The notes under the pieces are model-generated. The model was not told the DNA's origin and did not search any database. It was given only the letters and a program-made list of their open reading frames with translations. 64,000 nt of DNA from NCBI RefSeq assembly GCF_000376265.1, contig NZ_AQWU01000073.1, positions 35,375 to 99,374 on the forward strand, read 5' to 3'. Of the stretch, positions 1-64,000 are shown one piece after another. How positions within the stretch are numbered: the first letter of the stretch is position 1; every line of letters begins with the position of its first letter. A program made the position numbers and the translations under genes. The stretch comes from Thermus igniterrae ATCC 700962 (GTDB taxonomy: Bacteria > Deinococcota > Deinococci > Deinococcales > Thermaceae).

Positions 1-619
1 AGCGGCCCACGGTGATGAGGCGGCGCTTGCCCTCGGGCCAGGGGGAAGGGGAGGGGAGAGGGGCTTCCTCCAGGATGCGGTTGTCAATCCCCGTGGGGAT
101 CACCCGGATGGGCCGCTCTATGCCGTAGCTCTCCGCCAGTCGCCTCACGGGTTCCGTGGGGGCGATGACCACCTCTACCCGGTTATAGAAGGCCTTGGCC
201 AGCCGGGGCACGATGCCGGTGTACTTGTCCAGAATGGCCAAACCCGGCACGTAGTGGGCGTACTTCTCGTAGTGGGTGTGGAAGGTAGACACGTGGGGCA
301 GGCCCTTGTTGCGGGCGATCCTGAGGCCCCAGACCCCCAGGGTGAGGGGGGTGTGGGTGTGGATCAGTTCAAACTCTGTGGGCAGGTGCCGGGCCGAGGG
401 CAGGGCGATCTGCTGGCCCTCGTAGAAGGGGTAGGCCACCGAAGGCACCCGTACCACCCCCTCCTCGCCCTCCGGGGCCTCGGGGTGGTGGGGGGCTACC
501 ACCCAAGCCTCGTGGCCCATGCGGCGGAGTTCCCGGAGGAGAAGGTAAACGCTGGTGGTGACCCCGTTGGGGTTGGGGAAATAGACGTCGGTGAAAAGGC
601 CTACGCGGTAGAGGCGCAT
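1..619 (-). CDS. GT4-type glycosyltransferase, N-terminal part (runs off left edge)
   Basis: Reading inward from an ATG at 617-619, the first 206 codons give a GT-B fold N-terminal half. An opening beta strand (RVGLFTDVYFP) is followed by PNPNGVTTSVYLL, then a FELIHTHTPLTLG strand and a STFHTHYEKY segment, which is the acceptor-side pattern of GT4 enzymes making glycolipids or transferring hexose to diacylglycerol. The segment IPTGID lies where the second domain begins; the nucleotide-sugar-binding C-terminus is outside the window. The gene lies 7 bp downstream of an LpxB-related gene, so both probably contribute to envelope glycoconjugates. Acceptor and sugar cannot be told from this half. 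Confidence 0.82.
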   Translation of the reverse strand, partial: MRLYRVGLFTDVYFPNPNGVTTSVYLLLRELRRMGHEAWVVAPHHPEAPEGEEGVVRVPSVAYPFYEGQQIALPSARHLPTEFELIHTHTPLTLGVWGLRIARNKGLPHVSTFHTHYEKYAHYVPGLAILDKYTGIVPRLAKAFYNRVEVVIAPTEPVRRLAESYGIERPIRVIPTGIDNRILEEAPLPSPSPWPEGKRRLITVGR

Positions 620-626
620 GCGAAGT

Positions 627-1802
627 CTAGCATACCCCACGCACCAGCCCTAGCTGGTGCAGGTCTCGGTAGACGTGCTCCACGGTCCCAGGGATGCCAC
701 CCGGCGGGCCGATGCGCTCCTTGCCGGCTTGGCTGGCCTGGGCGTAGGCTTCCGGAGCCTGGAGGAGGATGAGGCCTTGGCCGGCAATCTGGTAAGGGTC
801 GGGTTCCACCAGGTGTAGGGCCTTTCCCAGAAGGCGTTTCTGCCTTCGAGCGAAAGCCCGGGTGTACTGGGGGCCAGGGGTGGGGAAGCCTATCACGGGT
901 ATTCCCAGGCCGGCTGCCTGCTCCGTGGCCGTGCCCGCCGTGGCCAGGGCCAAGCGGCTTCGGTGAAGGATGGCGGAAAAGGCCCCCCGGAGCACCCAGG
1001 CCGTCCGGCCCTCCTTTTCCAGGCGGAGGGTGTTGGCGTCCACCTCTTCTGCCTGCCAACCGGAAAGCGGGGGGAGGCGGGACCAGTCCTTGGCCCAGGC
1101 CACGGCCGGGGTCAGGGGGAGGTGGCGGCTGGCTTCCAGCATGAGGGGCAGGCTGAAGGCCTCGTCCCCACGGGTGCCTGGCAGGAGGGCGAGGAGGGGG
1201 TCTGTGCCCAGGTAAGGGGTAAGGTCCCGCTCGGGAGGGGGGAGAAGGTCCATGGCGAAGCTGCCGTACCAGTGGGCATGGGCTACGCCCAGGGACCGAA
1301 GCCGGCGGAGGCTAGCCTCATCGCGTACGAACACCGCCCGGACCCTGCGGTGCAGGAGGCGTTCGTAAGGGGTGAAGTCGCTCCCGCCCCAGTCCAGGAG
1401 GACCTCTATCCAGGAGGCTTGCTCCAGGTAGTGGGCGGACACCAGGGGATTTACGTGGTAAACAGGGCATCCCCGGGCGGCCAGGACCCCCACGCTGAGG
1501 GCGTAGGCGTCCCCCACCACCACCACCACCTGGGGTTCAAAGCGCCAGGCGGTGCGCCACTGGGCCCAGGACATGGAGAGAAAACCCGCCCGGAGGTCGG
1601 CCAGGAGGTTTTCCAGGCTGCCGAAGAGAAAGCCTCCCGAGGGCATCTCCTGCCGTGGACCCAGAATCTCCCGGGCTATTCCCTCGTAGGGCTTCCCGCG
1701 GCCGACCAAGGGCAGGGCGTAGGCCTCGAGGCCCAACCCCTGGGCAATACGGGCGCCGATGGCATCCTCCGTGGGACCGTTGGAAACGAAAAGAAGCCTC
1801 AC
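627..1802 (-). CDS. LpxB-related (lipid-A-disaccharide synthase-like) glycosyltransferase
   Basis: This 391-aa protein starts at a GTG that overlaps the pcp stop codon by 4 nt, so translation is probably coupled. It opens with LLFVSNGPTEDAIG and carries a YHVNP and a LLPGTRGDEAF segment, then a C-terminal LALATAGTATEQAAGLGIP motif. This is the arrangement of the LpxB-like family found in organisms that do not make lipid A, including Thermus and cyanobacteria. Real LpxB transfers UDP-diacylglucosamine; Thermus lacks canonical lipid A, so the substrate here is unknown. It is probably a cytoplasmic or membrane-associated transferase. The family assignment is firm, the reaction is not. Confidence 0.75.
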   Translation of the reverse strand: MRLLFVSNGPTEDAIGARIAQGLGLEAYALPLVGRGKPYEGIAREILGPRQEMPSGGFLFGSLENLLADLRAGFLSMSWAQWRTAWRFEPQVVVVVGDAYALSVGVLAARGCPVYHVNPLVSAHYLEQASWIEVLLDWGGSDFTPYERLLHRRVRAVFVRDEASLRRLRSLGVAHAHWYGSFAMDLLPPPERDLTPYLGTDPLLALLPGTRGDEAFSLPLMLEASRHLPLTPAVAWAKDWSRLPPLSGWQAEEVDANTLRLEKEGRTAWVLRGAFSAILHRSRLALATAGTATEQAAGLGIPVIGFPTPGPQYTRAFARRQKRLLGKALHLVEPDPYQIAGQGLILLQAPEAYAQASQAGKERIGPPGGIPGTVEHVYRDLHQLGLVRGVC

Positions 1803-2377
1803 AGGAGCTCCAAAAGCACCCGGACTGCCCGGGCCTGTTCCCTTAGGGGCACGTAGGCCCCGCCTTTTTCCAGGGCTAGGGTCTCGTCGGGGGGAAGATG
1901 GAGGAAGGCCACGGGCACGCGTTCGGGCAGATGGTAGAGGGAAAGGTAAAAGGCCTGGTTGCAGAGGTAGCTTCCGGCAGAGAGGCTAACCCTAGCGGGA
2001 AGGCCCGCTTCCTGGAGGCGCTTCAGGGCCTGCTTGACGGGAAAACGGGCGGGGAGGGCCAGGGGGCCGCCGGGGACCACCGGGGTGTCCTCCAGGACCT
2101 GCCCGCGGTTGTCGGGGCGGTCAAAGTCCAGGAGGTTCACCGCCAGGCGCTCCAGGGTGAGCTGGGGCCGGCCCTCGGCCAGGCCCAGGTGGAGGACCGC
2201 CTCAGGCTCCAGGGCGTGGAGGGCGGCAAGGGCGGTGGGCAGGGCCTCGGCGTCTACGGGAAGCACGGCCTTCCTGAGAGGCCTTCCTCCCACCTCTTCC
2301 GGCAGGAGGTCCAAGAGGGCGGCGGAGGGGTTATGCCTCAGGCCGCCAAAGGGTTCAAAACCGGTAACCAGGATCAT
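1799..2377 (-). CDS. pcp: Pyroglutamyl-peptidase I
   Basis: This 192-aa cytoplasmic cysteine peptidase removes N-terminal pyroglutamate from peptides. It begins ILVTGFEPFGG, the family signature. The triad is visible: Glu in ERLAVN, Cys in SAGSYLCNQAFY, and His in AFLHLPP. Length is slightly below the usual 200-215 aa. The ATG at 2375-2377 was chosen because it opens directly into the conserved motif. It is first in a minus-strand operon with the LpxB-related gene and glycosyltransferase, and divergent from the DegV gene. The link with envelope genes is probably incidental. Confidence 0.92.
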   Translation of the reverse strand: MILVTGFEPFGGLRHNPSAALLDLLPEEVGGRPLRKAVLPVDAEALPTALAALHALEPEAVLHLGLAEGRPQLTLERLAVNLLDFDRPDNRGQVLEDTPVVPGGPLALPARFPVKQALKRLQEAGLPARVSLSAGSYLCNQAFYLSLYHLPERVPVAFLHLPPDETLALEKGGAYVPLREQARAVRVLLELL

Positions 2378-2395
2378 GGGCCAGACCCGCCCGCC

Positions 2396-2401
2396 ATTAT
2401 A
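2396..2401 (-). promoter_or_regulatory. Candidate -10 element for pcp
   Basis: On the minus strand a perfect TATAAT ends 18 nt before the pcp ATG, predicting a 5' leader of about 10 nt. No convincing -35 hexamer is seen 16-18 bp upstream. It lies only about 11 bp from the operator-like element of the divergent degV gene. Confidence 0.5.
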
Positions 2402-2411
2402 GCCCCCATCC

Positions 2412-2428
2412 CTTTGACCCGGTATAAG
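2412..2428 (+). promoter_or_regulatory. 17-bp operator-like element overlapping the degV -10 box
   Basis: The sequence CTTTGACCCGGTATAAG has the pattern CTTTGAC-N3-GTATAAG, seen again before fadN at 6315-6331 and in related form before acd at 36985-37001. Its right half contains the -10-like hexamer TATAAG (2423-2428), which stands 9 nt before the GTG chosen as the degV start. A repressor bound here would block RNA polymerase. Which regulator reads it is inference; a TetR-family FadR is known in T. thermophilus. Confidence 0.6.
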
Positions 2429-2437
2429 ATGGGGGGC

Positions 2438-3274
2438 GTGGAGCTGGGTCTCGTGACCGACACCGCGGCCGACCTCTCCCCCAAGGTCCTCCAGGAGGAG
2501 GCGGTGGGGACGGTGCCCATCTACGTGCACCTCATGGGCCGCAAGTACAAGGACTGGCAGGAACTCACCCCCGATGCCCTCTACCAGGCCATCCGCGCGG
2601 GGGCGGAGCCGGTGACCGAGCCCCCGGCGGTGGAGGACTTCGTTGAGGTCTACGAGCGCCACCTCAAGGTCTACGACCGCCTCCTTTCCATCCATGTTTC
2701 CGGGGAGCTTTCCAAGACCGTGGAAAGGGCACGGGAGGCCGCGCTTAAGGTGGCCCCCAACCGCATCCGGGTGGTGGACTCGGGGATGGTCTCCGCCGGG
2801 CTTGGGGCCATGGTGCTCCGGGCGGTGGAGATGCTGAAGAAGGGGGCGGACGAGGAGGAGATCGTGCGGGAGATGGAGCGCTTGAAGCGCTCCAGCCTCT
2901 ACTTCAGCGTGGCCGACCTTTCCCACCTGGCCCGCAACGGCCGCCTGCCCCGCTTTGGCGAGGTGGTGGGCAACCTCCTGGGCCTGCGCCCTATCCTGCG
3001 GATTGAGAAGGGGCACATCCGCTTCCTGAAGGTGGCCCGGGAGAACTCCGTCCCGGAGGCCCTGGCCCGGTTAGTACTGGATGAATTCCAAGGACGTACC
3101 GCCCGCATCACCATCGCCCACACCGATGCCAGGAGCGAGTGGGTGGACGGATTGAAGCGGGCCCTCGAGGGCGCCCTGCGCCTGGAGCGAGGACGGATCA
3201 CCCGCTCGGGGGCCACCATCGCCGCCAACGTGGGCCTGGGGGCTTTGGCGGTGCACGCCTACGCCGTAGAATAG
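2438..3274 (+). CDS. DegV/FakB family fatty-acid-binding protein
   Basis: About 278 aa. The protein opens [13 protein letters not shown], matching the G(I/L)VTDS-ADL opening of DegV proteins, with later [10 protein letters not shown] and LRPIL segments lining the lipid pocket. DegV/FakB proteins hold a fatty acid and, with FakA kinase, feed acyl-phosphate into phospholipid synthesis; no FakA is present here. I chose GTG 2438 over ATG 2429. The ATG directly abuts the -10 box, while the GTG is 9 nt downstream, the same spacing as at fadN, and gives a standard-length N-terminus. The shared operator with beta-oxidation genes supports a lipid role. Product is confident; start is moderate. Confidence 0.85.
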
Positions 3275-3300
3275 CCGTTGGCCCTTTAGGGCCTTGCGGC

Positions 3301-6237
3301 ATGGAGATCCTTCTGGAAAAGCTCTACGGCCACCGTCTGGCCCTGCCCCAGGTGGCGGCGGCCCTCCTCTTGGCCCGGGAAGACCTTCCTGCCCTCCTCC
3401 TGGTCCCCGAGGACCGCCTGAGGCGCTGGCGGGACCTCTCCGCCTTCGGGGTGCCGGTGTACGCGAACCCGGGCCTCGAGGCCATGGAGGAGAAGGCCCT
3501 CTTCCTCCTCAGCTACGAGGAGGCCCTGGCCCCCTTTCCCGAGGACCCCTCTGCCTGGCGCATGGTGCTGGAGGTGGGCCGGGCCTATCCCCGCACGGAG
3601 CTTTTGGACCGCCTCCTGCGCCTGGGTTATGCCCGAGACGAGGATTACCGGGTCCTGGGGGAGGTCTTGGAGCTTGGGCCTTTGCGCCTGGAGTTCTTCG
3701 GGGAGGAGCTGGAGCGGCTTTTCTGGGAGGGCGAGCCCCGTAGGCGCCATGTCCTCCTGCCCAAGCCGGGCAAGGCGGAGGCGTTTACCTCCCAAAAGGT
3801 CCTCCACTTCCCCGGTCCCGTCTACCTGGACACCCCGGCCCTAGCCCCCAGGGAGCTTTTTTCCCTCCTGGCCGGGCGGCCGGTGGTGGCCCTGGGGGCG
3901 CACGGGGAGTTTCCCCTCCTGGAGCTTGGGGTGAGGCCCCTCCCTCCCTACCGGGGTAGCCTCAAGGCCCTGGAGAGGGACCTGGCCCGCTGGCTGGCCG
4001 AGGGGAAGCGGGTCCACCTCTTCGTGGGCCACGGGCGCACCCTGGAGTACCTGAGGCGCCGCCTGGCCCCCCTGGATCCTTTGGTGCTGGAGCGGTTTCC
4101 CGGGCCCAAGGGGAGGCTTGCCCTCCTGCCCGGGGCCTTTGAGGGCGGGGCGGAGTGGGGAGAGCATGTCCTCCTCACCGAGGCCCTGGTCTTCGCCACC
4201 GGGGGGGTGCGGGCCAGGCTCCGCTCCGGGGAGGGCCTCTCCGACCCCGGGGCCCTTTCCCCGGGGGACTTCCTCATCCACCCCGACCACGGCATCGGCC
4301 AGTTCCTGGGCCTGGAGACCCGGGAGGTCCTGGGGGCCAAGCGGGACTACCTGGTGTTGCGCTACCGGGGGGAGGGGCGGCTCTACCTGCCCGTGGAACA
4401 GCTCCCCCTCCTCAAGCGCCACCCGGGCACCACCGATGACCCTCCGGAGCTTTCCTCCTTGGGCAAGAACGAGTGGCAGCGGGCCAAGGAACGGGCCAGA
4501 AAGGACGTGGAGGAGCTGGCGGCCCGCCTTCTGGTGCTCCAGGCCAAGCGCAAGGCTACCCCGGGGCGGGCCTTTCCCCCCCTGCCCGAGTGGGACCCCC
4601 TGATAGAGGCGGGCTTTCCCTACACCCTTACCCCCGACCAGCGCCAGGCCCTGGAGGAGGTGCTGCGAGACCTCGAGGCCCCCCACCCCATGGACCGCCT
4701 GGTCTCCGGAGACGTGGGCTTCGGCAAGACCGAGGTGGCCCTGCGGGCCGCCCACCGCGTGGTGGGCCACGGGGCCCAGGTGGCCTTTCTGGTGCCCACC
4801 ACCCTTCTGGCCGAGCAGCACGGCAAGACCTTCAAGGAGCGCTTCCAGGGGCTTCCCGTGCGCATTGGGGTCCTCTCCCGCTTCACCCCCCCGAAGGAGG
4901 AGGAGGCCATCCTCAAGGGGCTCAAGGAAGGCACGGTGGACATCGTCATCGGCACCCACCGCCTCCTCCAGCCCGACGTGGCCTTCAAGGACCTGGGCCT
5001 CCTCATCGTGGACGAGGAGCACCGCTTCGGCGTGGTCCAGAAGGAGCGGATCCGGGAGCTCAAAGCGGAGGTGGACACCCTCTACCTTTCGGCCACCCCC
5101 ATCCCCCGCACCCTCTACTCCGCCCTGGTGGGGCTCAAGGACCTCTCCAGCATCAAGACCCCACCCCCGGGGAGAAAGCCCATCCGCACCTTCCTGGCCC
5201 CCTTTGACCCCCTTCTGGTGCGGGAAGCTGTCCTCTTTGAGCTGGAACGGGGGGGCAAGGTCTTCTATGTCCACGACCGGGTGGCCTCCATAGAGGGGCG
5301 CAGGCGGTACCTGGAGGCCCTGGTGCCCGAGGCCCGGATCGGGGTGGTCCACGGGCAGATGCCCGAAGGCCTCATTGAGGAGACCATGCTCCTCTTTGCG
5401 GAAGGGGCCTACGACCTCCTCCTGGCCACCACCATCATTGAGTCGGGCCTGGACGTGGGGGAGGCCAACACCATCCTCATCGAACGGGCGGACCGGCTGG
5501 GCCTGGCCACCCTCTACCAGCTCCGGGGCCGGGTGGGGCGGCGCGACCAGGAGGCCTACGCCTACCTCTTCCACCCGCCCCGCCTCACCGAGGCCGCCGA
5601 GAAGCGCCTGGCGGCCATCGCTGACCTCTCCGACCTGGGTTCGGGCCACCTCCTGGCGGAGAAGGACATGGAGATCCGGGGGGTGGGCAACCTCCTGGGT
5701 CCCGAGCAGCACGGGCATATCCGGGCCCTCTCCCTGGAGGTCTACACCGAGCTTTTGGAGGAGGCCATCCGCAAGCTCAAGGGGGAGGTGCGGGAGGAGA
5801 GGCCCCACGTGACCCTGGACCTCGCCGTCTCCGCCCGGCTGCCCGCGGAGTACGTGCCCAGCCTCGAGGCCAGGAGCCGCTACTACAGCCGCTTCGCCGA
5901 GGCGAAAAGCCTCGCCGAGCTTTCCCGCCTGGTGCGGGAGCTCAAAGCGCGCTACGGGCCTCTCCCTGAGGAGGCGGAGAACTTCGTGGCCCTCGCCCGG
6001 CTCCGCCTGGTGGCGGAGAGGAAGGGGGTGGTGTCCATCACGGAGGGCCTCACCCACCTGGAGGTGGTCTTCCCCCGCTACCCCCTGGACTACGACGCCC
6101 GCGGCCTCAAAGGGCTTCCCTACCGGGCGGAGCTCACCCAGTACCCGCCCGGGTTCCGCCTGGAGAAGAAGGGTTTAAGGCCCCGGGACTACCCCGAGGC
6201 CCTGATGGAAGCCCTTTACCTCTTCGCCGACCGCTAG
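3301..6237 (+). CDS. mfd: Transcription-repair coupling factor Mfd
   Basis: This 978-aa DNA translocase removes RNA polymerase stalled at lesions and recruits UvrA. It is shorter than E. coli Mfd (about 1150 aa), as expected for Thermus. Residues 1-310 form the UvrB-like region. From about residue 321 [13 protein letters not shown] begins the RNA-polymerase-interacting domain. The helicase core has Walker [10 protein letters not shown] near 469-477, a DEEH box near 571 and SATPIPRT. RecG-like motifs follow ([19 protein letters not shown]), then the C-terminal UvrA-masking domain. The ATG at 3301 follows the degV stop by 26 bp, so the two may be co-transcribed. Confidence 0.97.
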
Positions 6238-6314
6238 CCGCCGGAGTCCGGTTTGAGCTGGAAGCGGCCCAGGGTGGCGCCGCCCTTTGACAGGCGGAGC
6301 GTTTTGGGGTTAAA

Positions 6315-6331
6315 CTTTGACTTAGTATAAG
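6315..6331 (+). promoter_or_regulatory. Operator-like element and -10 box of the fadNAE-type operon
   Basis: CTTTGACTTAGTATAAG is an imperfect palindrome that differs from the degV element only in its central three bases. TATAAG (6326-6331) serves as a -10 element; TTGGGG at 6304-6309 with a 16-bp spacer is a possible -35. The region 6238-6340 also holds TTGACA at 6287-6292 with TAAACT 18 bp downstream, a possible second promoter. The transcript would start within or just after the ribosome-binding site, close to ATG 6341. Confidence 0.6.
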
Positions 6332-6340
6332 GAGGTGGCC

Positions 6341-8632
6341 ATGATCAAGAAGGTAGGCGTGGTGGGCGCGGGGACCATGGGAAGCGGGATCGCCGCCCTG
6401 GTGGCCAGCGCCGGGATCCCGGTGGTCCTCCTGGACATCCCCGGGAAGGAGGACCGCAACGAGTACGCCAAGCGGGGCCTGGAGCGCGCCCTCAAGGCCA
6501 AGCCCGCGGCCTTCATGGACCCCGAGCGGGCCCGGTACATTGAGATCGGCAACACCGAGGACGACCTGGAGAAGCTCAAGGACTGCGACTGGGTGGTGGA
6601 GGCCATCATTGAGAAGCCCGAGCCCAAGCAGGCCCTCTACGCCCGCCTGGAAGGCCTCCTGAAGCCCACCGCCATCATTAGCTCCAACACGAGCGGCATC
6701 CCCATGAGGGTGCTTCTGGAGGGGCGCTCCGAGGGCTTCCGCCGGCGCTTCCTGGGCACCCACTTCTTCAACCCCCCCCGCTACCTCCACCTCCTGGAGC
6801 TCATCCCCACCCCCGAGACCGACCCCAAGGTCCTGGAGGAAATCCGCCGCTTTGGGGAGAGGATCCTCGGCAAGGGCACCGTTCTCGCCAAGGACGCCCC
6901 CGGCTTCATCGCCAACCGCCTCGGGGTCTACGGGATGGTGCAGGCCGTGCGCCTCATGGAGAAGCACGGCCTCACCATTGACGAGGTGGACGCCCTCACC
7001 GGGCCCCTCCTCGGCCGCCCCAACTCCGCCACCTTCCGCACCGCCGACCTCACGGGCCTGGACGTGCTCAAGCTCGTGACCGAGGAGCTCGCCCAGGCCA
7101 CCGGGGAGGACTTCGCCCTGCCCGAGTGGGTCCACCGGCTCGTGGAGGAGGGCCGCTTAGGGGAGAAGGCGGGGGCCGGGTTCTACAAGCGGGTGAACGG
7201 GGAGATCTACACCCTGGACTACCGGACCCTGGAGTACGTCCCCCGGACCAAGCTGGAGCTTCCCGAGCTTCGCGCCCTCCGGGACCTTCCCCTGAGGGAG
7301 CGCCTCGCCAAGGCCTTGGACCTTCCCGGCAAGTACGGGGCCTTCCTCCGGGAGCTTTTCGCCAAGACCGCCCACTACACCCTGGAGAAGGCTCCGGAGA
7401 TCGCCTACGACCTCGTCTCCGTGGACCAGGCCCTGGAGTGGGGCTTCGCTTGGGAGGAAGGCCCCTTCAAGAACATGGACGCCGTGGGGCTTTCCCGGGT
7501 GGAGGCCCTTTTCGCCGAGCACGGCTTGGAGGTTCCCGGGCTCCTTAGGAAGGCCCAGGGCACCTTCTACAAGGACGGCGCCTACCTGGGGTTTGACGGG
7601 GCCTACCACCCCCTGCCCGTGCGGGAGGGGGTCATCTCCCTCAAGGCCCTGAAGTCCGAGGGCAAGACCCTCCTGGAGGGCAAGGAGGCGGCCCTTCTGG
7701 ACCTGGGGGATGGGGTGGCCCTTTTGGAGTTCCGCACCAAGATGAACGCCATCGGGGAAGGGGTCATCCGCATGCTCCAGAAGAGCCTGGAGTACGTGGA
7801 GGAGAAGGGCTACCTGGGCCTCGTCATCGGCAACGAGGACCCCAGGGCCTTCTCCGCCGGGGCCAACCTGGCCCTCATCCTCTCCCTGGCCCAGGAGGGG
7901 GACTGGGACGAGCTCGCCCTGGCGGTGCGCCAGTTCCAGAAGGCCTCCATGTCCCTCCGCTATAGCCCCTTCCCCGTGGTGGTGGCCCCCTTTGGCCTCA
8001 CCCTGGGGGGCGGGGCGGAGTTCACCCTGCACGCCGACGCCGTCCAGGCCCACGCCGAGCTCTACATGGGCCTGGTGGAGGCCGGGGTAGGGCTTCTGCC
8101 CGCGGGGGGCGGCACCAAGGAGATGCTCCTCCGCTTCACCCAGGAGCTTGCCCCCTACGAGGAGGCCGACCCCTTTGAGGCGGTGAAGCGGGCCTTTAAC
8201 CTCATCGCCATGGCCAGGACCTCCACGAGCGCCCTCGAGGCCCTGAAGATGGGCTTCCTCCAGGACCGGGACCGGATCAGCATGAACCGGGACTTCCTCA
8301 TCGCCGACGCCAAGCGGCGGGTGCTGGAGCTGGCCCCCGATTACCGTCCGCCCCTTCCCCCGAGGATCCGCGTCCTGGGGAGTGAAGCCCTGGGCAACCT
8401 GCGCTATGCGGTCTGGGCCTTCCGCGAGGCGGGGGAGATCAGTGACCACGACATGCGCATCGGCCTGGAGATCGCCTATGTGCTCTCGGGCGGTGAGGGC
8501 CCGGCGCGGGAGGTCTCGGAATGGGACCTTCTGGACCTGGAGCGGGAGGCCTTCTTGAAGCTCCTCGGCACCCGGAAGACCCAGGAGCGCATCGCCTACA
8601 CCCTGAAGACGGGCAAGCCGCTTAGGAACTAA
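6341..8632 (+). CDS. fadN: 3-hydroxyacyl-CoA dehydrogenase / enoyl-CoA hydratase (FadN-type)
   Basis: This 763-aa bifunctional beta-oxidation enzyme has the order dehydrogenase then hydratase-like domain, as in Bacillus FadN and opposite to E. coli FadB. A Rossmann motif VGVVGAGTMGSGIA occupies residues 5-18, and GTHFFNPPRYLHLLEL carries the catalytic His and Glu region. From about residue 450 the crotonase-type domain shows AFSAGANL, GGGAEFTLHADAV and MGLVEAGVGLLPAGGG, which include both expected acidic catalytic positions. The start at 6341 sits 2 nt after GGAGGTGG. It is first gene of a three-gene operon with thiolase and acyl-CoA dehydrogenase, and probably repressed when acyl-CoA is scarce. 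Confidence 0.93.
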   Translation: MIKKVGVVGAGTMGSGIAALVASAGIPVVLLDIPGKEDRNEYAKRGLERALKAKPAAFMDPERARYIEIGNTEDDLEKLKDCDWVVEAIIEKPEPKQALYARLEGLLKPTAIISSNTSGIPMRVLLEGRSEGFRRRFLGTHFFNPPRYLHLLELIPTPETDPKVLEEIRRFGERILGKGTVLAKDAPGFIANRLGVYGMVQAVRLMEKHGLTIDEVDALTGPLLGRPNSATFRTADLTGLDVLKLVTEELAQATGEDFALPEWVHRLVEEGRLGEKAGAGFYKRVNGEIYTLDYRTLEYVPRTKLELPELRALRDLPLRERLAKALDLPGKYGAFLRELFAKTAHYTLEKAPEIAYDLVSVDQALEWGFAWEEGPFKNMDAVGLSRVEALFAEHGLEVPGLLRKAQGTFYKDGAYLGFDGAYHPLPVREGVISLKALKSEGKTLLEGKEAALLDLGDGVALLEFRTKMNAIGEGVIRMLQKSLEYVEEKGYLGLVIGNEDPRAFSAGANLALILSLAQEGDWDELALAVRQFQKASMSLRYSPFPVVVAPFGLTLGGGAEFTLHADAVQAHAELYMGLVEAGVGLLPAGGGTKEMLLRFTQELAPYEEADPFEAVKRAFNLIAMARTSTSALEALKMGFLQDRDRISMNRDFLIADAKRRVLELAPDYRPPLPPRIRVLGSEALGNLRYAVWAFREAGEISDHDMRIGLEIAYVLSGGEGPAREVSEWDLLDLEREAFLKLLGTRKTQERIAYTLKTGKPLRN

Positions 8633-8644
8633 GGGGGATTGAAG

Positions 8645-9838
8645 ATGCGGGAAGCGGTCATCGTAAGCGCAGTGCGGAGCCCCGTGGCCCGGGGCAAGAA
8701 GGACGGGGCCCTGGCGGAGCTCCACCCCGTGGACCTCTCCGCCCAGGTGATGCGGGCCGCGGTGGAGCGGGTGGGCCTGGACCCCAAGGAGCTCGAGGAC
8801 GTCCTCTGGGGGTGCGCCATGCCCGAGGCGGCCCAGGGGCTGAACATCGCCCGCCTGGCCCTCCTCCGGGCGGGCTTCCCCGTGGAGGTGGCGGGGGCCA
8901 CCATCAACCGCTTCTGCTCCAGCGGCCTCCAGACCATCGCCATGGCCGCCCAGGCGGTGATGACCGGCATGGCCGAGGCCGTGCTGGCCGGGGGGGTGGA
9001 GATGATGAGCCAGGTGCCCATGTCGGGCTTCCACACCCGGCTCCACCCCGACCTCACCCCCACGGAGTGGGGCCCGGAGGGCTACTCCACCTACATCGGC
9101 ATGGGCTTCACCGCCGAAAGGGTGGCGGAGCGCTACGGCATCAGCCGGGAGGACCAGGACCGCTGGGCCCTAAGGAGCCACCAGCGGGCGGCCCAGGCCT
9201 GGGCCGAGGGGCGCTTTGGCGAGGTGGTGCCCATCCGGGTGCCCAAGGTGCGCTACCAGGGCACCAAGAAGGTGGTGCAGGAGGTGGTCTTTGACCGGGA
9301 CGAGACCGTGCGGCCCGACACTTCCCTGGAGGCCCTGGCCAAGCTCCGCCCCGCCTTCAAGAAGGGGGGCACCGTGACCGCGGGGAACGCCAGCCCCTAC
9401 TCCGACGGGGCGGCGGCGGTGGTGGTCATGAGCCGGGAGAAGGCGGAGGCCTTGGGCCTCAAGCCCCTCGCCCGCTTCGTGAGCTTCGCCGTGGCCGGGG
9501 TGGAGCCCGACGTGATGGGGATCGGCCCGGTGAAGGCGGTGCCCAAGGCCCTGAAGCGGGCGGGCCTCACCCTGGACCAGATCGCCCTCATTGAGTTCAA
9601 CGAGGCCTTCGCCGCCCAGGTCCTGGCGGTGATGCGGGCCCTGGAGATGCCCGAGGAGAGGACGAACGTCAACGGCGGGGCCATCGCCCTGGGCCACCCC
9701 CTGGGGGCCACGGGGGCCAAGCTCACCGCCCAGCTCTTAAGCGAGCTTGCCCGGAGGGGCGGGGGGTACGGCCTCGTCACCATGTGCATCGGCGGCGGCA
9801 TGGGCGCCGCGGGCGTGTTTGAGGTTTATCCGGCCTAA
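8645..9838 (+). CDS. fadA: Acetyl-CoA acyltransferase (thiolase)
   Basis: This 397-aa thiolase cleaves 3-ketoacyl-CoA in the last step of beta-oxidation. The nucleophile Cys is in [12 protein letters not shown], the [12 protein letters not shown] and EFNEAFAAQ motifs are intact, the His is in [14 protein letters not shown], and the second active Cys is in [13 protein letters not shown] 8645 was chosen over an upstream TTG at 8639 because GGGGGA (8633-8638) is properly spaced only from the ATG. It begins 12 bp after the fadN stop and is followed 11 bp later by the acyl-CoA dehydrogenase, so a single operon is likely. Confidence 0.94.
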
Positions 9839-9849
9839 GGAGGAGGACC

Positions 9850-11583
9850 ATGACCGAGGAGAAGAAGCTTTGGCAAAAAGGCGGCGGCTGGCTTTTGGAG
9901 GTCCCGGAGCGGGTCTACACCCCCGAGGACTTTGACGAGAGCGTCAAGGAGATCGCCCGCACCACCCGCACCTTCGTGGAGCGGGAGGTGCTTCCCCTTC
10001 TGGAGCGCATGGAGCACGGGGAGCTTGAGCTCAACGTGCCCCTGATGCGCAAGGCGGGGGAGCTCGGGCTTCTTGCCATTGACGTCCCCGAGGAGTACGG
10101 CGGCCTGGACCTGCCCAAGGTGATCTCCACCGTGGTGGCCGAGGAGCTTTCGGGAAGCGGGGGCTTCTCCGTCACCTACGGCGCCCACACCTCCATCGGC
10201 ACCCTGCCCCTCGTCTACTTCGGCACCGAGGAGCAGAAGCGCAAGTACCTGCCCAAGCTGGCCAGCGGGGAGTGGATTGCCGCCTACTGCCTCACGGAGC
10301 CGGGCTCGGGTTCCGACGCCCTCGCCGCCAAGACCCGGGCCACGCTTTCCGAGGACGGCAAGCACTACGTCCTGAACGGGGTCAAGCAGTGGATCTCCAA
10401 CGCGGGCTTCGCCCAGCTCTTCACCGTCTTCGCCAAGGTGGACGGGGAGCACTTCACCGCCTTCCTGGTGGAGCGGGGCACCCCCGGTCTCTCCTTCGGC
10501 CCCGAGGAGAAGAAGATGGGCATCAAGGCCTCCAGCACCCGCCAGGTGATCCTGGAGGACGTCAAGGTGCCCGTGGAGAACGTCCTCGGGGAGGTGGGCA
10601 AGGGGCACAAGATCGCCTTCAACGTCCTCAACGTGGGCCGCTACAAGCTCGGGGCGGGGGCCGTGGGCGGGGCGAAGCGGGCCCTGGAGCTTTCCGCCCA
10701 GTACGCCAACCAGCGGGTGCAGTTCGGCCGCCCCATCGGCCGCTTCGGCCTCATCCAGCAGAAGCTCGGCGAGATGGCGAGCCGCATCTACGCAGCGGAA
10801 AGCGCCGTCTACCGCACCGTGGGCCTCATTGACGAGGCCCTCGCGGGGAAGAAGGGCCCCGAGGCGGTCATGGCGGGCATTGAGGAGTACGCCGTGGAGG
10901 CCAGCATCATCAAGGTGCTGGGCTCCGAGGTCCTGGACTACGTGGTGGACGAGGGGGTGCAGATCCACGGGGGCTACGGCTACTCCCAGGAGTACCCCAT
11001 TGAAAGGGCCTACCGCGACGCCCGCATCAACCGCATCTTTGAGGGCACCAACGAGATCAACCGCCTCCTCATCCCGGGCATGCTCCTCCGCCGGGCCCTG
11101 AAGGGCCAGCTCCCCCTCCTGCAGGCCGTCCAGCGGCTCCAGAAGGAGCTTCTGGAGCCGAGCTTTGAGGAGCCCGAGGACCTCGAGCTCCACCAGGTCC
11201 AAAACCTGAAGAAGCTCGCCCTCATGGTGGCCGGGCTCGCCGTGCAGAAGTACGGCCAGGGGGTGGAGGAGGAGCAGGAGGTGCTGGGGGCGGTGGCCGA
11301 CATCCTCATTGACGCCTACGCCGCGGAGAGCGCCCTCCTCCGGGCCAGGCGGCTTGGCGGGCTCGCCCAGGTCCTCGCCCGCATCTACCTGGCCCAGGCC
11401 GTGGACCGGGCCCAGGCGGGGGCGCTTTCGGTGCTGCCCCGCCTCGTGGAAGGGGACGAGGCCCGGGTGGTCTACTCCGCCGCCCGCAGGCTCACCAAGC
11501 GCGAGCCCCTGGACCTCGTGGCCCTGCGCCGCCAGGCGGCGGAGGCGGTGCTGGAGGCGGGGGGCTACCCGATTCCCCGTTAA
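9850..11583 (+). CDS. fadE: Acyl-CoA dehydrogenase (FadE-type, with C-terminal extension)
   Basis: This 577-aa FAD enzyme catalyses the first, alpha-beta desaturating step of beta-oxidation and passes electrons to ETF. The signatures CLTEPGSGSDA and QIHGGYGYSQEYPIERAYRDA are present, and the catalytic Glu is in RIFEGTNEINR. About 190 residues of mainly helical sequence extend beyond the usual 380-aa core, as in very-long-chain-type and Bacillus FadE enzymes. GGAGGAGG at 9839-9846 precedes ATG 9850. It is last gene of the operon and is followed at once by a strong terminator. The ETF it needs is encoded at 34-36 kb in this window. Confidence 0.94.
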   Translation: MTEEKKLWQKGGGWLLEVPERVYTPEDFDESVKEIARTTRTFVEREVLPLLERMEHGELELNVPLMRKAGELGLLAIDVPEEYGGLDLPKVISTVVAEELSGSGGFSVTYGAHTSIGTLPLVYFGTEEQKRKYLPKLASGEWIAAYCLTEPGSGSDALAAKTRATLSEDGKHYVLNGVKQWISNAGFAQLFTVFAKVDGEHFTAFLVERGTPGLSFGPEEKKMGIKASSTRQVILEDVKVPVENVLGEVGKGHKIAFNVLNVGRYKLGAGAVGGAKRALELSAQYANQRVQFGRPIGRFGLIQQKLGEMASRIYAAESAVYRTVGLIDEALAGKKGPEAVMAGIEEYAVEASIIKVLGSEVLDYVVDEGVQIHGGYGYSQEYPIERAYRDARINRIFEGTNEINRLLIPGMLLRRALKGQLPLLQAVQRLQKELLEPSFEEPEDLELHQVQNLKKLALMVAGLAVQKYGQGVEEEQEVLGAVADILIDAYAAESALLRARRLGGLAQVLARIYLAQAVDRAQAGALSVLPRLVEGDEARVVYSAARRLTKREPLDLVALRRQAAEAVLEAGGYPIPR

Positions 11584-11592
11584 GTGCCTCAC

Positions 11593-11627
11593 ACCGCCCC
11601 GTGCGGGCTTGCCCCGCACGGGGCGGT
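11593..11627. terminator. Bidirectional hairpin terminator between fadE and cysS
   Basis: A perfect 15-bp stem (arms 11593-11607 and 11613-11627) encloses a 5-nt loop. It fills nearly the whole 46-bp gap between the convergent fadE and cysS stop codons, so it can serve both strands. The trailing T tract is weak, as is usual in Thermus. Confidence 0.85.
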
Positions 11628-11629
11628 CT

Positions 11630-13072
11630 TTAGCCCTCCAGGTGCCACTTGGGGCCTTCTTTGGTGTCCTCCACGACCACGCCGAGGGCCCTTAGCCTCT
11701 CCCGGATGAGGTCGCTTCTTTCGTAGTCCTTGGCCCGCCTGGCCTCTTCCCGAAGCTCCAGGAGGAGCTTGATGAGGCCTTCCAGAAGGGGCCCCGAGAC
11801 CTTTTCCTCGAGGACCCTCTCGGGAAAGAGGCCGAGGATCCCCTCCCCCAGGGTGTGGAAGACCGCCTCGGCCCGGGCGAGGCTTTCCCCCCTGGCCTCG
11901 GGCAGGAGCTTGTGGAGCTCGGGGAGGAAGGTGAAGAGGGCGGCCAGGGCCTCGGGGGTGGAGAGGTCGTCCTCTATGGCCTCCATGAAGGCCTTTTCCA
12001 GGGCGTCCAGGGCCCTCTCCAGCCCGGGGGTGGTGCCCGGGGGTGCGGTCTTCTTCCGCTCCCGCACCTCCCGGTAGGCGTGGAGGAGGCGGGCGTAGCC
12101 CCTTTTGGCGCTTTCCAACCCTTCCCAGGTGAAGTCCATGGGGCTTCGGTAGTGGGTCTGGAGGAGGTAGAAGCGGAGGGCCATGGGCTCGTGGGCCTTG
12201 AGGAGGTCGTGGAGGAGGACCAGGTTCCCCGTGCTCTTCGCCATCTTCTCCCCCTCCAAAAGCACGTGGTTGTGGTGCATCCAGTGGCGGGCGAAGCGGA
12301 AGCCCGCGGCCTCCGCCTGGGCGATCTCGCACTCGTGGTGGGGAAACTGCAGGTCAATCCCCCCGGCGTGGAGGTCAAAGCCCTCCCCCAGGTACTTGAG
12401 GCTCATGGCCGTGCACTCAATGTGCCAGCCGGGGTACCCTTCCCCCCAGGGGCTCTTCCAGCGCATGAGGTGCCCCGGCTCCGCCGCCTTCCAGAGGGCG
12501 AAGTCCAGGGGGTCTTCCTTCTCCTCCCGCACCTCCACCCGGGCTCCCGCCCTGAGCTCCTCCAGGCGTTTTCCCGAGAGCTTCCCGTACTCGGGGAAGG
12601 AGCGCACCCGGAAGTAGACGCTTCCCTTCCGCTCGTAGGCCACCCCCCGCGCAAGAAGCCTTTCCGTGAGCTCCAGCATCTCCGGGATGTGGCCCGAAGC
12701 CCTCGGGGCGATGGAGGGCCTGAGGACGTTCAGGGCCTGCATGGCGTCAAAGTAGCTCCAGGTGTACTTCTCGGCCACCTCCATGGGCTCAAGCCGTTCC
12801 AGCTTGGCCCGCCTTACGATCTTGTCCTCGCCCTCGTCGGCGTCGTCGGTGAGGTGGCCCACGTCGGTGATGTTGGAAACGAAGCGCACCTTGTACCCCT
12901 TGTGGAGGAAGTAGCGCCTTAGGACGTCGTAGACCACGGGCCCACGGGCGTGGCCCAGGTGGGGGTCGGAGTAGACCGTGGGCCCGCAGACGTAGATCCC
13001 CACGTGGCCGGGGACCGCGGGCTCAAAGGGCACCTTGCGGCGCGCCAGGGTGTCGTAGATCACGAGGCCCAT
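11630..13072 (-). CDS. cysS: Cysteinyl-tRNA synthetase
   Basis: This 480-aa class I synthetase charges tRNA-Cys. The HIGH-type motif is in [12 protein letters not shown] and the KMSKS loop is KMAKSTGN. Zinc ligands are visible as CGPTV, the HIECTAMS Cys and the HHECE His/Cys. The C-terminal anticodon-binding domain ends in KWHLEG. The ATG at 13070-13072 lies exactly 7 nt after a perfect TATAAT, so the mRNA is predicted to be leaderless. It is divergent from hslO across 36 bp and convergent with fadE. Confidence 0.97.
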
Positions 13073-13079
13073 ATGGGGG

Positions 13080-13085
13080 ATTATA
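13080..13085 (-). promoter_or_regulatory. -10 box (TATAAT) of cysS, leaderless type
   Basis: TATAAT on the minus strand ends 7 nt before the cysS ATG, so transcription should start at or next to the start codon. Its -35 zone (about 13103-13108) falls on the opposite side of the hslO -10 box, so the two promoters interleave. Confidence 0.7.
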
Positions 13086-13094
13086 GGCCCGTGG

Positions 13095-13100
13095 CATAAT
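13095..13100 (+). promoter_or_regulatory. -10 box (CATAAT) of hslO, leaderless type
   Basis: CATAAT ends 8 nt before the hslO ATG at 13109 and no ribosome-binding site is present. The -35 zone for this promoter would overlap the cysS start codon. Use of one promoter may hinder the other. Confidence 0.6.
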
Positions 13101-13108
13101 GGCGGGGT

Positions 13109-14134
13109 ATGGGACGGATCCTTAGGGGCCTCGCGGGAGGCGGGGACTTGCGGGTTTTGGCCGCGGAGACCACGGACGTGGTGGAGGAGGCGAGGCTTCG
13201 CCACGGCCTTTCCCCCACGGCCACCGCCGCTTTGGGGCGCGCCATGACCGGGGCGCTCCTCCTCGCCCAGCTCCTCCTCAAGACCCCCAAGGAGCGCCTC
13301 ACCCTCCGGGTGGAGGGGTCGGGGCCCTTGGGGGGGATCGTGGTGGAGGCCGACCCCCAGGGGAACGTCCGGGGGTACGTGAAAAACCCCGAGGCCGAGG
13401 TCCCCTTGAGGGAGGACGGAAAGCTGAACGTGGGGGAGCTCGTGGGGGCCGGGTTCTTGCGGGTGGACCGGAGCCTTCCCAATGGGGAGGTCTACACGAG
13501 CACCGTGCCCTTGGTCTCGGGGGAGATCGCCGAGGACCTCGCCCACTACCTCTGGCAGTCGGAGCAGATCCCCTCGGCGGTGCTCCTCGGCGTGCGGGTC
13601 AAAGGGGAGGGGGAGGTGGAGGTAGCGGGGGGTGTGGCCGTCCAGGTGATGCCCGGGGCCAAGGAGGAGGTCTTGGGCCGCCTCGAGGCCAACCTCAAGG
13701 ACCTCCCCGGCCTCACCCCCCTCCTTCGGGAGCGGGGCCTGGAGGGGGCTTTGGAGGCCCTTCTTGCGGGCCTGGGCTTTGAGCGCACCGACCTCCGCGC
13801 CCTGGGCTACCTCCAGAACGAGATCCCCGCCCGCTTCCGCTGCCGCTGCAACCGGGAGAAGGCCCTGGAGGCCCTGGTCTTCTTCACCCCGGAGGAGCGG
13901 GAGGAGATGATCGTGAAGGACGGCGGGGCGGAGGTGGTCTGCCACTGGTGCGGGGAGGTCTACCGCTTCTCCCCGGAGGAGGTTCGCTCCCTGGTGGCCG
14001 AGGTGCGCTGCCCCGATTGCGGGGCCCTTTGGCTCTACCCTAAGGGGGACGGCACCCTCGCCCGCATTGAGGGGGAGACCTGCCGCTGCGGCCGCAAGGT
14101 GGAGCTCCCCTCGGAAAGCCGCCCCCAGGCTTGA
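13109..14134 (+). CDS. hslO: Hsp33-type redox chaperone with an extra C-terminal Cys-rich module
   Basis: This 341-aa protein is longer than usual Hsp33 (about 290 aa). Residues 1-285 match Hsp33: a holdase in the cytoplasm that is switched on when zinc-bound cysteines oxidise. The canonical sites are C245-x-C247 and C278-x2-C281. Beyond these a further 55 residues carry CPDC (301, 304) and CRC (325, 327), which repeat the spacing types of a second four-Cys zinc site. Transcription appears leaderless from CATAAT. It is followed 37 bp later by a universal stress protein gene. Core identification is certain; the role of the added module is unknown. Confidence 0.93.
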   Translation: MGRILRGLAGGGDLRVLAAETTDVVEEARLRHGLSPTATAALGRAMTGALLLAQLLLKTPKERLTLRVEGSGPLGGIVVEADPQGNVRGYVKNPEAEVPLREDGKLNVGELVGAGFLRVDRSLPNGEVYTSTVPLVSGEIAEDLAHYLWQSEQIPSAVLLGVRVKGEGEVEVAGGVAVQVMPGAKEEVLGRLEANLKDLPGLTPLLRERGLEGALEALLAGLGFERTDLRALGYLQNEIPARFRCRCNREKALEALVFFTPEEREEMIVKDGGAEVVCHWCGEVYRFSPEEVRSLVAEVRCPDCGALWLYPKGDGTLARIEGETCRCGRKVELPSESRPQA

Positions 14135-14171
14135 CCACCCCGTGGGCCAAGGAAGCGGGTAAACTAGGACC

Positions 14172-14585
14172 ATGTTCAAGACCATCCTCCTGGCCTACGA
14201 CGGCTCGGAGCACGCCAAGCGGGCGGCGGAGGTGGCCAAGGCCGAGGCGGAGGCCCACGGGGCGAGGCTTGTCGTGGTCCACGCCTACGAGCCCGTGCCC
14301 GACTATCTGGGGGAGCCCTTCTTTGAGGAGGCCCTGAAGCGCCGCCTGGAGCGGGCGGAAAAGGTCCTGGCCGAGGCGGTGGCCCTCACCGGGGTGCCCC
14401 GGGAGGACGCCCTCCTCCTGGAGGGCCGCCCGGCGGAGGCCATCCTCCAGGCCGCCTTGGGGGAGAGGGCCGACCTCATCGTCATGGGCACCCGGGGCCT
14501 CGGGGCGGTGGGAAGCCTCTTCCTGGGAAGCCAGAGCCAGAAGGTGGTGGCCGAGGCCCCTTGCCCCGTGCTCCTGGTGCGCTAG
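14172..14585 (+). CDS. Universal stress protein (UspA family)
   Basis: This 137-aa single-domain Usp opens KTILLAYDGSEHAKRAAE and closes with VMGTRGLGAVGSLFLGSQSQKVV, which includes the G-x2-G-x9-G(S) ATP-binding signature, so it is probably an ATP-binding type. A weak -10-like TAAACT (14160-14165) stands 6 nt before ATG, so a leaderless transcript is possible. Only 9 bp separate it from the sulfhydrylase gene, which suggests co-transcription with the mercury/thiol cluster. Its target is unknown. Confidence 0.9.
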   Translation: MFKTILLAYDGSEHAKRAAEVAKAEAEAHGARLVVVHAYEPVPDYLGEPFFEEALKRRLERAEKVLAEAVALTGVPREDALLLEGRPAEAILQAALGERADLIVMGTRGLGAVGSLFLGSQSQKVVAEAPCPVLLVR

Positions 14586-15833
<1,248 letters not shown>

Positions 15834-16262
15834 ATGCCCTACACCATCGGCGAGCTCGCCCGGGCGTTTGGCCTTTCGCCTGATGCCCTCCGCTACTACG
15901 AAAGGCTTGGGCTCCTCGCCCCCAGCGGCCGTTCGCCCGGGGGGTTTCGCCTCTACGGGGAGGAGGCCTTCCGCCGCCTCCGCTTCATCAAGGAGGCCCA
16001 GGCGGCGGGGCTTAAGCTTGAGGACATCGCCTGGATCCTCCGCGCTGTGGAGGAGGGCCATCCCCCCTGCCGCCACGTGCGGGAGGCCCTGGCCAAGCGC
16101 CTGGCGGAGGTGCGGCGTAGGCTCAGGGAGCTCCAGGCCCTGGAAGCGGCCCTGGCCGAACGGCTGGCCTACGCCGAGGCCCACCCTGACCCTGCTTGCG
16201 ACGGCAAGGACCGCTGCGTCTATTTGGACCCCCTTGACCCTGGAGCACGCTCCAGGGTCTAG
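15834..16262 (+). CDS. merR: MerR-family metal-responsive regulator
   Basis: 142 aa. The N-terminal winged helix YTIGELARAFGLSPDALRYYE and FRLYGEEAFRRLRFIKEA are standard MerR. A long dimerisation helix follows, and the metal-binding end has Cys79, Cys122 and Cys128. The CX5C spacing is shorter than the CX8C of classic Tn501 MerR. The start codon directly abuts the oah2 stop. The last 10 codons overlap a MerR-type operator/promoter, so the gene carries the control site for the genes that follow. Mercury is the likely effector because merA follows; zinc, lead or cadmium cannot be excluded from the sequence. Confidence 0.9.
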   Translation: MPYTIGELARAFGLSPDALRYYERLGLLAPSGRSPGGFRLYGEEAFRRLRFIKEAQAAGLKLEDIAWILRAVEEGHPPCRHVREALAKRLAEVRRRLRELQALEAALAERLAYAEAHPDPACDGKDRCVYLDPLDPGARSRV

Positions 16263-16265
16263 CCT
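16234..16265 (+). promoter_or_regulatory. MerR-type stretched promoter with operator dyad, inside the end of merR
   Basis: A consensus-like -35 TTGACC (16234-16239) and -10 TAGCCT (16260-16265) are separated by 20 bp, the over-long spacing that MerR activators correct. Between them lies a perfect 10-bp dyad, ACCCTGGAGC / GCTCCAGGGT (16237-16246, 16249-16258). The layout closely follows the E. coli zntA promoter as I remember it. The -10 box covers the merR stop codon and ends 6 nt before the ATG of the mini-protein, so the mini-protein mRNA should be leaderless. Confidence 0.82.
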
Positions 16266-16271
16266 GGGGGC

Positions 16272-16394
16272 ATGGAGAAGAACCGGTACCGCATCAAGGT
16301 GCCCGGGATCCACGGCGCGGGGTGCATCCGCAGGGTGGAGCAGGTGGCCGGGGTGGAAAAGGCGTGGATGGGCTACCCGGGGGAGGCCCTATGA
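16272..16394 (+). CDS. 40-aa MerP-like / truncated HMA mini-protein
   Basis: The translation reads as a shortened heavy-metal-associated domain. YRIKVPGI is the first beta strand, then HGAGC aligns with the MerP loop GMTCAAC, then RRVEQVAGVEKAWMGYPGEA follows the MerP helix and second strand. Position 15, the first metal Cys, is Gly; Cys18, the second, is kept. The last beta-alpha-beta half of the 70-aa domain is missing and no signal peptide is present. The stop overlaps the merA start (ATGA), so the two are translationally coupled. MerA here has no N-terminal HMA domain, so this could be a detached remnant acting in trans on Hg(II). That role is inference. Confidence 0.72.
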   Translation: MEKNRYRIKVPGIHGAGCIRRVEQVAGVEKAWMGYPGEAL

Positions 16395-17761
16395 CCTACG
16401 ACCTCCTCATCGTGGGCTCGGGCTCCGCCGGGGTGGCGGCGGCCCTGGAGGCGAGCGCCCTCGGGGCCAAGGCGGCCGTGGTGGAGGCGGGGGTTTTGGG
16501 GGGGACCTGCGTCAACGTGGGGTGCGTGCCCTCCAAGTACCTCCTCCGGGCGGCCGACGCCTTCCACCGGGCGGGCCACTCCGCCTTCCCCGGCCTCCGC
16601 ACGGAGGCCCTGGGGGTGGACTGGAAAGCCCTCCTCGCGGGCAAGGAGGGCCTGATCGCGGCCCTCAGGAAGGAGAAGTACCAGGAGGTCCTGGAGGCGG
16701 CCGGGGTTCCCGTGCTCCGGGGGAGGGCCCGCTTCCTGGACGGGGAAAGGATGGAGGTAGAGGGGCGGGAGGTCTTGGCTGGGCGGTACCTCCTCGCCAC
16801 CGGGGCGAGGCCCTTCCTTCCGCCCATCCCCGGCCTCCAGGAGAGCGCGCCCTGGACCTACCTCGAGGCCCTCTCCGCCCCCGCCCTTCCCGAAAGCCTC
16901 CTGGTGGTGGGGGGTGGGCCCATCGGGCTTGAGCTCGCCCAGGCCTTCGCCAGGCTTGGGAGCCGGGTGACGGTCCTCGAGGCCCTGCCCGAGGTCCTGC
17001 CCCAGGAGGACCGGGAGCTTGCCCGGCTCCTCCGGGGCTACCTGGAGGAGGGCCTTAGGGTCCACACCGGGGTCCGGGTGGAGGCCGTGGCCCGGGAAGG
17101 GGCCTTCCGCGTCCGGACCGACCGGGGGGTTTTTGAGGCGGAGAGGCTCCTCGTGGCCACGGGGAGGAGGCCGGACCTGGAAGGGCTCGGCCTGGAGCGG
17201 GCGGGCGTGGAGCGGGACGAGCGGGGCTTCCTCCGGCTGGACCCCAGCCTGCGCACCACCAACCCCCGGGTCTACGCCGCCGGGGACGCGGCGGGGCTTC
17301 CCCAGTTCGTCTACGTGGCCGCCCAGTCGGGCAGGGTGGCGGCGCGGAACGCCTTGGGGGTGGAGACGCCCCTGGACCTCGCCGCCCTCCCCCGGGTCAC
17401 CTTCACCGACCCCGCCCTGGCCGCGGTGGGCCTCACGGAGGAGGAGGCGAGGAGGCGGTACGGCGCGGGGGTGCGGGCGGCCACCCTTCCCCTTTCCCAG
17501 GTGCCCAAGGCCCTCACCGCCCGCGATGCCCGGGGGGCCTTCAAGATCGTGGTGGACGAAGAGGGCACGGTCCTCGGCCTCCACGTCCTGGCCCACGAGG
17601 CGGGGGACGTCATCCAGGAGGGCATCCTGGCGGTGAAGTACGGCCTCGGCTACCGGGACCTCATAGACACCTTCCACCCCTACCTGACCCTGGCCGAGGG
17701 GATAAGGCTCGTGGCCCAGGCCCTGGACGCCGATCCCAAAAAGCTTTCCTGCTGCGCCTGA
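16391..17761 (+). CDS. merA: Mercuric reductase
   Basis: This 456-aa FAD/NADPH disulfide oxidoreductase reduces Hg(II) to Hg(0) in the cytoplasm. The FAD motif is LLIVGSGSAGVAAA, the redox pair is in GGTCVNVGCVPSK, and the NADPH motif is VVGGGPIGLELAQAF. SQVPKALTARDARGAFK is MerA-like. The C-terminal LSCCA supplies the vicinal cysteines that separate MerA from dihydrolipoamide dehydrogenase. It lacks the usual NmerA domain. The start overlaps the mini-protein stop. It is convergent with ampT, and the stop codons abut without a terminator between them. Confidence 0.95.
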   Translation: MTYDLLIVGSGSAGVAAALEASALGAKAAVVEAGVLGGTCVNVGCVPSKYLLRAADAFHRAGHSAFPGLRTEALGVDWKALLAGKEGLIAALRKEKYQEVLEAAGVPVLRGRARFLDGERMEVEGREVLAGRYLLATGARPFLPPIPGLQESAPWTYLEALSAPALPESLLVVGGGPIGLELAQAFARLGSRVTVLEALPEVLPQEDRELARLLRGYLEEGLRVHTGVRVEAVAREGAFRVRTDRGVFEAERLLVATGRRPDLEGLGLERAGVERDERGFLRLDPSLRTTNPRVYAAGDAAGLPQFVYVAAQSGRVAARNALGVETPLDLAALPRVTFTDPALAAVGLTEEEARRRYGAGVRAATLPLSQVPKALTARDARGAFKIVVDEEGTVLGLHVLAHEAGDVIQEGILAVKYGLGYRDLIDTFHPYLTLAEGIRLVAQALDADPKKLSCCA

Positions 17762-18988
17762 CTACACCACCCACCTTCCCCGGCGCATGAGAGGCACGCG
17801 GGTCCCGTCTTCGTGGAGCCCGTCCACGTCCATCTCCTCGGATCCGATCATCCAGTCCACGTGGACGAGGCTTTCGTTGCCCCCCCGCTTCCGGAAGGCC
17901 TCCCCCGAGGGGCGGCCCTCGAGGTTCTCCTGGTAGGCCTGCCCAAAGGCGATGTGGCTTGCGGCGTTCTCGTCAAACAGGGTGTCAAAGAAGACGAGGC
18001 CCGTTTTGGCGATGGGGTTGTCCGCGGGGACCAGGGCCACCTCGCCCAGGCGCCTCGCCCCCTCGTCCGTGTCCAAAAGCCGCCTCAGCACCTCCTCGCC
18101 CTTCTCGGCCCGCACCTCCACGGCGAAGCCCCTTTCAAACCGGGCGAAGATCCCCTCCACCAGGGTGCCCCCCAGGGCCAGGGGGCGGCTTGCCCGCACC
18201 ACCCCCTCCACCCGCTCCCGGTGGGGGGCGGTGAAGACCTCCTCCGTGGGCAGGTTGGGGTTGCAGAGCCGGCCCCCCTTGGTGGGGGTGGCCCCGCCCT
18301 GCCAGAGGTGCCCCTCGGCGAGGCCCACCACGAGGTCCGTCCCCGGCCCCTTGAAGTGGAGGGCGTGGAAGCGGCGGGCGTTCAGGTAGGCCACCTTTTC
18401 GTGAAGGGCGCGGTTGTGGGCTTCCCAGGCGGCGATGGGGTCTTCCTGGTCGGCCCGGGTGGCCTGGAAGATGGCCTCCCAGAGCCTCCTCACCGCCTCC
18501 TCCTCGGGGAGGCCTGGGAAGACCGCCCTCGCCCAGCCGGGGTGGGCGAAGGGGACGATGGTCCAGTTGGTGACGAACTCGGTGATGGCCTCGAGGGCGG
18601 GCTTGTAGGCGCGGGCGTTGGCCTTTTGCGCCCGGCCCACCTTCTCCGGGGGAAGCCCCTCCAGGGCCTTGGGGTCGCTTCCCGAGACGGCAAGCCTCGC
18701 TGCCCCTTCCCTAAAGGCCCTCGCCATCCCCTCGTAGAGCCAGGCCGGGGCCTTGTCCAACCCCTCCTCCGGCGCCAGGGCGAGGCGCTTGCGGGCAAGT
18801 TCCTGGTCCCCGTAGATCACGGTGAAGAGGCTCGCCCCCTCCCGGTAGGCCTTCTCCGCGAGGAGGCGCACGAAGTCCACGGCCTCAATGGGGGCGGTGG
18901 CGATGACCTCCTGCCCCTTCTCCAGGTTGAGCCCCACGCGGATGGCGAGTTCGGCGAGCTTTTCCAGGTTGCGCTTGAAGGCGTCCAC
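17762..18988 (-). CDS. Aminopeptidase T (M29 metallopeptidase)
   Basis: This 408-aa cytoplasmic aminopeptidase, at the length I recall for T. thermophilus AmpT, uses two metal ions (zinc or cobalt). The metal-binding C-terminal half includes LAEGHLWQGGA, PTEEVFTAPHR, LVEGIFARF and VHVDWMIGSEEMDVDG, where His and Asp ligands lie. The start is GTG at 18986-18988, giving (M)DAFKRNLEKLAELAI; there is no better ATG. Upstream by 31 bp is a small hydrophobic ORF on the same strand, which may be co-transcribed. Only a weak ribosome-binding site is seen. Confidence 0.95.
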   Translation of the reverse strand: MDAFKRNLEKLAELAIRVGLNLEKGQEVIATAPIEAVDFVRLLAEKAYREGASLFTVIYGDQELARKRLALAPEEGLDKAPAWLYEGMARAFREGAARLAVSGSDPKALEGLPPEKVGRAQKANARAYKPALEAITEFVTNWTIVPFAHPGWARAVFPGLPEEEAVRRLWEAIFQATRADQEDPIAAWEAHNRALHEKVAYLNARRFHALHFKGPGTDLVVGLAEGHLWQGGATPTKGGRLCNPNLPTEEVFTAPHRERVEGVVRASRPLALGGTLVEGIFARFERGFAVEVRAEKGEEVLRRLLDTDEGARRLGEVALVPADNPIAKTGLVFFDTLFDENAASHIAFGQAYQENLEGRPSGEAFRKRGGNESLVHVDWMIGSEEMDVDGLHEDGTRVPLMRRGRWVV

Positions 18989-19019
18989 GCCCCAAGTCTT
19001 CGCCCGGAAGGGCCTTCCG

Positions 19020-19151
19020 TCAAGGCCTGGGGCAGCTTCGGGGCCGGGCGAGGAGGAGGGCGAGGCCCGCGAGGAGGAGGAGGAAGGGGCGGTAGGCCTC
19101 GAGGGCCACCCCCAAGGCGGCCAGGGCGAGGGCCAGGAGGTAGCGGAGCAT
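19020..19151 (-). CDS. Small hydrophobic membrane protein (43 aa)
   Basis: The ORF starts at ATG 19149-19151, 6 nt after TAGAAT, a leaderless arrangement shared by several genes here. It encodes two hydrophobic stretches, LLALALAALGVAL and FLLLLAGLALLLA, joined by EAYRP, followed by a short basic Pro/Cys tail. This would make a two-helix membrane peptide. I do not recognise a family. The properly placed promoter element and co-direction with ampT are the main evidence that it is a gene. Confidence 0.5.
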   Translation of the reverse strand: MLRYLLALALAALGVALEAYRPFLLLLAGLALLLARPRSCPRP

Positions 19152-19157
19152 GCTCCC

Positions 19158-19163
19158 ATTCTA
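19158..19163 (-). promoter_or_regulatory. -10 box (TAGAAT) for the small membrane protein and ampT
   Basis: TAGAAT on the minus strand ends 6 nt before the ATG at 19151. It is the only good promoter element seen upstream of ampT. No -35 is obvious. The divergent por gene has TAGGGT repeats at 19196-19206 on the other strand. Confidence 0.5.
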
Positions 19164-19219
19164 CCCCTGGGACATTCCTCACCTGGGGGAGGGGATAGGG
19201 TAGGGTAGAGGTGAAGCCT

Positions 19220-22200
19220 ATGCGCCCCATCACCGTGGACGGCAACGAGGCGGTGGCCCGGGTGGCCTACCGCCTGAGCGAGGTCATCGCCATCTACCCC
19301 ATCACCCCCAGCAGCCCCATGGCCGAGCTTTCCGACGAGTGGGCGGCCAAGGGGGAACCCAACCTCTTCGGCCTGGTGCCCAAGGTGGTGGAGATGCAGT
19401 CCGAAGGGGGGGCGGCTGGGGCCTTGCACGGGGCTTTGCAGGAAGGGGTTCTCGCCACCACCTTCACCGCCAGCCAGGGCCTCCTCCTCATGATCCCCGA
19501 CATGTACAAGATCGCCGGGCAGGCCCTCCCCGGGGTGATCCACGTGGCCGCCCGGGCTCTGGCCACCCACGCCCTCTCCATCTTCGGGGACCACCAGGAC
19601 CTCTACGCCGTGCGCCCCACGGGGTGGGCCATCCTGGTCTCCGACTCCGTGCAGGCGGCCCAGGACCTGGCGGCCGTCGCCCACGTGGCGGCCCTAAAGG
19701 CCAGCCTTCCTTTCCTCCACGCCATGGACGGCTTCCGCACCTCCCACGAGGTGCAGAAGATCCAGCCCCTCTCCGACCGGGAGCTCAAGGCCCTTTTCCC
19801 CTACGAGGCCCTCGAGGCCTTCCGCAAGCGGGCCCTCACCCCCGAGGCCCCCGTGATCCGGGGCACGGCGCAAAACCCCGACCACTACTTCCAAAACCGC
19901 GAGGCCATCAACCCCTACTACCTGCGCCTCCCCCGGGTGGTCCAGGAGGCCATGGACCGCTTCGCCGAGGTCACGGGCCGGCGCTACCGCCCCTACGAGT
20001 ACGTGGGCCACCCGGAGGCGGAGCGGGTGGTGGTGGTCATGGGCTCCGCCTCCTTGGCGGTGGAGGAGGCGGTGGCCCACCTCCTGGAGCGGGGGGAGAA
20101 GGTGGGGATGGTGCGGGTGCGCCTCTTTCGCCCCTTCCACCCGGAGGGTTTCCTGGCGGCCGTCCCGGCCACCGCCCGCAAGGTGGCGGTCCTGGACCGG
20201 GGCAAGGAGCCGGGGGCCGTGGGGGAGCCCCTCTTCCAGGAGGTGGCGGCCGCCTTCGCCCTCCGGGGCCAAGGGGTGCCCCTCCTGGTGGGCGGGCGCT
20301 ACGGGCTTTCCTCCAAGGAGTTCACCCCGGCCATGGCCCTGGGGGTCTTCGCGGAGCTGGAGAAGGACCGCCCCCGCCACGGCTTCACCGTGGGCATCGT
20401 GGACGACGTCACAGGGTCAAGCCTCCCCTACCCCGAGGTGGACTTTGAGGACCCGGCCTCCGTGCGGGCGGTCTTCTTCGCCTTGGGCTCCGACGGCACC
20501 GTCTCCGCCAACAAGAACACCATCAAGATCATCGGGGAGGAGACCCCCCTCTTCGCCCAGGGGTACTTCGTCTACGACTCCAAGAAGTCGGGCTCCCGCA
20601 CGGTGAGCCACCTGCGCTTCGGCCCCAACCCCCTGAACAAGCCCTACCTGGTCCAGCGGGCGAGCTTCGTGGGGGTCCACCAGTGGGGTTTTTTGCAAAG
20701 GCTCCCCATGCTGGGGGTGGCCGAGGAGGGGGCCACGGTCCTCCTCAACAGCCCCTACCCCAAGGAGGAGGTCTGGGACCGGTTGCCTAGGCCGGTGCAG
20801 GAGGAGATCCTCAGGAAGAACCTGAAGGTCTACGTGGTGAACGCCTACGAGCTCGCCCGGAAGGTGGGCCTCCCCGGGCGCATCAACACCATCATGCAGG
20901 CCGCCTTCTTCAAGCTCTCCGGGGTCCTCCCCGAGGAGGAGGCCAAGGCCCGCATCAAGAAGGGCATTGAGAAGAGCTACGGCAAGCGGGGCAGGGCCGT
21001 TTTGGAGCGCAACTTCCAGGCGGTGGACCTGGGCTTTTCCGCGGTGGAACCCCTCCCCATCCCAGGCCAGGTGACCTCCACCCAGGAGCTCATCCCCCCC
21101 ATGGTGGGGGAGGCCCCGCCCTTCGTGCGGGAGGTCCTCGGGCCCATCGCCCTGGGCCTTGGCGACACCCTTCCCGTCTCCGCCTTCCCCCCGGACGGCA
21201 CTTTCCCCACGGGCACCGCCCGCTACGAGAAGCGGGGCATCGCCGAGTTCGTGCCCACCTGGGACCCCAACGTCTGCGTGCAGTGCGGGAAGTGCGTTTT
21301 GGTCTGCCCCCACGCGGTCATCCGGGCCAAGGTGGTGCCGGAGGAGGCCCTGGCCCAGGCCCCGGAGGGTTTCCCCCACCGCAAGGCCATGTGGAAGGAG
21401 CTTTCCGGGGCCTACACCCTGGCCATCAGCCCCGATGACTGCACGGGCTGCTCCCTGTGCGTGGAGGTCTGCCCCGCCAAGGACAAGCGCAACCCCAGCC
21501 GCAAGGCCCTGAACTTGGCCCCGCGCCTGGAGGTGCGCGAGGCCATGAACCGCCACTGGGACTTCTTCCTCACCCTGCCCGAAACCCCTAGGGCGGACCT
21601 GAAGCTCCACACGGTGAAGGACGTGCAGCTTTTGGAGCCCCTTTTTGAGTTCCCTGGGGCCTGTGCGGGGTGTGGGGAGACCCCTTACCTGAGGCTTCTT
21701 TCCCAGCTTTTCGGCGACCGGCTGGTGATCGCCAACGCCACCGGGTGCAGCTCCATCTACGGGGGCAACCTGCCCACCACCCCCTGGAGCAAGAACAGGG
21801 AAGGCCGGGGCCCCGCCTGGGCCAACTCCCTCTTTGAGGACAACGCCGAGTTTGGCCTGGGCATGCGCCTGGCCCTGGACAAGAAGGCGGAGTACGCCCG
21901 AAGCCTCCTTCCCGTCTTCCGCCAGACCCTGGGGGAGGAGCTGGTAGCGCGGCTTCTTGAGCCCGTGGGCCCGGAGGCCCTGGAGGCGAGGCGGCAGGAC
22001 GTGGCCCTTCTCCGAGAGCGGCTAAGGGGCCTGGACGACCCCAGGGCCCGGGACCTTCTGGCGGTGGCGGACGCCCTCATCCCTCACTCGGTCTGGATCG
22101 TGGGCGGGGATGGCTGGGCCTACGACATCGGCTACGGGGGGTTGGACCACGTGCTGGCCAGCGGGGCCAACGTGAAGGTCCTGGTCCTGGACACCGAGGT

Positions 22201-22726
22201 CTACTCCAACACCGGCGGCCAGGCCTCCAAGGCCACGGGCCTGGGGGCGGTGGCCAAGTTCGCCATGGCCGGCAAGCCCACCCCCAAGAAGGACCTGGCC
22301 TTCATGGCCATGAGCTACGGGCACGTGTACGTGGCCCAGATCGCCATGGGGGCCAACGACGCCCACACCGTGCGGGCCTTCCTGGAGGCGGAGGCCCACC
22401 AGGGTCCCGCCCTCCTCATCGCCTACAGCCACTGCATCGCCCACGGCATTGACATGGCCAAGGGCATGGACCACCAGAAGCTGGCCGAGCGCGCGGGGTA
22501 CTGGCCCCTTTTCCGCTACCTGCCGGGGCAGGGGCTTTTCCTGGATTCCAAGCCCCCCACCCTGCCCCTAAGGGAGTACCTCTATGCGGAAAACCGCTAC
22601 CGTCTGCTCCTCCAGACCCACCCCGAGGAGGCGGAGGTCTTCTTGAAGGCGGCGGAGGAGGCGGTGCGGGCCCGGTGGGAAAGGCTTTCCCGCATGGCCA
22701 GCGCCCCTGAGGCGGTGGCGGGTTAA
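19220..22726 (+). CDS. nifJ: Pyruvate:ferredoxin (flavodoxin) oxidoreductase, single-chain NifJ type
   Basis: This 1168-aa thiamine-diphosphate enzyme converts pyruvate and CoA to acetyl-CoA, CO2 and reduced ferredoxin. Domain I has AYRLSEVIAIYPITPSSPMAEL. The inserted ferredoxin domain has CVQCGKCVLVCPHA and CTGCSLCVEVCPAK. The proximal cluster is at CAGCGETPY. The ThDP-binding part has GGDGWAYDIGYGGLDH and LDTEVYSNTGGQ. GAGGTG at 19208-19213 supports ATG 19220 over GTG 19211. It is followed 11 bp later by the DHODH-like gene. Such an oxygen-sensitive enzyme suggests low-oxygen growth, and it could share ferredoxin with the aldehyde oxidoreductase at 60 kb. Confidence 0.96.
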   Translation: MRPITVDGNEAVARVAYRLSEVIAIYPITPSSPMAELSDEWAAKGEPNLFGLVPKVVEMQSEGGAAGALHGALQEGVLATTFTASQGLLLMIPDMYKIAGQALPGVIHVAARALATHALSIFGDHQDLYAVRPTGWAILVSDSVQAAQDLAAVAHVAALKASLPFLHAMDGFRTSHEVQKIQPLSDRELKALFPYEALEAFRKRALTPEAPVIRGTAQNPDHYFQNREAINPYYLRLPRVVQEAMDRFAEVTGRRYRPYEYVGHPEAERVVVVMGSASLAVEEAVAHLLERGEKVGMVRVRLFRPFHPEGFLAAVPATARKVAVLDRGKEPGAVGEPLFQEVAAAFALRGQGVPLLVGGRYGLSSKEFTPAMALGVFAELEKDRPRHGFTVGIVDDVTGSSLPYPEVDFEDPASVRAVFFALGSDGTVSANKNTIKIIGEETPLFAQGYFVYDSKKSGSRTVSHLRFGPNPLNKPYLVQRASFVGVHQWGFLQRLPMLGVAEEGATVLLNSPYPKEEVWDRLPRPVQEEILRKNLKVYVVNAYELARKVGLPGRINTIMQAAFFKLSGVLPEEEAKARIKKGIEKSYGKRGRAVLERNFQAVDLGFSAVEPLPIPGQVTSTQELIPPMVGEAPPFVREVLGPIALGLGDTLPVSAFPPDGTFPTGTARYEKRGIAEFVPTWDPNVCVQCGKCVLVCPHAVIRAKVVPEEALAQAPEGFPHRKAMWKELSGAYTLAISPDDCTGCSLCVEVCPAKDKRNPSRKALNLAPRLEVREAMNRHWDFFLTLPETPRADLKLHTVKDVQLLEPLFEFPGACAGCGETPYLRLLSQLFGDRLVIANATGCSSIYGGNLPTTPWSKNREGRGPAWANSLFEDNAEFGLGMRLALDKKAEYARSLLPVFRQTLGEELVARLLEPVGPEALEARRQDVALLRERLRGLDDPRARDLLAVADALIPHSVWIVGGDGWAYDIGYGGLDHVLASGANVKVLVLDTEVYSNTGGQASKATGLGAVAKFAMAGKPTPKKDLAFMAMSYGHVYVAQIAMGANDAHTVRAFLEAEAHQGPALLIAYSHCIAHGIDMAKGMDHQKLAERAGYWPLFRYLPGQGLFLDSKPPTLPLREYLYAENRYRLLLQTHPEEAEVFLKAAEEAVRARWERLSRMASAPEAVAG

Positions 22727-22737
22727 GGAGGGCGAGG

Positions 22738-23736
22738 ATGGACCTTAGGACCACGTATCTGGGTTTGGCCTTGGAGCATCCCCTGGTGGCCTCGGCTTCC
22801 CCCCTTACGGAGAAGCTGGATGGGTTTTTGCGCCTCGAGGACGGCGGGGCCGCGGCCATCGTCATGCACTCCCTCTTTGAAGAGCAGATTACCTTGGAGG
22901 AAGAGCTCCTGGACCACTACCTCCACTACGGCCACGAGAGCTACGCCGAGGCCCTCACCTACTTCCCCAAGGCCTCGGAGTACCGCCTCACCCCCGAGCG
23001 CCACCTGGACCTCCTCGCCCGGGCCAAGGAGCGGGTTTCCGTGCCCATCATCGCCAGCCTGAACGGGATAAGCCGGGGAGGCTGGGTGGAGTACGCCAGG
23101 CTCCTGGAGGAGGCGGGGGCCGACGCCATTGAGCTCAACCTCTACTACATCCCCACCGACCCCCTCCTCTCGGGCGCCGAGGTGGAGGCCATGTACCTGG
23201 ACACCATCCGGGCGGTGGTGGAGGCGGTTAAGGTGCCGGTGGCGGTGAAGGTGGGCCACGCCTTTACCGCCTTCGCTCACTTCGCCAAGCGGGTGGAGGC
23301 CACGGGGGCCAAGGCCCTGGTCCTCTTCAACCGCTTCTACCAGCCGGATTTTGACCTGGAGGGCCTTTCCGTGGTGCCCACCCTCACCCTATCCCGGCCC
23401 TACGAGGCCTTGCTCCGGGTTCACTGGATTGCCCTCCTCTACGGGCGGGTGGGCCTGGAGCTGGCCCTCACCGGGGGGGTGCACTCGGGGAAGGAGGCGG
23501 TGAAGGGCCTTTTGGCCGGGGCCCAGGTGGTCATGATGACCTCGGCCGTTCTGGAAAAGGGACCGGGCCACTTCCGCACGGTGCTGGCCGAGCTGAAGGC
23601 CTTCATGGAGGAGAGGGAGTACGCCAGCGTGGCGGAGATGCGCGGGGTCATGAGCTACCAGAAGGTGGCCGAGCCCGCCGCCTTTGAACGGGCCAACTAC
23701 CTCAGGGTTCTGGGCTCGTACCGCCTCCTTCCCTGA
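22738..23736 (+). CDS. Dihydroorotate-dehydrogenase-like flavoprotein
   Basis: This 332-aa TIM-barrel protein is of the DHODH/dihydropyrimidine-dehydrogenase type often found beside nifJ. It opens TTYLGLALEHPLVASASPLT, with PIIASLNGISRGGW, VPVAVKVGHAFTAF and ELALTGGVHSGKEAVKGLLAGA, the last being the FMN phosphate site. The usual NxSCPN catalytic segment is replaced by ELNLYYIP, so no catalytic Cys is present there. GGAGGG lies upstream of the ATG, 11 bp after the nifJ stop. It is probably not the pyrimidine-pathway enzyme; the true substrate is unknown. Its 3' end overlaps the convergent HARE-HTH gene by 35 bp. Confidence 0.82.
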   Translation: MDLRTTYLGLALEHPLVASASPLTEKLDGFLRLEDGGAAAIVMHSLFEEQITLEEELLDHYLHYGHESYAEALTYFPKASEYRLTPERHLDLLARAKERVSVPIIASLNGISRGGWVEYARLLEEAGADAIELNLYYIPTDPLLSGAEVEAMYLDTIRAVVEAVKVPVAVKVGHAFTAFAHFAKRVEATGAKALVLFNRFYQPDFDLEGLSVVPTLTLSRPYEALLRVHWIALLYGRVGLELALTGGVHSGKEAVKGLLAGAQVVMMTSAVLEKGPGHFRTVLAELKAFMEEREYASVAEMRGVMSYQKVAEPAAFERANYLRVLGSYRLLP

Positions 23737-23950
23737 GGGCGTAGAGGCCTTTCCCCAGGGCCACCACTGGGCTGTGGTGCCAGCGGGCCAGGGCCGCCAG
23801 GCGGACCTTGGCGATTTTCTCCGGCTCCTTGACCCTTTCCCAAAGCCCCCCTTCCTTGAGGCGGCGGCCGATCTCCGTGTAGTGGAGGGGTCTGCCCGCC
23901 TCCTTGAGCATCTCCACCACGGCTTTGCGGAACCGGTCTGGCCTGGGCAT
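23702..23950 (-). CDS. Small stand-alone HARE-HTH winged-helix protein
   Basis: 82 aa. The pattern FRKAVVEMLKEAGRPLHYTEIGRRL...GLW...KIAKVRLAALARWHHSPVVALGKGLYALRE matches the HARE-HTH fold, thought to link DNA-binding or restriction proteins to modified DNA or polymerase complexes. Here it forms the whole protein. It is divergent from polX across 35 bp, with TATACT 13 nt before its ATG. The pairing with a repair polymerase hints at a DNA-related role, but this is inference. Confidence 0.72.
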   Translation of the reverse strand: MPRPDRFRKAVVEMLKEAGRPLHYTEIGRRLKEGGLWERVKEPEKIAKVRLAALARWHHSPVVALGKGLYALREGGGTSPEP

Positions 23951-23963
23951 GGGCGTTAGGGGG

Positions 23964-23969
23964 AGTATA
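23964..23969 (-). promoter_or_regulatory. -10 box (TATACT) for the HARE-HTH gene
   Basis: TATACT on the minus strand stands 13 nt before the ATG at 23950 and predicts a leader of about 6 nt. It is only 4 bp away from the -10 box of the divergent polX gene. Confidence 0.5.
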
Positions 23970-23973
23970 CCCG

Positions 23974-23979
23974 TATAGT
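23974..23979 (+). promoter_or_regulatory. -10 box (TATAGT) of polX, leaderless type
   Basis: TATAGT ends 6 nt before the polX ATG; the spacer GGGGGC is not a useful ribosome-binding site. Transcription is expected to start at the ATG itself. Confidence 0.6.
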
Positions 23980-23985
23980 GGGGGC

Positions 23986-25713
23986 ATGAGGAACCAGGAG
24001 CTGGCTCGCATCTTTGAGGAGATCGGCCTGATGAGCGAGTTCCTGGGGGATAACCCCTTCCGGGTGCGGGCCTACCACCAAGCGGCCCGCACCCTTTACG
24101 ACCTGGATATCCCCATAGAGGAGGTGGCTGCCAGGGGCAAGGAGGCCCTCCTGGCCCTTCCCGGCATCGGCCCTGACCTGGCCGAAAAGGTCCTGGAGTT
24201 CCTGGCCACGGGCCGGGTGGGGAAGCACGAGGAGCTTGCCGCCCGGGTGCCCCGGGGGGTCCTAAGGGTCATGGAGGTTCCGGGGGTAGGCCCCAAGACC
24301 GCCCGGCTCCTCTATGAGGCCCTGGGGGTGGACTCCCTGGAGAAGCTCAAGGAGGCCCTGGACCGGGGGGACCTCCTGCGCCTTAAGGGGTTCGGCGCCA
24401 AAAAGGCGGAGCGCATCCGGGAAGGGCTTTCCCTGGCCCAGGCCGCGGGCAAAAGGCGCCCCCTGGGGGCGGTGCTTTCCCTGGGGCGTAGCCTCCTGGA
24501 GGCCATCCGCCAGCTCCCCGGGGTGGAGGGGGCGGAGCTTTGCGGCTCCGCACGGCGCTACAAGGACACCGTGGGGGACCTGGACTACCTGGTGGCCAGC
24601 AAGGAAGGGGAACGGGTGGTGGCGGGCTTCGTGCGTCTTCCCCAGGTGAAGGAGGTCTACGCCGAGGGCAGGGAGCGGGCCACGGTCTTCCTCAAAAACG
24701 GGCTCCAGGTGGACCTGCGGGTGGTCCCCCCAGAGAGCTGGGGATCAGGGCTGCAGTACCTCACAGGGAGCAAGGAGCATTCCATCAAGCTTCGCACCCT
24801 GGCCCAGGAAAAGGGCCTGAAGCTTTCCGAGTACGGCGTCTTCCGCGGGGAGGAGCGCCTGGCGGGGGAGACGGAGGAGGGGGTGTATGCCGCCCTGGGC
24901 CTTCCCTACATCCCCCCACCCCTGCGGGAGGACCAGGGGGAGATAGAGGCCGCCCTGGCGGGCAGGCTCCCCAAGCTTTTGGAGCTTTCCCAGATCAAGG
25001 GTGACCTCCAGGTCCACTCCACCTACTCCGACGGCCAGAACACCCTGGAGGAGCTCTGGGAGGCGGCCAAGGCCCTGGGCTACCAATACCTGGGCCTCAC
25101 CGACCACTCCCCGGCGGTGCGGGTGGCCGGTGGACCAAGCCCGGAGGAGGCCCTTAGGCGGGTGGAGGCCATCCGCCGCTTTAATGAGGCCCACGGCCCT
25201 CCCTACCTCCTGGCGGGGGCGGAGGTGGACATAAGGCCCGACGGCTCCCTGGACTACCCGGACTGGGTCCTGCGGGAGCTGGACCTGGTCCTCATCTCCA
25301 TCCACTCCCAGTTCCGCCTCCCCAAGGCCGACCAGACCCGGCGCATCCTCCGGGCCCTGGAAAACCCCTACGTCCACGTGCTGGCCCACCCCACGGCCAG
25401 GCTTCTCGGGCGCCGCCCCTCCATAGAGGCCGACTGGGAGGCCATCTTCGCCAAGGCCCTGGAGAAGGGGGTAGCGGTGGAGATAGACGGCTACTACGAC
25501 CGCATGGACCTCCCCGACGACCTGGCCCGCCTGGCCTACGGGATGGGGCTTTGGATCAGCCTCTCCACCGATGCCCACCAGGTGGAGCACCTGCGCTTCA
25601 TGGAGCTGGCCGTGGGCACGGCGCAGCGGGCCTGGATTGGTCCTGAGCGGGTGCTGAACGTCCTCTCCTACCAGGAGCTACTGGCCTGGCTCAAAGCCCG
25701 GCGAGGGCCTTAG
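23986..25713 (+). CDS. polX: Family X DNA polymerase with PHP domain
   Basis: This 575-aa repair polymerase has the length I recall for T. thermophilus PolX. Two helix-hairpin-helix segments are seen (ALPGIGPDLAEKVL, EVPGVGPKTARLLYEAL). The nucleotidyltransferase core has GSARRYKDTVGDLDYLV with Asp198 and Asp200, and a third Asp near 243 in LQVDLRVV. The C-terminal PHP domain starts DLQVHSTYSDG and includes LTDHSP and DAHQ metal-binding positions, giving 3'-5' exonuclease and AP-site activities in the family. It is probably active in base-excision repair, and its 3' end overlaps the uracil-DNA glycosylase gene by 23 bp on the opposite strand. Confidence 0.96.
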   Translation: MRNQELARIFEEIGLMSEFLGDNPFRVRAYHQAARTLYDLDIPIEEVAARGKEALLALPGIGPDLAEKVLEFLATGRVGKHEELAARVPRGVLRVMEVPGVGPKTARLLYEALGVDSLEKLKEALDRGDLLRLKGFGAKKAERIREGLSLAQAAGKRRPLGAVLSLGRSLLEAIRQLPGVEGAELCGSARRYKDTVGDLDYLVASKEGERVVAGFVRLPQVKEVYAEGRERATVFLKNGLQVDLRVVPPESWGSGLQYLTGSKEHSIKLRTLAQEKGLKLSEYGVFRGEERLAGETEEGVYAALGLPYIPPPLREDQGEIEAALAGRLPKLLELSQIKGDLQVHSTYSDGQNTLEELWEAAKALGYQYLGLTDHSPAVRVAGGPSPEEALRRVEAIRRFNEAHGPPYLLAGAEVDIRPDGSLDYPDWVLRELDLVLISIHSQFRLPKADQTRRILRALENPYVHVLAHPTARLLGRRPSIEADWEAIFAKALEKGVAVEIDGYYDRMDLPDDLARLAYGMGLWISLSTDAHQVEHLRFMELAVGTAQRAWIGPERVLNVLSYQELLAWLKARRGP

Positions 25714-26350
25714 CCTTGAGGAGCACCTCCAGGAACATCTCCCGGGTGAGCCTCCCCGTTTGCGTGTTCTGGCGGGAGACGTGGTAGCTGGCCAGGAGGT
25801 GCCTGCCTCCGGGCAGGGGGTAGTGGGCCCCGTGGAAGAAGGGGTAGGTGCTTTTTCTGAGGCCGAAGTGCTCCAGGAGGGCCTCGAGGGCCACGCGGCC
25901 CAGGGCCAGGTAGACCCGGGCTTCCTCCAGAAGGCCGAGCTCCACTGCCGTCCAGCGGCTACAGGCCCTTAGTTCCTCCCGGGTGGGCCGGTTTCCCGGG
26001 GGGGCGCAACGCACCGCCGCCGTGAGGTAGACCCCGTACAGCCTAAGGTCGTCCCCCGGGTGGCTTTCCGGCCGGCTGGAAAGCCCGGCTTCGTAAAGCA
26101 GGGGGTAGAGAAAGGCCCCCGAGGCGTCCCCAGTGAAGGGGCGGCCGGTGCGGTTGGAGCCGTGGGCCCCGGGGGCCAGGCCGAAGAGGACGAGGCGCGC
26201 CTCCGGATCCCCAAACCCCGGCACCGGCCTTGCCCAGTAGGCCTCCCCCCGGTGGGCCCGCTTCTTTCCCACCACCTCCTCCCGCCAGGCCACCAGCCGG
26301 GGGCAGAGGCGGCAGGCGGTGAGCTTTTCCCGGAACTCAGGCATCTCCAT
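25691..26350 (-). CDS. udgB: Uracil-DNA glycosylase, family 5 (UDG-B)
   Basis: This 219-aa protein has the same length and nearly the same sequence as I recall for T. thermophilus UDG-B. An iron-sulfur cluster is expected from TACRLCPRLV and later Cys residues in AVRCAPPGN and RACSRW. Active-site motif GLAPGAHGSNRTGRPFTGDASG and the C-terminal HVSRQNTQTG are intact. It removes uracil and some other deaminated bases. ATG 26348-26350 is chosen because TATCCT ends 7 nt upstream. It is convergent with polX, with which it probably works in the same repair pathway. Confidence 0.93.
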   Translation of the reverse strand: MEMPEFREKLTACRLCPRLVAWREEVVGKKRAHRGEAYWARPVPGFGDPEARLVLFGLAPGAHGSNRTGRPFTGDASGAFLYPLLYEAGLSSRPESHPGDDLRLYGVYLTAAVRCAPPGNRPTREELRACSRWTAVELGLLEEARVYLALGRVALEALLEHFGLRKSTYPFFHGAHYPLPGGRHLLASYHVSRQNTQTGRLTREMFLEVLLKAKALAGL

Positions 26351-26357
26351 GCCCCAA

Positions 26358-26363
26358 AGGATA
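26358..26363 (-). promoter_or_regulatory. -10-like box (TATCCT) of udgB, leaderless type
   Basis: TATCCT on the minus strand ends 7 nt before the udgB ATG and directly follows the terminator hairpin of the upstream lipoprotein gene, so udgB probably has its own start site. Confidence 0.45.
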
Positions 26364-26364
26364 A

Positions 26365-26386
26365 CCCCGGGCCCAAGGGCCCGGGG
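26365..26386 (-). terminator. Hairpin terminator after the lipoprotein gene
   Basis: Two 10-bp complementary arms (26365-26374, 26377-26386) form a GC-only stem 14 nt beyond the lipoprotein stop; on the minus strand TTATCCTTT follows. Confidence 0.75.
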
Positions 26387-26399
26387 GCTTGGCCTGGGG

Positions 26400-27935
26400 C
26401 TACTCGCTACAGTGTCCGGGGCCGATGTAGCCCTCGTTGTACTGGGCCAGGAGGCCGGCATAGTACCGGGCCTGGTTGGTAAGGGTCCGGTTGAAGGCGT
26501 AGTTGGGAGGGTAGTTGCTGAAGAAGCTGTGGGCCCAGGCCAAGGCGGCTTCCACCTGGGGGGTGGTGGCGGCCCCGTTCAGCTTGTTCAGGGTGGCGGC
26601 GATGAACTGGTGGGCCAGCTGGTAGTAGGGGTTGCCCCCGGAGGGCGGGGTCCAGAGCACCCGGTAGTAGCTCTGGCCCGAGAGGTAGAAGGTGGTATCC
26701 TCCCCGATCAGGTCCCAGGCGTCGTCCCGGGGCTTGGCGGGGCCGTACTTGGTGTGGGTCTTCCAGTAGCCCTGGGTCAGGGTGCAGCCCACAGGGCAGG
26801 CGGGGACCCGCACCTCCACCGTCCAGCTGTCGGAAAGGGTGGTTTGGGTGGTGCTGGTGGTGAGGGTGGCGGTGTTGGTGAAGGCATAGAAGGTGTCCTG
26901 AGGCCCGCAGGTGTAGGGGCCCACCTCCAGGGTGTAGGTGAAGGTCTTGGGGGCTTCGGAGGCGCTCACCGTGCCCAGGGGCCCGTACTTGTCGTCGGAA
27001 ACGCTCACGCTGGCGTCCACCAGGGTGGTGGGTTCCCCGAAGACCACGGGGGCTGTGGCCGTGGCAGTGCGCATGCGCTCCTGCCCCTCGCGCACGTAGC
27101 GCACGGTGGCGGTATTGGTGCGGGCCCCCTTGTCGGGGAGGCTGGCGCTGTAGGTGCAGCTGAGGCTTTCCCCGGGGGCCAGGGTGCGGGGCAGGGTCCC
27201 GCAGTTCACGTTGGCGGCGATGTCAGGCGAGATGATGTCCTCCACGCTTTGCACTACGAAGGTAATGGGGGTGTTGTTGCGGATGGTAATCCCGCCGCTC
27301 ACGGCGAAGTCTCGGTCCTCGTAACCTTTCACCGCTACCGCCACCTTGTACTCCACGGGGAAGACCTGGCCCGGGCTCAGGGTGAGCTGGCTGTGGTTCC
27401 CGGTCTTGTCGATGCTCCAGTAGTACTGCCGGGTGTAGGTGGTTTGGGCGGTTTTGCTCACCTCGAGGCGGTACTCCCAGCAGAAGGTCACGTGGCTGAT
27501 GGCGGGAATCTGGCCAGGACGGGGGTGGTCCGGGGACCGCAGGCCCATGCCCGAGGTGGCCGGGGGTTCATAGAGGTAGACGTTGGCCCCGGGGCCGCCC
27601 TTCACGATCACCGCGGAGATGGGAAGGGTGGCGGACCAGTCCATGTACCGGCCCCCATCGTAGAAGGTCACGGTCACCTTGTTGCCGTAGGTGTCTAGGT
27701 CGTAGGTGTCGCTCTCGGGCGGGTCTACTTTGTAGGCGCCGTCAAAGTTTACGCCTGCCTGGGTGCACTCAAACACGACGTCCCCCGACTGCCAGTCGGG
27801 GTACGTCACCACCCTGGGGCCCACGCTGGCGGCGGAAAGGGTGCTATCCGGCGTTTTCCCGGTCTGCCCACCGCAACCGGCCAGGAGCAGGATAAGGAAC
27901 GCGGCCCCAAGCGGCCAGAGGGTTTTGCTTCTCAT
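26400..27935 (-). CDS. Surface lipoprotein with C-terminal TQGYWKTH domain
   Basis: This 511-aa protein has signal peptide WPLGAAFLILLLAGC with a lipobox ending at Cys21, so it is predicted to be lipid-anchored and exported. The middle is beta-rich, with paired cysteines (FECTQ, TFCWE, VNCGT, LSCTY, YTCGP) and repeats like those of DUF11-type surface proteins. From about residue 386 it carries TQGYWKTH followed by a helical tail (YYQLAHQFIAATLNKLNG), a module seen in secreted proteins of diverse bacteria and archaea with unknown function. AAAGGAGG precedes the ATG. It is flanked by its own promoter and terminators. Function is unknown. Confidence 0.75.
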   Translation of the reverse strand: MRSKTLWPLGAAFLILLLAGCGGQTGKTPDSTLSAASVGPRVVTYPDWQSGDVVFECTQAGVNFDGAYKVDPPESDTYDLDTYGNKVTVTFYDGGRYMDWSATLPISAVIVKGGPGANVYLYEPPATSGMGLRSPDHPRPGQIPAISHVTFCWEYRLEVSKTAQTTYTRQYYWSIDKTGNHSQLTLSPGQVFPVEYKVAVAVKGYEDRDFAVSGGITIRNNTPITFVVQSVEDIISPDIAANVNCGTLPRTLAPGESLSCTYSASLPDKGARTNTATVRYVREGQERMRTATATAPVVFGEPTTLVDASVSVSDDKYGPLGTVSASEAPKTFTYTLEVGPYTCGPQDTFYAFTNTATLTTSTTQTTLSDSWTVEVRVPACPVGCTLTQGYWKTHTKYGPAKPRDDAWDLIGEDTTFYLSGQSYYRVLWTPPSGGNPYYQLAHQFIAATLNKLNGAATTPQVEAALAWAHSFFSNYPPNYAFNRTLTNQARYYAGLLAQYNEGYIGPGHCSE

Positions 27936-27955
27936 ATCCGCCTCCTTTCACCCTC

Positions 27956-27984
27956 ATGATCGCCCGAGGCTTGGGAGGCCACAA
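27956..27984 (-). promoter_or_regulatory. Candidate promoter of the lipoprotein gene
   Basis: On the minus strand TTGTGG (27979-27984) and GATCAT (27956-27961) are separated by exactly 17 bp, followed by a ribosome-binding site AAAGGAGG before ATG 27935. Four of six bases match the -10 consensus. Confidence 0.5.
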
Positions 27985-28033
27985 CGGGCTTTGGTTCTAG
28001 GTCCAGGTTGGGGGACGTTGGGGGTTTTTTCGG

Positions 28034-28073
28034 AAAAAAGGACCTAGGCTTCTTTTGCCCATAGGCCTAGGTC
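28034..28073 (-). terminator. Intrinsic terminator of the LuxR-type regulator gene
   Basis: Arms GACCTAGGC (28065-28073 read on the minus strand) and GCCTAGGTC (28041-28049) form a 9-bp stem with a 15-nt loop, followed on the minus strand by CTTTTTT. It lies 12 bp past the regulator stop codon. The T tract makes this one of the few textbook terminators in the window. Confidence 0.75.
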
Positions 28074-28085
28074 AAAGAAAGCGCC

Positions 28086-28604
28086 TCAGGAGATGAAGCG
28101 GATGTGGGCCAGCTGGCTCCGCTTGCGGATGCCCAGCTTCTGGAAGACCAGGGAGAGGTGGGTCTTGACGGTTTTCACGGAGATACCGAGCTCTTCGGCG
28201 ATTTCCTCGTTGGAAAGGCCCAGGGCCGCCAGGGTGGCCACCTCCTTTTCCCGCTGGGTCAGGTGGGGGAGGGGGTTACTCACCAAAGTGGCCACCAGGC
28301 GGCGTTCCGCCCAGACCTCCCCCCGGGCCACCGCCTCGAGGGCCCTGACCAGAACCTCCAGTCCCTGCCCGGGGTATAGGTAGCCCATATACCCCTTTTT
28401 GAGGGCCTGCATGGCCTGCTCCTCCTCCCGGAGGAGGAGCACCGTGGGCAGGGGGGGCGGGGCGGCCACCTCCCGGTCGGCCTCCACCAGGGCCACCTGG
28501 GCCAGGAAGGGGAGGTCCACCACCTCAAAGCCTCGAGCCCGCAGGGCCTCGGCCATGGCCTCTTTTTGGGCGGTAAGGGCAAACTGGAGCCAGACCTTCA
28601 GCAC
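28086..28604 (-). CDS. LuxR/NarL-type regulator with degenerate receiver domain
   Basis: 172 aa, starting at GTG 28604. Residues 115-170 are a clear LuxR helix-turn-helix (LTQREKEVATLAALGLSNEEIAEELGIS, VKTHLSLVFQKLGI). The N-terminal 105 residues keep the outline of a receiver (VLLLREEEQAMQALKKGYMGYLYPGQGLEVLVRALEAVARGEVW), but I cannot find the phosphorylated Asp. The conserved Lys of GYLLK is replaced in GYLYPGQG. It is probably an orphan, phosphorylation-independent regulator. It lies between the heme transporter operon and the lipoprotein gene on the same strand; its targets are unknown. Confidence 0.82.
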   Translation of the reverse strand: MLKVWLQFALTAQKEAMAEALRARGFEVVDLPFLAQVALVEADREVAAPPPLPTVLLLREEEQAMQALKKGYMGYLYPGQGLEVLVRALEAVARGEVWAERRLVATLVSNPLPHLTQREKEVATLAALGLSNEEIAEELGISVKTVKTHLSLVFQKLGIRKRSQLAHIRFIS

Positions 28605-28657
28605 AGCCTAGTCTCAGCTTAACCTTTTAAGGGGGGTTTTACCCAATGCCAGGCCCC

Positions 28658-29437
28658 TCAGGTTCCCCGCAGAACCCCTTGGGGAACGGGCAGGAGAAGG
28701 GGGATTCGGCCCAACGACCCCACCTTGCGGAAAGGCACCTCGTAGACCTCCTCGAGGAGGCTGGGTTCCAGCACGGTTTCCGGGCCACCTTGGGCCACCG
28801 GTTTCCCTCCTTTGAGGACGAGGACGCGGTCGGCGAAGAGGGCCGCCAGGTTGAGGTCGTGGAGCACGGCTACCACACCCCTTCCCTCGTGGGCCATGGC
28901 CCGGAAAAGCCCCAGGAGCTCCAGGGCATACCGGGGGTCCAGGTGGTTGGTGGGCTCGTCCAGGAAGAGGACCTCCCCCTCCTGGGCCAGAAGCCGCGCC
29001 ACCTCCACCCGCATGGCCTCACCCCCTGAGAGGCTTAGGAAGAAGCGCTCGGCCAAGGGGGCCGCCCGAGCCTTTTCCAGGGCCTGCCAGGTGCGGGCGT
29101 GGTCCTCCGGCCCTTCCCGCCCCGCTATGTGGGGAAGCCGCCCCAGGAAGGCCACCTCGTAGGCGGTGAAGGGGAAGCTCATCTCCCGCCCTTGGGAAAG
29201 GACCGCCCGCTTTTGGGCCAGCCCTTGGGCTCCGTAGGCCTCCAGGGGTTTTCCCAGAAGCCGCACCTCCCCCTCCGTGGGGGAAAGTTCCCCGGAAAGG
29301 AGGCGCAGGAGGGTGGTCTTTCCCGAGCCATTGGGCCCCAGCACCGCCAAGAAGTCTCCTGGTGCCAGGTTCAGGTCCACCCCCCGCAAAAGCCACCGCT
29401 CCCCCACCCGGTAGCCGAGCCCCTTAGCCTCAAGCAC
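28658..29437 (-). CDS. hmuV: Heme/iron-complex ABC transporter ATP-binding protein
   Basis: 259 aa. Walker A GPNGSGKTT, signature SLSGGEAMRVEVARLLAQ, Walker B VLFLDEPTNHLD and the switch HDLNLAALFADR define an importer ATPase of the FecE/HmuV type. It starts at GTG 29437, with GGGAGG 7 nt upstream, and overlaps the permease stop by 8 bp. It energises uptake through HmuU with the binding protein HmuT. It is last gene of the hmuTUV operon. Confidence 0.9.
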   Translation of the reverse strand: MLEAKGLGYRVGERWLLRGVDLNLAPGDFLAVLGPNGSGKTTLLRLLSGELSPTEGEVRLLGKPLEAYGAQGLAQKRAVLSQGREMSFPFTAYEVAFLGRLPHIAGREGPEDHARTWQALEKARAAPLAERFFLSLSGGEAMRVEVARLLAQEGEVLFLDEPTNHLDPRYALELLGLFRAMAHEGRGVVAVLHDLNLAALFADRVLVLKGGKPVAQGGPETVLEPSLLEEVYEVPFRKVGSLGRIPLLLPVPQGVLRGT

Positions 29438-30464
29438 GGTATACCTCCCGCTTGTGCCGCAGGACCAGGTAGAGGAAAAAGGGCCCCCCCAGTAGGGCGG
29501 TGAGCACCCCCACGGGGATTTCCGAGGGCGCCGCCAGGGTGCGGGCCAGGAGGTCCGCCAGCACCGTGAGGCTTGCCCCCAAGAGGGCCGAGCCCGGGAG
29601 GAGGAAGCGGTGGTCCGGCCCTGCCAGGAGGCGGAAGAGGTGGGGGGCCAGGAGCCCGATGAACCCAATCCCCCCCGCCAGGGACACCGCCACCCCCACC
29701 CCCAGGGCCGAGCCCGCCACCAGGCGCCCCTTCAGGCGCTCCAGGTCCACCCCCAGGTGGAAGGCTTCCCGTTCTCCCAGGGCCAGGGCATTGAGCCCCC
29801 GGGCCAGGGGGAGGAGGAGGAACAAGGCCAGGAGGCCCAGGGGCAGGCCTGCCAGGAGGAGGCGCCAGGTGAGGGCGGAGAACCCTCCGAGGGTCCAAAA
29901 GGTCAGGCTCCTCAGCTCCTGCTCCGAAGCCAGAAAGGTGAGGAGGCCAATCAGGGCTCCCACCAGGGCGTTCAGGGCCAGGCCGGAAAGCAGGAGCACC
30001 GTCACCTGAACCCCCAAGGGGGTGTGGGCCAGCCGCCAGAGAAGTCGGGTGGCCAGGAGGCCGCCGAGGAAGGCAAAAAGGGGCAGGCCGTAGGTCTCCA
30101 GGGCCCCCGCCCCCGGCAGGAGGACGATGAAAACCGCTGCCCCCAGGGCGGCCCCGGCAGAGACGCCAATCAGCCCTGGGTCCACCAGGGGGTTGCGGAA
30201 TAACCCCTGCAGGGCGGCGCCGGCCAGGGCCAGAAGCCCACCCACCAAGGCCCCCCCCAGCACCCGGGGCAGGCGCAGGGCCACCAGGACCTGGTAGGCC
30301 ACGCCTTCCCCCCGCAGGAGGAGGGCAGGGATGTCCTGGAGGGGTATGTGGTAGGCCCCCAGGCTTACCCCCAGCAGGAGGACCGAGGGTAGGAGGAGCG
30401 CAAGCCCCCAAAGGGCCCGCCGGTAGCGGCGCAGACGGGAGGGAGTGGAGAGCGCCTCTGTCAT
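29430..30464 (-). CDS. hmuU: Heme/iron-complex ABC transporter permease (FecCD family)
   Basis: This 344-aa integral membrane protein has about nine or ten hydrophobic segments. The family signature LRLPRVLGGALVGGLLALAGAALQGLFRNPLVDPGLIGVSAGAALG is present near residues 65-110, and GGIGFIGLLAPHLFRLLAGPDHR is the ATPase-coupling helix. It is encoded 38 bp after hmuT and overlaps hmuV. The substrate is set by HmuT, which looks heme-specific. Confidence 0.92.
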   Translation of the reverse strand: MTEALSTPSRLRRYRRALWGLALLLPSVLLLGVSLGAYHIPLQDIPALLLRGEGVAYQVLVALRLPRVLGGALVGGLLALAGAALQGLFRNPLVDPGLIGVSAGAALGAAVFIVLLPGAGALETYGLPLFAFLGGLLATRLLWRLAHTPLGVQVTVLLLSGLALNALVGALIGLLTFLASEQELRSLTFWTLGGFSALTWRLLLAGLPLGLLALFLLLPLARGLNALALGEREAFHLGVDLERLKGRLVAGSALGVGVAVSLAGGIGFIGLLAPHLFRLLAGPDHRFLLPGSALLGASLTVLADLLARTLAAPSEIPVGVLTALLGGPFFLYLVLRHKREVYRA

Positions 30465-30502
30465 CGGGCCCTATGCCTCCGGTACGCCATGGGATGGCCC
30501 AC

Positions 30503-31408
30503 CTACTTTACCTCCACCACGCCCTCTTGCAGGTAGGCTGCCCGGAAAAGGTCCAAAGCCGCCCGCCCCATCCGGGGACCGATGTTGCCCAGGTAGTTCT
30601 CCTCCATGATCAGCACCTTACGGCGTGCCCCTGCCGGGGTCTGGGCCATGCCGGGCACGCGGAGGAGGCCCTCGAGGCCCCCCACCGTCTCCACCGTCTT
30701 CTTGGTGGTCACCAGGAGGTCGGGCCGCGCGGCCACCACCGCCTCAGGGTTCATGGGCTGGCACCCCCGCACCCCCTTGAGGGCGTTCTCCACCCCTCCA
30801 AGCTCCATGATGGCCACAAAGATGCTCCCCTCCCCGCACACGAAGGCCACCTGGGGCGCTGGCAGGTAGACCACAAGCCCCCTCAGCTTCCCCTTGGGGG
30901 CCTGCTGGGCCTGGAAGGAGCGCAGGGCCAAGAGGTCGCGCTCGAGGCCCCTTATGAGGGCCTCTCCCGCCTCAGGGCGGCCCACCGCCTGCGCCAGGAG
31001 GCGGATGCGCCGCTTGGCCCCTTCCACGGTGGGCTCAATGGGAACCAGGATGACCGGAACCCCGGCCGCCCGCACCTGGTCCAGCACCTGGGTGGGCCGG
31101 GTGTCCTCCCGGGCCACCACCAGGGTGGGCCGCAGGGCCAGGATGGCCTCGGCGGAATATTGGCCGGGCAGGCCCACACTGGGCTTGGACATCACCTGAG
31201 GAGGGTACTCACTGGTGCCGTCCCGGCCCACAATGCGGTCCCCCATCCCCAGGGCATAGAGCACCTCGGTGTTCACCCCGCCTAGGGTAACGATGCGCTC
31301 CAGAGAACGGACCTCCACCGTCTTGCCGGTGGCATCGGTGACGCGGAAAGGCTGAGCAAATCCCATCAGGGCCAAAAGGAAAATGGGTCCGAGGATGGCT
31401 CGCTTCAT
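30503..31408 (-). CDS. hmuT: Heme ABC transporter substrate-binding protein
   Basis: 301 aa, with a Sec signal peptide (RAILGPIFLLALMGFA). RIVTLGGVNTEVLYALGMGDRIVGRDGTSEYP and KPSVGLPGQYSAEAILALRPTLVVA follow the HmuT pattern, where tyrosines coordinate heme iron; both candidate Tyr are present. Of two ATGs, 31406-31408 is preferred because GGAGGT then sits 6 nt upstream; it would touch the other. It is first gene of the operon hmuTUV. No Fur-like box was recognised upstream in 31409-31595. Confidence 0.87.
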   Translation of the reverse strand: MKRAILGPIFLLALMGFAQPFRVTDATGKTVEVRSLERIVTLGGVNTEVLYALGMGDRIVGRDGTSEYPPQVMSKPSVGLPGQYSAEAILALRPTLVVAREDTRPTQVLDQVRAAGVPVILVPIEPTVEGAKRRIRLLAQAVGRPEAGEALIRGLERDLLALRSFQAQQAPKGKLRGLVVYLPAPQVAFVCGEGSIFVAIMELGGVENALKGVRGCQPMNPEAVVAARPDLLVTTKKTVETVGGLEGLLRVPGMAQTPAGARRKVLIMEENYLGNIGPRMGRAALDLFRAAYLQEGVVEVK

Positions 31409-31547
31409 GCCCATACCTCCGATTAGTATCCTACAATCCCTCAAACCTGCTGGCTTGAAGCCTGGCCTACGGTGATTCCAAGGAGTTGTGGGTGGGGGCG
31501 TGCCTTGAAGCGTGAGGAAGAGCACATAGCTCCAGAAGCAAAAGAGA

Positions 31548-31574
31548 ACCCGGTGGGACGGGGTACCACCGGGT
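31548..31574 (-). terminator. Hairpin after the PxKF remnant
   Basis: Arms ACCCGGTGG (31548-31556) and CCACCGGGT (31566-31574) form a 9-bp stem with a 9-nt loop. On the minus strand TTCTCTTTTG follows. It lies 21 bp beyond the remnant's stop and upstream of hmuT. Confidence 0.65.
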
Positions 31575-31595
31575 CTATCTGTAAGTATTCTGGCT

Positions 31596-31934
31596 TTACC
31601 GCACCAGGTTAAAGTAGGTTTCCGCCAGGGTGATGCCTGCGTAGGAAACCGTGGTCCGGTAGCAGCCCAAACTCCACCCCAACTGGGTCTTCAGGTTGAA
31701 GATGTAGTGGCCGCTTTCCGGGTCGTAGCGCCAGGTGGTGGAGCCGCTGGGGAAATCGTTGCCCTCGTAGGTGGTCCCAAGGTCGCTGGCACAGCTATTG
31801 GTGAGGCGCAACGCCAGCCTTAGCCCGGGAGCCAGATCGGTGGCCGGGGTGCCGTCGGCATACTTGGGGGGGTAGAACTTGTGGGGAATGGTGGACCCCC
31901 GCTTGTGGCTGCTATAGGGGCCCTGGGAGCGCAA
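31596..31934 (-). pseudogene. C-terminal remnant of a PxKF-domain surface protein
   Basis: About 112 codons translate to KRGSTIPHKFYP, then TTWRYDPESGHYIFNLKTQLGW, GCYRTTVSYAGITLAETYFNLVR and stop. This is the PxKF domain that ends many secreted surface proteins: G-S-x-I-P-x-KF, a W-x-Y/GHYIFN strand and an ALD-type strand with paired Cys. There is no ATG or GTG and no ribosome-binding site; only a TTG at 31934 lies upstream before the frame enters unrelated sequence. I read it as the 3' end of a once larger gene that has lost its signal peptide and main body. It could instead be a short leaderless ORF, which is less likely. Confidence 0.55.
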
Positions 31935-31977
31935 GGGGGGAGGAAGCCGGTGCTGGCCAAGGACAACGGCCCAAAGC

Positions 31978-32007
31978 CCTAGGACTTTGGACCGCAAAGG
32001 TCCTAGG
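31978..32007 (-). terminator. CCTAGG hairpin after the acyl-CoA carboxylase gene
   Basis: CCTAGGAC (31978-31985) pairs with GTCCTAGG (32000-32007), and TTTG with CAAA inside it with one bulged G, giving about 12 paired bases and a 5-nt loop. It lies 6 bp past the carboxylase stop. No T tract follows on the minus strand, so termination is probable but unproven. Its arms resemble those of the terminator at 28034-28073. Confidence 0.55.
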
Positions 32008-32013
32008 TTGGCC

Positions 32014-33579
32014 TTAGAGGGGGATGTTGTCGTGCTTCTTGAAGGGGCGCTCCTCCTTCTTCTCCCACAGCATGCGCAGGTGCTGGTAGAGGATGCGCCG
32101 GGTATGGGCGGGGTCAATGACGTCGTCAATGTAGCCCCTTCCCGCCGCCACCCAGGGGTTGTCAAAGGCCCGGCGGTACTCCTCAATCTTTTTCCGCCGG
32201 GTCTCCTCGGGGTTGGGAGAGGTCTGGATCTCCCGGCGGTAGATGATGTTGGCTGCCCCCTCGGCTCCCATCACCGCCACCGCCGCCGTGGGCCAGGCCA
32301 GAACCACGTCCGCCCCCATGTCCTTGGAGTTCATGGCCAGGTAGGCCCCCCCATAGGCCTTGCGGGCGATGAGGGTGATCTTGGGCACCGTGGCCTCGGC
32401 ATAGGCGAAAAGCATCTTGGCCCCATGGCGGATGATGCCCCCGTGCTCCTGGGCTACCCCGGGGAGGAAGCCTGTTACGTCCACCAGGGTGAGGAGGGGG
32501 ATGTTAAAGGCATCCATGGTGCGGATGAAGCGGGCGGCCTTGTCCGAGGCGTTGATGTCCAGGGCCCCCGCCATGAAGCGGGGGTTGTTGGCCACCACCC
32601 CCACAGGGTACCCCCCGAGCCGCCCCAGGCCCACGATGATGTTCCTGGCGAACCGGGGCTGGATTTCCAGAAACTCCCCTCCGTCCAGAAGGGTGCGGAT
32701 CACCTGGTGCATGTTGTAGGGCCTGCGGGCATCGGGGTGGACGATGTCCAAAAGCTCGGGGGTGGGGCGCATGGGGTCGTCCTGAGGGTCCAGGACGGGG
32801 GGTTTTTCCCGGCTGTTTTGCGGCAGGTAGGAGAGGAGCTTGCGGATTAGGTCCAGCACCTCCCGGTCGTTTTCCCCCTCCAGGTGGGCCACCCCACTGC
32901 GCTCCATGTGCACGTCGGCCCCGCCCAGTTCCTCAAAGGTCACCTCTTCCCGGGTCACGCTCTTGATGACCTCGGGTCCGGTGATGAACATGTAGCTACC
33001 CCCGCGGCTCATGAGGACGAAGTCGGTCATGGCCGGGCTGTAGACCGCCCCTCCGGCGCAGGGGCCCAGGATGGCGGAGATCTGGGGCACCACCCCGGAG
33101 TAGATGGCGTTGCGGTAGAAGACCTCCCCGTAGCCCGAGAGGCTGTCCACCCCCTCCTGGATGCGGGCCCCGGCGGAGTCGTTGAGGCCGATGATGGGCG
33201 CCCCCACCTTGGCCGCCAGGTCCATGAGGCTGGCGATCTTGCGGCCGTGCATCTTGCCCAGGGAACCCCCCAAGACGGTGAAGTCCTGGCTGAAGACGAA
33301 GACCAACCGGCCCCCGATGGTGCCGTAGCCCGTGACCACCCCGTCGGCGGGGGCTTCAATCCCCTCCATGAGCCCCGTTTCCAGGTGCTCGGCGAAGGGC
33401 ATGAGCTCCACGAAACTCCCGGGGTCCAGCAGGTAGTCTATGCGTTCCCGGGCGGTGAGCTTGCCCTGCTGGTGTTGCTTTTTGATGCGCTCCTCGCCCC
33501 CGCCCAGAAGGACCCTCTTGCGCCTTTCCTCCAGCTCGGCCAGAAGTTCATCCAGGATAAGCTTGGCGTTGTCGGCCAT
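32014..33579 (-). CDS. Acyl-CoA carboxylase beta subunit (propionyl/methylmalonyl-CoA type)
   Basis: This 521-aa carboxyltransferase moves CO2 from carboxybiotin to acyl-CoA. Crotonase-fold signatures are visible: GLNDSAGARIQEGVDSL, GPCAGGAVYSPAMTDFV, GGSYMFITGPEVI, VDVTGFLPG and KAYGGAYLAMNSKDMGAD. It is close to propionyl-CoA carboxylase beta or the catalytic subunit of methylmalonyl-CoA decarboxylase. No biotin carboxylase or biotin carrier gene is nearby. Start 33579 (MADNAKLILDELL) is favoured because TATCAT ends 9 nt upstream; an in-frame ATG at 33597 overlaps that promoter. Confidence 0.9.
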   Translation of the reverse strand: MADNAKLILDELLAELEERRKRVLLGGGEERIKKQHQQGKLTARERIDYLLDPGSFVELMPFAEHLETGLMEGIEAPADGVVTGYGTIGGRLVFVFSQDFTVLGGSLGKMHGRKIASLMDLAAKVGAPIIGLNDSAGARIQEGVDSLSGYGEVFYRNAIYSGVVPQISAILGPCAGGAVYSPAMTDFVLMSRGGSYMFITGPEVIKSVTREEVTFEELGGADVHMERSGVAHLEGENDREVLDLIRKLLSYLPQNSREKPPVLDPQDDPMRPTPELLDIVHPDARRPYNMHQVIRTLLDGGEFLEIQPRFARNIIVGLGRLGGYPVGVVANNPRFMAGALDINASDKAARFIRTMDAFNIPLLTLVDVTGFLPGVAQEHGGIIRHGAKMLFAYAEATVPKITLIARKAYGGAYLAMNSKDMGADVVLAWPTAAVAVMGAEGAANIIYRREIQTSPNPEETRRKKIEEYRRAFDNPWVAAGRGYIDDVIDPAHTRRILYQHLRMLWEKKEERPFKKHDNIPL

Positions 33580-33588
33580 ACTGGCCGC

Positions 33589-33594
33589 ATGATA
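33589..33594 (-). promoter_or_regulatory. -10 box (TATCAT) of the acyl-CoA carboxylase gene
   Basis: TATCAT on the minus strand ends 9 nt before the ATG at 33579. There is no ribosome-binding site in between, so a leaderless or near-leaderless transcript is expected. Confidence 0.5.
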
Positions 33595-33649
33595 CATTAA
33601 GAAGCCGGGCACGCTTCCAGCAAACCGGGCCTGGCAAGGAGGTGGAAGT

Positions 33650-34060
33650 ATGAGACGATGGCTGATCCCTGCCGCGCTGGTCCTCCTGGTGGCCTTGGGC
33701 GCGTGGGCGGGCTACTGGGGGTATGCGCGCCTCCAGGCCCTCGAGGCCAGGCTGGTGGCCTTGGAGAACCGCCTCTCCACCCAGGAGGAGGCCCTGAAGG
33801 CCCTGGGGGAACGGGTGGGCAAGCTGGAGGGGGAGGTCTTCCAGGCCCCGGCCCCACCCCTTGCCCTGCCGGAAACCCCTGCTCCCTCCCAGCCTCCCGC
33901 CTGGCCCTACGCCGTGGGGGTGGTGGTGGTGCTCCTTCTCCTTTACCTCCTCCTGCGCCTGGTGCAGCGGCCAGGGGAGAGGTCCGTGAGGGAAGGGGCC
34001 ACCCCTTCAGGCCTCGAGGAGGCCCGCATGGAGGACGAAGGCGCCCCGCCCAGGGGCTAA
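33650..34060 (+). CDS. Small two-helix membrane protein with coiled coil
   Basis: 136 aa, not assigned to a family. Residues 5-22 are a hydrophobic helix after a basic start (MRRW). Residues 27-62 form a heptad-rich coiled coil (ALEARLVALENRL, ALKALGERVGKLEG). Residues 66-86 are Pro/Ala-rich, 88-104 form a second hydrophobic helix, and the tail is charged. It would place the coiled coil and Pro-rich segment outside the membrane and both ends in the cytoplasm. GGAGGTGG sits upstream of the ATG. It stands alone between divergent and convergent neighbours and ends in a strong terminator. Function is unknown. Confidence 0.75.
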   Translation: MRRWLIPAALVLLVALGAWAGYWGYARLQALEARLVALENRLSTQEEALKALGERVGKLEGEVFQAPAPPLALPETPAPSQPPAWPYAVGVVVVLLLLYLLLRLVQRPGERSVREGATPSGLEEARMEDEGAPPRG

Positions 34061-34066
34061 AGAAGG

Positions 34067-34090
34067 GCCCGGCCCCCATAGGGGCCGGGC
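34067..34090. terminator. Bidirectional hairpin between the membrane protein gene and etfA
   Basis: A perfect 10-bp GC stem (34067-34076, 34081-34090) with loop CATA lies between two convergent stop codons (34060 and 34102). Confidence 0.85.
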
Positions 34091-34101
34091 TCCCGCCTCT
34101 T

Positions 34102-35043
34102 TCAGTCTTTTAGCTTCTTCACCGTCTGGATGAGGGCCGGGAGGACCTGGTGCACGTCCCCCACGATGCCGTAGTCGGCGTGCTTGAAGATGGGGGCATC
34201 CGGGTCCTTGTTCACCGCCACGATGTACTTGCTCTTGTTCATCCCCGCCAGGTGCTGTACTGCCCCTGAGACTCCAAGGGCGATGTAGAGGGCCGGCTGC
34301 ACGGTCTTGCCCGTCTGGCCCACCTGCTCGGCGTAGGGGCGCCAGCCCGCGTCCACCACCGCCCGGGTGGCCCCCACCGCGCCCCCCAGGAGGGCGGCGA
34401 GTTCCTCCACCTCCTTAAAGGCCTCGGCGCTCCCCAGGCCCCGGCCGCCGGTGACCACCACGTTGGCCTCGGTGAGGGAGACCCCCTTCTTCTCCTCCTG
34501 CACCCTTTCCAGCACCTCCACCGTGGCCACCTGGGGCACGGAAAGGGGCACCACCTCGCCCATGCTTCCCAAGGGCTGGGCCAGAGGGGTGGTGTTGGGC
34601 TTCACCGTGAGGACCACGGGAAGCGCGGCCCGCACCTTCTGAGTCACCCGGTTCAGGTAGGCATAGCGGGTGGCATAGACCATCCCCCCCTCGGCCCAGG
34701 ACTCCAGGGTGTCCTCCAGGAGGCCGGCCTTCAGGGCGTAGGCCACCCGCCCCAGGTAGGTCCGGCTCTGCCGGGAGGAGGGGGCGACGATGGCCTTGAC
34801 CCCGTCCTTGGCGGCCGCCAGCACCCCGGCGGCCCACTTCTCGGGGGTGTAGGGGCCGAGCTCGGCCACGAACAGGGTGGCCACGTGGCCTCGGGCCTCC
34901 TCCACGGGTGCCTGCCCCTCGCTCAAAAGGACCCCAGCCACCTGGGTGCCCAGGGCCTCGGCCAGGGCCCGGGCCCGGGTGAGGGCCTCGAGGCTCCCCT
35001 TCCTCAGCCTGTTGCCGTCGTGGTCCAGAACCACCAGGATCAT
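34102..35043 (-). CDS. etfA: Electron transfer flavoprotein alpha subunit
   Basis: This 313-aa FAD-binding subunit takes electrons from acyl-CoA dehydrogenases. The C-terminal FAD domain has VVTGGRGLGSAEAFKEV, GATRAVVDAGW, QVGQTGKTVQPALYIALGVSGAVQH and NKDPDAPIFKHADYGIVGD, all standard. GGAGG is well placed before ATG 35043. It follows etfB by 9 bp and ends the acd-etfB-etfA operon. Confidence 0.95.
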   Translation of the reverse strand: MILVVLDHDGNRLRKGSLEALTRARALAEALGTQVAGVLLSEGQAPVEEARGHVATLFVAELGPYTPEKWAAGVLAAAKDGVKAIVAPSSRQSRTYLGRVAYALKAGLLEDTLESWAEGGMVYATRYAYLNRVTQKVRAALPVVLTVKPNTTPLAQPLGSMGEVVPLSVPQVATVEVLERVQEEKKGVSLTEANVVVTGGRGLGSAEAFKEVEELAALLGGAVGATRAVVDAGWRPYAEQVGQTGKTVQPALYIALGVSGAVQHLAGMNKSKYIVAVNKDPDAPIFKHADYGIVGDVHQVLPALIQTVKKLKD

Positions 35044-35052
35044 CTCCGCCTC

Positions 35053-35796
35053 CTAGATCACCTTGGCTTCCTCGTGCAGAAGCCGCACCAGTTCCTCGGC
35101 GGCCTGGGCGGGGTCCTTGCCGTCCAGGACCTTGCCCAGGCGGGCCTTTTCCTGGATTTCCTCGGAAAGGAGTTCCACCTTGGGGCTCAGGCTCACCTGC
35201 ACCTTGCGGATCTCCTTCTTCTTGGCCTTCATGATGCCGGGCAGGGTGGGGTAGCGGGGCTCGTTCAGGCCCTGCTGGGTGGTGAAGACCGCGGGCAGGC
35301 GCACCCGCACCCACTCCGCGCCCTCGTCCAGGTCGTGCTTGGCCTTGGCCGTCTCCCCCTCCAGCTCTAGGGCCGTGGTCCAGGCCACCACCGGCACCCC
35401 CAGGGCCTCGGCCAGGGCTCCGCCCAGGGCCTGGCTGTCCCAGTCCGCCTGCTGCCCCCCGGTGAGGACCAGGGTGGGGGCCTCCTCCCGCAGCACGGGG
35501 GCCAGGGCCTCGGCCACGGCCACGGGGTCGGCGTGGCCCTCAAAGACCACGTGCACGCCCCGGTCCATGCCCATGGCCAAGGCGGTGCGGATGGCCTCCT
35601 CGGTACGCTCGGGGCCGAAGCCCACCACGATGGCCTCCCCCCCGTGCTTTTCCTTGAGGCGCAGGGCCTCCTCCACCGCGTACTCGTCCATCTGGTCCAG
35701 GATCAGGGTGGCCCCCGATAGGTCCACCCGCTCCCCCTGGACCTTCAGCCTGCTCTCCCCGTCGGGTACCTGCCGGATTACCGCTACAAACTTCAT
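35053..35796 (-). CDS. etfB: Electron transfer flavoprotein beta subunit
   Basis: 247 aa. It opens FVAVIRQVPD, with DEYAVEEALRLKE and VLTGGQQADWDSQALGG, the AMP-binding/ETF-beta signature, and a docking loop near EPRYPTLPGIMKAKKKEI. It forms a heterodimer with EtfA. It lies between acd (12 bp upstream) and etfA (9 bp downstream), so stoichiometric expression is likely. Confidence 0.95.
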   Translation of the reverse strand: MKFVAVIRQVPDGESRLKVQGERVDLSGATLILDQMDEYAVEEALRLKEKHGGEAIVVGFGPERTEEAIRTALAMGMDRGVHVVFEGHADPVAVAEALAPVLREEAPTLVLTGGQQADWDSQALGGALAEALGVPVVAWTTALELEGETAKAKHDLDEGAEWVRVRLPAVFTTQQGLNEPRYPTLPGIMKAKKKEIRKVQVSLSPKVELLSEEIQEKARLGKVLDGKDPAQAAEELVRLLHEEAKVI

Positions 35797-35808
35797 CCCA
35801 GACCTCCT

Positions 35809-36954
<1,146 letters not shown>

Positions 36955-36984
36955 GCCTCTCCTCCAGGGCCAAGGGGCCCTTCT

Positions 36985-37001
36985 CTTTGACCAAGTCTAA
37001 G
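36985..37001 (-). promoter_or_regulatory. 17-bp operator-like palindrome upstream of acd-etfBA
   Basis: CTTTGACCAAGTCTAAG matches the fadN element (6315-6331) at 14 of 17 positions and is itself the best palindrome of the three: CTT-x-GAC-x3-GTC-x-AAG. Read on the minus strand it contains TAGACT, a possible -10 box, giving a leader of about 35 nt that includes the ribosome-binding site. Confidence 0.6.
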
Positions 37002-37051
37002 ATTTTTCCCTGCCCCTTGCAACCCCGGCCCCATGCTACCATTGGAGGCAG

Positions 37052-39946
37052 ATGAGACTGGTGGGGCAACTCGGGGTTCTGGGCCGCTTTCAACGGGCGC
37101 TCCTGAAAGACCTAGAACCTATCCAGATTTTGCGCAACCTCCTCGAGGTGGCCACGGAGGAAGGCGTGGAGCGGGCGGCCCTTTTCCTCTACCACCCCAA
37201 GACCCGGGAGCTGGTGGGGGAGGTGGCCTCGGGCCGGGGACGCCACTACACGGTTTCCGCCATCGCCCTGCCCCTTTACCAGAAGGGGGCAGTGCAGGAG
37301 GCCTTTTTCGCCGAGGGGCCGGTCAGGCGGGGGGAGGAGTGGCTTTTGCCGGTGGTGGGGGAGGAGGCCGAGTTCTGCTGGGCCGACCCCGAGGCCCGCT
37401 GCCAGGTGCGCCCCCGGGCTACCCGGGAGACCCGGCCCCTCATCTGCCCCACCTGCCCCCGCTTCGGGGCCAAGGGGGTGTTGAGCCTCGAGGGGGTCCC
37501 CCAGGCCCTGCAGCCCCTCTTGCTCCTCCTGGCCCAGCTCACCGCCTTGGCCCTCAAAAACGGGGAGCTCCTGGCCGAACGCAACCGGGCCCTGCAAAAC
37601 CTCTCCCGCCACGTGGAGGCCCTTTCCCACGTGAGCGCCTTAGCCCGGGAGGTGGCCCGGGCCCTGGAGCCCAGCGCCGTCTTGGAGACCCTGGCCCGCT
37701 CCCTCTCCCAGCGCTTTGGCTTCTACCGGGTCACCGTGGCCCTGGTGCGGGGAGGGTGGCTGGAGGGCTTCCTCACGGTGAAGGGGGAGAACCTCTTCTG
37801 GACCGAGGGACGTAGCCGCATCCACCTGGACCTGGCCTCCTCTCCCGACCCCCTGGCCCGGGCGGTGCGGGAGCGGCGCACCCTCCTCCTGGAGCGGGAA
37901 TACCTTCCCCCGGCCGCGGCCCAGGAGGCAGGGGCCAAGGTGGCCTACGTGCCCATCCTGGCCGAGGCCGAGGCCCTGGGAGCCGTGGCGGTGGACCACG
38001 GGCCCGGGGGGCCTGCGGTCACGGAGGAGGAGATGCGCTACGTGGAGCTCCTCTCCGGGGTGGCGGGGGTGGCCCTGAGGAACGCCCAGCTTTACCGGGA
38101 GAAAACCCAGCTTTCCCTGGCCCTGGCCGCGGAGCGCAAGCGGCTTTCCCAGGTGCTGGAGGAGCTTCCCGATGGGGTGGTGGTCCTCTTCGGCGACCGG
38201 GGCTTTGCCAACGGCCGGGCCCGGGAGGCCCTGGGCCTGGGAGCCGAGGTGCTCCTCGAGGACCTCCCCGGAGTCCTGGGGCCGGCCCTCGAGGGGGGGC
38301 GGCTGGAGGTGGCCCTGGGCGGGGCCACCTACAGCGTGCGGGGGCGGCAGGTGGGGGAGATGCGGGTTCTGGTCCTCCACGACATCACCGAGCGCTCCCG
38401 CATGGAGCGGGCCCTGCGGGATCAGGTGGCCTTCACCCAGGCCCTGGTGGACGTGGCCCAGGCGGCCTTGCGCCAGCGGGGTCTAACCTCCCTGGCTGGG
38501 GCCATTGTGGAGCGCCTTCAGACCCTTTTTGCCGCGGATGAAAGCCTCCTTTGGGCGGAGGGGGAGGGGGAAGGGGAGGTGCTCTCCGGCACCTGCGCCT
38601 TGCCCACCCCCCTTCCCCGGCCCAACCTCATGGAAAAGGCCCTGGCCGAGGACCGCCCCCTGGGGGTGGAGACGCTCCAGGCGGAGGACTGCGCCCTGGC
38701 GGCTTCCTTGGGCCTGAAGAGCGCCCTGGTGGTGCCCTTCCGGGCGGAGGGGTTCAGGGGGGGGCTTTTCCTCGGCTACCGCAAGGAGCGGCGTTTTTCC
38801 GAGCGCCTCCTCTCCCGCCTGGGCCAGGTGGGCACTCTCCTGGCCCTGGTGCTGGAGAAGGCCCGCTTCCTGGCCATGGTGGAGGCGGAGGAGGAGAGGC
38901 TCAAGGCCCTTTTGGAGAACTCCCAGGACGTGGTCTACGTGCTGGACCGGGAGGGGCTGATCCGCTTCGTGAGCGCCAGCGTGCGCGCCGTCTTGGGCTA
39001 TGACCCCGAGGGGTACAAGCGGGCCCCCGTGAGCGGGCTGGACTTTGTTCATCCGGAAGACCGCTTCCTGGCCGAGGAGCTCTTTCGCGAGCTCCTGCAC
39101 CACCCGGGGGAGGTGCGCACGGGGCAGTTCCGGGTCCTCCACGCGGATGGCACCCCCATCCCCATGGAGGCCTGGGGGCGGAACCTGCTGGAGGAGCCCC
39201 GGGTGATGGGGGTGGTGGTGAACCTCCGCGACCTGAGGCCCCGCCTGGAGGCCGACCGCCTCAAGGGGGAGTTCATCGCCGCGGTGAGCCACGAGCTCCG
39301 CACCCCCCTGGCGGTGATCATGGGCCTGGCGGAGCTCTTGCGGGAGGAGGAGCTTTCCCCCTCGGCCCAGGAGTCCGTGGACCTCATCCTGGAAAACGCC
39401 TTCCGCCTCAAGACCATGGTGGACAACCTCCTGGACACCAGCCGCCTCGAGGCCGGCCGCTTTGAGGTGGCCCGCCGCCCCGTCAACCTGAAACCCCTGC
39501 TGGCCGACCTGGCCCGGAGCTTCCAGGGGGTGGCCCGGCTTTCCGGGGTGGCCTTCCAGGTGGAGCTCTCGGAGCTGCCCATCCTGGAGGCGGACCCCGA
39601 CCGGGTGGTCCAGGTGGTGGGCAACCTCCTTTCCAACGCCTTCAAGTTCACCCCGCCGGGGGGCAGGGTGCGCTTTGGCGCCCGGCAGGAGGGGGAGGCG
39701 GTGGTCCTGGAGGTGGAGGACACCGGCCCGGGCATTCCTGAGGAGGAGCTTCCCAAGCTCTTCCAGCGCTACGCCCGGGCGGAGAACGCCCGCGCCCGCG
39801 GGGTCTCGGGCACGGGGCTTGGCCTTTTCATCTCCAAGCACATCGTGGAGGCCCACGGGGGGCGGATAGAGGTGCAAACCCAGGTGGGCAAGGGCAGCCT
39901 CTTCCGGGTTATCCTACCCCTATATGGCCCGCATCCTGTTGGTTGA
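37052..39946 (+). CDS. Multi-GAF/PAS sensor histidine kinase
   Basis: This 964-aa protein has no predicted membrane segment. In order: a GAF-like domain (about 20-170) with a Cys cluster C109, C117, C132, C135; a second GAF (about 195-350); a short PAS-like part (about 360-450); a third GAF (about 455-605); a PAS (about 612-735); HisKA with phosphorylated His747 in SHELRTPLAVIMGLAEL; and an ATPase domain with NLLSNAFKF, DTGPGIPEEELP and GTGLGLFISKHIVEAHGG. GGAGG lies 8 nt before the ATG. The cysteines might hold a metal or FeS cluster, which would make this a cytoplasmic redox or gas sensor; that is inference. The receiver gene overlaps its 3' end by 23 bp. Confidence 0.92.
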   Translation: MRLVGQLGVLGRFQRALLKDLEPIQILRNLLEVATEEGVERAALFLYHPKTRELVGEVASGRGRHYTVSAIALPLYQKGAVQEAFFAEGPVRRGEEWLLPVVGEEAEFCWADPEARCQVRPRATRETRPLICPTCPRFGAKGVLSLEGVPQALQPLLLLLAQLTALALKNGELLAERNRALQNLSRHVEALSHVSALAREVARALEPSAVLETLARSLSQRFGFYRVTVALVRGGWLEGFLTVKGENLFWTEGRSRIHLDLASSPDPLARAVRERRTLLLEREYLPPAAAQEAGAKVAYVPILAEAEALGAVAVDHGPGGPAVTEEEMRYVELLSGVAGVALRNAQLYREKTQLSLALAAERKRLSQVLEELPDGVVVLFGDRGFANGRAREALGLGAEVLLEDLPGVLGPALEGGRLEVALGGATYSVRGRQVGEMRVLVLHDITERSRMERALRDQVAFTQALVDVAQAALRQRGLTSLAGAIVERLQTLFAADESLLWAEGEGEGEVLSGTCALPTPLPRPNLMEKALAEDRPLGVETLQAEDCALAASLGLKSALVVPFRAEGFRGGLFLGYRKERRFSERLLSRLGQVGTLLALVLEKARFLAMVEAEEERLKALLENSQDVVYVLDREGLIRFVSASVRAVLGYDPEGYKRAPVSGLDFVHPEDRFLAEELFRELLHHPGEVRTGQFRVLHADGTPIPMEAWGRNLLEEPRVMGVVVNLRDLRPRLEADRLKGEFIAAVSHELRTPLAVIMGLAELLREEELSPSAQESVDLILENAFRLKTMVDNLLDTSRLEAGRFEVARRPVNLKPLLADLARSFQGVARLSGVAFQVELSELPILEADPDRVVQVVGNLLSNAFKFTPPGGRVRFGARQEGEAVVLEVEDTGPGIPEEELPKLFQRYARAENARARGVSGTGLGLFISKHIVEAHGGRIEVQTQVGKGSLFRVILPLYGPHPVG

Positions 39947-40280
39947 GGACGAGCCCCTGGTGGCCCACATGGTCCGCCGCATGCTGGAGCGGGCGGGCCA
40001 CCAGGTGGACTGGGCCTCCTCCGGCCAGGCGGCCCTGGAGCGCCTTGCCCAGGGCTACGATCTCCTGGTGTGTGACCTGGTGATGCCGGGGGTTTCGGGC
40101 CTCGAGGTCATCCGGGCGGCCCGGGCCCAGGGGGGGCCTCCTGTGCTGGCCCTTTCCGCCAGCGTCTCCGCCAGGAGCCAGCAGGAGGCCCTGGAGGCCG
40201 GGGCCAAGGCCTTTTTGGGTAAGCCCTTTGAGGGCCAGACCCTCCTGGCCCAGGTGGAGAGGCTCTTGCGGGGGGAGTAG
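39924..40280 (+). CDS. Single-domain response regulator (receiver only)
   Basis: This 118-aa CheY-like receiver has acidic pair ED in ILLVEDEPLV, phosphorylated Asp51 in LLVCDLVMPG, Ser in LALSAS and Lys100 in LGKPF. There is no output domain, so it passes phosphate on or acts by protein contact. It overlaps the kinase gene by 23 bp in another frame, strong evidence that the two are partners. The next gene, 31 bp downstream, encodes a TRAP-type binding protein with its own promoter element. Confidence 0.92.
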   Translation: MARILLVEDEPLVAHMVRRMLERAGHQVDWASSGQAALERLAQGYDLLVCDLVMPGVSGLEVIRAARAQGGPPVLALSASVSARSQQEALEAGAKAFLGKPFEGQTLLAQVERLLRGE

Positions 40281-40285
40281 GCCTT

Positions 40286-40291
40286 TATACT
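40286..40291 (+). promoter_or_regulatory. -10 box (TATACT) of the TRAP-type binding protein gene
   Basis: TATACT follows the receiver stop codon by 6 bp and lies 19 nt before ATG 40311, with AAAGGAGGGG between. No clear -35 is seen, so activation by a regulator is possible. Confidence 0.5.
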
Positions 40292-40310
40292 CTAGGGCAA
40301 AGGAGGGGCT

Positions 40311-41387
40311 ATGGAGCGGCGGAACTTCCTCAGGAAGGTGGGGGTGGGCTTGGCCGCCAGCCTGGCCTACACGGCCCGGGCCCAGGCCACCCCCCAGGTG
40401 CGCTGGCGGCTGGTCTCCAGCTACCCGAGGAGCCTGGACACCCTCTACGGGGGCGCCGAGGACCTGGCCAGGCGGGTGGCCGAGCTCACCGAGGGGCGGT
40501 TCCAGATCCGGGTCTTCCAGGCGGGGGAGATCGTGCCTGGGGGGCAGGTGCTGGACGCGGTGCAACAGGGCACGGTGGAGGCGGGGCACACCTATGGCCC
40601 CTTCTACGTGGGCAAGAACCCTGCCCTGGCCTTTGACGGGGGGGTGCCCTTCGGCATGACCTACCGCCAGCACAACGCCTGGATGTACTTCGGGGGCGGG
40701 CTGGAGCTCCTGCGCGCCCTCTACGCGGACTTCGGCCTCCTCCAGTTCCCCGGGGGGAACACCGGGGCCCAGATGGGGGGATGGTTCCGCAAGGAGGTCC
40801 GCACCCTGGCCGACCTGAAGGGCATCCGCATGCGCATCCCCGGCCTCGGAGGCGTGGTCATGGGGCGGCTTGGGGTGGTGCCCCAGACCCTGGCCGCCGG
40901 GGACATCTACCCCGCCCTGGAGCGGGGTACCATTGACGCCACGGAGTTCTCCGGCCCCTACGACGACGAGAAGCTGGGCTTTTACAAGGTGGCCCGCTAC
41001 TACTACTACCCCTCCTTCTGGGAGCCCAGCGCCCAGCTTTCCTTCCTGGTCTCCCAGCGGGAGTGGGCCAGGCTTCCCAAGGAGTTCCAGGAGGCCTTCC
41101 AGGTGGCGGCCGCGGAGGTCAACCTCACCATGATGGCCAAGTACGATGCCCTGAACCCTCCCGCCCTGCAGCGCCTCCTGCGGGCAGGGGTGCGCCTCAG
41201 GAAGTGGCCTGCGGAGATCATGAAAAAGGCCCTGGAGGAAGCCCGGGCCCTCTACGAGGAACAGGCGGCCAAGGACGCCACCTACAAGAAGGTGTACACC
41301 GCCTACTGGAGCTTCCGCTCGGAGCTTTACCGCTGGTTCTCTGTGGCTGAGCTGGGCTACGAGAGCTTTGCCTTTCCCGCCTCCTAG
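40311..41387 (+). CDS. TRAP-type (DctP family) periplasmic substrate-binding protein with Tat signal
   Basis: 358 aa. The N-terminus RRNFLRKVGVGLAASLAYTARA carries a twin-arginine motif, so it is probably exported folded. The mature part follows the DctP family: VRWRLVSSYPRSLDTLYGGAEDLARRV, GGQVLDAVQQGTVEAGHT and the substrate-binding RMRIPGLGG with Arg that grips a carboxylate, then DATEFSGPYDD. The second half is typical of TRAP proteins for 2-oxoacids or aromatic acids. No DctQ/DctM permease genes are adjacent. It sits directly after a kinase-receiver pair and could be a sensory partner or use a distant permease. Confidence 0.87.
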   Translation: MERRNFLRKVGVGLAASLAYTARAQATPQVRWRLVSSYPRSLDTLYGGAEDLARRVAELTEGRFQIRVFQAGEIVPGGQVLDAVQQGTVEAGHTYGPFYVGKNPALAFDGGVPFGMTYRQHNAWMYFGGGLELLRALYADFGLLQFPGGNTGAQMGGWFRKEVRTLADLKGIRMRIPGLGGVVMGRLGVVPQTLAAGDIYPALERGTIDATEFSGPYDDEKLGFYKVARYYYYPSFWEPSAQLSFLVSQREWARLPKEFQEAFQVAAAEVNLTMMAKYDALNPPALQRLLRAGVRLRKWPAEIMKKALEEARALYEEQAAKDATYKKVYTAYWSFRSELYRWFSVAELGYESFAFPAS

Positions 41388-43423
41388 TCCACCTTTTCCA
41401 GGCGCACCGCGCTCACCTTGAACTCGGGGATGCGGCTTATGGGATCCAGGGCGTCCAGGGTGAGCCGGTTGGCGGGGGCCTCGGCGAAGTGGAAGGGGGC
41501 GTAGACCACCCCCTCGGGGGTGCGGTCCGTGACCCAGGCCCGGGCGCGGATGCGTCCCCGGCGGCTCACCACCTCGATGGGCTCCCCGTCGGCGATGCCC
41601 AGCCGGGCGGCGTCCAGGGGGTTCACCTCCACCTTGAGCTCGGGGTAGGCGGCGTTCAGCTGGCTGTTGCGGCTCAGGGTGCCCCCGTGCCAGTGGAAGA
41701 GGACCCGGCCCGTGCAGAGGGTGAAGGGGTAGTCCTCCGAGGGGGGCTCGGCGGGAGGGGTGGGGTGGACGGGGAAGAAGCGGGCTTTCCCCGAGGGGGT
41801 GTTGAAGCGCTCCCGGAAGAGGACAGCCTCCCCAGGGTAGTGCTCGTGCGGGCAGGGCCAGCGCACCCCCTCCGCCTCCAACCGGCGGTAGGTGATCCCT
41901 CCCATCATCCCAGGGAGGGCCTGGCGGACTTCCTCCCAGATGGCCTCGGGATGGGGGTATTCCCGCCAGGGGCGGCCAAGGGCCTTGGCCAGACGCTTGC
42001 CTAGCTCCTGGGTGATCCACCAGTCCGGCCTTGCCTCCCCCGGCGGGTCCAGCACCCGCCGCACCCGTTGCACTCGGCGGTCGGTGTTGGTGAAGGTGCC
42101 GTCTTTTTCCAGGAAGCTGGCCGCGGGGAGCACCAGGTCGGCGAAGGGGGTGGTCTCGTTTTCCAGGATGTCCTGGACGATGAGGAAGGGAAGCGCGCGG
42201 AGCTTGGCCTTGAGGTGCTCCTGGTAGGGCTCGCTGGTCACGGGGTCCTCCCCGATCAGGTAGATGGCCTCCACCTGGGGGATGGCCTCAAACACCTCGG
42301 TCATCCGTAGCCCCGGGGTTGGGTTCAGGGGCACGCCCCAGAGGGCTTCAAAGTGCCGCCTTACCCCCTCCTCCGCCACCTTGCCGTAGCCGGGGAGGAC
42401 ATCGGGCAGGGCCCCCATGTCCCCCGCCCCCTGGACGTTGTTCTGGCCCCTTAGGGGGTTGAGCCCCGCTCCCTCCACCCCCACCTTGCCGGTGAGGAGG
42501 GCCAGGTTCACCAGGGCCTGGGCCGTGGCCGTGCCCTTGGTGTGCTGGGTGACCCCCATGGCCCAGTAGGCCCCGGCCCGGGGGGTGGTGGCGTAGAGCC
42601 GGGCGGCCTCGGCGATCCTCTCCCGGGGGACCCCGGTGGCCTCCTCGGCGGCCTCCAGGGTGTAGGGCTCCAGGGAGGCCTGCCACTCGGCAAAGCCCTC
42701 GGTGCGCGCCTCCACATAGGCCCGGTCCCAGAGCCCCTCCTCCAGGAGGTACCGGGCCATGGCGTTGAGGAGGAAGAGGTCGGTGCCCGGGCGCACCCTA
42801 AGCCACAGGGTGGCCGCCTCGGCCATGCCCGTGTACCGCGGGTCCACCACGATGAGCCTGGCCCCCTGGCGCACCCGCTTCTTGATCATGGCGGCGATCA
42901 CCGGGTGGGTCTCCGTGGTGTTGGAGCCCACCACCAGGAAGAGGTCCGTCTTCCCAATGTCCTCCAGGGGGTTGGTCATGCTGGCCCCGCCCAGGGAGCG
43001 GCTCAGGGCGGCGGTGGAGGAGGAGTGGCAGAGCCGGGAGCAGTGGTCCACGTGGTTGGTCCCCAGGAGGGCCCGGGCCAGCTTCTGGGCCAGGTAGACC
43101 TCCTCGTTGGTGGTTTTGGCCGAGGGAAAGACGGCGATGGCCTCGGGGCCGCGGCGCTTTAGGACCTCCAGGAGTCTTTCCGCCCCGAAGTCCAGGGCCT
43201 CCTCCCAGGTGGCCCGGCGCAAGGGCGCTCCCTTCCTCTCCCGGAGCATGGGGTAGAGGAGGCGCTTGCTGGAGAAGGGAAAGTCCAGGCCAAACCGGCC
43301 CTTCACGCAGAGGGCCCCGTGGTTGGGGGGGATGTCTGGGGCCAGGACCCGGACCACGCGGCCCTGCCGCACCTCGGGCTCCACCTGGCAGCCCACGCCG
43401 CAGTAGGGGCAGGTGGTGCGCAT
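41384..43423 (-). CDS. fdhA: Formate dehydrogenase catalytic (molybdopterin) subunit
   Basis: 679 aa. An N-terminal [4Fe-4S] site has C5, C8, C12 and C39. Active-site Cys132-His133 lies in HCSRLCHSSS at the position of the Sec/Cys-His pair of formate dehydrogenases. Bis-MGD motifs include VVGSNTTETHPV, VVDPRYTGMAEAA, GLNPLRGQNNVQGAGDMG and a C-terminal GRVLFHWHGGTLSRNS domain. It probably oxidises formate to CO2 and feeds electrons via the next two subunits to NAD+. It lies 1 bp after the ferredoxin-type subunit and overlaps the convergent TRAP gene by 4 bp. Tungsten or molybdenum cannot be told apart. Confidence 0.9.
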   Translation of the reverse strand: MRTTCPYCGVGCQVEPEVRQGRVVRVLAPDIPPNHGALCVKGRFGLDFPFSSKRLLYPMLRERKGAPLRRATWEEALDFGAERLLEVLKRRGPEAIAVFPSAKTTNEEVYLAQKLARALLGTNHVDHCSRLCHSSSTAALSRSLGGASMTNPLEDIGKTDLFLVVGSNTTETHPVIAAMIKKRVRQGARLIVVDPRYTGMAEAATLWLRVRPGTDLFLLNAMARYLLEEGLWDRAYVEARTEGFAEWQASLEPYTLEAAEEATGVPRERIAEAARLYATTPRAGAYWAMGVTQHTKGTATAQALVNLALLTGKVGVEGAGLNPLRGQNNVQGAGDMGALPDVLPGYGKVAEEGVRRHFEALWGVPLNPTPGLRMTEVFEAIPQVEAIYLIGEDPVTSEPYQEHLKAKLRALPFLIVQDILENETTPFADLVLPAASFLEKDGTFTNTDRRVQRVRRVLDPPGEARPDWWITQELGKRLAKALGRPWREYPHPEAIWEEVRQALPGMMGGITYRRLEAEGVRWPCPHEHYPGEAVLFRERFNTPSGKARFFPVHPTPPAEPPSEDYPFTLCTGRVLFHWHGGTLSRNSQLNAAYPELKVEVNPLDAARLGIADGEPIEVVSRRGRIRARAWVTDRTPEGVVYAPFHFAEAPANRLTLDALDPISRIPEFKVSAVRLEKVD

Positions 43424-43424
43424 C

Positions 43425-44024
43425 TCACACCTCCAGGGAAAGGGGCCTCAGGGCCCCCGTGGGGCAGACCTGCACGCAGTTGCCGCAGAAGACGCAAGGG
43501 GTTTCCGGCAGGGGGCGGTCCAGGGGGGTGGTGGGGTGGGCCAAAAGCCCCCGCCCCTCCATGGCCAGGGCGTAGACCCCCATAATCCCGTCCCCGCAGG
43601 CGTCCACGCAGCGGCGGCAGTTCACGCACCGGGCGTAGTCCCTGAGGAAGAAGGGGTTGTCCCGGAGGGCCTCCCGCCCTTTTCGCCTGGGCACCTCCCC
43701 CCAGCGTTCGGGCTCTCCCCCGTATTCCTCCAGCAGGGTCCTGAGCTCCGGGGCCAGGGAGAGGTCGGTGGTGAGGAAAAGCCACTCCAGAAGCGTTTTG
43801 CGCAGGGCCCTGAGTTCTTCCGTCTCCGTCCGCACCTCCAGCCCCTCCCTGGCCTCCGTGGCGCAGGCAGGGACCAGCCTGCCATTGGCCTCCACCAGGC
43901 ACAGGCGGCAGAGGCCCCGGGTCTCCGTCTGGGGGTGGTGGCAGAGGGTGGGGACCCTGGCCACCTCCAGGAGAAGCGCCCCCTCCTTGGTTTCCACCTC
44001 TTGCCCGTCTACCCTAAGCCGCAC
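43425..44024 (-). CDS. Iron-sulfur subunit of NAD-linked formate dehydrogenase (reduced NuoG/HoxU-like)
   Basis: 199 aa, starting at GTG 44024 after GGAGGTGG. The N-terminal [2Fe-2S] domain has C28, C39, C42 and C54 as in NuoG. The segment after it, where NuoG has its His-Cys [4Fe-4S] ligands, contains none (LLEWLFLTTDLSLAPELRTLLEEYG). Then two ferredoxin-type [4Fe-4S] motifs follow: CVNCRRCVDAC and CVFCGNCVQVCP. It would wire the catalytic subunit to the flavin subunit. It overlaps the NuoEF-like gene by 11 bp and is followed at once by fdhA. Confidence 0.87.
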   Translation of the reverse strand: MRLRVDGQEVETKEGALLLEVARVPTLCHHPQTETRGLCRLCLVEANGRLVPACATEAREGLEVRTETEELRALRKTLLEWLFLTTDLSLAPELRTLLEEYGGEPERWGEVPRRKGREALRDNPFFLRDYARCVNCRRCVDACGDGIMGVYALAMEGRGLLAHPTTPLDRPLPETPCVFCGNCVQVCPTGALRPLSLEV

Positions 44025-45480
44025 CTTCCACCTCCAGCAGGCTCTGGTAGGCCCAGTGGGCGGACTGGCCTAGGCCGCAGAGGCTTCCTTTGAGGGTGGC
44101 CGCCAGGTCCGCCAGGAGCTTGGGGTCCCGTTCCCGGCGCCGTACCATCTCCAGCTGCACGGCGGTGCCCAGGGGGCAGGGGAAGCACTTGCCGCAGGAC
44201 TCCTCCCGGAAGAAGTGGGCCAACCCCTCCAGGACCTCCCAGAGGTCCACCCCCGGCCCGAAGGCCACCAGGGCTCCGGCCCCCAAGGGTAGCCTCTCCC
44301 GGTAGCGCAGGGGGAAGGCTAGGTCCCGGGTGAAGACGCCGGCCGCCCCGCCCAGAAGGACCGCCTGGACCTCTGCGGCTCCAGCCCGCCTCAGGGCCTC
44401 CCCCAGGAGGGTGCCCAGGGGGAGCTCGTAGAGGCCAGGTTCGGCCACGTCCCCGCTAATGGAGAAGAGCTTGGGCTCTTTTTGCCGCCAGGCCGCCGGG
44501 CCTTCCCGCAGGATGAGGGGGAGGTTGGCCAGGGTCTCCACGTTCTGCACCAGGGTGGGCCGCCCCCAAAGCCCCCGCTCCACGGGGAAGGGGGGTTTGA
44601 GGCGGGGCTCGGCCCGCCGGCCCTCCATGGACTCCAAAAGGGCGGTTTCTTCCCCGCAAATGTAAAGCCCGCCGCTTGGGAAGACCTCCACGGGCAAGGG
44701 GAGAAGCCCCGCCTCCCTGAGCTCCCCGATGGCCGCCTCCAGCCCCAGGATGGCCGCCTGGAACTCCTCCCGCACGTAGAGGTAGACCCTTTCCGCCCCC
44801 ACGGCCAAGGCGGCCAGCAGGGCTCCCTCCAGGACCAAAAAGGGGTGGTGCTCCAGGAGGAAGCGGTCCTTGAAGTTGCCGGGTTCGGACTCGTCCGCGT
44901 TCACCACCACGTACTTGGGCGGCTGGCCCTGGGCTACGGCCCGGAGCTTCAGGTGGGTGGGGAAGGCGGCCCCGCCCCGGCCCAGGAGGCCTGCCTCCTC
45001 CACCGCCCGGACCACCCCTTCGGGGGTGAGGAGGCCTTGCCCCAGCCTCTTTAGGGCCTCTAGCCCTCCCAGGGCCCGGTACCCCTCGAGGTCCAGGATG
45101 GGCTCAGGGGGAAGGAGCCGGCCTCCCTTGCCCAGGGCGAAGGGTAGGCGGAACTCCGAGAAGGGAACGAGCTGGCCCTGCCACTCCACGTAGCGTTCCT
45201 CCGGGGTGAAGCGCAGGTAGACGGGGGCCAAGGCCTCGAGGCCCAAGGGGGGATAGGTGCCCTCCGCCTCCCGCAGGAGCGCCTCAAACCCCCGGGCCCG
45301 CGCCACGGGGTCGTCCACCAGAAGCCTTCCCTGGGGAAGGCCCCGGTAGCGGGGGTAGTAGCGCACCACCCCCCAGGCCTGGGCCAGGGGGACCCCGGCG
45401 AGCCTGGCCGCCTCCGCCACCTTGGCCTCCGTGAGGGGAAGGCGGGCGTCCAGGAGGGGCAGGAGGCTTGGCTTTTCCAT
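44014..45480 (-). CDS. NuoF-like flavin subunit fused to a degenerate NuoE domain
   Basis: 488 aa. The C-terminal 350 residues are NuoF/FdsB-like: FMN loop GRGGAAF at 167-173, NADH site ADESEPG at 195-201, VQNVETLAN, and a [4Fe-4S] site with C429, C432, C435 and C468. The first 75 residues resemble the helical start of NuoE (AARLAGVPLAQAWGVVRYYPRYRG). About 40 residues then follow that lack all four [2Fe-2S] cysteines of a thioredoxin-like NuoE, so the fusion has lost that cluster. It passes electrons between NAD(H) and the formate dehydrogenase. It starts 18 bp after galK, with no clear separate promoter. Confidence 0.88.
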   Translation of the reverse strand: MEKPSLLPLLDARLPLTEAKVAEAARLAGVPLAQAWGVVRYYPRYRGLPQGRLLVDDPVARARGFEALLREAEGTYPPLGLEALAPVYLRFTPEERYVEWQGQLVPFSEFRLPFALGKGGRLLPPEPILDLEGYRALGGLEALKRLGQGLLTPEGVVRAVEEAGLLGRGGAAFPTHLKLRAVAQGQPPKYVVVNADESEPGNFKDRFLLEHHPFLVLEGALLAALAVGAERVYLYVREEFQAAILGLEAAIGELREAGLLPLPVEVFPSGGLYICGEETALLESMEGRRAEPRLKPPFPVERGLWGRPTLVQNVETLANLPLILREGPAAWRQKEPKLFSISGDVAEPGLYELPLGTLLGEALRRAGAAEVQAVLLGGAAGVFTRDLAFPLRYRERLPLGAGALVAFGPGVDLWEVLEGLAHFFREESCGKCFPCPLGTAVQLEMVRRRERDPKLLADLAATLKGSLCGLGQSAHWAYQSLLEVEGAA

Positions 45481-45498
45481 GTCTATAGCTTAAGCCCC

Positions 45499-46542
45499 TT
45501 AGAGGAGTTGGAGCTGGGGAAAGCGGGCCTCTAGGGCCTCCTTGAAGGCCGCGTACCCCTCCTCGGGCACCAGGGCCACCACCGCCCCCCCAAACCCCGC
45601 CCCGGTGAGCTTGGCCCCGTAGGCCCCGGCCGCCAGGGCCGCCTCCACCAGGGCGTCCAGCTCGGGGAGGCTCACCTCGTAGTCCCGGGAGAGGGAGCGG
45701 TGGCTTTGGGTCATGAGCTCCCCGAAGGCGCGGGCGTCCCCCCGCCGCAGGGCCTCCACCCCCTTAAGCACCCGGAGGTTCTCGCTCACCACGTGGCGCG
45801 CCCGCCTGTCCAGGGGGGAGGGAAGGCTTTCCACCAGGCAGAGGTCGGCCACGTCCCGAAGCGCCCGCACCCCAAGCCGCCGCGCCGCCTCCTCCGCCTC
45901 CCTTCGCCGCTCGTTGTACCCCGCCTCGGCCAGCCGCCGCTTCAGGCCCAGGTCCAGGACCGCCACCCGGGTGCGGGGGGGGAGGGGGAGGTTCTCGTGG
46001 GCCAGGGTGCGGGTGTCCAGGAAGAGGGCCTTGCCCACTTCCCCCAGGCTGGCCACCATCTGGTCCATGAGGCCGCAGCGCACCCCCACGTACTCCACCT
46101 CGGCCTTCTGTGCCAGGAGGGCCACCTCCTGGTCGGAGAGGGGGAGGCGGTAGAGGGCGCGGAGGGCCTTGAGGGCGGCCACCTCCAAGGCGGCGGAGCT
46201 GGAAAGCCCTGCCCCCATGGGCAGGCGGCTTCGCACGTAGAACCGGGCCCCGGGCACCTCGTGCCCCGAGGCCCTCAGAGCCCAGACCACCCCCAGGAGG
46301 TAGTCCAGGAAATCCCCCTGGGGAGGGCTTTGCAGGGGCCTGGCCCTGAGTTCCCCCAGGTTCTCGCTGTAGGCCTCCACCTGCCCCTGGGCGGGGGCAG
46401 CCTCCACCTGGGTGAAGTAGGGCACCGGGGTTGGGAGGACGTACCCCTCCTGGTAGTCCGTGTGCTCGCCCAGGAGATTCACCCGCCCCGGGGCCTGGGC
46501 GCTGGCCTCGGGGAGGAGACCGAAGACCTCCTTGAAGCCCAT
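45499..46542 (-). CDS. galK: Galactokinase
   Basis: This 347-aa GHMP kinase phosphorylates galactose at C1. The GalK signature GRVNLLGEHTDYQEGYVLP, ATP loop LPMGAGLSSSAALEVAAL, catalytic Asp region CGLMDQMVASLG and C-terminal GAKLTGAGFGGAVVAL are intact. Length is a little under the usual 380. It lies 7 bp after the zinc-binding protein gene and 18 bp before the formate dehydrogenase genes, an unusual position since no galT, galE or galactosidase is nearby. Confidence 0.95.
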   Translation of the reverse strand: MGFKEVFGLLPEASAQAPGRVNLLGEHTDYQEGYVLPTPVPYFTQVEAAPAQGQVEAYSENLGELRARPLQSPPQGDFLDYLLGVVWALRASGHEVPGARFYVRSRLPMGAGLSSSAALEVAALKALRALYRLPLSDQEVALLAQKAEVEYVGVRCGLMDQMVASLGEVGKALFLDTRTLAHENLPLPPRTRVAVLDLGLKRRLAEAGYNERRREAEEAARRLGVRALRDVADLCLVESLPSPLDRRARHVVSENLRVLKGVEALRRGDARAFGELMTQSHRSLSRDYEVSLPELDALVEAALAAGAYGAKLTGAGFGGAVVALVPEEGYAAFKEALEARFPQLQLL

Positions 46543-46549
46543 GCCTCCA

Positions 46550-47389
46550 TTATGGGCAAAGGGCCTTCAGGTTGTGGTCCAAGAGGGCCAGGTAGCTGGG
46601 CACCTTCTGGTCCAGGGTGTCGGTGTAGAGGACGGCCACCCGGGCCCCCAGGGCCTCGGCTAGGGCCTTGAGGGCGGTGCCCCGGTACTGGGGCTCGGCC
46701 AGGAGGAGGCGCACCCCTTCCCGCCGGGCCCGTTCCACCAGGGTCAGGAAGCTCCGGCTCCCCACCTCCTGGGCCCCCCCATGGCTCAGCACCCCCACCA
46801 CCTGGAGGCCGTAGCGCCGGGCGAAGTAGCGGAAGGCGTCGTGCTGCACCACCACCTTGGTGCCCTTAAGGCCGCAGGCCTGGAAGGCCCGGTCCCGCCT
46901 TTGCACCTCCTGGCGGAAGCGCTCCAGGCTGGCCCGGTACTGGGCCTGGCCCTGGGGGTCCAGGGCGGAAAGCTCCCGGGCGATGGCCTCCGCGTAGCGC
47001 AAGGCGTAGGTGGGGTCCAGCCAGAGGTGGGGGTCGCAGGGGCCATGGCCGTGGCCGGGCTCCTCGAGGCAGATGAGGCCCGGCTGGCCTTCTCCCAGCC
47101 GCACCACCTTGGCCCCTTTGGGCAGGAGGTTTTGCAGCTTGGGAAGGAAGGGCTCGAGGCCAAGCCCGTTGGCGAAGAGGAGCCGGGTTTGGGAGAGGGC
47201 CTTGGCAGTGGCCGGGGTGGGTTCAAAGGTGTGCGGGTCGGCCCCCCGGGGCACCACCTCCACCACCTGGAGGCGGCCTGCCCCCACCTGGCGCACCAGG
47301 TCCGCCAGGATGGGGGTGGTGGCGGCCACGGGGACTTGGGCCAGGGCGGGGGCCAGGAGGAAGCCGAGGAGGGCGGGGAAGGGTCTCAT
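46550..47389 (-). CDS. znuA: Zinc/metal ABC transporter substrate-binding protein (ZnuA family)
   Basis: 279 aa, with a Sec signal (FPALLGFLLAPALA). Family pattern: AATTPILADLVRQVG, PRGADPHTFEPTPA with a metal His, a short His loop GHGHG, DPHLWLDPTYALRYAE with a second His, VVVQHDAFRYFARRYGL with a third, and YTDTLDQ. The short His loop and four-ligand arrangement fit zinc or manganese. No ZnuB/ZnuC genes are adjacent. Two palindromes lie directly before its ATG, consistent with repression by a metal-sensing regulator. Confidence 0.88.
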   Translation of the reverse strand: MRPFPALLGFLLAPALAQVPVAATTPILADLVRQVGAGRLQVVEVVPRGADPHTFEPTPATAKALSQTRLLFANGLGLEPFLPKLQNLLPKGAKVVRLGEGQPGLICLEEPGHGHGPCDPHLWLDPTYALRYAEAIARELSALDPQGQAQYRASLERFRQEVQRRDRAFQACGLKGTKVVVQHDAFRYFARRYGLQVVGVLSHGGAQEVGSRSFLTLVERARREGVRLLLAEPQYRGTALKALAEALGARVAVLYTDTLDQKVPSYLALLDHNLKALCP

Positions 47390-47390
47390 G

Positions 47391-47419
47391 GCAATATTGA
47401 TATTGCGTTATCACATAAC
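47391..47419 (-). promoter_or_regulatory. Tandem AT-rich palindromes before znuA (metal-regulator operator candidates)
   Basis: GCAATATTGATATTGC (47391-47406) is a perfect 7-2-7 inverted repeat one base from the znuA ATG. GTTATCACATAAC (47407-47419) is a perfect 5-3-5 repeat directly abutting it. The second resembles Zur-type boxes (GTTATA-type arms). These AT-rich palindromes stand out strongly in this GC-rich sequence. The transcription start would lie within them, so binding should block znuA. Confidence 0.72.
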
Positions 47420-47463
47420 CGTCAAGCCCCTCACCCATAGGGGCCCTGGGGTTCCCCCGGGGA

Positions 47464-47469
47464 TATAAT
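47464..47469 (+). promoter_or_regulatory. -10 box (TATAAT), leaderless type, for the aminotransferase at 47478
   Basis: A perfect TATAAT ends 8 nt before ATG 47478; CCGGACAA between them is not a ribosome-binding site. Confidence 0.65.
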
Positions 47470-47477
47470 CCGGACAA

Positions 47478-48797
47478 ATGGACCTGAAAGCCCTTCACAA
47501 AAGGCACGTCCTCACCCCCTGGGTGGCCCAGGCCCCCCTGGACCCCCCGATGGTGGTCCGCGGGGAGGGGGTCTGGCTCTACGACCAGGAGGGGCGCCGC
47601 TACCTGGACCTTTCCGCCGGCCTGGTGGCGGTGAACCTGGGCCACGCCCACCCCCGCATGGTGCGGGCCATCGCCGAGCAGGCGGGGGTGTTGGCCTACG
47701 CCGCCCCCAGCCTCTTCCACGACAAGCGGGCCCTTTTGGCCAAGGCCCTTTCCGACATCTCCCCTTGGCCTGAGGGGGGACGGGTGTTCTTCACCCCCTC
47801 GGGGGCGGAGGCCAACGAGGATGCCCTCAAGTTCGTCCGCCACCTGACGGGCCGCCCCAAGGTCCTGGCCGCCTACCGTTCCTTCCACGGAGGCACCCAC
47901 GGGGCCGCGGCCCTCACCGGGGAGAACCGTCGCTGGCCCGCGGAGCCGGCCATCCCCGGGGTGGTGCACTTCTTCGCCCCTTACCCCTACCGCAGCCCCT
48001 TCTACACGGAAGACCCAAAGGAGGAGGCCCGCCGGGCCCTGGAGCACCTGGAAAGGGTTCTCCTCCACGAGGACCCCAGGCGGGTGGCCGCCATCTTCCT
48101 GGAGCCCGTGGTGGGGTCCAACGGGGTGATCCTCTATCCGGAGGGCTACCTGGAGGGGGTGCGGGCCCTCTGCGACCGCCACGGCATCCTCCTGGTCTTT
48201 GACGAGGTGATGACCGGCTTTGGCCGGGTGGGGGCCGCTTTCGCTGCGGAGCGCTTCGGCGTGGTGCCCGACCTCATCACCTTCGCCAAGGGGGTGACCT
48301 CGGCCTACGTGCCCCTGGGCGGGGTCCTGGTGCGGGAGGGTCTGGCCCGGCACTTTGACGAAACCCCCCTGCCCACCGGCCACACCTACTCGGGCCACCC
48401 CCTGGCGGTGGCCGCGGGGCTTGCCGCCCTTAGGACCTACCAGGAGGAGGGGATTTTCGCCCGGGTCCGGGCCATGGAGGGCTTCTTCCTGGAGGCCTTG
48501 AAGGACCTGGCCCGGCACCACCCCCTCATCGGGGACGTGCGGGGCCTGGGCGCCTTCTACGCCCTGGAGCTGGTCCGGGACCGGGAGACCAAGGAACCCC
48601 TTTCCCCCTGGCACGGGCCCTTCAGCCCCCCCATGGCCGCCCTGCTCAAGGCCCTTCTCCAGGAAGGGGTTTACCTTTTGGCCAAGCACAACATCCTGGT
48701 GGTGGCCCCGCCCCTCACCATCGCCGAGGCGGAGTTTCTGGAGGGCCTGGAGCGCCTCTCCCGCGCCCTGAGGCGGGTGGAGGTGGAGGCCCTCTAG
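47478..48797 (+). CDS. Class III aminotransferase (omega-amino acid:pyruvate type)
   Basis: This 439-aa PLP enzyme has VWLYDQEGRRYLDLSAGLVAVNLGHAHP, SGAEANEDALKF, FHGGTHGAAALTGENRRW and LVFDEVMTGFGRVG, with the PLP lysine in LITFAKGVTSAYVPLGG. The sequence is nearer to taurine/beta-alanine:pyruvate aminotransferases than to GabT. It is divergent from znuA and followed by a PF09818 ATPase that has its own promoter. Substrate is not fixed by the sequence; an amine such as beta-alanine, taurine or a polyamine product is likely. It is a third class III aminotransferase in 11 kb. Confidence 0.87.
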   Translation: MDLKALHKRHVLTPWVAQAPLDPPMVVRGEGVWLYDQEGRRYLDLSAGLVAVNLGHAHPRMVRAIAEQAGVLAYAAPSLFHDKRALLAKALSDISPWPEGGRVFFTPSGAEANEDALKFVRHLTGRPKVLAAYRSFHGGTHGAAALTGENRRWPAEPAIPGVVHFFAPYPYRSPFYTEDPKEEARRALEHLERVLLHEDPRRVAAIFLEPVVGSNGVILYPEGYLEGVRALCDRHGILLVFDEVMTGFGRVGAAFAAERFGVVPDLITFAKGVTSAYVPLGGVLVREGLARHFDETPLPTGHTYSGHPLAVAAGLAALRTYQEEGIFARVRAMEGFFLEALKDLARHHPLIGDVRGLGAFYALELVRDRETKEPLSPWHGPFSPPMAALLKALLQEGVYLLAKHNILVVAPPLTIAEAEFLEGLERLSRALRRVEVEAL

Positions 48798-48817
48798 GGA
48801 GAACCCCTTGGGGTCGG

Positions 48818-48823
48818 TAAAAT
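48818..48823 (+). promoter_or_regulatory. -10 box (TAAAAT), leaderless type, for the PF09818 ATPase
   Basis: TAAAAT ends exactly 6 nt (all C) before GTG 48830. The spacer cannot act as a ribosome-binding site, so the GTG is probably the first transcribed codon. Confidence 0.6.
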
Positions 48824-48829
48824 CCCCCC

Positions 48830-50506
48830 GTGCGTTCGCTGTCCGACCTCCTTGACAAGCTGGCAACCCTCGAGGGCAAGCCCTATCCCTTCTACAAGGA
48901 CCTGAAGGGCACCTGGCAGGGGGAGGGATTTGTCCTGAGGTTCGTCCACGTGCAGGGGGACCCCTTCGCCGCCCCCAGCATCCTGGAGGTCCGCTACCCT
49001 CCTTCGGCCCTCTTAGGGCTTAGGGTCTACACCCGCCCCGAGGGCCGGGTGGCGGTGGAGGACTTCCTCCTGAGGAGCCTCAAGGCCCGCCTCCGCCACC
49101 TTCCCTCCGTGGGGGGAAGCGGCCACTCCGGCCAGGTGCGGGTGGAGGTGGAAAGCCCCAAGGTGCTGAAGCGGGCCGGGGCCCACCTCTCCCCGGGGGG
49201 GCTTTTCCTGAGGCTCCGCCTGGGCCTGCCCGCGGTGGGAAGGCGCATCCTGGGCAAGGAGGCCAGGGGGCTTTTCCAGGCCCTGCTGCGGCACCTTCGG
49301 GACTTCCTCCCCGAACTGGACCAGCAGGCCCTTCTCCGCCACGTGCGCCAGGTGGAGGACTTCGCCCACATCCAGGAGCGCCTGGAGGCCCAGGGCCTGG
49401 TGGCCTTCGTGGGGGAGGGGAGCCTCCTTCCCCGGGAGAGCGGGGTGAGCCAGAGGCCCCTGCGGGGGGCCATCCCCTTCCAAAGCCCCCCCTCCTTGCG
49501 GGTGGGCTTCCGGGTGCCCCACGCCGGGGAGGTTTGGGGCATGGGGCTTCCCCAAGGGCTCACCCTGATCACCGGGGGCGGGTTCCACGGCAAGACCACC
49601 CTCCTGGAGGCCCTGGTCCACGGGGTCCATCCCCACGTACCCGGGGATGGGCGGGAGTGGGTGGTCACCCATCCCCTGGCCCAGCGGGTGCAGTCGGAGG
49701 ACGGCCGGAGCGTCAGGGGGGTGGACCTGCGCCCCTTTGTCCACGGCCTGCCCCTGGGCCAGAGCACCGCCTTCTTCTCCACCGAGGACGCCTCGGGCTC
49801 CACCAGCCTGGCGGCGGCCATCCTCGAGGCGTTGGAACTAGGGGCCCGGGTCCTCTTTCTGGACGAGGACACCTCCGCCACCAACCTCCTGGTGCGGGAC
49901 GCCCGCATGCAGGCCCTGGTGCGCCAGGAGACCCTCACCCCCCTCCTGGACCGGGTGGGGGACCTCAAGGCCCTGGGGGTGAGCCTGGTCCTGGTGGTGG
50001 GCGGGGTGGGAGACTACCTGGACCTGGCGGACACCGTGGTCCTCCTGGAGGCCTACCGCCCCCGCGAGGCCACCCAGGAGGCGAGGCGGGTGGCCCAAAG
50101 CCACCCCACGGGCCGGGTCTTCGGCGAGCCCCAGCATCCCCTGATCCTCCGCTCCCGGGCCCCCTTGCCCGAGAGCTTTGACCCCAGGCGGGGCCGCAAG
50201 GCCCGGGTGCGGGGACGGGGCCTCCGGGAGCTCCTCTATGGGGAGGAGGTGGTGGACCTCTCAGCCCTGGACCTCTTTGAGAACGCCCAGGTGCGGACCA
50301 TCGGCGCCCTGTTTCGCCGCCTCCAGAACCTGGCCGATGGCCAGACCCCCCTCCGTGCCCTGGTGGAGGGCCTCCTCGCCGCCGAACCCTTTCCCGACCT
50401 CTTCCCCCTGGAGGAGGCGCCCGAGCTGGCCTGGGTCCGCCCCCTGGAGCTGGGGGCGGCGGCCAACCGGCTCAGGGCCTTGGAGGTGCGGCAGGTGGGC
50501 CCGTAG
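48830..50506 (+). CDS. Predicted ABC-class P-loop ATPase (PF09818 family)
   Basis: 558 aa. An N-terminal region of about 240 residues is followed by the ATPase core: Walker A GGGFHGKTTLLEAL near 248, STEDASGSTSLAAAILEALELG near 320 as the ABC-type signature, and Walker B VLFLDEDTSATNLLVRDARM near 340, then SLVLVVGGVGDYLDLADTVVLLEAY. This matches the uncharacterised bacterial ATPase family whose trypanosome relative (MRB1590) binds RNA. No membrane segments are present. The start is GTG on a leaderless promoter. Neighbours give no clear hint; nucleic-acid work is the most likely role by family. Confidence 0.85.
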   Translation: MRSLSDLLDKLATLEGKPYPFYKDLKGTWQGEGFVLRFVHVQGDPFAAPSILEVRYPPSALLGLRVYTRPEGRVAVEDFLLRSLKARLRHLPSVGGSGHSGQVRVEVESPKVLKRAGAHLSPGGLFLRLRLGLPAVGRRILGKEARGLFQALLRHLRDFLPELDQQALLRHVRQVEDFAHIQERLEAQGLVAFVGEGSLLPRESGVSQRPLRGAIPFQSPPSLRVGFRVPHAGEVWGMGLPQGLTLITGGGFHGKTTLLEALVHGVHPHVPGDGREWVVTHPLAQRVQSEDGRSVRGVDLRPFVHGLPLGQSTAFFSTEDASGSTSLAAAILEALELGARVLFLDEDTSATNLLVRDARMQALVRQETLTPLLDRVGDLKALGVSLVLVVGGVGDYLDLADTVVLLEAYRPREATQEARRVAQSHPTGRVFGEPQHPLILRSRAPLPESFDPRRGRKARVRGRGLRELLYGEEVVDLSALDLFENAQVRTIGALFRRLQNLADGQTPLRALVEGLLAAEPFPDLFPLEEAPELAWVRPLELGAAANRLRALEVRQVGP

Positions 50507-50523
50507 CATGGGGGTGTAGACCC

Positions 50524-51906
50524 ATGGGCCTCCCCCTGGAGGATCTGCTGGCCCTGCCCTCCCTGGCGCGGGCCCGCCTGCTGGCGGGCGATGCGCGGCG
50601 CCCGGTCTCCTGGGTCCACGTGGTGGACCTGCCAGAGCCTGCTCCCTGGGTGCGGCCGGGCCAGCTCCTCCTCTCCACGGGTTATGCCTGGCCTCGGGAG
50701 GAGGAGGCCCTGCGGCGCTTTGCCCAGGCCCTGGCCGCCCGGGAGCCCGCCGGGGTGGCCCTGGCGGTTCCCCAGTTCTTCGCCCATTTTCCCCAGGCGG
50801 CCCTCGAGGTCCTGGGCCAAAGGGGGGTGGCCGTCTTGGAGCTTCCCTGGGAGGTGCCCTTTGCCCAGGTGACCGAGGAGGTGCTCAAGCGGCTTCTGGC
50901 CCGGCAGCTGGAGGTCCAGGAAAGGGTCCAGACCCTGCACCGGGCCCTGATGCAGGCGGTCCTACGCCGGGAGGACATGGCGGCCTTCCTGGGGCGGCTT
51001 TCCCAACTCCTCGGGCGCCCGGTGGCCCTGGCCGAGGTCCCAAGGGGCTTCGCCGTTCCCGTGCCCTTGGGCAGGGGTCTGGGGGGATACCTGGCCCTGG
51101 AGGGGGAGGCCGATGAGGTGGAGAGGCAGGCCCTGGAGAACGCGGCCTTGGTGGCCGGGCTGATCCTCTCCCACCAGCGGGCCTTGGCGGAGCAGGAGGC
51201 CAGGCTGGGGTATGCCTTCTTGGATGCCCTTTTGGAGGGGCGGCGGGAGGCCTTGAACCCCGAGCGGGCGCGGGCTTTTGGCCTGGACCTTTCCCGGCGG
51301 TACCGGCTTGGGGTCCTCCTGTTGCCCCTGCCCTTGCCCCTCACGGAAAGGGGGTTCCAGGAGCGGGAACGGGTGGTGGGGGAGGTGCGGGGCCTCCTGC
51401 GGCGCAAGGGGGCCTGCGGGGTCCTCTCGGTGAGCCTCAACCAGGTGCGCTTCCTCCTGCCCGAGGCCCTGGACCCCGGGGCCTTCTGGCGGGAGCTTGG
51501 CCTAGCCTTTCCCCTTTACCTTTCCCGGCCCAAGGCTCCCGGGGCTCTGGGAGAGGCTCTGCCCGAGGTAGAGCGGCTTTTCTCCTTTGCCGAGCCCGGG
51601 GTTTACCTCTATGAGGCCCACCTGGTGCCCCGCCTCCTCCTGGGGGACCTCGAGGCCCGCCAGGAACTCCTCGCCTGGCTCGCCCCCTTGCGCCCCGCCG
51701 AGCGCCAGGCCCTTTGGGCCTGGGTTCAGGCTGGTTTCCGCTACAAGGAAGCGGCCCGCGCCCTGGGGGTGCACCTCAACACCCTCCGCTACCGCCTGCG
51801 CCGGGTGGAGGCCAGGCTGGGGGTGGCCTTGGACCGCCCCGAGGACCGCTTCCAGCTGGAGCTGGCCGCGCGCATCTGGTCATTGAACGACAAAAAAGGG
51901 GGTTAG
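50524..51906 (+). CDS. PucR-family transcriptional regulator
   Basis: 460 aa. The N-terminal PucR domain has RPVSWVHVVDLPEPAPWVRPGQLLLSTGYAW, where an effector is thought to bind. A central GGDEF-like/GAF-like linker follows, and a C-terminal helix-turn-helix has GFRYKEAARALGVHLNTLRYRLRRVEARLGV, the HTH_30 signature. TAGCAT (50504-50509) is a possible -10. It is 68 bp upstream of the gabT-potABCD cluster on the same strand, so it is probably the local regulator. In other bacteria PucR relatives control purine, GABA or amine catabolism. Confidence 0.9.
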   Translation: MGLPLEDLLALPSLARARLLAGDARRPVSWVHVVDLPEPAPWVRPGQLLLSTGYAWPREEEALRRFAQALAAREPAGVALAVPQFFAHFPQAALEVLGQRGVAVLELPWEVPFAQVTEEVLKRLLARQLEVQERVQTLHRALMQAVLRREDMAAFLGRLSQLLGRPVALAEVPRGFAVPVPLGRGLGGYLALEGEADEVERQALENAALVAGLILSHQRALAEQEARLGYAFLDALLEGRREALNPERARAFGLDLSRRYRLGVLLLPLPLPLTERGFQERERVVGEVRGLLRRKGACGVLSVSLNQVRFLLPEALDPGAFWRELGLAFPLYLSRPKAPGALGEALPEVERLFSFAEPGVYLYEAHLVPRLLLGDLEARQELLAWLAPLRPAERQALWAWVQAGFRYKEAARALGVHLNTLRYRLRRVEARLGVALDRPEDRFQLELAARIWSLNDKKGG

Positions 51907-51925
51907 ATTTTGTCTTTTTGGGCCG

Positions 51926-51963
51926 TTGTTCCCGGCCCTCCTGGGGCCTAACCTCTTAGGTTA
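51926..51963 (+). promoter_or_regulatory. Candidate promoter and operator of the amine cluster
   Basis: TTGTTC (51926-51931) and TAACCT (51949-51954) are 17 bp apart. The -10 is the left arm of a perfect palindrome TAACCT-CTT-AGGTTA (51949-51963), which ends directly at the AAAGGAGG ribosome-binding site. A regulator such as the PucR protein could act here. Confidence 0.55.
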
Positions 51964-51974
51964 AAGGAGGCAGC

Positions 51975-53288
51975 GTGGCCCTAGTGGAGTCGCGGAACCA
52001 GGCCCTTTGGCAGTTGCGGGAGCGGGTCGTCCCCCGGGGGGTGGCCCAGGCCCATCCGGTTTTCATCGCCCGGGCCGAGGGGGCCCGCCTCTGGGACGTG
52101 GATGGGAAGGAGTACCTGGACTTCGCCGGGGGCATCGGGGTGATGAACGTGGGCCACGGTCACCCCCGGGTGCTCCAGGCGGTGCGGGCCCAGCTGGAGC
52201 GCTTCACCCACCTCTGCTTCCAGGTCACCCCCTACGAACCCTACGTGCGCTTGGCCGAGCGGTTGGCCGCTTTGGCCCCTGGGGACTTTCCCAAGAAGGC
52301 CCTCTTCCTCACCACCGGGGCGGAGGCGGTGGAGAATGCGGTCAAGATCGCCCGGGCCTTCACCGGCCGCCCGGCCATCGTGGCCCTCACCCACAGCTTC
52401 CACGGCCGTACCCTCCTGGGGATGTCCCTCACGGGCAAGGCCAGCTACTACAAGCAGAACTTCGGCCCCTTCGCCCCGGAGGTGTACCACGCTCCCGTGC
52501 CCTACCCCTACCGGGGCTTTACCGAGGAGGCGGCCTTGGAGGGTCTGGCGGAGCTTTTCCGGACCCAGGTGGATCCCGAGCGGGTGGCGGCCCTGATCCT
52601 GGAGCCGGTTCTCGGGGAGGGGGGGTTTATCCCCCTTTCCCCCACCTACCTGAAGGCGGTACGGGCCCTCACGGAGGCCCACGGTATCCTCCTCATCGCC
52701 GATGAGATCCAGTCGGGCTTTGGCCGCACGGGCCGCATGTGGGCCGTGGAGCATGCCGGCGTGGTTCCCGATCTCCTGACCTTTGCCAAGAGCGTGGCCG
52801 CAGGCCTTCCCCTCTCTGGGGTGGTGGGCCGGGCCGAGGTCATGGACGCCCCGCGGCCGGGGGGGCTTGGGGGCACCTACGCCGGCAACCCCCTGGCCTG
52901 TGCCGCGGGCCTAGCGGTGCTGGACGTTTTTCGGGAGGACGCCCTGCTGGAGCGGGCCCAGGCCCTGGGGGAGACCCTGTGGCGGGGACTCCTTGCCCTG
53001 CAGGCCCGCTTCCCTCAGGTGGGTGAGGTGCGGGGCCTGGGCCCCATGGTGGCCATGGAGTTCGTCCGCGACCCCGGGAGCAAGGAGCCCGCTCCCCATC
53101 TGGCCCAGGGGGTCTTGGAGGCGGCCCGGGAGCGGGGGCTCATCCTTCTCAAGGCCGGGATGTACGGCAACGTGATCCGGGTGCTGGTGCCCCTTACCGC
53201 TTCCCCGGAGGAGGTGGCGGAGGGTCTGGGGCGCCTGGAGCAGGCCATGGAGGCTGCGCTCGTTGGGGAGGGGGGATGCTCTTCCTGA
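51975..53288 (+). CDS. gabT: 4-aminobutyrate aminotransferase (GabT-like)
   Basis: 437 aa, starting at GTG 51975 after AAAGGAGG. It follows E. coli GabT closely: THLCFQVTPYEPYVRLAERL, TTGAEAVENAVKIARA, FHGRTLLGMSLTGK, EPVLGEGGF, IADEIQSGFGRTG, PLP lysine in LTFAKSVAAGLPLSGV, and GGLGGTYAGNPLA. It transfers the amino group of GABA or similar omega-amino compounds to 2-oxoglutarate, giving a semialdehyde. It is first gene of a tight cluster; its last codons overlap the potA start. No succinate-semialdehyde dehydrogenase is in the cluster. Confidence 0.9.
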   Translation: MALVESRNQALWQLRERVVPRGVAQAHPVFIARAEGARLWDVDGKEYLDFAGGIGVMNVGHGHPRVLQAVRAQLERFTHLCFQVTPYEPYVRLAERLAALAPGDFPKKALFLTTGAEAVENAVKIARAFTGRPAIVALTHSFHGRTLLGMSLTGKASYYKQNFGPFAPEVYHAPVPYPYRGFTEEAALEGLAELFRTQVDPERVAALILEPVLGEGGFIPLSPTYLKAVRALTEAHGILLIADEIQSGFGRTGRMWAVEHAGVVPDLLTFAKSVAAGLPLSGVVGRAEVMDAPRPGGLGGTYAGNPLACAAGLAVLDVFREDALLERAQALGETLWRGLLALQARFPQVGEVRGLGPMVAMEFVRDPGSKEPAPHLAQGVLEAARERGLILLKAGMYGNVIRVLVPLTASPEEVAEGLGRLEQAMEAALVGEGGCSS

Positions 53289-54391
53289 AGAGGATCCGCA
53301 GGGGTGGCCTGGGGCGCAGGGGCGGGGCCTCGGGCGAGGGGAGCCTTCTCCGCTCGGACGGCGCAGAGGGCCTTTGGGCAACTTCAGGAGGGCTTGGCCT
53401 TCAGGGCATCACCAAGCGCTTCGGCGAGCTGGAGGTCCTCCGGGGGGTGTCCTTGGAGGTCCACCGGGGGGAGTTCTTTACCCTTTTGGGTCCTTCGGGG
53501 TGCGGCAAGACCACCCTGTTGCGCATCGTGGGGGGGTTTGAGGTGCCCGATGCGGGCCGGGTGGTGCTTGGCGGGAGGGACCTGACCCACCTCCCTGCCC
53601 ACCGGCGCCCGGTGAACACGGTGTTCCAGAACTACGCCCTCTTTCCCCACCTGACGGTTTACGAGAACGTGGCCTTCGGCCTGAGAAGCCGGGGTTTCCC
53701 CGAGGCCGAGGTCCGGGCCCGGGTGGAGTATGCCCTGGGGCTTTTGCACCTGGAAGGCCTTCTCCACCGCTATCCCCAGCAACTCTCCGGGGGGCAGAAG
53801 CAACGGGTGGCCCTGGCCCGGGCCCTGGTGAACGAGCCTGAGGTCCTCCTCCTGGACGAGCCCATGAGCGCCCTGGACGCCAAGTTGCGGGCGGAGGTGC
53901 AGGTGGAACTTCGGAACCTGCAACGGCGCCTGGGGGCCACCTTCATCCTGGTCACCCACGACCAGGAGGAGGCCATGGCGGTCTCTGACCGCATCGGGGT
54001 CATGGAGGGGGGAAGAATCCTCCAGGTGGGCACGCCAGAGGAGGTTTACGAGAGGCCCAGGACCCGCTTCGTGGCCGAGTTTCTGGGGGTGGCCAACCTC
54101 ATCCCCGCCCGAAGGGGCAAAGGGGGGGTGGAGACCCCCTGGGGTACCTTTGCCCTCGAGGTCCCCTGGGAGAGGGGCTTTCTGGCCATGCGGCCCGAGC
54201 GGGTGGAGGTTCACCTCCATGCCGTACCCGGCTCCGTCCCGGCCCGGGTGCGGCAGGTGATCTACCGTGGGGCCTACCTGGAAGCCTTTTTGGAACCTTC
54301 CCTGAGGGTGCGCACCGCCTTGCGCCTGAGCCCTGACCAGGAGATTTTCGTGCGCCTACCCGTGAAAGGCCTGGTGGTCCTCCATGAATAG
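53276..54391 (+). CDS. potA: Spermidine/putrescine ABC transporter ATP-binding protein
   Basis: 371 aa. Walker A GPSGCGKTT, Q loop FQNYALFPHLTV, signature LSGGQKQRVALARAL, Walker B VLLLDEPMSALD, switch VTHDQEEAM and a C-terminal TOBE-like domain (FLAMRPERVEV) identify a PotA-type importer ATPase. The first 42 residues are Gly/Arg-rich and precede the usual opening (LQGITKRFGELEVLRGVS). No in-frame ATG, GTG or TTG lies closer, so the ATG overlapping the gabT stop is kept. It may be a true extension or mark a changed 5' end. It energises PotB-PotC uptake. Confidence 0.92.
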   Translation: MLFLKRIRRGGLGRRGGASGEGSLLRSDGAEGLWATSGGLGLQGITKRFGELEVLRGVSLEVHRGEFFTLLGPSGCGKTTLLRIVGGFEVPDAGRVVLGGRDLTHLPAHRRPVNTVFQNYALFPHLTVYENVAFGLRSRGFPEAEVRARVEYALGLLHLEGLLHRYPQQLSGGQKQRVALARALVNEPEVLLLDEPMSALDAKLRAEVQVELRNLQRRLGATFILVTHDQEEAMAVSDRIGVMEGGRILQVGTPEEVYERPRTRFVAEFLGVANLIPARRGKGGVETPWGTFALEVPWERGFLAMRPERVEVHLHAVPGSVPARVRQVIYRGAYLEAFLEPSLRVRTALRLSPDQEIFVRLPVKGLVVLHE

Positions 54392-55289
54392 GCTCCTGGT
54401 CTGGTACGGGGAGCTGACCACGGCCCCGAGCCTCTTCCTGAGGGGACTCCTTCTGGTCCTCCCGGGGATGGTTTGGCTCCTGGCCTTTTTGGTTCTTCCG
54501 GGCCTTGTCCTCCTGCCCCTCTCCTTTGCCGAGAGGGGGGCCTTTGGCGAGGTGGTCTGGACGTTTTCCTGGGAGAACTACCGCCGGCTTCTGGGGTTTG
54601 GCGTACTGGGCTATAGCCCCGACAACCTCCTGGCCCTCCTGCGCACCCTGTGGGTGGCCCTGGTCACCACCCTGATCTGCCTGCTCCTGGCCTATCCCAT
54701 CGCCTTCTTCATCCGTTCCAAGCCTCGCGCCCAGCGCTACCTGTGGCTGTCTTTGGTCCTGATTCCTTTCTGGACCAACATCGTCATCCGCACCTACGCT
54801 TGGCAGCTCCTCCTGGCCCCGGAGATGCCCTTTGCCCGGCTGGCCTCGGCCTTGGGCCTCCTGGAGCCCGGAATGGCCCTTTTCCCCAGCACCCTGGCGG
54901 TGTACGTAGGCATGGTGAGCGCCTTCTTGCCCTTCATGGTTCTGCCCCTCTACTCCAGCGTGGAGCGGCTGGACGAAAGCCTCCTGGAGGCGGTGCGGGA
55001 CCTCTATGGGGGGCCCTGGCGCGTCTTCCTCCACGGGGTGTTGCCCCAGACCCTGCCCGGCCTGACCGTGGGGGTGATCCTCACCTTCGTCCCCGCCATG
55101 GGCATGTTCGTGGTGCCCGACCTCTTGGGAGGGGCCAAGCACCTCTTGGTGGGGAACCTCATCCAGCAGGCCTTTTACACCATGCGGGACTGGCCTTATG
55201 GGGCGGCCCTGAGCCTGGTCTTGGTCCTCCTCACCCTTTTGGCCCTGCGCCTCTACCGCCGCCACGGGAAGGAGGTGGAGCTGGCGTGA
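54384..55289 (+). CDS. potB: Polyamine ABC transporter permease PotB
   Basis: 301 aa with about six transmembrane helices. The ATPase-contact loop ERLDESLLEAVRDLYGGPWRVFLHGVLPQTLPGL carries the EAA motif. LIPFWTNIVIRTYAW and PALGMFVVPDLLGG-like text (VPAMGMFVVPDLLGGAK) are typical of PotB. It overlaps potA by 8 bp and potC by 4 bp, so translation is coupled. It forms a heterodimer with PotC. Confidence 0.93.
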   Translation: MNRLLVWYGELTTAPSLFLRGLLLVLPGMVWLLAFLVLPGLVLLPLSFAERGAFGEVVWTFSWENYRRLLGFGVLGYSPDNLLALLRTLWVALVTTLICLLLAYPIAFFIRSKPRAQRYLWLSLVLIPFWTNIVIRTYAWQLLLAPEMPFARLASALGLLEPGMALFPSTLAVYVGMVSAFLPFMVLPLYSSVERLDESLLEAVRDLYGGPWRVFLHGVLPQTLPGLTVGVILTFVPAMGMFVVPDLLGGAKHLLVGNLIQQAFYTMRDWPYGAALSLVLVLLTLLALRLYRRHGKEVELA

Positions 55290-56077
55290 GGGTGTCCTGG
55301 ATGACCCGCGCGGTGGCTCTCTCGGCCCTGGCCTTGTTGTACCTCCCCATGCTGGCGGTGGCCCTCTTCTCCCTGAACCGCACCCGGCACGGCCTGGGCT
55401 GGGGCGGCTTCACCTGGGAGTGGTACCTGCGCCTCTTGCAGAACGAGGCCGTCCTCGAGGCCACCCGCAACACCTTTCTCCTCGCCCTCCTTTCCACGCT
55501 CCTGGCCACCCTGCTGGGCACCCTTTTGGCCCTGGGCCTGGAGCGCCACCCCTTTGGCCGGCGCTTCCGGGGCTTTTTGGAGACCCTGCTCTACCTGCCC
55601 GTGGTCACCCCGGACCTGATCCTGGCCGCGGCCTTGGTGGTGGCCTTCGGCTTCCTGCGCCAGGCCTTCAGCCTCTTTGAGCCCGGGCTTCCTGCCATGG
55701 TGGTGGGGCACGTGACCTTCCAGGTGGCCTTCGTGGCCCTGGTGGTCATGAGCCGCTTGCAGGGCCTGCCCCGGGAGCTGGACGAGGCTGCCCGCGACCT
55801 CTACGCCACCTATCCCGTCTACCTGCGCCGGGTGCTCCTGCCCCTTCTGACCCCGGGTATCGTGGCCGGGGCCATGCTGGCCTTCACCCTCTCCCTGGAC
55901 GATTTCGTCATCAGCTTCTTCACCGCCGGGCCCACCAGCCAGACCCTTCCCCTCCTCATCTACGCCTCTGCCCGGCGGGGCGTCACCCCGGAGATCCATG
56001 CGGTTTCCACCCTGATCTTCCTCCTCACCGTGTTGGCGGTGCTGGGCGGGGAACGGCTTACCAGGAGGTCGGTATGA
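55286..56077 (+). CDS. potC: Polyamine ABC transporter permease PotC
   Basis: 263 aa with about six transmembrane helices. The EAA loop is RLQGLPRELDEAARDLYATYPVYLRRVLLPLLTPG, and LAFTLSLDDFVISFFTAGP is the PotC signature. GTG 55286 is chosen because GGAGGTG lies 8 nt upstream and its TGA overlap with potB fits coupling; ATG 55301 is an alternative. It overlaps potD by 4 bp. Confidence 0.92.
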   Translation: MRVSWMTRAVALSALALLYLPMLAVALFSLNRTRHGLGWGGFTWEWYLRLLQNEAVLEATRNTFLLALLSTLLATLLGTLLALGLERHPFGRRFRGFLETLLYLPVVTPDLILAAALVVAFGFLRQAFSLFEPGLPAMVVGHVTFQVAFVALVVMSRLQGLPRELDEAARDLYATYPVYLRRVLLPLLTPGIVAGAMLAFTLSLDDFVISFFTAGPTSQTLPLLIYASARRGVTPEIHAVSTLIFLLTVLAVLGGERLTRRSV

Positions 56078-57093
56078 GGATACTGGCGATGTTGGTGGTG
56101 TTTTTGGCCCTGGGGCTGGCCCAGAAGGAGCTAAGGCTTTTCATCTGGTCGGAGTACATAGACCCCGCCATCCTCGAGGCCTTCACCAAGCAGTACGGCC
56201 ACAAGGTGCGGGTGGACCTCTACGAGTCCAACGAGGAGATGATCGCCAAGCTCCAGGCGGGGGGGGTGAGCCAGTACGACCTCATCTTCCCCTCGGACTT
56301 CTACGTCCCCTCCCTCATCCAGCTCCGGCTGGTCCAGCCCCTGGACCACGCCAAGATTCCCAACCTCAAGAACCTGGACGACAAGTTCAAAAACCCCCCC
56401 TTTGACCCGGGCAACCGCTACTCCGCCGCCTACCAGTGGGGGACCACGGGCATCGTCTACCGCAAGGACCGGGTGGCCAAGCCGGAAAGCTGGGGGGTTC
56501 TCTTCCAGGAGCCTAAGGCCCCCTTCGTCCTCATGGACTCCTCCCGGGAGATGCTGGGGAATGCCCTCAAGTACCTGGGCTACTCCGTGAACACCAAAAA
56601 TCCCAAGGAGGTGCAGCAGGCGGGGCAGCTCCTCCTGCAGGCCAAGCGGAGCCGCTACTTCCTGGGCTTTGAAGGGGGGGTGGGGGGCAAGAACCGGGTG
56701 GTGGCCGGGGCTGCTGCCTACGCCGTGGTCTACAACGGGGACGCCATGCGGGCGGCCGACGAGAACCCGGGCAAGGTGGACTTCGCCATCCCCAAGGAGG
56801 GGGCCACCCTCTGGGTAGACTCCATGATGATTCCGGCCAGAGCGCCCAATCCCGAGGCGGCCCACCGCTTCATCAACTTCATCCTGGACCCCAAGGTAGG
56901 GGCCCAGCTTTCCAACTACAACCGTTACGCCACGCCCAACAAGGCCGCCCTGCCCTTCGTTAACCCCGCGGACCGCAAGAACCCGGCCATCTACCCAAGC
57001 CCCGAGGCCATGCGGCGCCTGGAGTTCATCCTGGACCTGGGCAAGGACAACCGGATCTACGACGAGGTCTGGACCGCGGTGAAAAGCCGTTAG
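56074..57093 (+). CDS. potD: Polyamine-binding periplasmic protein PotD
   Basis: 339 aa with signal peptide LAMLVVFLALGLAQ. The mature start LRLFIWSEYIDPAILEAF and YDLIFPSDFYVPSLI, YQWGTTGIVYRKDRV, VYNGDAMRA and DSMMIPARAPNPEAAHRFINFILDP follow PotD/PotF, where acidic and aromatic residues clamp polyamines. Family members also bind related diamines or amino acids. Thermus makes unusual long polyamines, so the ligand may differ from putrescine or spermidine. It overlaps potC and precedes the second GabT-like gene by 7 bp. Confidence 0.92.
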   Translation: MRILAMLVVFLALGLAQKELRLFIWSEYIDPAILEAFTKQYGHKVRVDLYESNEEMIAKLQAGGVSQYDLIFPSDFYVPSLIQLRLVQPLDHAKIPNLKNLDDKFKNPPFDPGNRYSAAYQWGTTGIVYRKDRVAKPESWGVLFQEPKAPFVLMDSSREMLGNALKYLGYSVNTKNPKEVQQAGQLLLQAKRSRYFLGFEGGVGGKNRVVAGAAAYAVVYNGDAMRAADENPGKVDFAIPKEGATLWVDSMMIPARAPNPEAAHRFINFILDPKVGAQLSNYNRYATPNKAALPFVNPADRKNPAIYPSPEAMRRLEFILDLGKDNRIYDEVWTAVKSR

Positions 57094-57100
57094 GAGGCGT

Positions 57101-58444
57101 ATGGGTTACATCCAGCTTAGAACCGAGATTCCCGGGCCCAAAAGCCGGGAGCTTTTGGAAAGGAGGGCGCGGGCGGTTTCCCGGGGCCTGGCCCAGGCCA
57201 ACCCCATCGCTGTGGCCAGGGCCCACGGGGCCTTGGTGGAAGACGTGGACGGCAACCTCCTCGTGGATCTGGCGGGGGGCATCGGGGCCCTGGCGGTGGG
57301 GCACACCCCCGAGAGGGTGGTGGAGGCCATCCAGGCCCAAGCGGAGCGGCTCATCCACATGTGCGCCATCGTGGCCAACTACGAGCCCTACGTGGCCTTG
57401 GCCGAGGCCCTGAACGCCCTCTACCCGGGCCCTGGCCCGGCCAAGACCCTCCTGGCCAATGGGGGGGCGGAGGCGGTGGAGAACGCGGTGAAGCTGGCCC
57501 GGGCCTACACGGGGAGGGCGGCGGTGATGGTCTTTGAAGGGGCCTACCACGGCCGCACCAACCTCACCATGGCCATGACCTCCAAGTACGCCCTCTTCAA
57601 AAAGGGCTTTGGCCCCTTTGCCCCGGAGGTTTACCGCCTGCCCGTGCCCAACCTCTACCGTACCCCCCCGGGGATGACGGAAGAGGAGTACCTGGACTGG
57701 TCCCTCTGGAACCTGGAAAATGCCCTGGTGGCCCATATTGACGGCTCTGCCCTGGCGGCCATCGTTATAGAGCCGGTCCTGGGGGAAGGGGGGTTCATCC
57801 CCGTGCCCCACGCCTTCTTGCGCAAGCTCCGGGAGATCGCCGACCGCACTGGGGCTCTCCTTATCGCCGATGAGGTGCAGTCCGGTTCGGGGCGCACCGG
57901 CCGGATGTGGGCCATAGAGCATAGCGGGGTGGTGCCCGACCTCATCGTCTCCGCCAAGAGCCTGGGGGCGGGCATGCCCATCAGCGCGGTGACGGGAAGA
58001 GCGGAGGTGCTGGACGCTCCCCACGTGGGGGGGGTGGGGAGCACCTACGGCGGCAACCCCCTGGCGGCGGTGGCGGCCCTCGAGGCCCTCCGCATCCTGC
58101 GCTCCCCCGGCTTCATGGAACGGGCCTCCCTCATAGAGGCTACGGTGCGCCGGGTCTTTACCCCCCTCAAGGAGGCGGTCCCCGCCCTGGGGGATGTGCG
58201 GGGCCTGGGGGCCATGATGGCCTTGGAGTTCGTCAAGGACCCCAGGACCAAAGAGCCCTGGCCGGAGTTCGTCCTGGAGCTGGTCAGGCGCAACGCCGAG
58301 CGGGGCGTGATCACCATCCGTGCAGGCCTGTACTCCAACGCCCTCCGCTTCCTCCCACCCCTGGACATCCCCCTAGACATGCTGGAGGAGGCCCTTTCCG
58401 TGGTGGCCGAGAACATCCGGGAGGTGTATGCCAAGCTGGCCTGA
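57101..58444 (+). CDS. Second GabT-like class III aminotransferase
   Basis: 447 aa. Same family signatures as the gabT at 51975: VDLAGGIGALAVGHTPERVV, ANGGAEAVENAVKLARAYTGR, YHGRTNLTMAMTSK, EPVLGEGGF, IADEVQSGSGRTG, lysine in IVSAKSLGAGMPISAV and GGVGSTYGGNPLA. An insertion (PPGMTEEEYLDWSLWNLENAL) and other changes show that it is a distinct paralogue; it is probably for another omega-amino or diamine substrate. Some relatives in the wider family act as amino-acid racemases, which is possible here. AGGAGGCG precedes the ATG. It overlaps the acetyltransferase gene by 17 bp. Confidence 0.88.
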   Translation: MGYIQLRTEIPGPKSRELLERRARAVSRGLAQANPIAVARAHGALVEDVDGNLLVDLAGGIGALAVGHTPERVVEAIQAQAERLIHMCAIVANYEPYVALAEALNALYPGPGPAKTLLANGGAEAVENAVKLARAYTGRAAVMVFEGAYHGRTNLTMAMTSKYALFKKGFGPFAPEVYRLPVPNLYRTPPGMTEEEYLDWSLWNLENALVAHIDGSALAAIVIEPVLGEGGFIPVPHAFLRKLREIADRTGALLIADEVQSGSGRTGRMWAIEHSGVVPDLIVSAKSLGAGMPISAVTGRAEVLDAPHVGGVGSTYGGNPLAAVAALEALRILRSPGFMERASLIEATVRRVFTPLKEAVPALGDVRGLGAMMALEFVKDPRTKEPWPEFVLELVRRNAERGVITIRAGLYSNALRFLPPLDIPLDMLEEALSVVAENIREVYAKLA

Positions 58445-59096
58445 ACCCCTCTTCTGGTCCGAGGACGGGCGCTTTGCCGTGGTGCGCTCCCAGCCTTCCA
58501 TGGCGGAGGTCTTGGAGGAGATCCAGGAGAAAAGCTTCCCCACCCTTTCCAAGGAAGAGCGCATGACCCGGGAGCACTACCTTTCCCACATGCGCATCTT
58601 CCCCGAGGGACAGCATGCGGTGGTGGAGGTGGCCACGGGCAGGGTGGTGGCCTGCTCCACCGACTTTCGCACCCGCGTGGACTTCCACCACTACCAGCAC
58701 CGGTACATAGAGGCGGTGGCCGGGAACTGGCTTACCCGGCACGACCCCGAGGGGGACTGGCTCTACGGGGCGGACATCGGGGTCTTGCCCGAGTACCGGG
58801 GCCTTGGCCTCTCCCGCCTCCTTTACCAGGCCCGCCAGAATCTGGTGCGCCGTCTGGGCCTGAAGGGGCACGTGGCCGGGAGCATGCCCAAGGGATACCA
58901 CCGCCACGCCCGGGAGATGCCCATAGAGGAGTACGTGCACCGGGTGGTGCGGGGGGAGTTGCAAGACCCGGTGCTCTCCGTGCAGCTTAGGCGGGGCTAC
59001 CGGGTGTACGGCATCATCCCTGATTACCTGGAGGACCCTAGCTGCCTGAACTACGGGGTCTTTGTGGTCTGGCGCAACCCGGAGGTGGGTTGGTGA
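58428..59096 (+). CDS. GNAT-family N-acetyltransferase
   Basis: 222 aa. The acetyl-CoA-binding strand-loop is DIGVLPEYRGLGLSRLLYQARQNLVRRLGL, with the R-G-x-G-L form of motif A; a later YGIIPDYLEDPSCLNYGVFV strand completes the fold. Residues 25-60 form the variable substrate cap. It starts within the end of the upstream aminotransferase gene (17-bp overlap) and its stop overlaps the amidohydrolase start, so it belongs to the cluster. Polyamine or amino-acid acetylation is a natural guess. Confidence 0.82.
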   Translation: MPSWPEPLFWSEDGRFAVVRSQPSMAEVLEEIQEKSFPTLSKEERMTREHYLSHMRIFPEGQHAVVEVATGRVVACSTDFRTRVDFHHYQHRYIEAVAGNWLTRHDPEGDWLYGADIGVLPEYRGLGLSRLLYQARQNLVRRLGLKGHVAGSMPKGYHRHAREMPIEEYVHRVVRGELQDPVLSVQLRRGYRVYGIIPDYLEDPSCLNYGVFVVWRNPEVGW

Positions 59097-60562
59097 GGCG
59101 GGTGTCGGGTCGGGTCCTCGTGCCCGATGCCCTAGGCCGCTACCGCCCCTACCGCGCCCTTTGGGTGCGGGAGGGCCGGGTGGCGGGGCTGGAGCCGGGG
59201 GAGGGCAGGGGGGAGGTGGTCCTCCCGGGGTTCCACGATGCCCACGTGCACATCTGGAAGGTGGGCCAGCTCCTCACGGACCTCCTGGACCTGCGGGGGG
59301 TGCGCTCCCTGGAGGAGCTGGAGCGCATGCTGCGGGAGCGGGACCGGCTTCTTCCCCCGGGTACTTGGCTTCTCGGGCGGGGGTGGAACGAGGCCCTTCT
59401 GGGGGGCTGGCCCCACCGGGCCTTTCTGGACCGGGTGGTGCCGGGGCGGCCGGTCCTCCTCACCCGCACCTGCGCCCATATTCATGCGGTCAACTCCCAG
59501 GCCCTTTCCCTGGCGGGGATCGGCCCCGACACCCCAAGCCCCCCTGGGGGGGAGGTCCGCTTTGCCGAGGGGCTTTTGTTGGAGCGGGCTTACGGCCTAG
59601 TGGAGCGGGTTTTGCCCCGGCGCACGGTGGCCGACTACCGGCGGTATGTGCTGGCGGGAGCCAGGCACCTCCTGGCCCAGGGCATCACCTCGGCCCTCGA
59701 GGCCGGGGCCGACCCCGAGCTCCTAGAGGCCTACCGCTCCTTGGACCGGGAGGGCCTCCTGCCCCTCAGGGTCTCGGTGCTGGCCATCCGCCGCCCCGAC
59801 GGAGCAGAGACCACCTACCCTCTGCCCGAGCCCTACCGCTCCGAGCGGCTTTTGATCGCCGGGATCAAGCTCTTTGCCGATGGGGGCCTTTCCGGGGCTT
59901 CGGCGGCGGTGAGCCGCCCCTACCAGGGGGTGGGGGGGCTGGGGGTGTTGCGCCTCAGGGCCGAGGAGGTCTTTGAACTGGCCCTTGCGGCCCACCAGAG
60001 GGGCCTCTTCGTGGCCACCCACGCCATCGGGGATGTGGCCATAAGGGAGGTCCTCCGGGGCTACGCCCGGCTCTACCAGGAGGCCCCCAGGCCCATCCGC
60101 CATCGCCTGGAGCACTTTGGCCTTCCGGGTCCTAAGGAGCTGGCCCTGGCCCGGGCCCTGGGGGTGTGGGCGGTTCCCCAGCCCATCTTCCTCAAGGAGC
60201 TTCGGGAGAACTTCCTCCGCTACCTGCCCGAGGGCTTCCTCGCCCGTTGCTACAACCTTGGGCGCATGGAACGGGCCGGGCTGGCCCTGGCCTTTTCCTC
60301 GGATGCCCCGGTGGTGCAGGAGGTTTCCCCCCTGGCGGGGGCGGTGGCGGCCTCCCGGCTCCCCCTTTTGGGAAGAGGCCTCCCCCTGGAGCGGGCCCTT
60401 TTCCTCTACACTCAGCCTGAGGCCAGCGGCTTCCCGCCCATGCGCCTCTGGCCTGGGCACCCGGCAGATCTGGTGGTCTACTCGGCAGACCCCTTTACCC
60501 ACCCGGAAGAGGCGCGGGTGGTGCGCGTGGAGGTGGACGGTGTGGCGGTCTATACGGCTTGA
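59093..60562 (+). CDS. YtcJ-like metal-dependent amidohydrolase
   Basis: 489 aa. Metal-binding motifs of the amidohydrolase_3 group are seen: LPGFHDAHVHIWKVG near the start, ATHAIGDVAI, RHRLEHFGLP and AFSSDAPVV. The C-terminal composite domain ends LWPGHPADLVVYSADPF. GTG 59093 is preferred, with GGAGGTGG 4 nt upstream and a 4-bp overlap with the acetyltransferase stop. It probably hydrolyses an amide or N-acyl bond. Beside an acetyltransferase and transaminases it might deacylate a pathway intermediate; that is inference. Confidence 0.86.
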   Translation: MRRVSGRVLVPDALGRYRPYRALWVREGRVAGLEPGEGRGEVVLPGFHDAHVHIWKVGQLLTDLLDLRGVRSLEELERMLRERDRLLPPGTWLLGRGWNEALLGGWPHRAFLDRVVPGRPVLLTRTCAHIHAVNSQALSLAGIGPDTPSPPGGEVRFAEGLLLERAYGLVERVLPRRTVADYRRYVLAGARHLLAQGITSALEAGADPELLEAYRSLDREGLLPLRVSVLAIRRPDGAETTYPLPEPYRSERLLIAGIKLFADGGLSGASAAVSRPYQGVGGLGVLRLRAEEVFELALAAHQRGLFVATHAIGDVAIREVLRGYARLYQEAPRPIRHRLEHFGLPGPKELALARALGVWAVPQPIFLKELRENFLRYLPEGFLARCYNLGRMERAGLALAFSSDAPVVQEVSPLAGAVAASRLPLLGRGLPLERALFLYTQPEASGFPPMRLWPGHPADLVVYSADPFTHPEEARVVRVEVDGVAVYTA

Positions 60563-62252
60563 CCTGAAGGAGAAGAAGGCCTACTGGCAGGAGGTGTCCC
60601 CCGAGGAGGTGGCCATGGGCGGCCGCTACCGCACGGCCAAGCTCCTCCTGGAGGGGGAGGCCTACCGCTTTGACCCCCTGGCCCCGGAAAACCCCCTGGT
60701 CTTCGCCGTAGGCCCCCTGGCGGGCACGGGGTTTTCCAACGCCAACCGCACCAGCGTGGGCACCCGTAGCCCCCTGACCCTGGGCATCAAGGAGGCCAAT
60801 GGCGGTGGCACTTTCGGCTACGCCCTGGGGCAGATGCGGCTTTCCCACCTGGTGCTGGAGGGGCGGAGCCCGGAGTGGGTGGTCCTCCGCATCACCCGCA
60901 CGGGGGAGGTCTTCTTTGACCCTGCGGAGGGGCTTTTAGGCCTGGGGAACTTCCAGGCGGCAGAGCGGCTTTTCGCCGCCTACGGCCGGAGGATCGCCTT
61001 CGCCCTTCTGGGCCCCGTGGGGGAGTACGGGGGGCTTCTGGCCGGTATCGCCTTCTCCGACACCGATGGCCGCCCCTCCCGCCTGGCCGCCCGGGGGGGC
61101 GTGGGGGCGGTGATGGGGGCCAAGCGGGTCAAGGCCATCGTGCTGGAGGTGCCGGGCAAGGTGGAGGTGGCGGACAAGCCCAAGGTTCTGGAGGCCATCC
61201 GCCGCTACGCCCAGCTCCTGCGCGAGGACCCCCTGGTCATGCAGTTTTACAACGCCATCGGCACCATGGGCATGGCCGACTTCCAGAATGCCTTTGGAGG
61301 GCTTCCCGTGCGCAACTTCCGCGAGGGGCGCCTGGCGCCCGCGGAGGCCTTCCGCATGGGGGGGCAGTACATCGCCCCTCTCAACAAGGCCCGGGGGGGG
61401 AAGCACACCCACGCCTGCATGCCGGGGTGCGTGATCCAGTGCTCCAACGTCATCGTGGACGAGGGGGGCGAGGAGGTGGTCTCCCCCCTGGAGTACGAGA
61501 CCATTGGCCTTCTGGGCACCAACTGCGGCCTGCAGGACCCCGACCAGCTGGCCCGCCTTAACCGCCTGGCCAACGACCTGGGCATAGATACCATTGAGAC
61601 CGGGGCTAGCCTGGCCCTCTACATGGAAAAGGGCCTGGCCCCCTGGGGGGACTACGCCTTCATGGAGGCCAGGCTCCAGGCCCTCTACACCCCGGACGAG
61701 GAGGCCCGCCTCCTGGCCCAGGGCACGGCCCGGCTGGGGGAGGCCCTGGGAGTGGCCCGGGTTCCCGTGATCAAGCGCCAGGCCATCTCCGCCTACGACC
61801 CCCGGGTGGTGGAGGCCACGGGGGTCACCATGATGATCACCGCCCAGGGGGCGGACCACACCGCGGGCAACGCCCCCCGGCTGGAGACCCGGGCCATGGG
61901 GGTGGGGGAGGTCCTCGAGGCCAGCTACCAGGCCCAGGTGAACGCCGCCGCCAACGACGCCCTGGGCCTTTGCGTTTTCGGGGGAAGCGTCACCAACAAG
62001 CAGGTAGACTTCATCACCCAGAGCGTGAACGCCGCCTTGGGCACGGGCCTAACCCCGAGGTTCTGGACGGAGCTGGGGGAGGCGGTCTTGCGCCTGGAGC
62101 ACCGCTTCAACCACCTGGCCGGCTTCACCCACGAGGACGACCGCCTCCCCGCCTTCTTCTACCAGGAGCCCGTTCCCCCCAAGGGCTACACGGCCCGCTT
62201 CCGCCCCGAGGACCTCGCCCCCCTCTACGAGCGGCTCCACCAGGGGTCGTAG
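60540..62252 (+). CDS. aor: Aldehyde:ferredoxin oxidoreductase (AOR family, tungsten/molybdenum)
   Basis: 570 aa, starting at GTG 60540 with GGAGGTGG just upstream and a 23-bp overlap with the amidohydrolase gene. The N-terminal pterin domain has AVGPLAGTGFSNANRTSVGTRSPLT, and RLAARGGVGAVMGAKRVKAIVL is the AOR signature. The [4Fe-4S] ligands are C293, C297 and C301, spaced C-x3-C-x3-C rather than the C-x2-C-x3-C of Pyrococcus AOR, plus C329. Central motifs EYETIGLLGTNCGLQD and NRLANDLGIDTIETG are intact. It should oxidise aldehydes to acids and reduce ferredoxin. Its substrate is probably an aldehyde from the transaminases upstream. Confidence 0.9.
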   Translation: MWRSIRLDLKEKKAYWQEVSPEEVAMGGRYRTAKLLLEGEAYRFDPLAPENPLVFAVGPLAGTGFSNANRTSVGTRSPLTLGIKEANGGGTFGYALGQMRLSHLVLEGRSPEWVVLRITRTGEVFFDPAEGLLGLGNFQAAERLFAAYGRRIAFALLGPVGEYGGLLAGIAFSDTDGRPSRLAARGGVGAVMGAKRVKAIVLEVPGKVEVADKPKVLEAIRRYAQLLREDPLVMQFYNAIGTMGMADFQNAFGGLPVRNFREGRLAPAEAFRMGGQYIAPLNKARGGKHTHACMPGCVIQCSNVIVDEGGEEVVSPLEYETIGLLGTNCGLQDPDQLARLNRLANDLGIDTIETGASLALYMEKGLAPWGDYAFMEARLQALYTPDEEARLLAQGTARLGEALGVARVPVIKRQAISAYDPRVVEATGVTMMITAQGADHTAGNAPRLETRAMGVGEVLEASYQAQVNAAANDALGLCVFGGSVTNKQVDFITQSVNAALGTGLTPRFWTELGEAVLRLEHRFNHLAGFTHEDDRLPAFFYQEPVPPKGYTARFRPEDLAPLYERLHQGS

Positions 62253-63772
62253 AGCTCGGGTCTCTGGGCCGAGGGGGGCAGGGGTTGGCCCTCCAGGAAA
62301 TGCCGGGCGTAGAGGCGGGCCAGGGCGGGGAAGGGCTCGGCCTCCACCCGCTCCAGGGCGTAGAGGGTGGCGGCGTCCGCCAGCCGCCGCAGGGCCTCTT
62401 TGGCGTACCAGGGGCCTTCTTCCTGGAGGTCCTTCAGGGTTTTTTCCGCGTGGCGCCGGGCCTCGGGGCTTTGCCAGAGCATTTCCAGGAAGGGCTCATG
62501 GGCCCGTTTTTTGGCGATGGCCTCCAGCATGTCCAGGGCCTGGATGTTGGCGGGGCCTTCCCAGATGGGGGTGATGAGGGCTTCCCGGTGCCAGCGGGCC
62601 ACGCCGTACTCCTCCAGGAAGCCGAGCCCTCCGAAAAGCTCCATGGCCAAGGCGGTGATGAGGGTGCCGTGTTCGGCGGTGCGCCCCTTGGCCAGGTGGG
62701 AGAGGAGGCGGGCCAGGTGGTAGCCCTCGGAGTAGGGGGGCCTTTCCTGCCAGACGCGGTCAAACTGGGCCACGGCCAGGAAGGCCAGGGCCGTGCCCCC
62801 CACCTGGTGGAGGCGCATCCTGAGGAGGTCGTGCTGGATGAGGTCGTGCTCTAAGAGCCGCTTGCCGAAGGCGGTGCGCCGCCTCACGCGGAAGAGGGCT
62901 TCCAGGTGGGCCTTCTTAGCGATGCCCATAGCGGCCACCGCGTTGGCCAGCCGGCTCACCGTGAGGTTTTCCAGGGTGTAGTAGATGCCCTCCTCCAGAT
63001 GGCCGATGGGAAAGGCCAGGCTTCCTTCCAGCTCCACCTCCCCCGAGGGCACGGCCCGGGTGGCCAGCTTCTCCTTGAAGCGGCGCACGCGGAAGTTGAG
63101 CCGCCCCTCCACCTCCCGGGGCAGGAGGAAGAGGGCTAGGCCCTTGGGCCCCGGGGGAGCCCCCTCGGGGCGGGCGGTGACGATGGCGTAGTCCGCCAGG
63201 CCGGCTCCGGAGGCGAAGTACTTGTCCCCCCCGTAAAGACGGTAGGCTTCCCCCTCTCGCCTGGCCAGGGTGCGGTTGGCTCCCAGGTCGCTTCCCCCCT
63301 GGATCTCCGTCATCCAGGTGGCGCCGTAGGCCCTGCCGTAGAGGAGCTCCCGCTTCACCCCCTCCCACTCTGGGGCGTACTTGTGGAGGGCGTAGGCCAC
63401 CTGGTGGGTGATGGTGAGGATGCAGTAAAGCCCCCCGTCCGCCAGGAGGTAGCCCAGGGCGTAGTGCAGGGGCCAGCCCCGGCCCTCGTAGGCGGGGCGG
63501 ATCATGGGCCTTAGCTTCTCCAAAAGGAGCGCCTGAGCGGGGGAGAGGAGGGCCCGGTCTATGCGGTTCCCGTCCAGGTCGTGCATGAGGAGGCGGGGCG
63601 GGGCCTCCTGGTCCACGTGGTGGGCCACCTCCAGCACCTCCTCCCCCACCAGACGGCCGAAGGCGTGGAGCTCCTCCTCCGGCAGCCCGGGGGCAAAGGT
63701 AGCCAGCACCGCTTTCAGGTCCGGGTCTAAGGCATAGTGGTCCTCGCCCTGGCTGTAGAAGCGTGCCTCCAT
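62225..63772 (-). CDS. Acyl-CoA dehydrogenase family protein (large, AidB/ACAD-11-like)
   Basis: 515 aa. Signatures: GATWMTEIQGGSDLGANRT for FAD, GGDKYFASGAGLADYAIVTA, KEKLATRAVPSGEVELEG and GGLGFLEEYGVARWHRE. The Glu in PIWEGPANIQALDMLE is at the catalytic base position. It is longer than standard enzymes and resembles the AidB-like branch, so the acyl-CoA substrate is uncertain. GGAGG 5 nt upstream supports ATG 63772 over the TTG at 63784. It overlaps the convergent aor gene by 28 bp; a link to the amine cluster is not shown. Confidence 0.88.
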   Translation of the reverse strand: MEARFYSQGEDHYALDPDLKAVLATFAPGLPEEELHAFGRLVGEEVLEVAHHVDQEAPPRLLMHDLDGNRIDRALLSPAQALLLEKLRPMIRPAYEGRGWPLHYALGYLLADGGLYCILTITHQVAYALHKYAPEWEGVKRELLYGRAYGATWMTEIQGGSDLGANRTLARREGEAYRLYGGDKYFASGAGLADYAIVTARPEGAPPGPKGLALFLLPREVEGRLNFRVRRFKEKLATRAVPSGEVELEGSLAFPIGHLEEGIYYTLENLTVSRLANAVAAMGIAKKAHLEALFRVRRRTAFGKRLLEHDLIQHDLLRMRLHQVGGTALAFLAVAQFDRVWQERPPYSEGYHLARLLSHLAKGRTAEHGTLITALAMELFGGLGFLEEYGVARWHREALITPIWEGPANIQALDMLEAIAKKRAHEPFLEMLWQSPEARRHAEKTLKDLQEEGPWYAKEALRRLADAATLYALERVEAEPFPALARLYARHFLEGQPLPPSAQRPELYDPWWSRS

Positions 63773-63879
63773 GGTTGCCTCCAAGCCGAGGCTACCCCTT
63801 GGGGGCCGGGAGGGTCAAGGTGGGCTTGTTTACATTCAAATAGTTTCCCCCTTTTCGGATATTCACCTGCGTACTCACC
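63773..63879. other. Intergenic region, unusually AT-rich in its centre
   Basis: Between the acyl-CoA dehydrogenase start and the right-edge partial gene, the stretch near 63825-63870 contains TTTACATTCAAATAG and CTTTTCGGATATTCACC, far richer in A and T than the surroundings. It may hold the dehydrogenase promoter and, if the next gene is a transposase, the end of an insertion sequence. No inverted repeat could be confirmed because the other end is outside the window. Confidence 0.4.
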
Positions 63880-64000
63880 TCACGCCACCGCCCGCAACAC
63901 CCGGGTGATGGGCAGACCCGCCTGCCCAAGAAGCTGGGCCACCACGCTCCAGGCCATCACCCAAGCTTCCACTTGCAGGGCCACCGCCTTCAGCCCCCGT
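63880..64000 (-). CDS. C-terminal end of an unidentified protein, possibly a transposase (partial)
   Basis: The last 39 codons read, in part, LKAVALQVEAWVMAWSVV then AQLLGQAGLPITRVLRAVA and stop. The Thermus-like codon use and hydrophobic-basic tail recall C-termini of DDE transposases of Thermus insertion sequences, but no catalytic motif is inside the window. The gene enters from the right edge. Confidence 0.4.
   Translation of the reverse strand, partial: RGLKAVALQVEAWVMAWSVVAQLLGQAGLPITRVLRAVA

Follow-up and report, generated by a model that had tools for sequence, protein, structure and literature searches.

In Escherichia coli, the Puu pathway degrades polyamines through gamma-glutamylated intermediates: the glutamine-synthetase-like gamma-glutamylputrescine synthetase PuuA attaches the protecting group, PuuC oxidises the aldehyde and PuuD removes the group. 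The logic that the Thermus locus described here is predicted to share with it comprises protection of one amino group, oxidation of the other end, deprotection to 4-aminobutyrate (GABA) and transamination (PMC9397018). The bacterial spermidine acetylation pathway relies on acyl-CoA-dependent polyamine protection, which is also predicted in Thermus, with the difference that the downstream genes would there share the cluster (PMC9397018). In Corynebacterium glutamicum, the gabR-gabTDP locus has a PucR-family regulator beside a GABA transaminase and ends in semialdehyde oxidation, features common to both loci (PMC7652997). C. glutamicum employs the aldehyde dehydrogenase GabD and a permease, whereas the Thermus cluster has an aldehyde:ferredoxin oxidoreductase (AOR) as its last gene, a PotABCD importer, a second GabT, a GNAT protein and an amidohydrolase. 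Ferredoxin-linked aldehyde oxidation in an aerobe has been described for BmWOR of clade 83, and Thermus is listed among the clade-83 holders (PMC9424855). The Thermus cluster is a variant of known polyamine and GABA catabolic clusters. A literature search returned nothing linking AOR, Thermus and polyamine; among the matches listed, one study, on a syngas co-culture, combined AOR with succinate semialdehyde, AOR appeared in none of the best ten of 72 papers on 4-aminobutyrate, putrescine and operon, and nothing relevant was returned on a GNAT acetyltransferase fused to a nitrilase.

The window, that is, the whole stretch of DNA analysed, comprises 64,000 nt of Thermus igniterrae ATCC 700962 (GCF_000376265.1, contig NZ_AQWU01000073.1, 35,375-99,374, forward strand). 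The ten same-strand genes that an earlier sequence-only reading had placed at 50524..62252 were all found there as + strand open frames of the named families, matched by Pfam and NCBIfam profiles. The cluster begins with a PucR-type transcriptional regulator (PF07905 plus HTH_30; 50524..51906), present in 7/7 block-positive genomes, followed after a 68-bp spacer by GabT1, a 4-aminobutyrate transaminase (51975..53288). The importer is encoded by a PotA-type ABC ATPase (53276..54391, with the true start probably further downstream), PotB- and PotC-type permeases (54384..55289 and 55286..56077) and a PotD-type substrate-binding protein (56074..57093). GabT2, a predicted class III omega-aminotransferase (57101..58444), a GNAT-fold protein with a GNAT-like-decarboxylase C-terminal extension (58428..59096), an Amidohydro_3 metal-dependent amidohydrolase (59093..60562) and AOR (60540..62252) complete it. 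Of the two GabT enzymes claimed previously, GabT1 passes the curated model TIGR00700 (552 bits, cut-off 506.65) and GabT2 falls below it (484 bits). None of the ten genes encodes a PuuA-like synthetase; the GNAT protein would stand for PuuA, the amidohydrolase for PuuD and AOR for PuuC.

The PucR and GabT1 genes are separated by 68 bp and those of PotD and GabT2 by 7 bp; the PotA–PotB, PotB–PotC, PotC–PotD, GabT2–GNAT and amidohydrolase–AOR pairs overlap by 8, 4, 4, 17 and 23 bp. The GNAT–amidohydrolase overlap is 7 bp with a TTG start or 4 bp with the GTG start at 59093, whose equivalent is chosen in 5/6 other genomes. These overlaps agree with those reported earlier, except that the 12 bp given for GabT1–PotA measures 13 bp and is doubtful: alignments with PotA of other genomes start only at residues 17 to 39 of the frame, and this junction spreads from -13 to +123 bp over seven genomes, plus a 2.8-kb insert. 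The remaining overlaps are near-constant across the seven genomes, beyond chance expectation. The same gene order with nearly the same overlaps was found in 7/7 GNAT-positive genomes of Thermus and a sister genus, so that the arrangement recurs in six other genomes and is not unique to the strain. A sigma-70 scan of 50300-62700 found no promoter (shuffles gave a mean of 0.7), and an Rfam search gave no match. The scan did not recover the candidate promoter proposed after the regulator, but in 7/7 aligned genomes the spacer itself (51907..51974, + strand; 68-76 bp across genomes) shows a TTTGT/TTGT element together with a TAnnnT box, read by eye and with no statistic attached. Because these elements are shared, it is plausible that the spacer, a likely operator/promoter, is one conserved control region. 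A single operon under PucR control is the likely arrangement of the ten genes.

We propose, with confidence just short of even, that this PucR-controlled operon takes in a polyamine-type amine and converts it to GABA and succinate semialdehyde, and that AOR likely uses ferredoxin to oxidise this semialdehyde, or else an aminoaldehyde formed earlier in the route. PotABCD would take up the amine, the GNAT protein would acylate one amino group, preventing cyclisation of the aldehyde, and GabT2 would turn the free end into an aldehyde. AOR would then oxidise the acylated aldehyde to the acid, the amidohydrolase would free GABA, GabT1 would yield succinate semialdehyde, and AOR or another dehydrogenase would carry this to succinate; we infer the order of all these steps. 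A more demanding version, which we consider rather unlikely as a whole, would be a complete acyl-protection route for polyamines. An atypical GNAT would acylate the diamine, and the acyl group would later be taken off by an amide hydrolase whose type differs with the lineage (an amidohydrolase, an Ntn amidase of the AAT type or an enzyme of nitrilase fold). In Thermus, a tungsten-type AOR would replace an NAD(P) aldehyde dehydrogenase, so that amine breakdown would supply an aerobic thermophile with reduced ferredoxin.

All four parts of the importer are present, and its binding protein is nearest PotD/PotF, in agreement with the polyamine-type importer of the sequence-only reading. In a comparison with solved structures, the window's PotD matched putrescine/spermidine binders at 1e-60 to 1e-37 vs 5.6e-5 for 4eq7, which we take to be an Agrobacterium GABA binder. 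At the positions where E. coli PotD contacts polyamines, W34, E36, Y37, S83, E171, W255 and D257 are kept, while T35, D168 and W229 are replaced by S, S and Y. The predicted cargo of PotABCD is an amine of the polyamine type, for example putrescine. The suggestion that the substrate is one of the unusual Thermus polyamines found no evidence in its favour, and non-Thermus relatives share the core of the cluster. An aminobutyraldehyde dehydrogenase (NF010000, 771 bits against a cut-off of 615) lies inserted in the cluster of one sister-genus genome, as does a transaminase (NF005453, 637 bits against 425).

The fold of the GNAT protein is closest to CurA-type GNAT-like decarboxylases, with which it shares the C-terminal extension. 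CurA, GphF, SxtA and malonyl-CoA decarboxylase carry a catalytic His-Ser/Thr dyad (PMC3701320) that the window's protein lacks. With CurA numbering inferred from five residues in register at a single offset, the CurA His is replaced by Gln in 55/61 sequences, where canonical GNATs reportedly have Tyr, and the Ser/Thr by Ala or Gly in 58/61; the invariant Y113 and Y169 do not lie at the CurA-His position. An ordinary acetyltransferase was consequently rejected for want of the key Tyr, and a malonyl-CoA-type decarboxylase for want of the dyad. The acyl-CoA motif (Q/R)xxGx(G/A) has R/Q in 61/61 and G in 56/61, with Ser (39), Ala (15) or Gly (7) at the last position. A search for this GNAT family gave 678 matches with E-values of 0.001 or better. 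Since the protein has neither the decarboxylase pair nor the usual GNAT Tyr, acylation is the weakest link of the pathway.

An amidohydrolase follows the GNAT gene within 1.2 kb in 26/32 loci, none being found nearby in the other six (one at a contig end), and GabT2 is absent within 1.5 kb of GNAT in 10/32. This count leaves out L032 (same genome as L057), the repeat genomes L034 to L037, L039, L042 and L044, G005 and G052, for which there was no long region, loci of short length (L004 to L031, L084 to L087), and distantly related ones (L047 to L055, L107 to L113, L117, L119 and L120). In f5, a further family within the order, GNAT has an AAT-type acyltransferase/amidase as its neighbour in 8/8 loci by clustering (4/4 tested by Pfam), and a flavin amine oxidase adjoins a second GNAT in 6/8 (3/3 tested by Pfam). 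The GNAT of Aurantimonas, Jiella and Fulvimarina forms a fusion with a carbon-nitrogen hydrolase (4/4 tested among nine such distant loci); no such fusion is seen in the distant second copies of GNAT in G001 and G002 (2/2). The binuclear-metal Amidohydro_3 enzymes are recognised by the ligand pattern HxH, Lys, His, His and Asp. The window's candidate ligands H52, H54, K260, H311, H342 and D405, numbered from the TTG at 59090, are invariant in 26 orthologues (at least 97% identity in at least 80% of rows). That GNAT is usually accompanied by an amide hydrolase, drawn from any of three unrelated families, suggests a route of acylation, oxidation and deacylation similar to E. coli Puu but lacking PuuA. 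The acylation and deacylation that the sequence-only reading raised as a possibility gain from this pairing, but the key residues do not describe an ordinary N-acetyltransferase.

AOR combines the domains AFOR_N and AFOR_C. The motifs by which WOR/AOR enzymes hold their pterin cofactor, D-L-G-[IV]-D and N-D-x-L-G-L-C, are kept in 24/24 orthologues. The iron-sulfur ligands of Pyrococcus furiosus AOR are CX2CX3C plus a distal Cys. The window's enzyme has the variant CX3CX3C, found in 24/24 orthologues and 118/120 listed relatives, with the distal Cys in 24/24 orthologues. The clade-83 WOR is matched at 9e-204 by the genome's other AOR, on C54, and only at 2.7e-41 by the window's. In Calidithermus, the AOR slot after the amidohydrolase is occupied by an aldehyde dehydrogenase (2/2 loci); the one typed scored best against NCBIfam SSADH (572 bits, below the 646 cut-off, so that the cut-off is not decisive). 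An aldehyde dehydrogenase also directly follows the amidohydrolase in L043 and L114, from other families of the order Deinococcales, and lies ~1 kb on in L115. Because AOR occupies the slot of an SSADH-type dehydrogenase of some relatives, it is plausible that it oxidises the semialdehyde with ferredoxin.

The block is patchy, being present in 6/27 Thermus genomes (T. igniterrae included) and one sister-genus genome. Among the 21 Thermus genomes without the nine-gene block, 17 retain an intact AOR under purifying selection (median dN/dS 0.17). The absence of the block was checked genome-wide for GNAT, PotD and GABA transaminase and, for the other genes, in the stretch around AOR, which was examined in 19/21 (17 intact and two broken AOR; G035 and G042 excepted). 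No curated GABA transaminase was found genome-wide in any of the 21, and only 43-46% paralogues of PotD were left. The upstream neighbour of AOR is an ABC-class ATPase (PF09818, PF20446; in the window at 48830..50506, + strand) in 11 block-less genomes; an AMP-binding-enzyme/kinase/lactamase group adjoins AOR in five (Pfam run on one) and UvdE in one. A class III aminotransferase (NF004718/PRK06062; 47478..48797, + strand) adjoins the site both in genomes with the block and in genomes without it. A single open frame in G027 combines a 5′ fragment of PucR with a 3′ fragment of the amidohydrolase, and in G030 ~53 amidohydrolase codons remain; of the 8/11 junctions read at the site, two hold these clear relics, three keep ~10 bases past the AOR overlap and three show none. 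The relics led us to reject a gain of the block by a few Thermus strains; the block has been lost with AOR kept in at least two genomes, G027 and G030.

Since AOR persists in genomes that have neither the block nor a curated GABA transaminase, it is not specific to the GABA-derived semialdehyde; most likely it handles aldehyde from one or more further sources as well and has a job of its own. The AOR step foreseen in the sequence-only reading therefore stands as regards the dehydrogenase slot, but not as a pathway-dedicated enzyme. It is even possible, though we hold it with distinctly less than even confidence, that AOR is a general Thermus enzyme of aldehyde oxidation or detoxification with nothing but site and transcript in common with the pathway, whose semialdehyde would be taken by another dehydrogenase. 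Its selection and varied neighbours in block-less genomes fit this, as does the scattering of the block on both the AOR tree and the other-locus tree (six changes each, at least four forced by well supported branches). An SSADH homologue at 58% or more occurs in 3/7 block-positive genomes (one partial at a contig end), but it is missing from 4/7, T. igniterrae included, the AOR and amidohydrolase genes overlap by 23-26 bp in 7/7, and AOR holds the dehydrogenase slot of some relatives. None of the eight PF00171 matches of the T. igniterrae genome (best SSADH score 419, six of eight tested) falls inside the window, and the operon holds none; these eight enzymes might oxidise the semialdehyde in place of AOR. 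All three Thermus genomes with a broken or absent AOR carry the homologue (at least 58%) vs 5/24 Thermus and sister genomes with an intact AOR, a comparison that excludes G042 (AOR in two pieces) and counts three independent losses, with which a paired test cannot reach significance.

Comparably tentative is the view that the GNAT protein is no acyltransferase but performs other CoA-linked chemistry on a decarboxylase-like fold, or senses acyl-CoA, the amidohydrolase acting on an imported amide. The lost dyad and the largely kept R-x-x-G-x-(S/A/G) motif argue against it, and the three amide-hydrolase partner families fit transfer and removal of an acyl group. We regard it as improbable that the importer brings in GABA or some other omega-amino acid instead of a polyamine, with each GabT acting on one such acid: the PotD scores point away from the GABA binder, and the relatives' aminobutyraldehyde dehydrogenase insert and flavin amine oxidases indicate a diamine, even if both GabT enzymes are GABA-transaminase-like and C. 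glutamicum gabTDP stands under the PucR-type GabR (PMC7652997).

If the proposed polyamine route is correct, the acetylation-type polyamine route would gain its missing downstream genes, and a ferredoxin-linked enzyme would stand in the place of an NAD(P)-linked one in the catabolic operon of an aerobe. A little-annotated GNAT family would become a set of testable amine acyltransferases, and the AOR that outlives its operon offers a natural experiment on the function of this AOR subfamily.

The ten genes PucR, GabT1, PotA, PotB, PotC, PotD, GabT2, GNAT, amidohydrolase and AOR (aldehyde:ferredoxin oxidoreductase) occupy 50524..62252 on the plus strand of the window, which corresponds to positions 35375-99374 of contig C73 in G000, a genome of 2.2 Mb split into 74 contigs. 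Their frames were found on this single strand at the coordinates proposed by the sequence-only reading, whose family assignments for the cluster were borne out. The gene order was also recovered by a search of other genomes, where PucR-GabT1-PotABCD-GabT2-GNAT-amidohydrolase-AOR is present in full in all seven GNAT-positive Thermus and sister-genus genomes, including G049, which keeps it with two genes inserted between GabT1 and PotA (L058:3814-6586), an aminobutyraldehyde dehydrogenase and another class III transaminase (NF005453). Across the family, GNAT orthologues occur in 26 of 50 genomes (6/27 Thermus, own included, 1/1 sister-genus and 19/22 other members). Junctions were measured in the seven genomes (G000, G023, G028, G037, G040, G041 and G049), and those of PotA-PotB (−8), PotB-PotC (−4) and PotC-PotD (−4) are identical in all of them. 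PotD and GabT2 are separated by +2 to +9, GabT2-GNAT is −17 in six genomes and −47 in G040, whose start is uncertain, GNAT and the amidohydrolase overlap by −4 or −7, and the amidohydrolase-AOR overlap is −23 in six genomes and −26 in one. The overlap that had been listed at GabT1-PotA is not meaningful because this junction differs among the seven genomes. Between PucR and GabT1 there is in every case a gap of 68–76 bp, which contains both a TTTGT/TTGT element and a box of the form TAnnnT.

Among 32 loci with a GNAT of at least 54% identity, several of them truncated at a contig end, an amidohydrolase begins no more than 1.2 kb after GNAT in 26, PotD comes before GNAT in 23, GabT2 lies within 1.5 kb in 22, GabT1 and PotB are each found in 15, and AOR follows in seven loci and an SSADH-like (succinate-semialdehyde) dehydrogenase in five. 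The GabT2-GNAT-amidohydrolase core reaches Deinococcales and two Micrococcales MAGs. Clusters of the Meiothermus type (L066, L069-L072) are expanded: each adds a second PotD, a further transaminase and a PLP enzyme resembling serine/threonine dehydratases, together with an FAD oxidoreductase in most and an AAC(6′)-like GNAT in some; these extra genes were assigned by clustering, with one member each Pfam-tested. In another family of the order (L107-L109, L112, L113, L119), each region has two GNAT copies, one adjoining an AAT-type enzyme and the other a flavin amine oxidase.

Regarding transport and TRANSAMINASES, the best solved relatives of PotD are putrescine and spermidine binders, and most of the residues by which E. 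coli PotD contacts polyamines are kept, with D168 replaced by Ser. The nearest solved structures of GabT1 and GabT2 are both GABA transaminases, 1sf2 (6e-145; E. coli GabT) and 3r4t (9e-119; mycobacterial GabT). The amidohydrolase has an intact metal-ligand pattern in 26 orthologues and matches only two solved chains at E 0.001, both named uncharacterised metal-dependent hydrolases. The favoured reading, to which we give slightly less than even confidence, is a route that would lead from polyamine through GABA to succinate, with predicted acyl protection and a ferredoxin-linked oxidation, and in which AOR would have a second role. GNAT is the step with the longest chain of inference. Known relatives, the gabR-gabTDP system of C. 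glutamicum (PMC7652997) and the pathways reviewed in PMC9397018, differ in composition from the ten-gene cluster as far as the accessible parts of both sources describe them. Among the matches listed from the open-access literature, none linked AOR to GABA or putrescine catabolism.

The pterin motifs and distal Cys of AOR align with 1aor, the P. furiosus enzyme, and vary little or not at all among 24 orthologues. Residues 293–301 (gene 60540-62252) form a subfamily signature, mostly HACMPGCVIQCSN, and the proximal motif is CX3CX3C, not CX2CX3C, in 118 of 120 relatives among the matches listed. Proteins named from several Thermus species are 83–87% identical to the window's AOR, which suggests that the genome is a Thermus. 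The same genome holds two further AORs, L002 on contig C61, closest to 1aor, and L001 on contig C54, close to Haloferax WOR83. Given this resemblance, the Thermus clade-83 enzymes mentioned in PMC9424855 are probably the C54 copy.

Of the 27 Thermus genomes, 26 have an AOR orthologue (at least 80%), which is broken in two of them and split into two pieces in one. The sister-genus genome has one as well; among the 50 genomes searched, the 22 other family members gave no match. In Calidithermus (L033, L034) and in two loci from other families of the order (L043, L114), a homologue of a PF00171 dehydrogenase lies directly 3′ of the amidohydrolase; in L115 the two are separated by about 1 kb. Meiothermus-type clusters have neither AOR nor dehydrogenase directly after the amidohydrolase. 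The L033 dehydrogenase best matches SSADH (TIGR01780; 572 bits, below cut-off), and its homologues (at least 58%) are present in 22/22 non-Thermus members and in 8/28 Thermus and sister genomes; the window's genome has none at this level (best 39%). The shared slot and this distribution support a swap in which AOR would have replaced the dehydrogenase in the Thermus line.

The nine genes from PucR to the amidohydrolase form a block that 21 Thermus genomes lack. AOR is intact in 17 of these, in two pieces in G042 and broken in G032 (L106:11178-12281) and G038 (L105:6226-6798); no match was found in G035. The broken copies lie near glycerol kinase and glycerol-3-phosphate oxidase-like genes. Eleven of the 17 intact copies have as upstream neighbour the ABC-class ATPase found ahead of the block in the window, and six lie elsewhere. 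This ATPase (PF09818) forms a pair at 47478-50506 with a third aminotransferase of class III (NF004718; 577 bits against a cut-off of 472), and Thermus genomes with and without the block alike have this pair upstream of the site. Relics of the deleted block persist in G027 (L099:10198-10929), as an open frame directly upstream of AOR that fuses the PucR start to the amidohydrolase end, and in G030, as a remnant of the amidohydrolase end. Trees of AOR (24 rows) and of another transporter locus (28 rows) each require six changes of block presence, at least four of them forced by well supported branches, and both group the block-positive/block-negative pairs G040/G027 and G023/G024 with 100% bootstrap. 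By a simple counting method on high-GC genes, with pairs that are not independent, purifying selection acts on AOR both where the block is absent (median dN/dS 0.17; 136 pairs, of which 135 were usable) and where it is present (0.24; 21 pairs). The GABA transaminase model TIGR00700 scores above cut-off in 29 of the 50 genomes, namely the seven with the block and every one of the 22 non-Thermus members; none of the 21 block-less Thermus genomes is among them. Block-less genomes keep PotD-like proteins at 43–46%, so that some polyamine uptake may persist there. Because AOR remains intact and under purifying selection in genomes where TIGR00700 is not found above cut-off, the enzyme most likely has a function beyond GABA breakdown.
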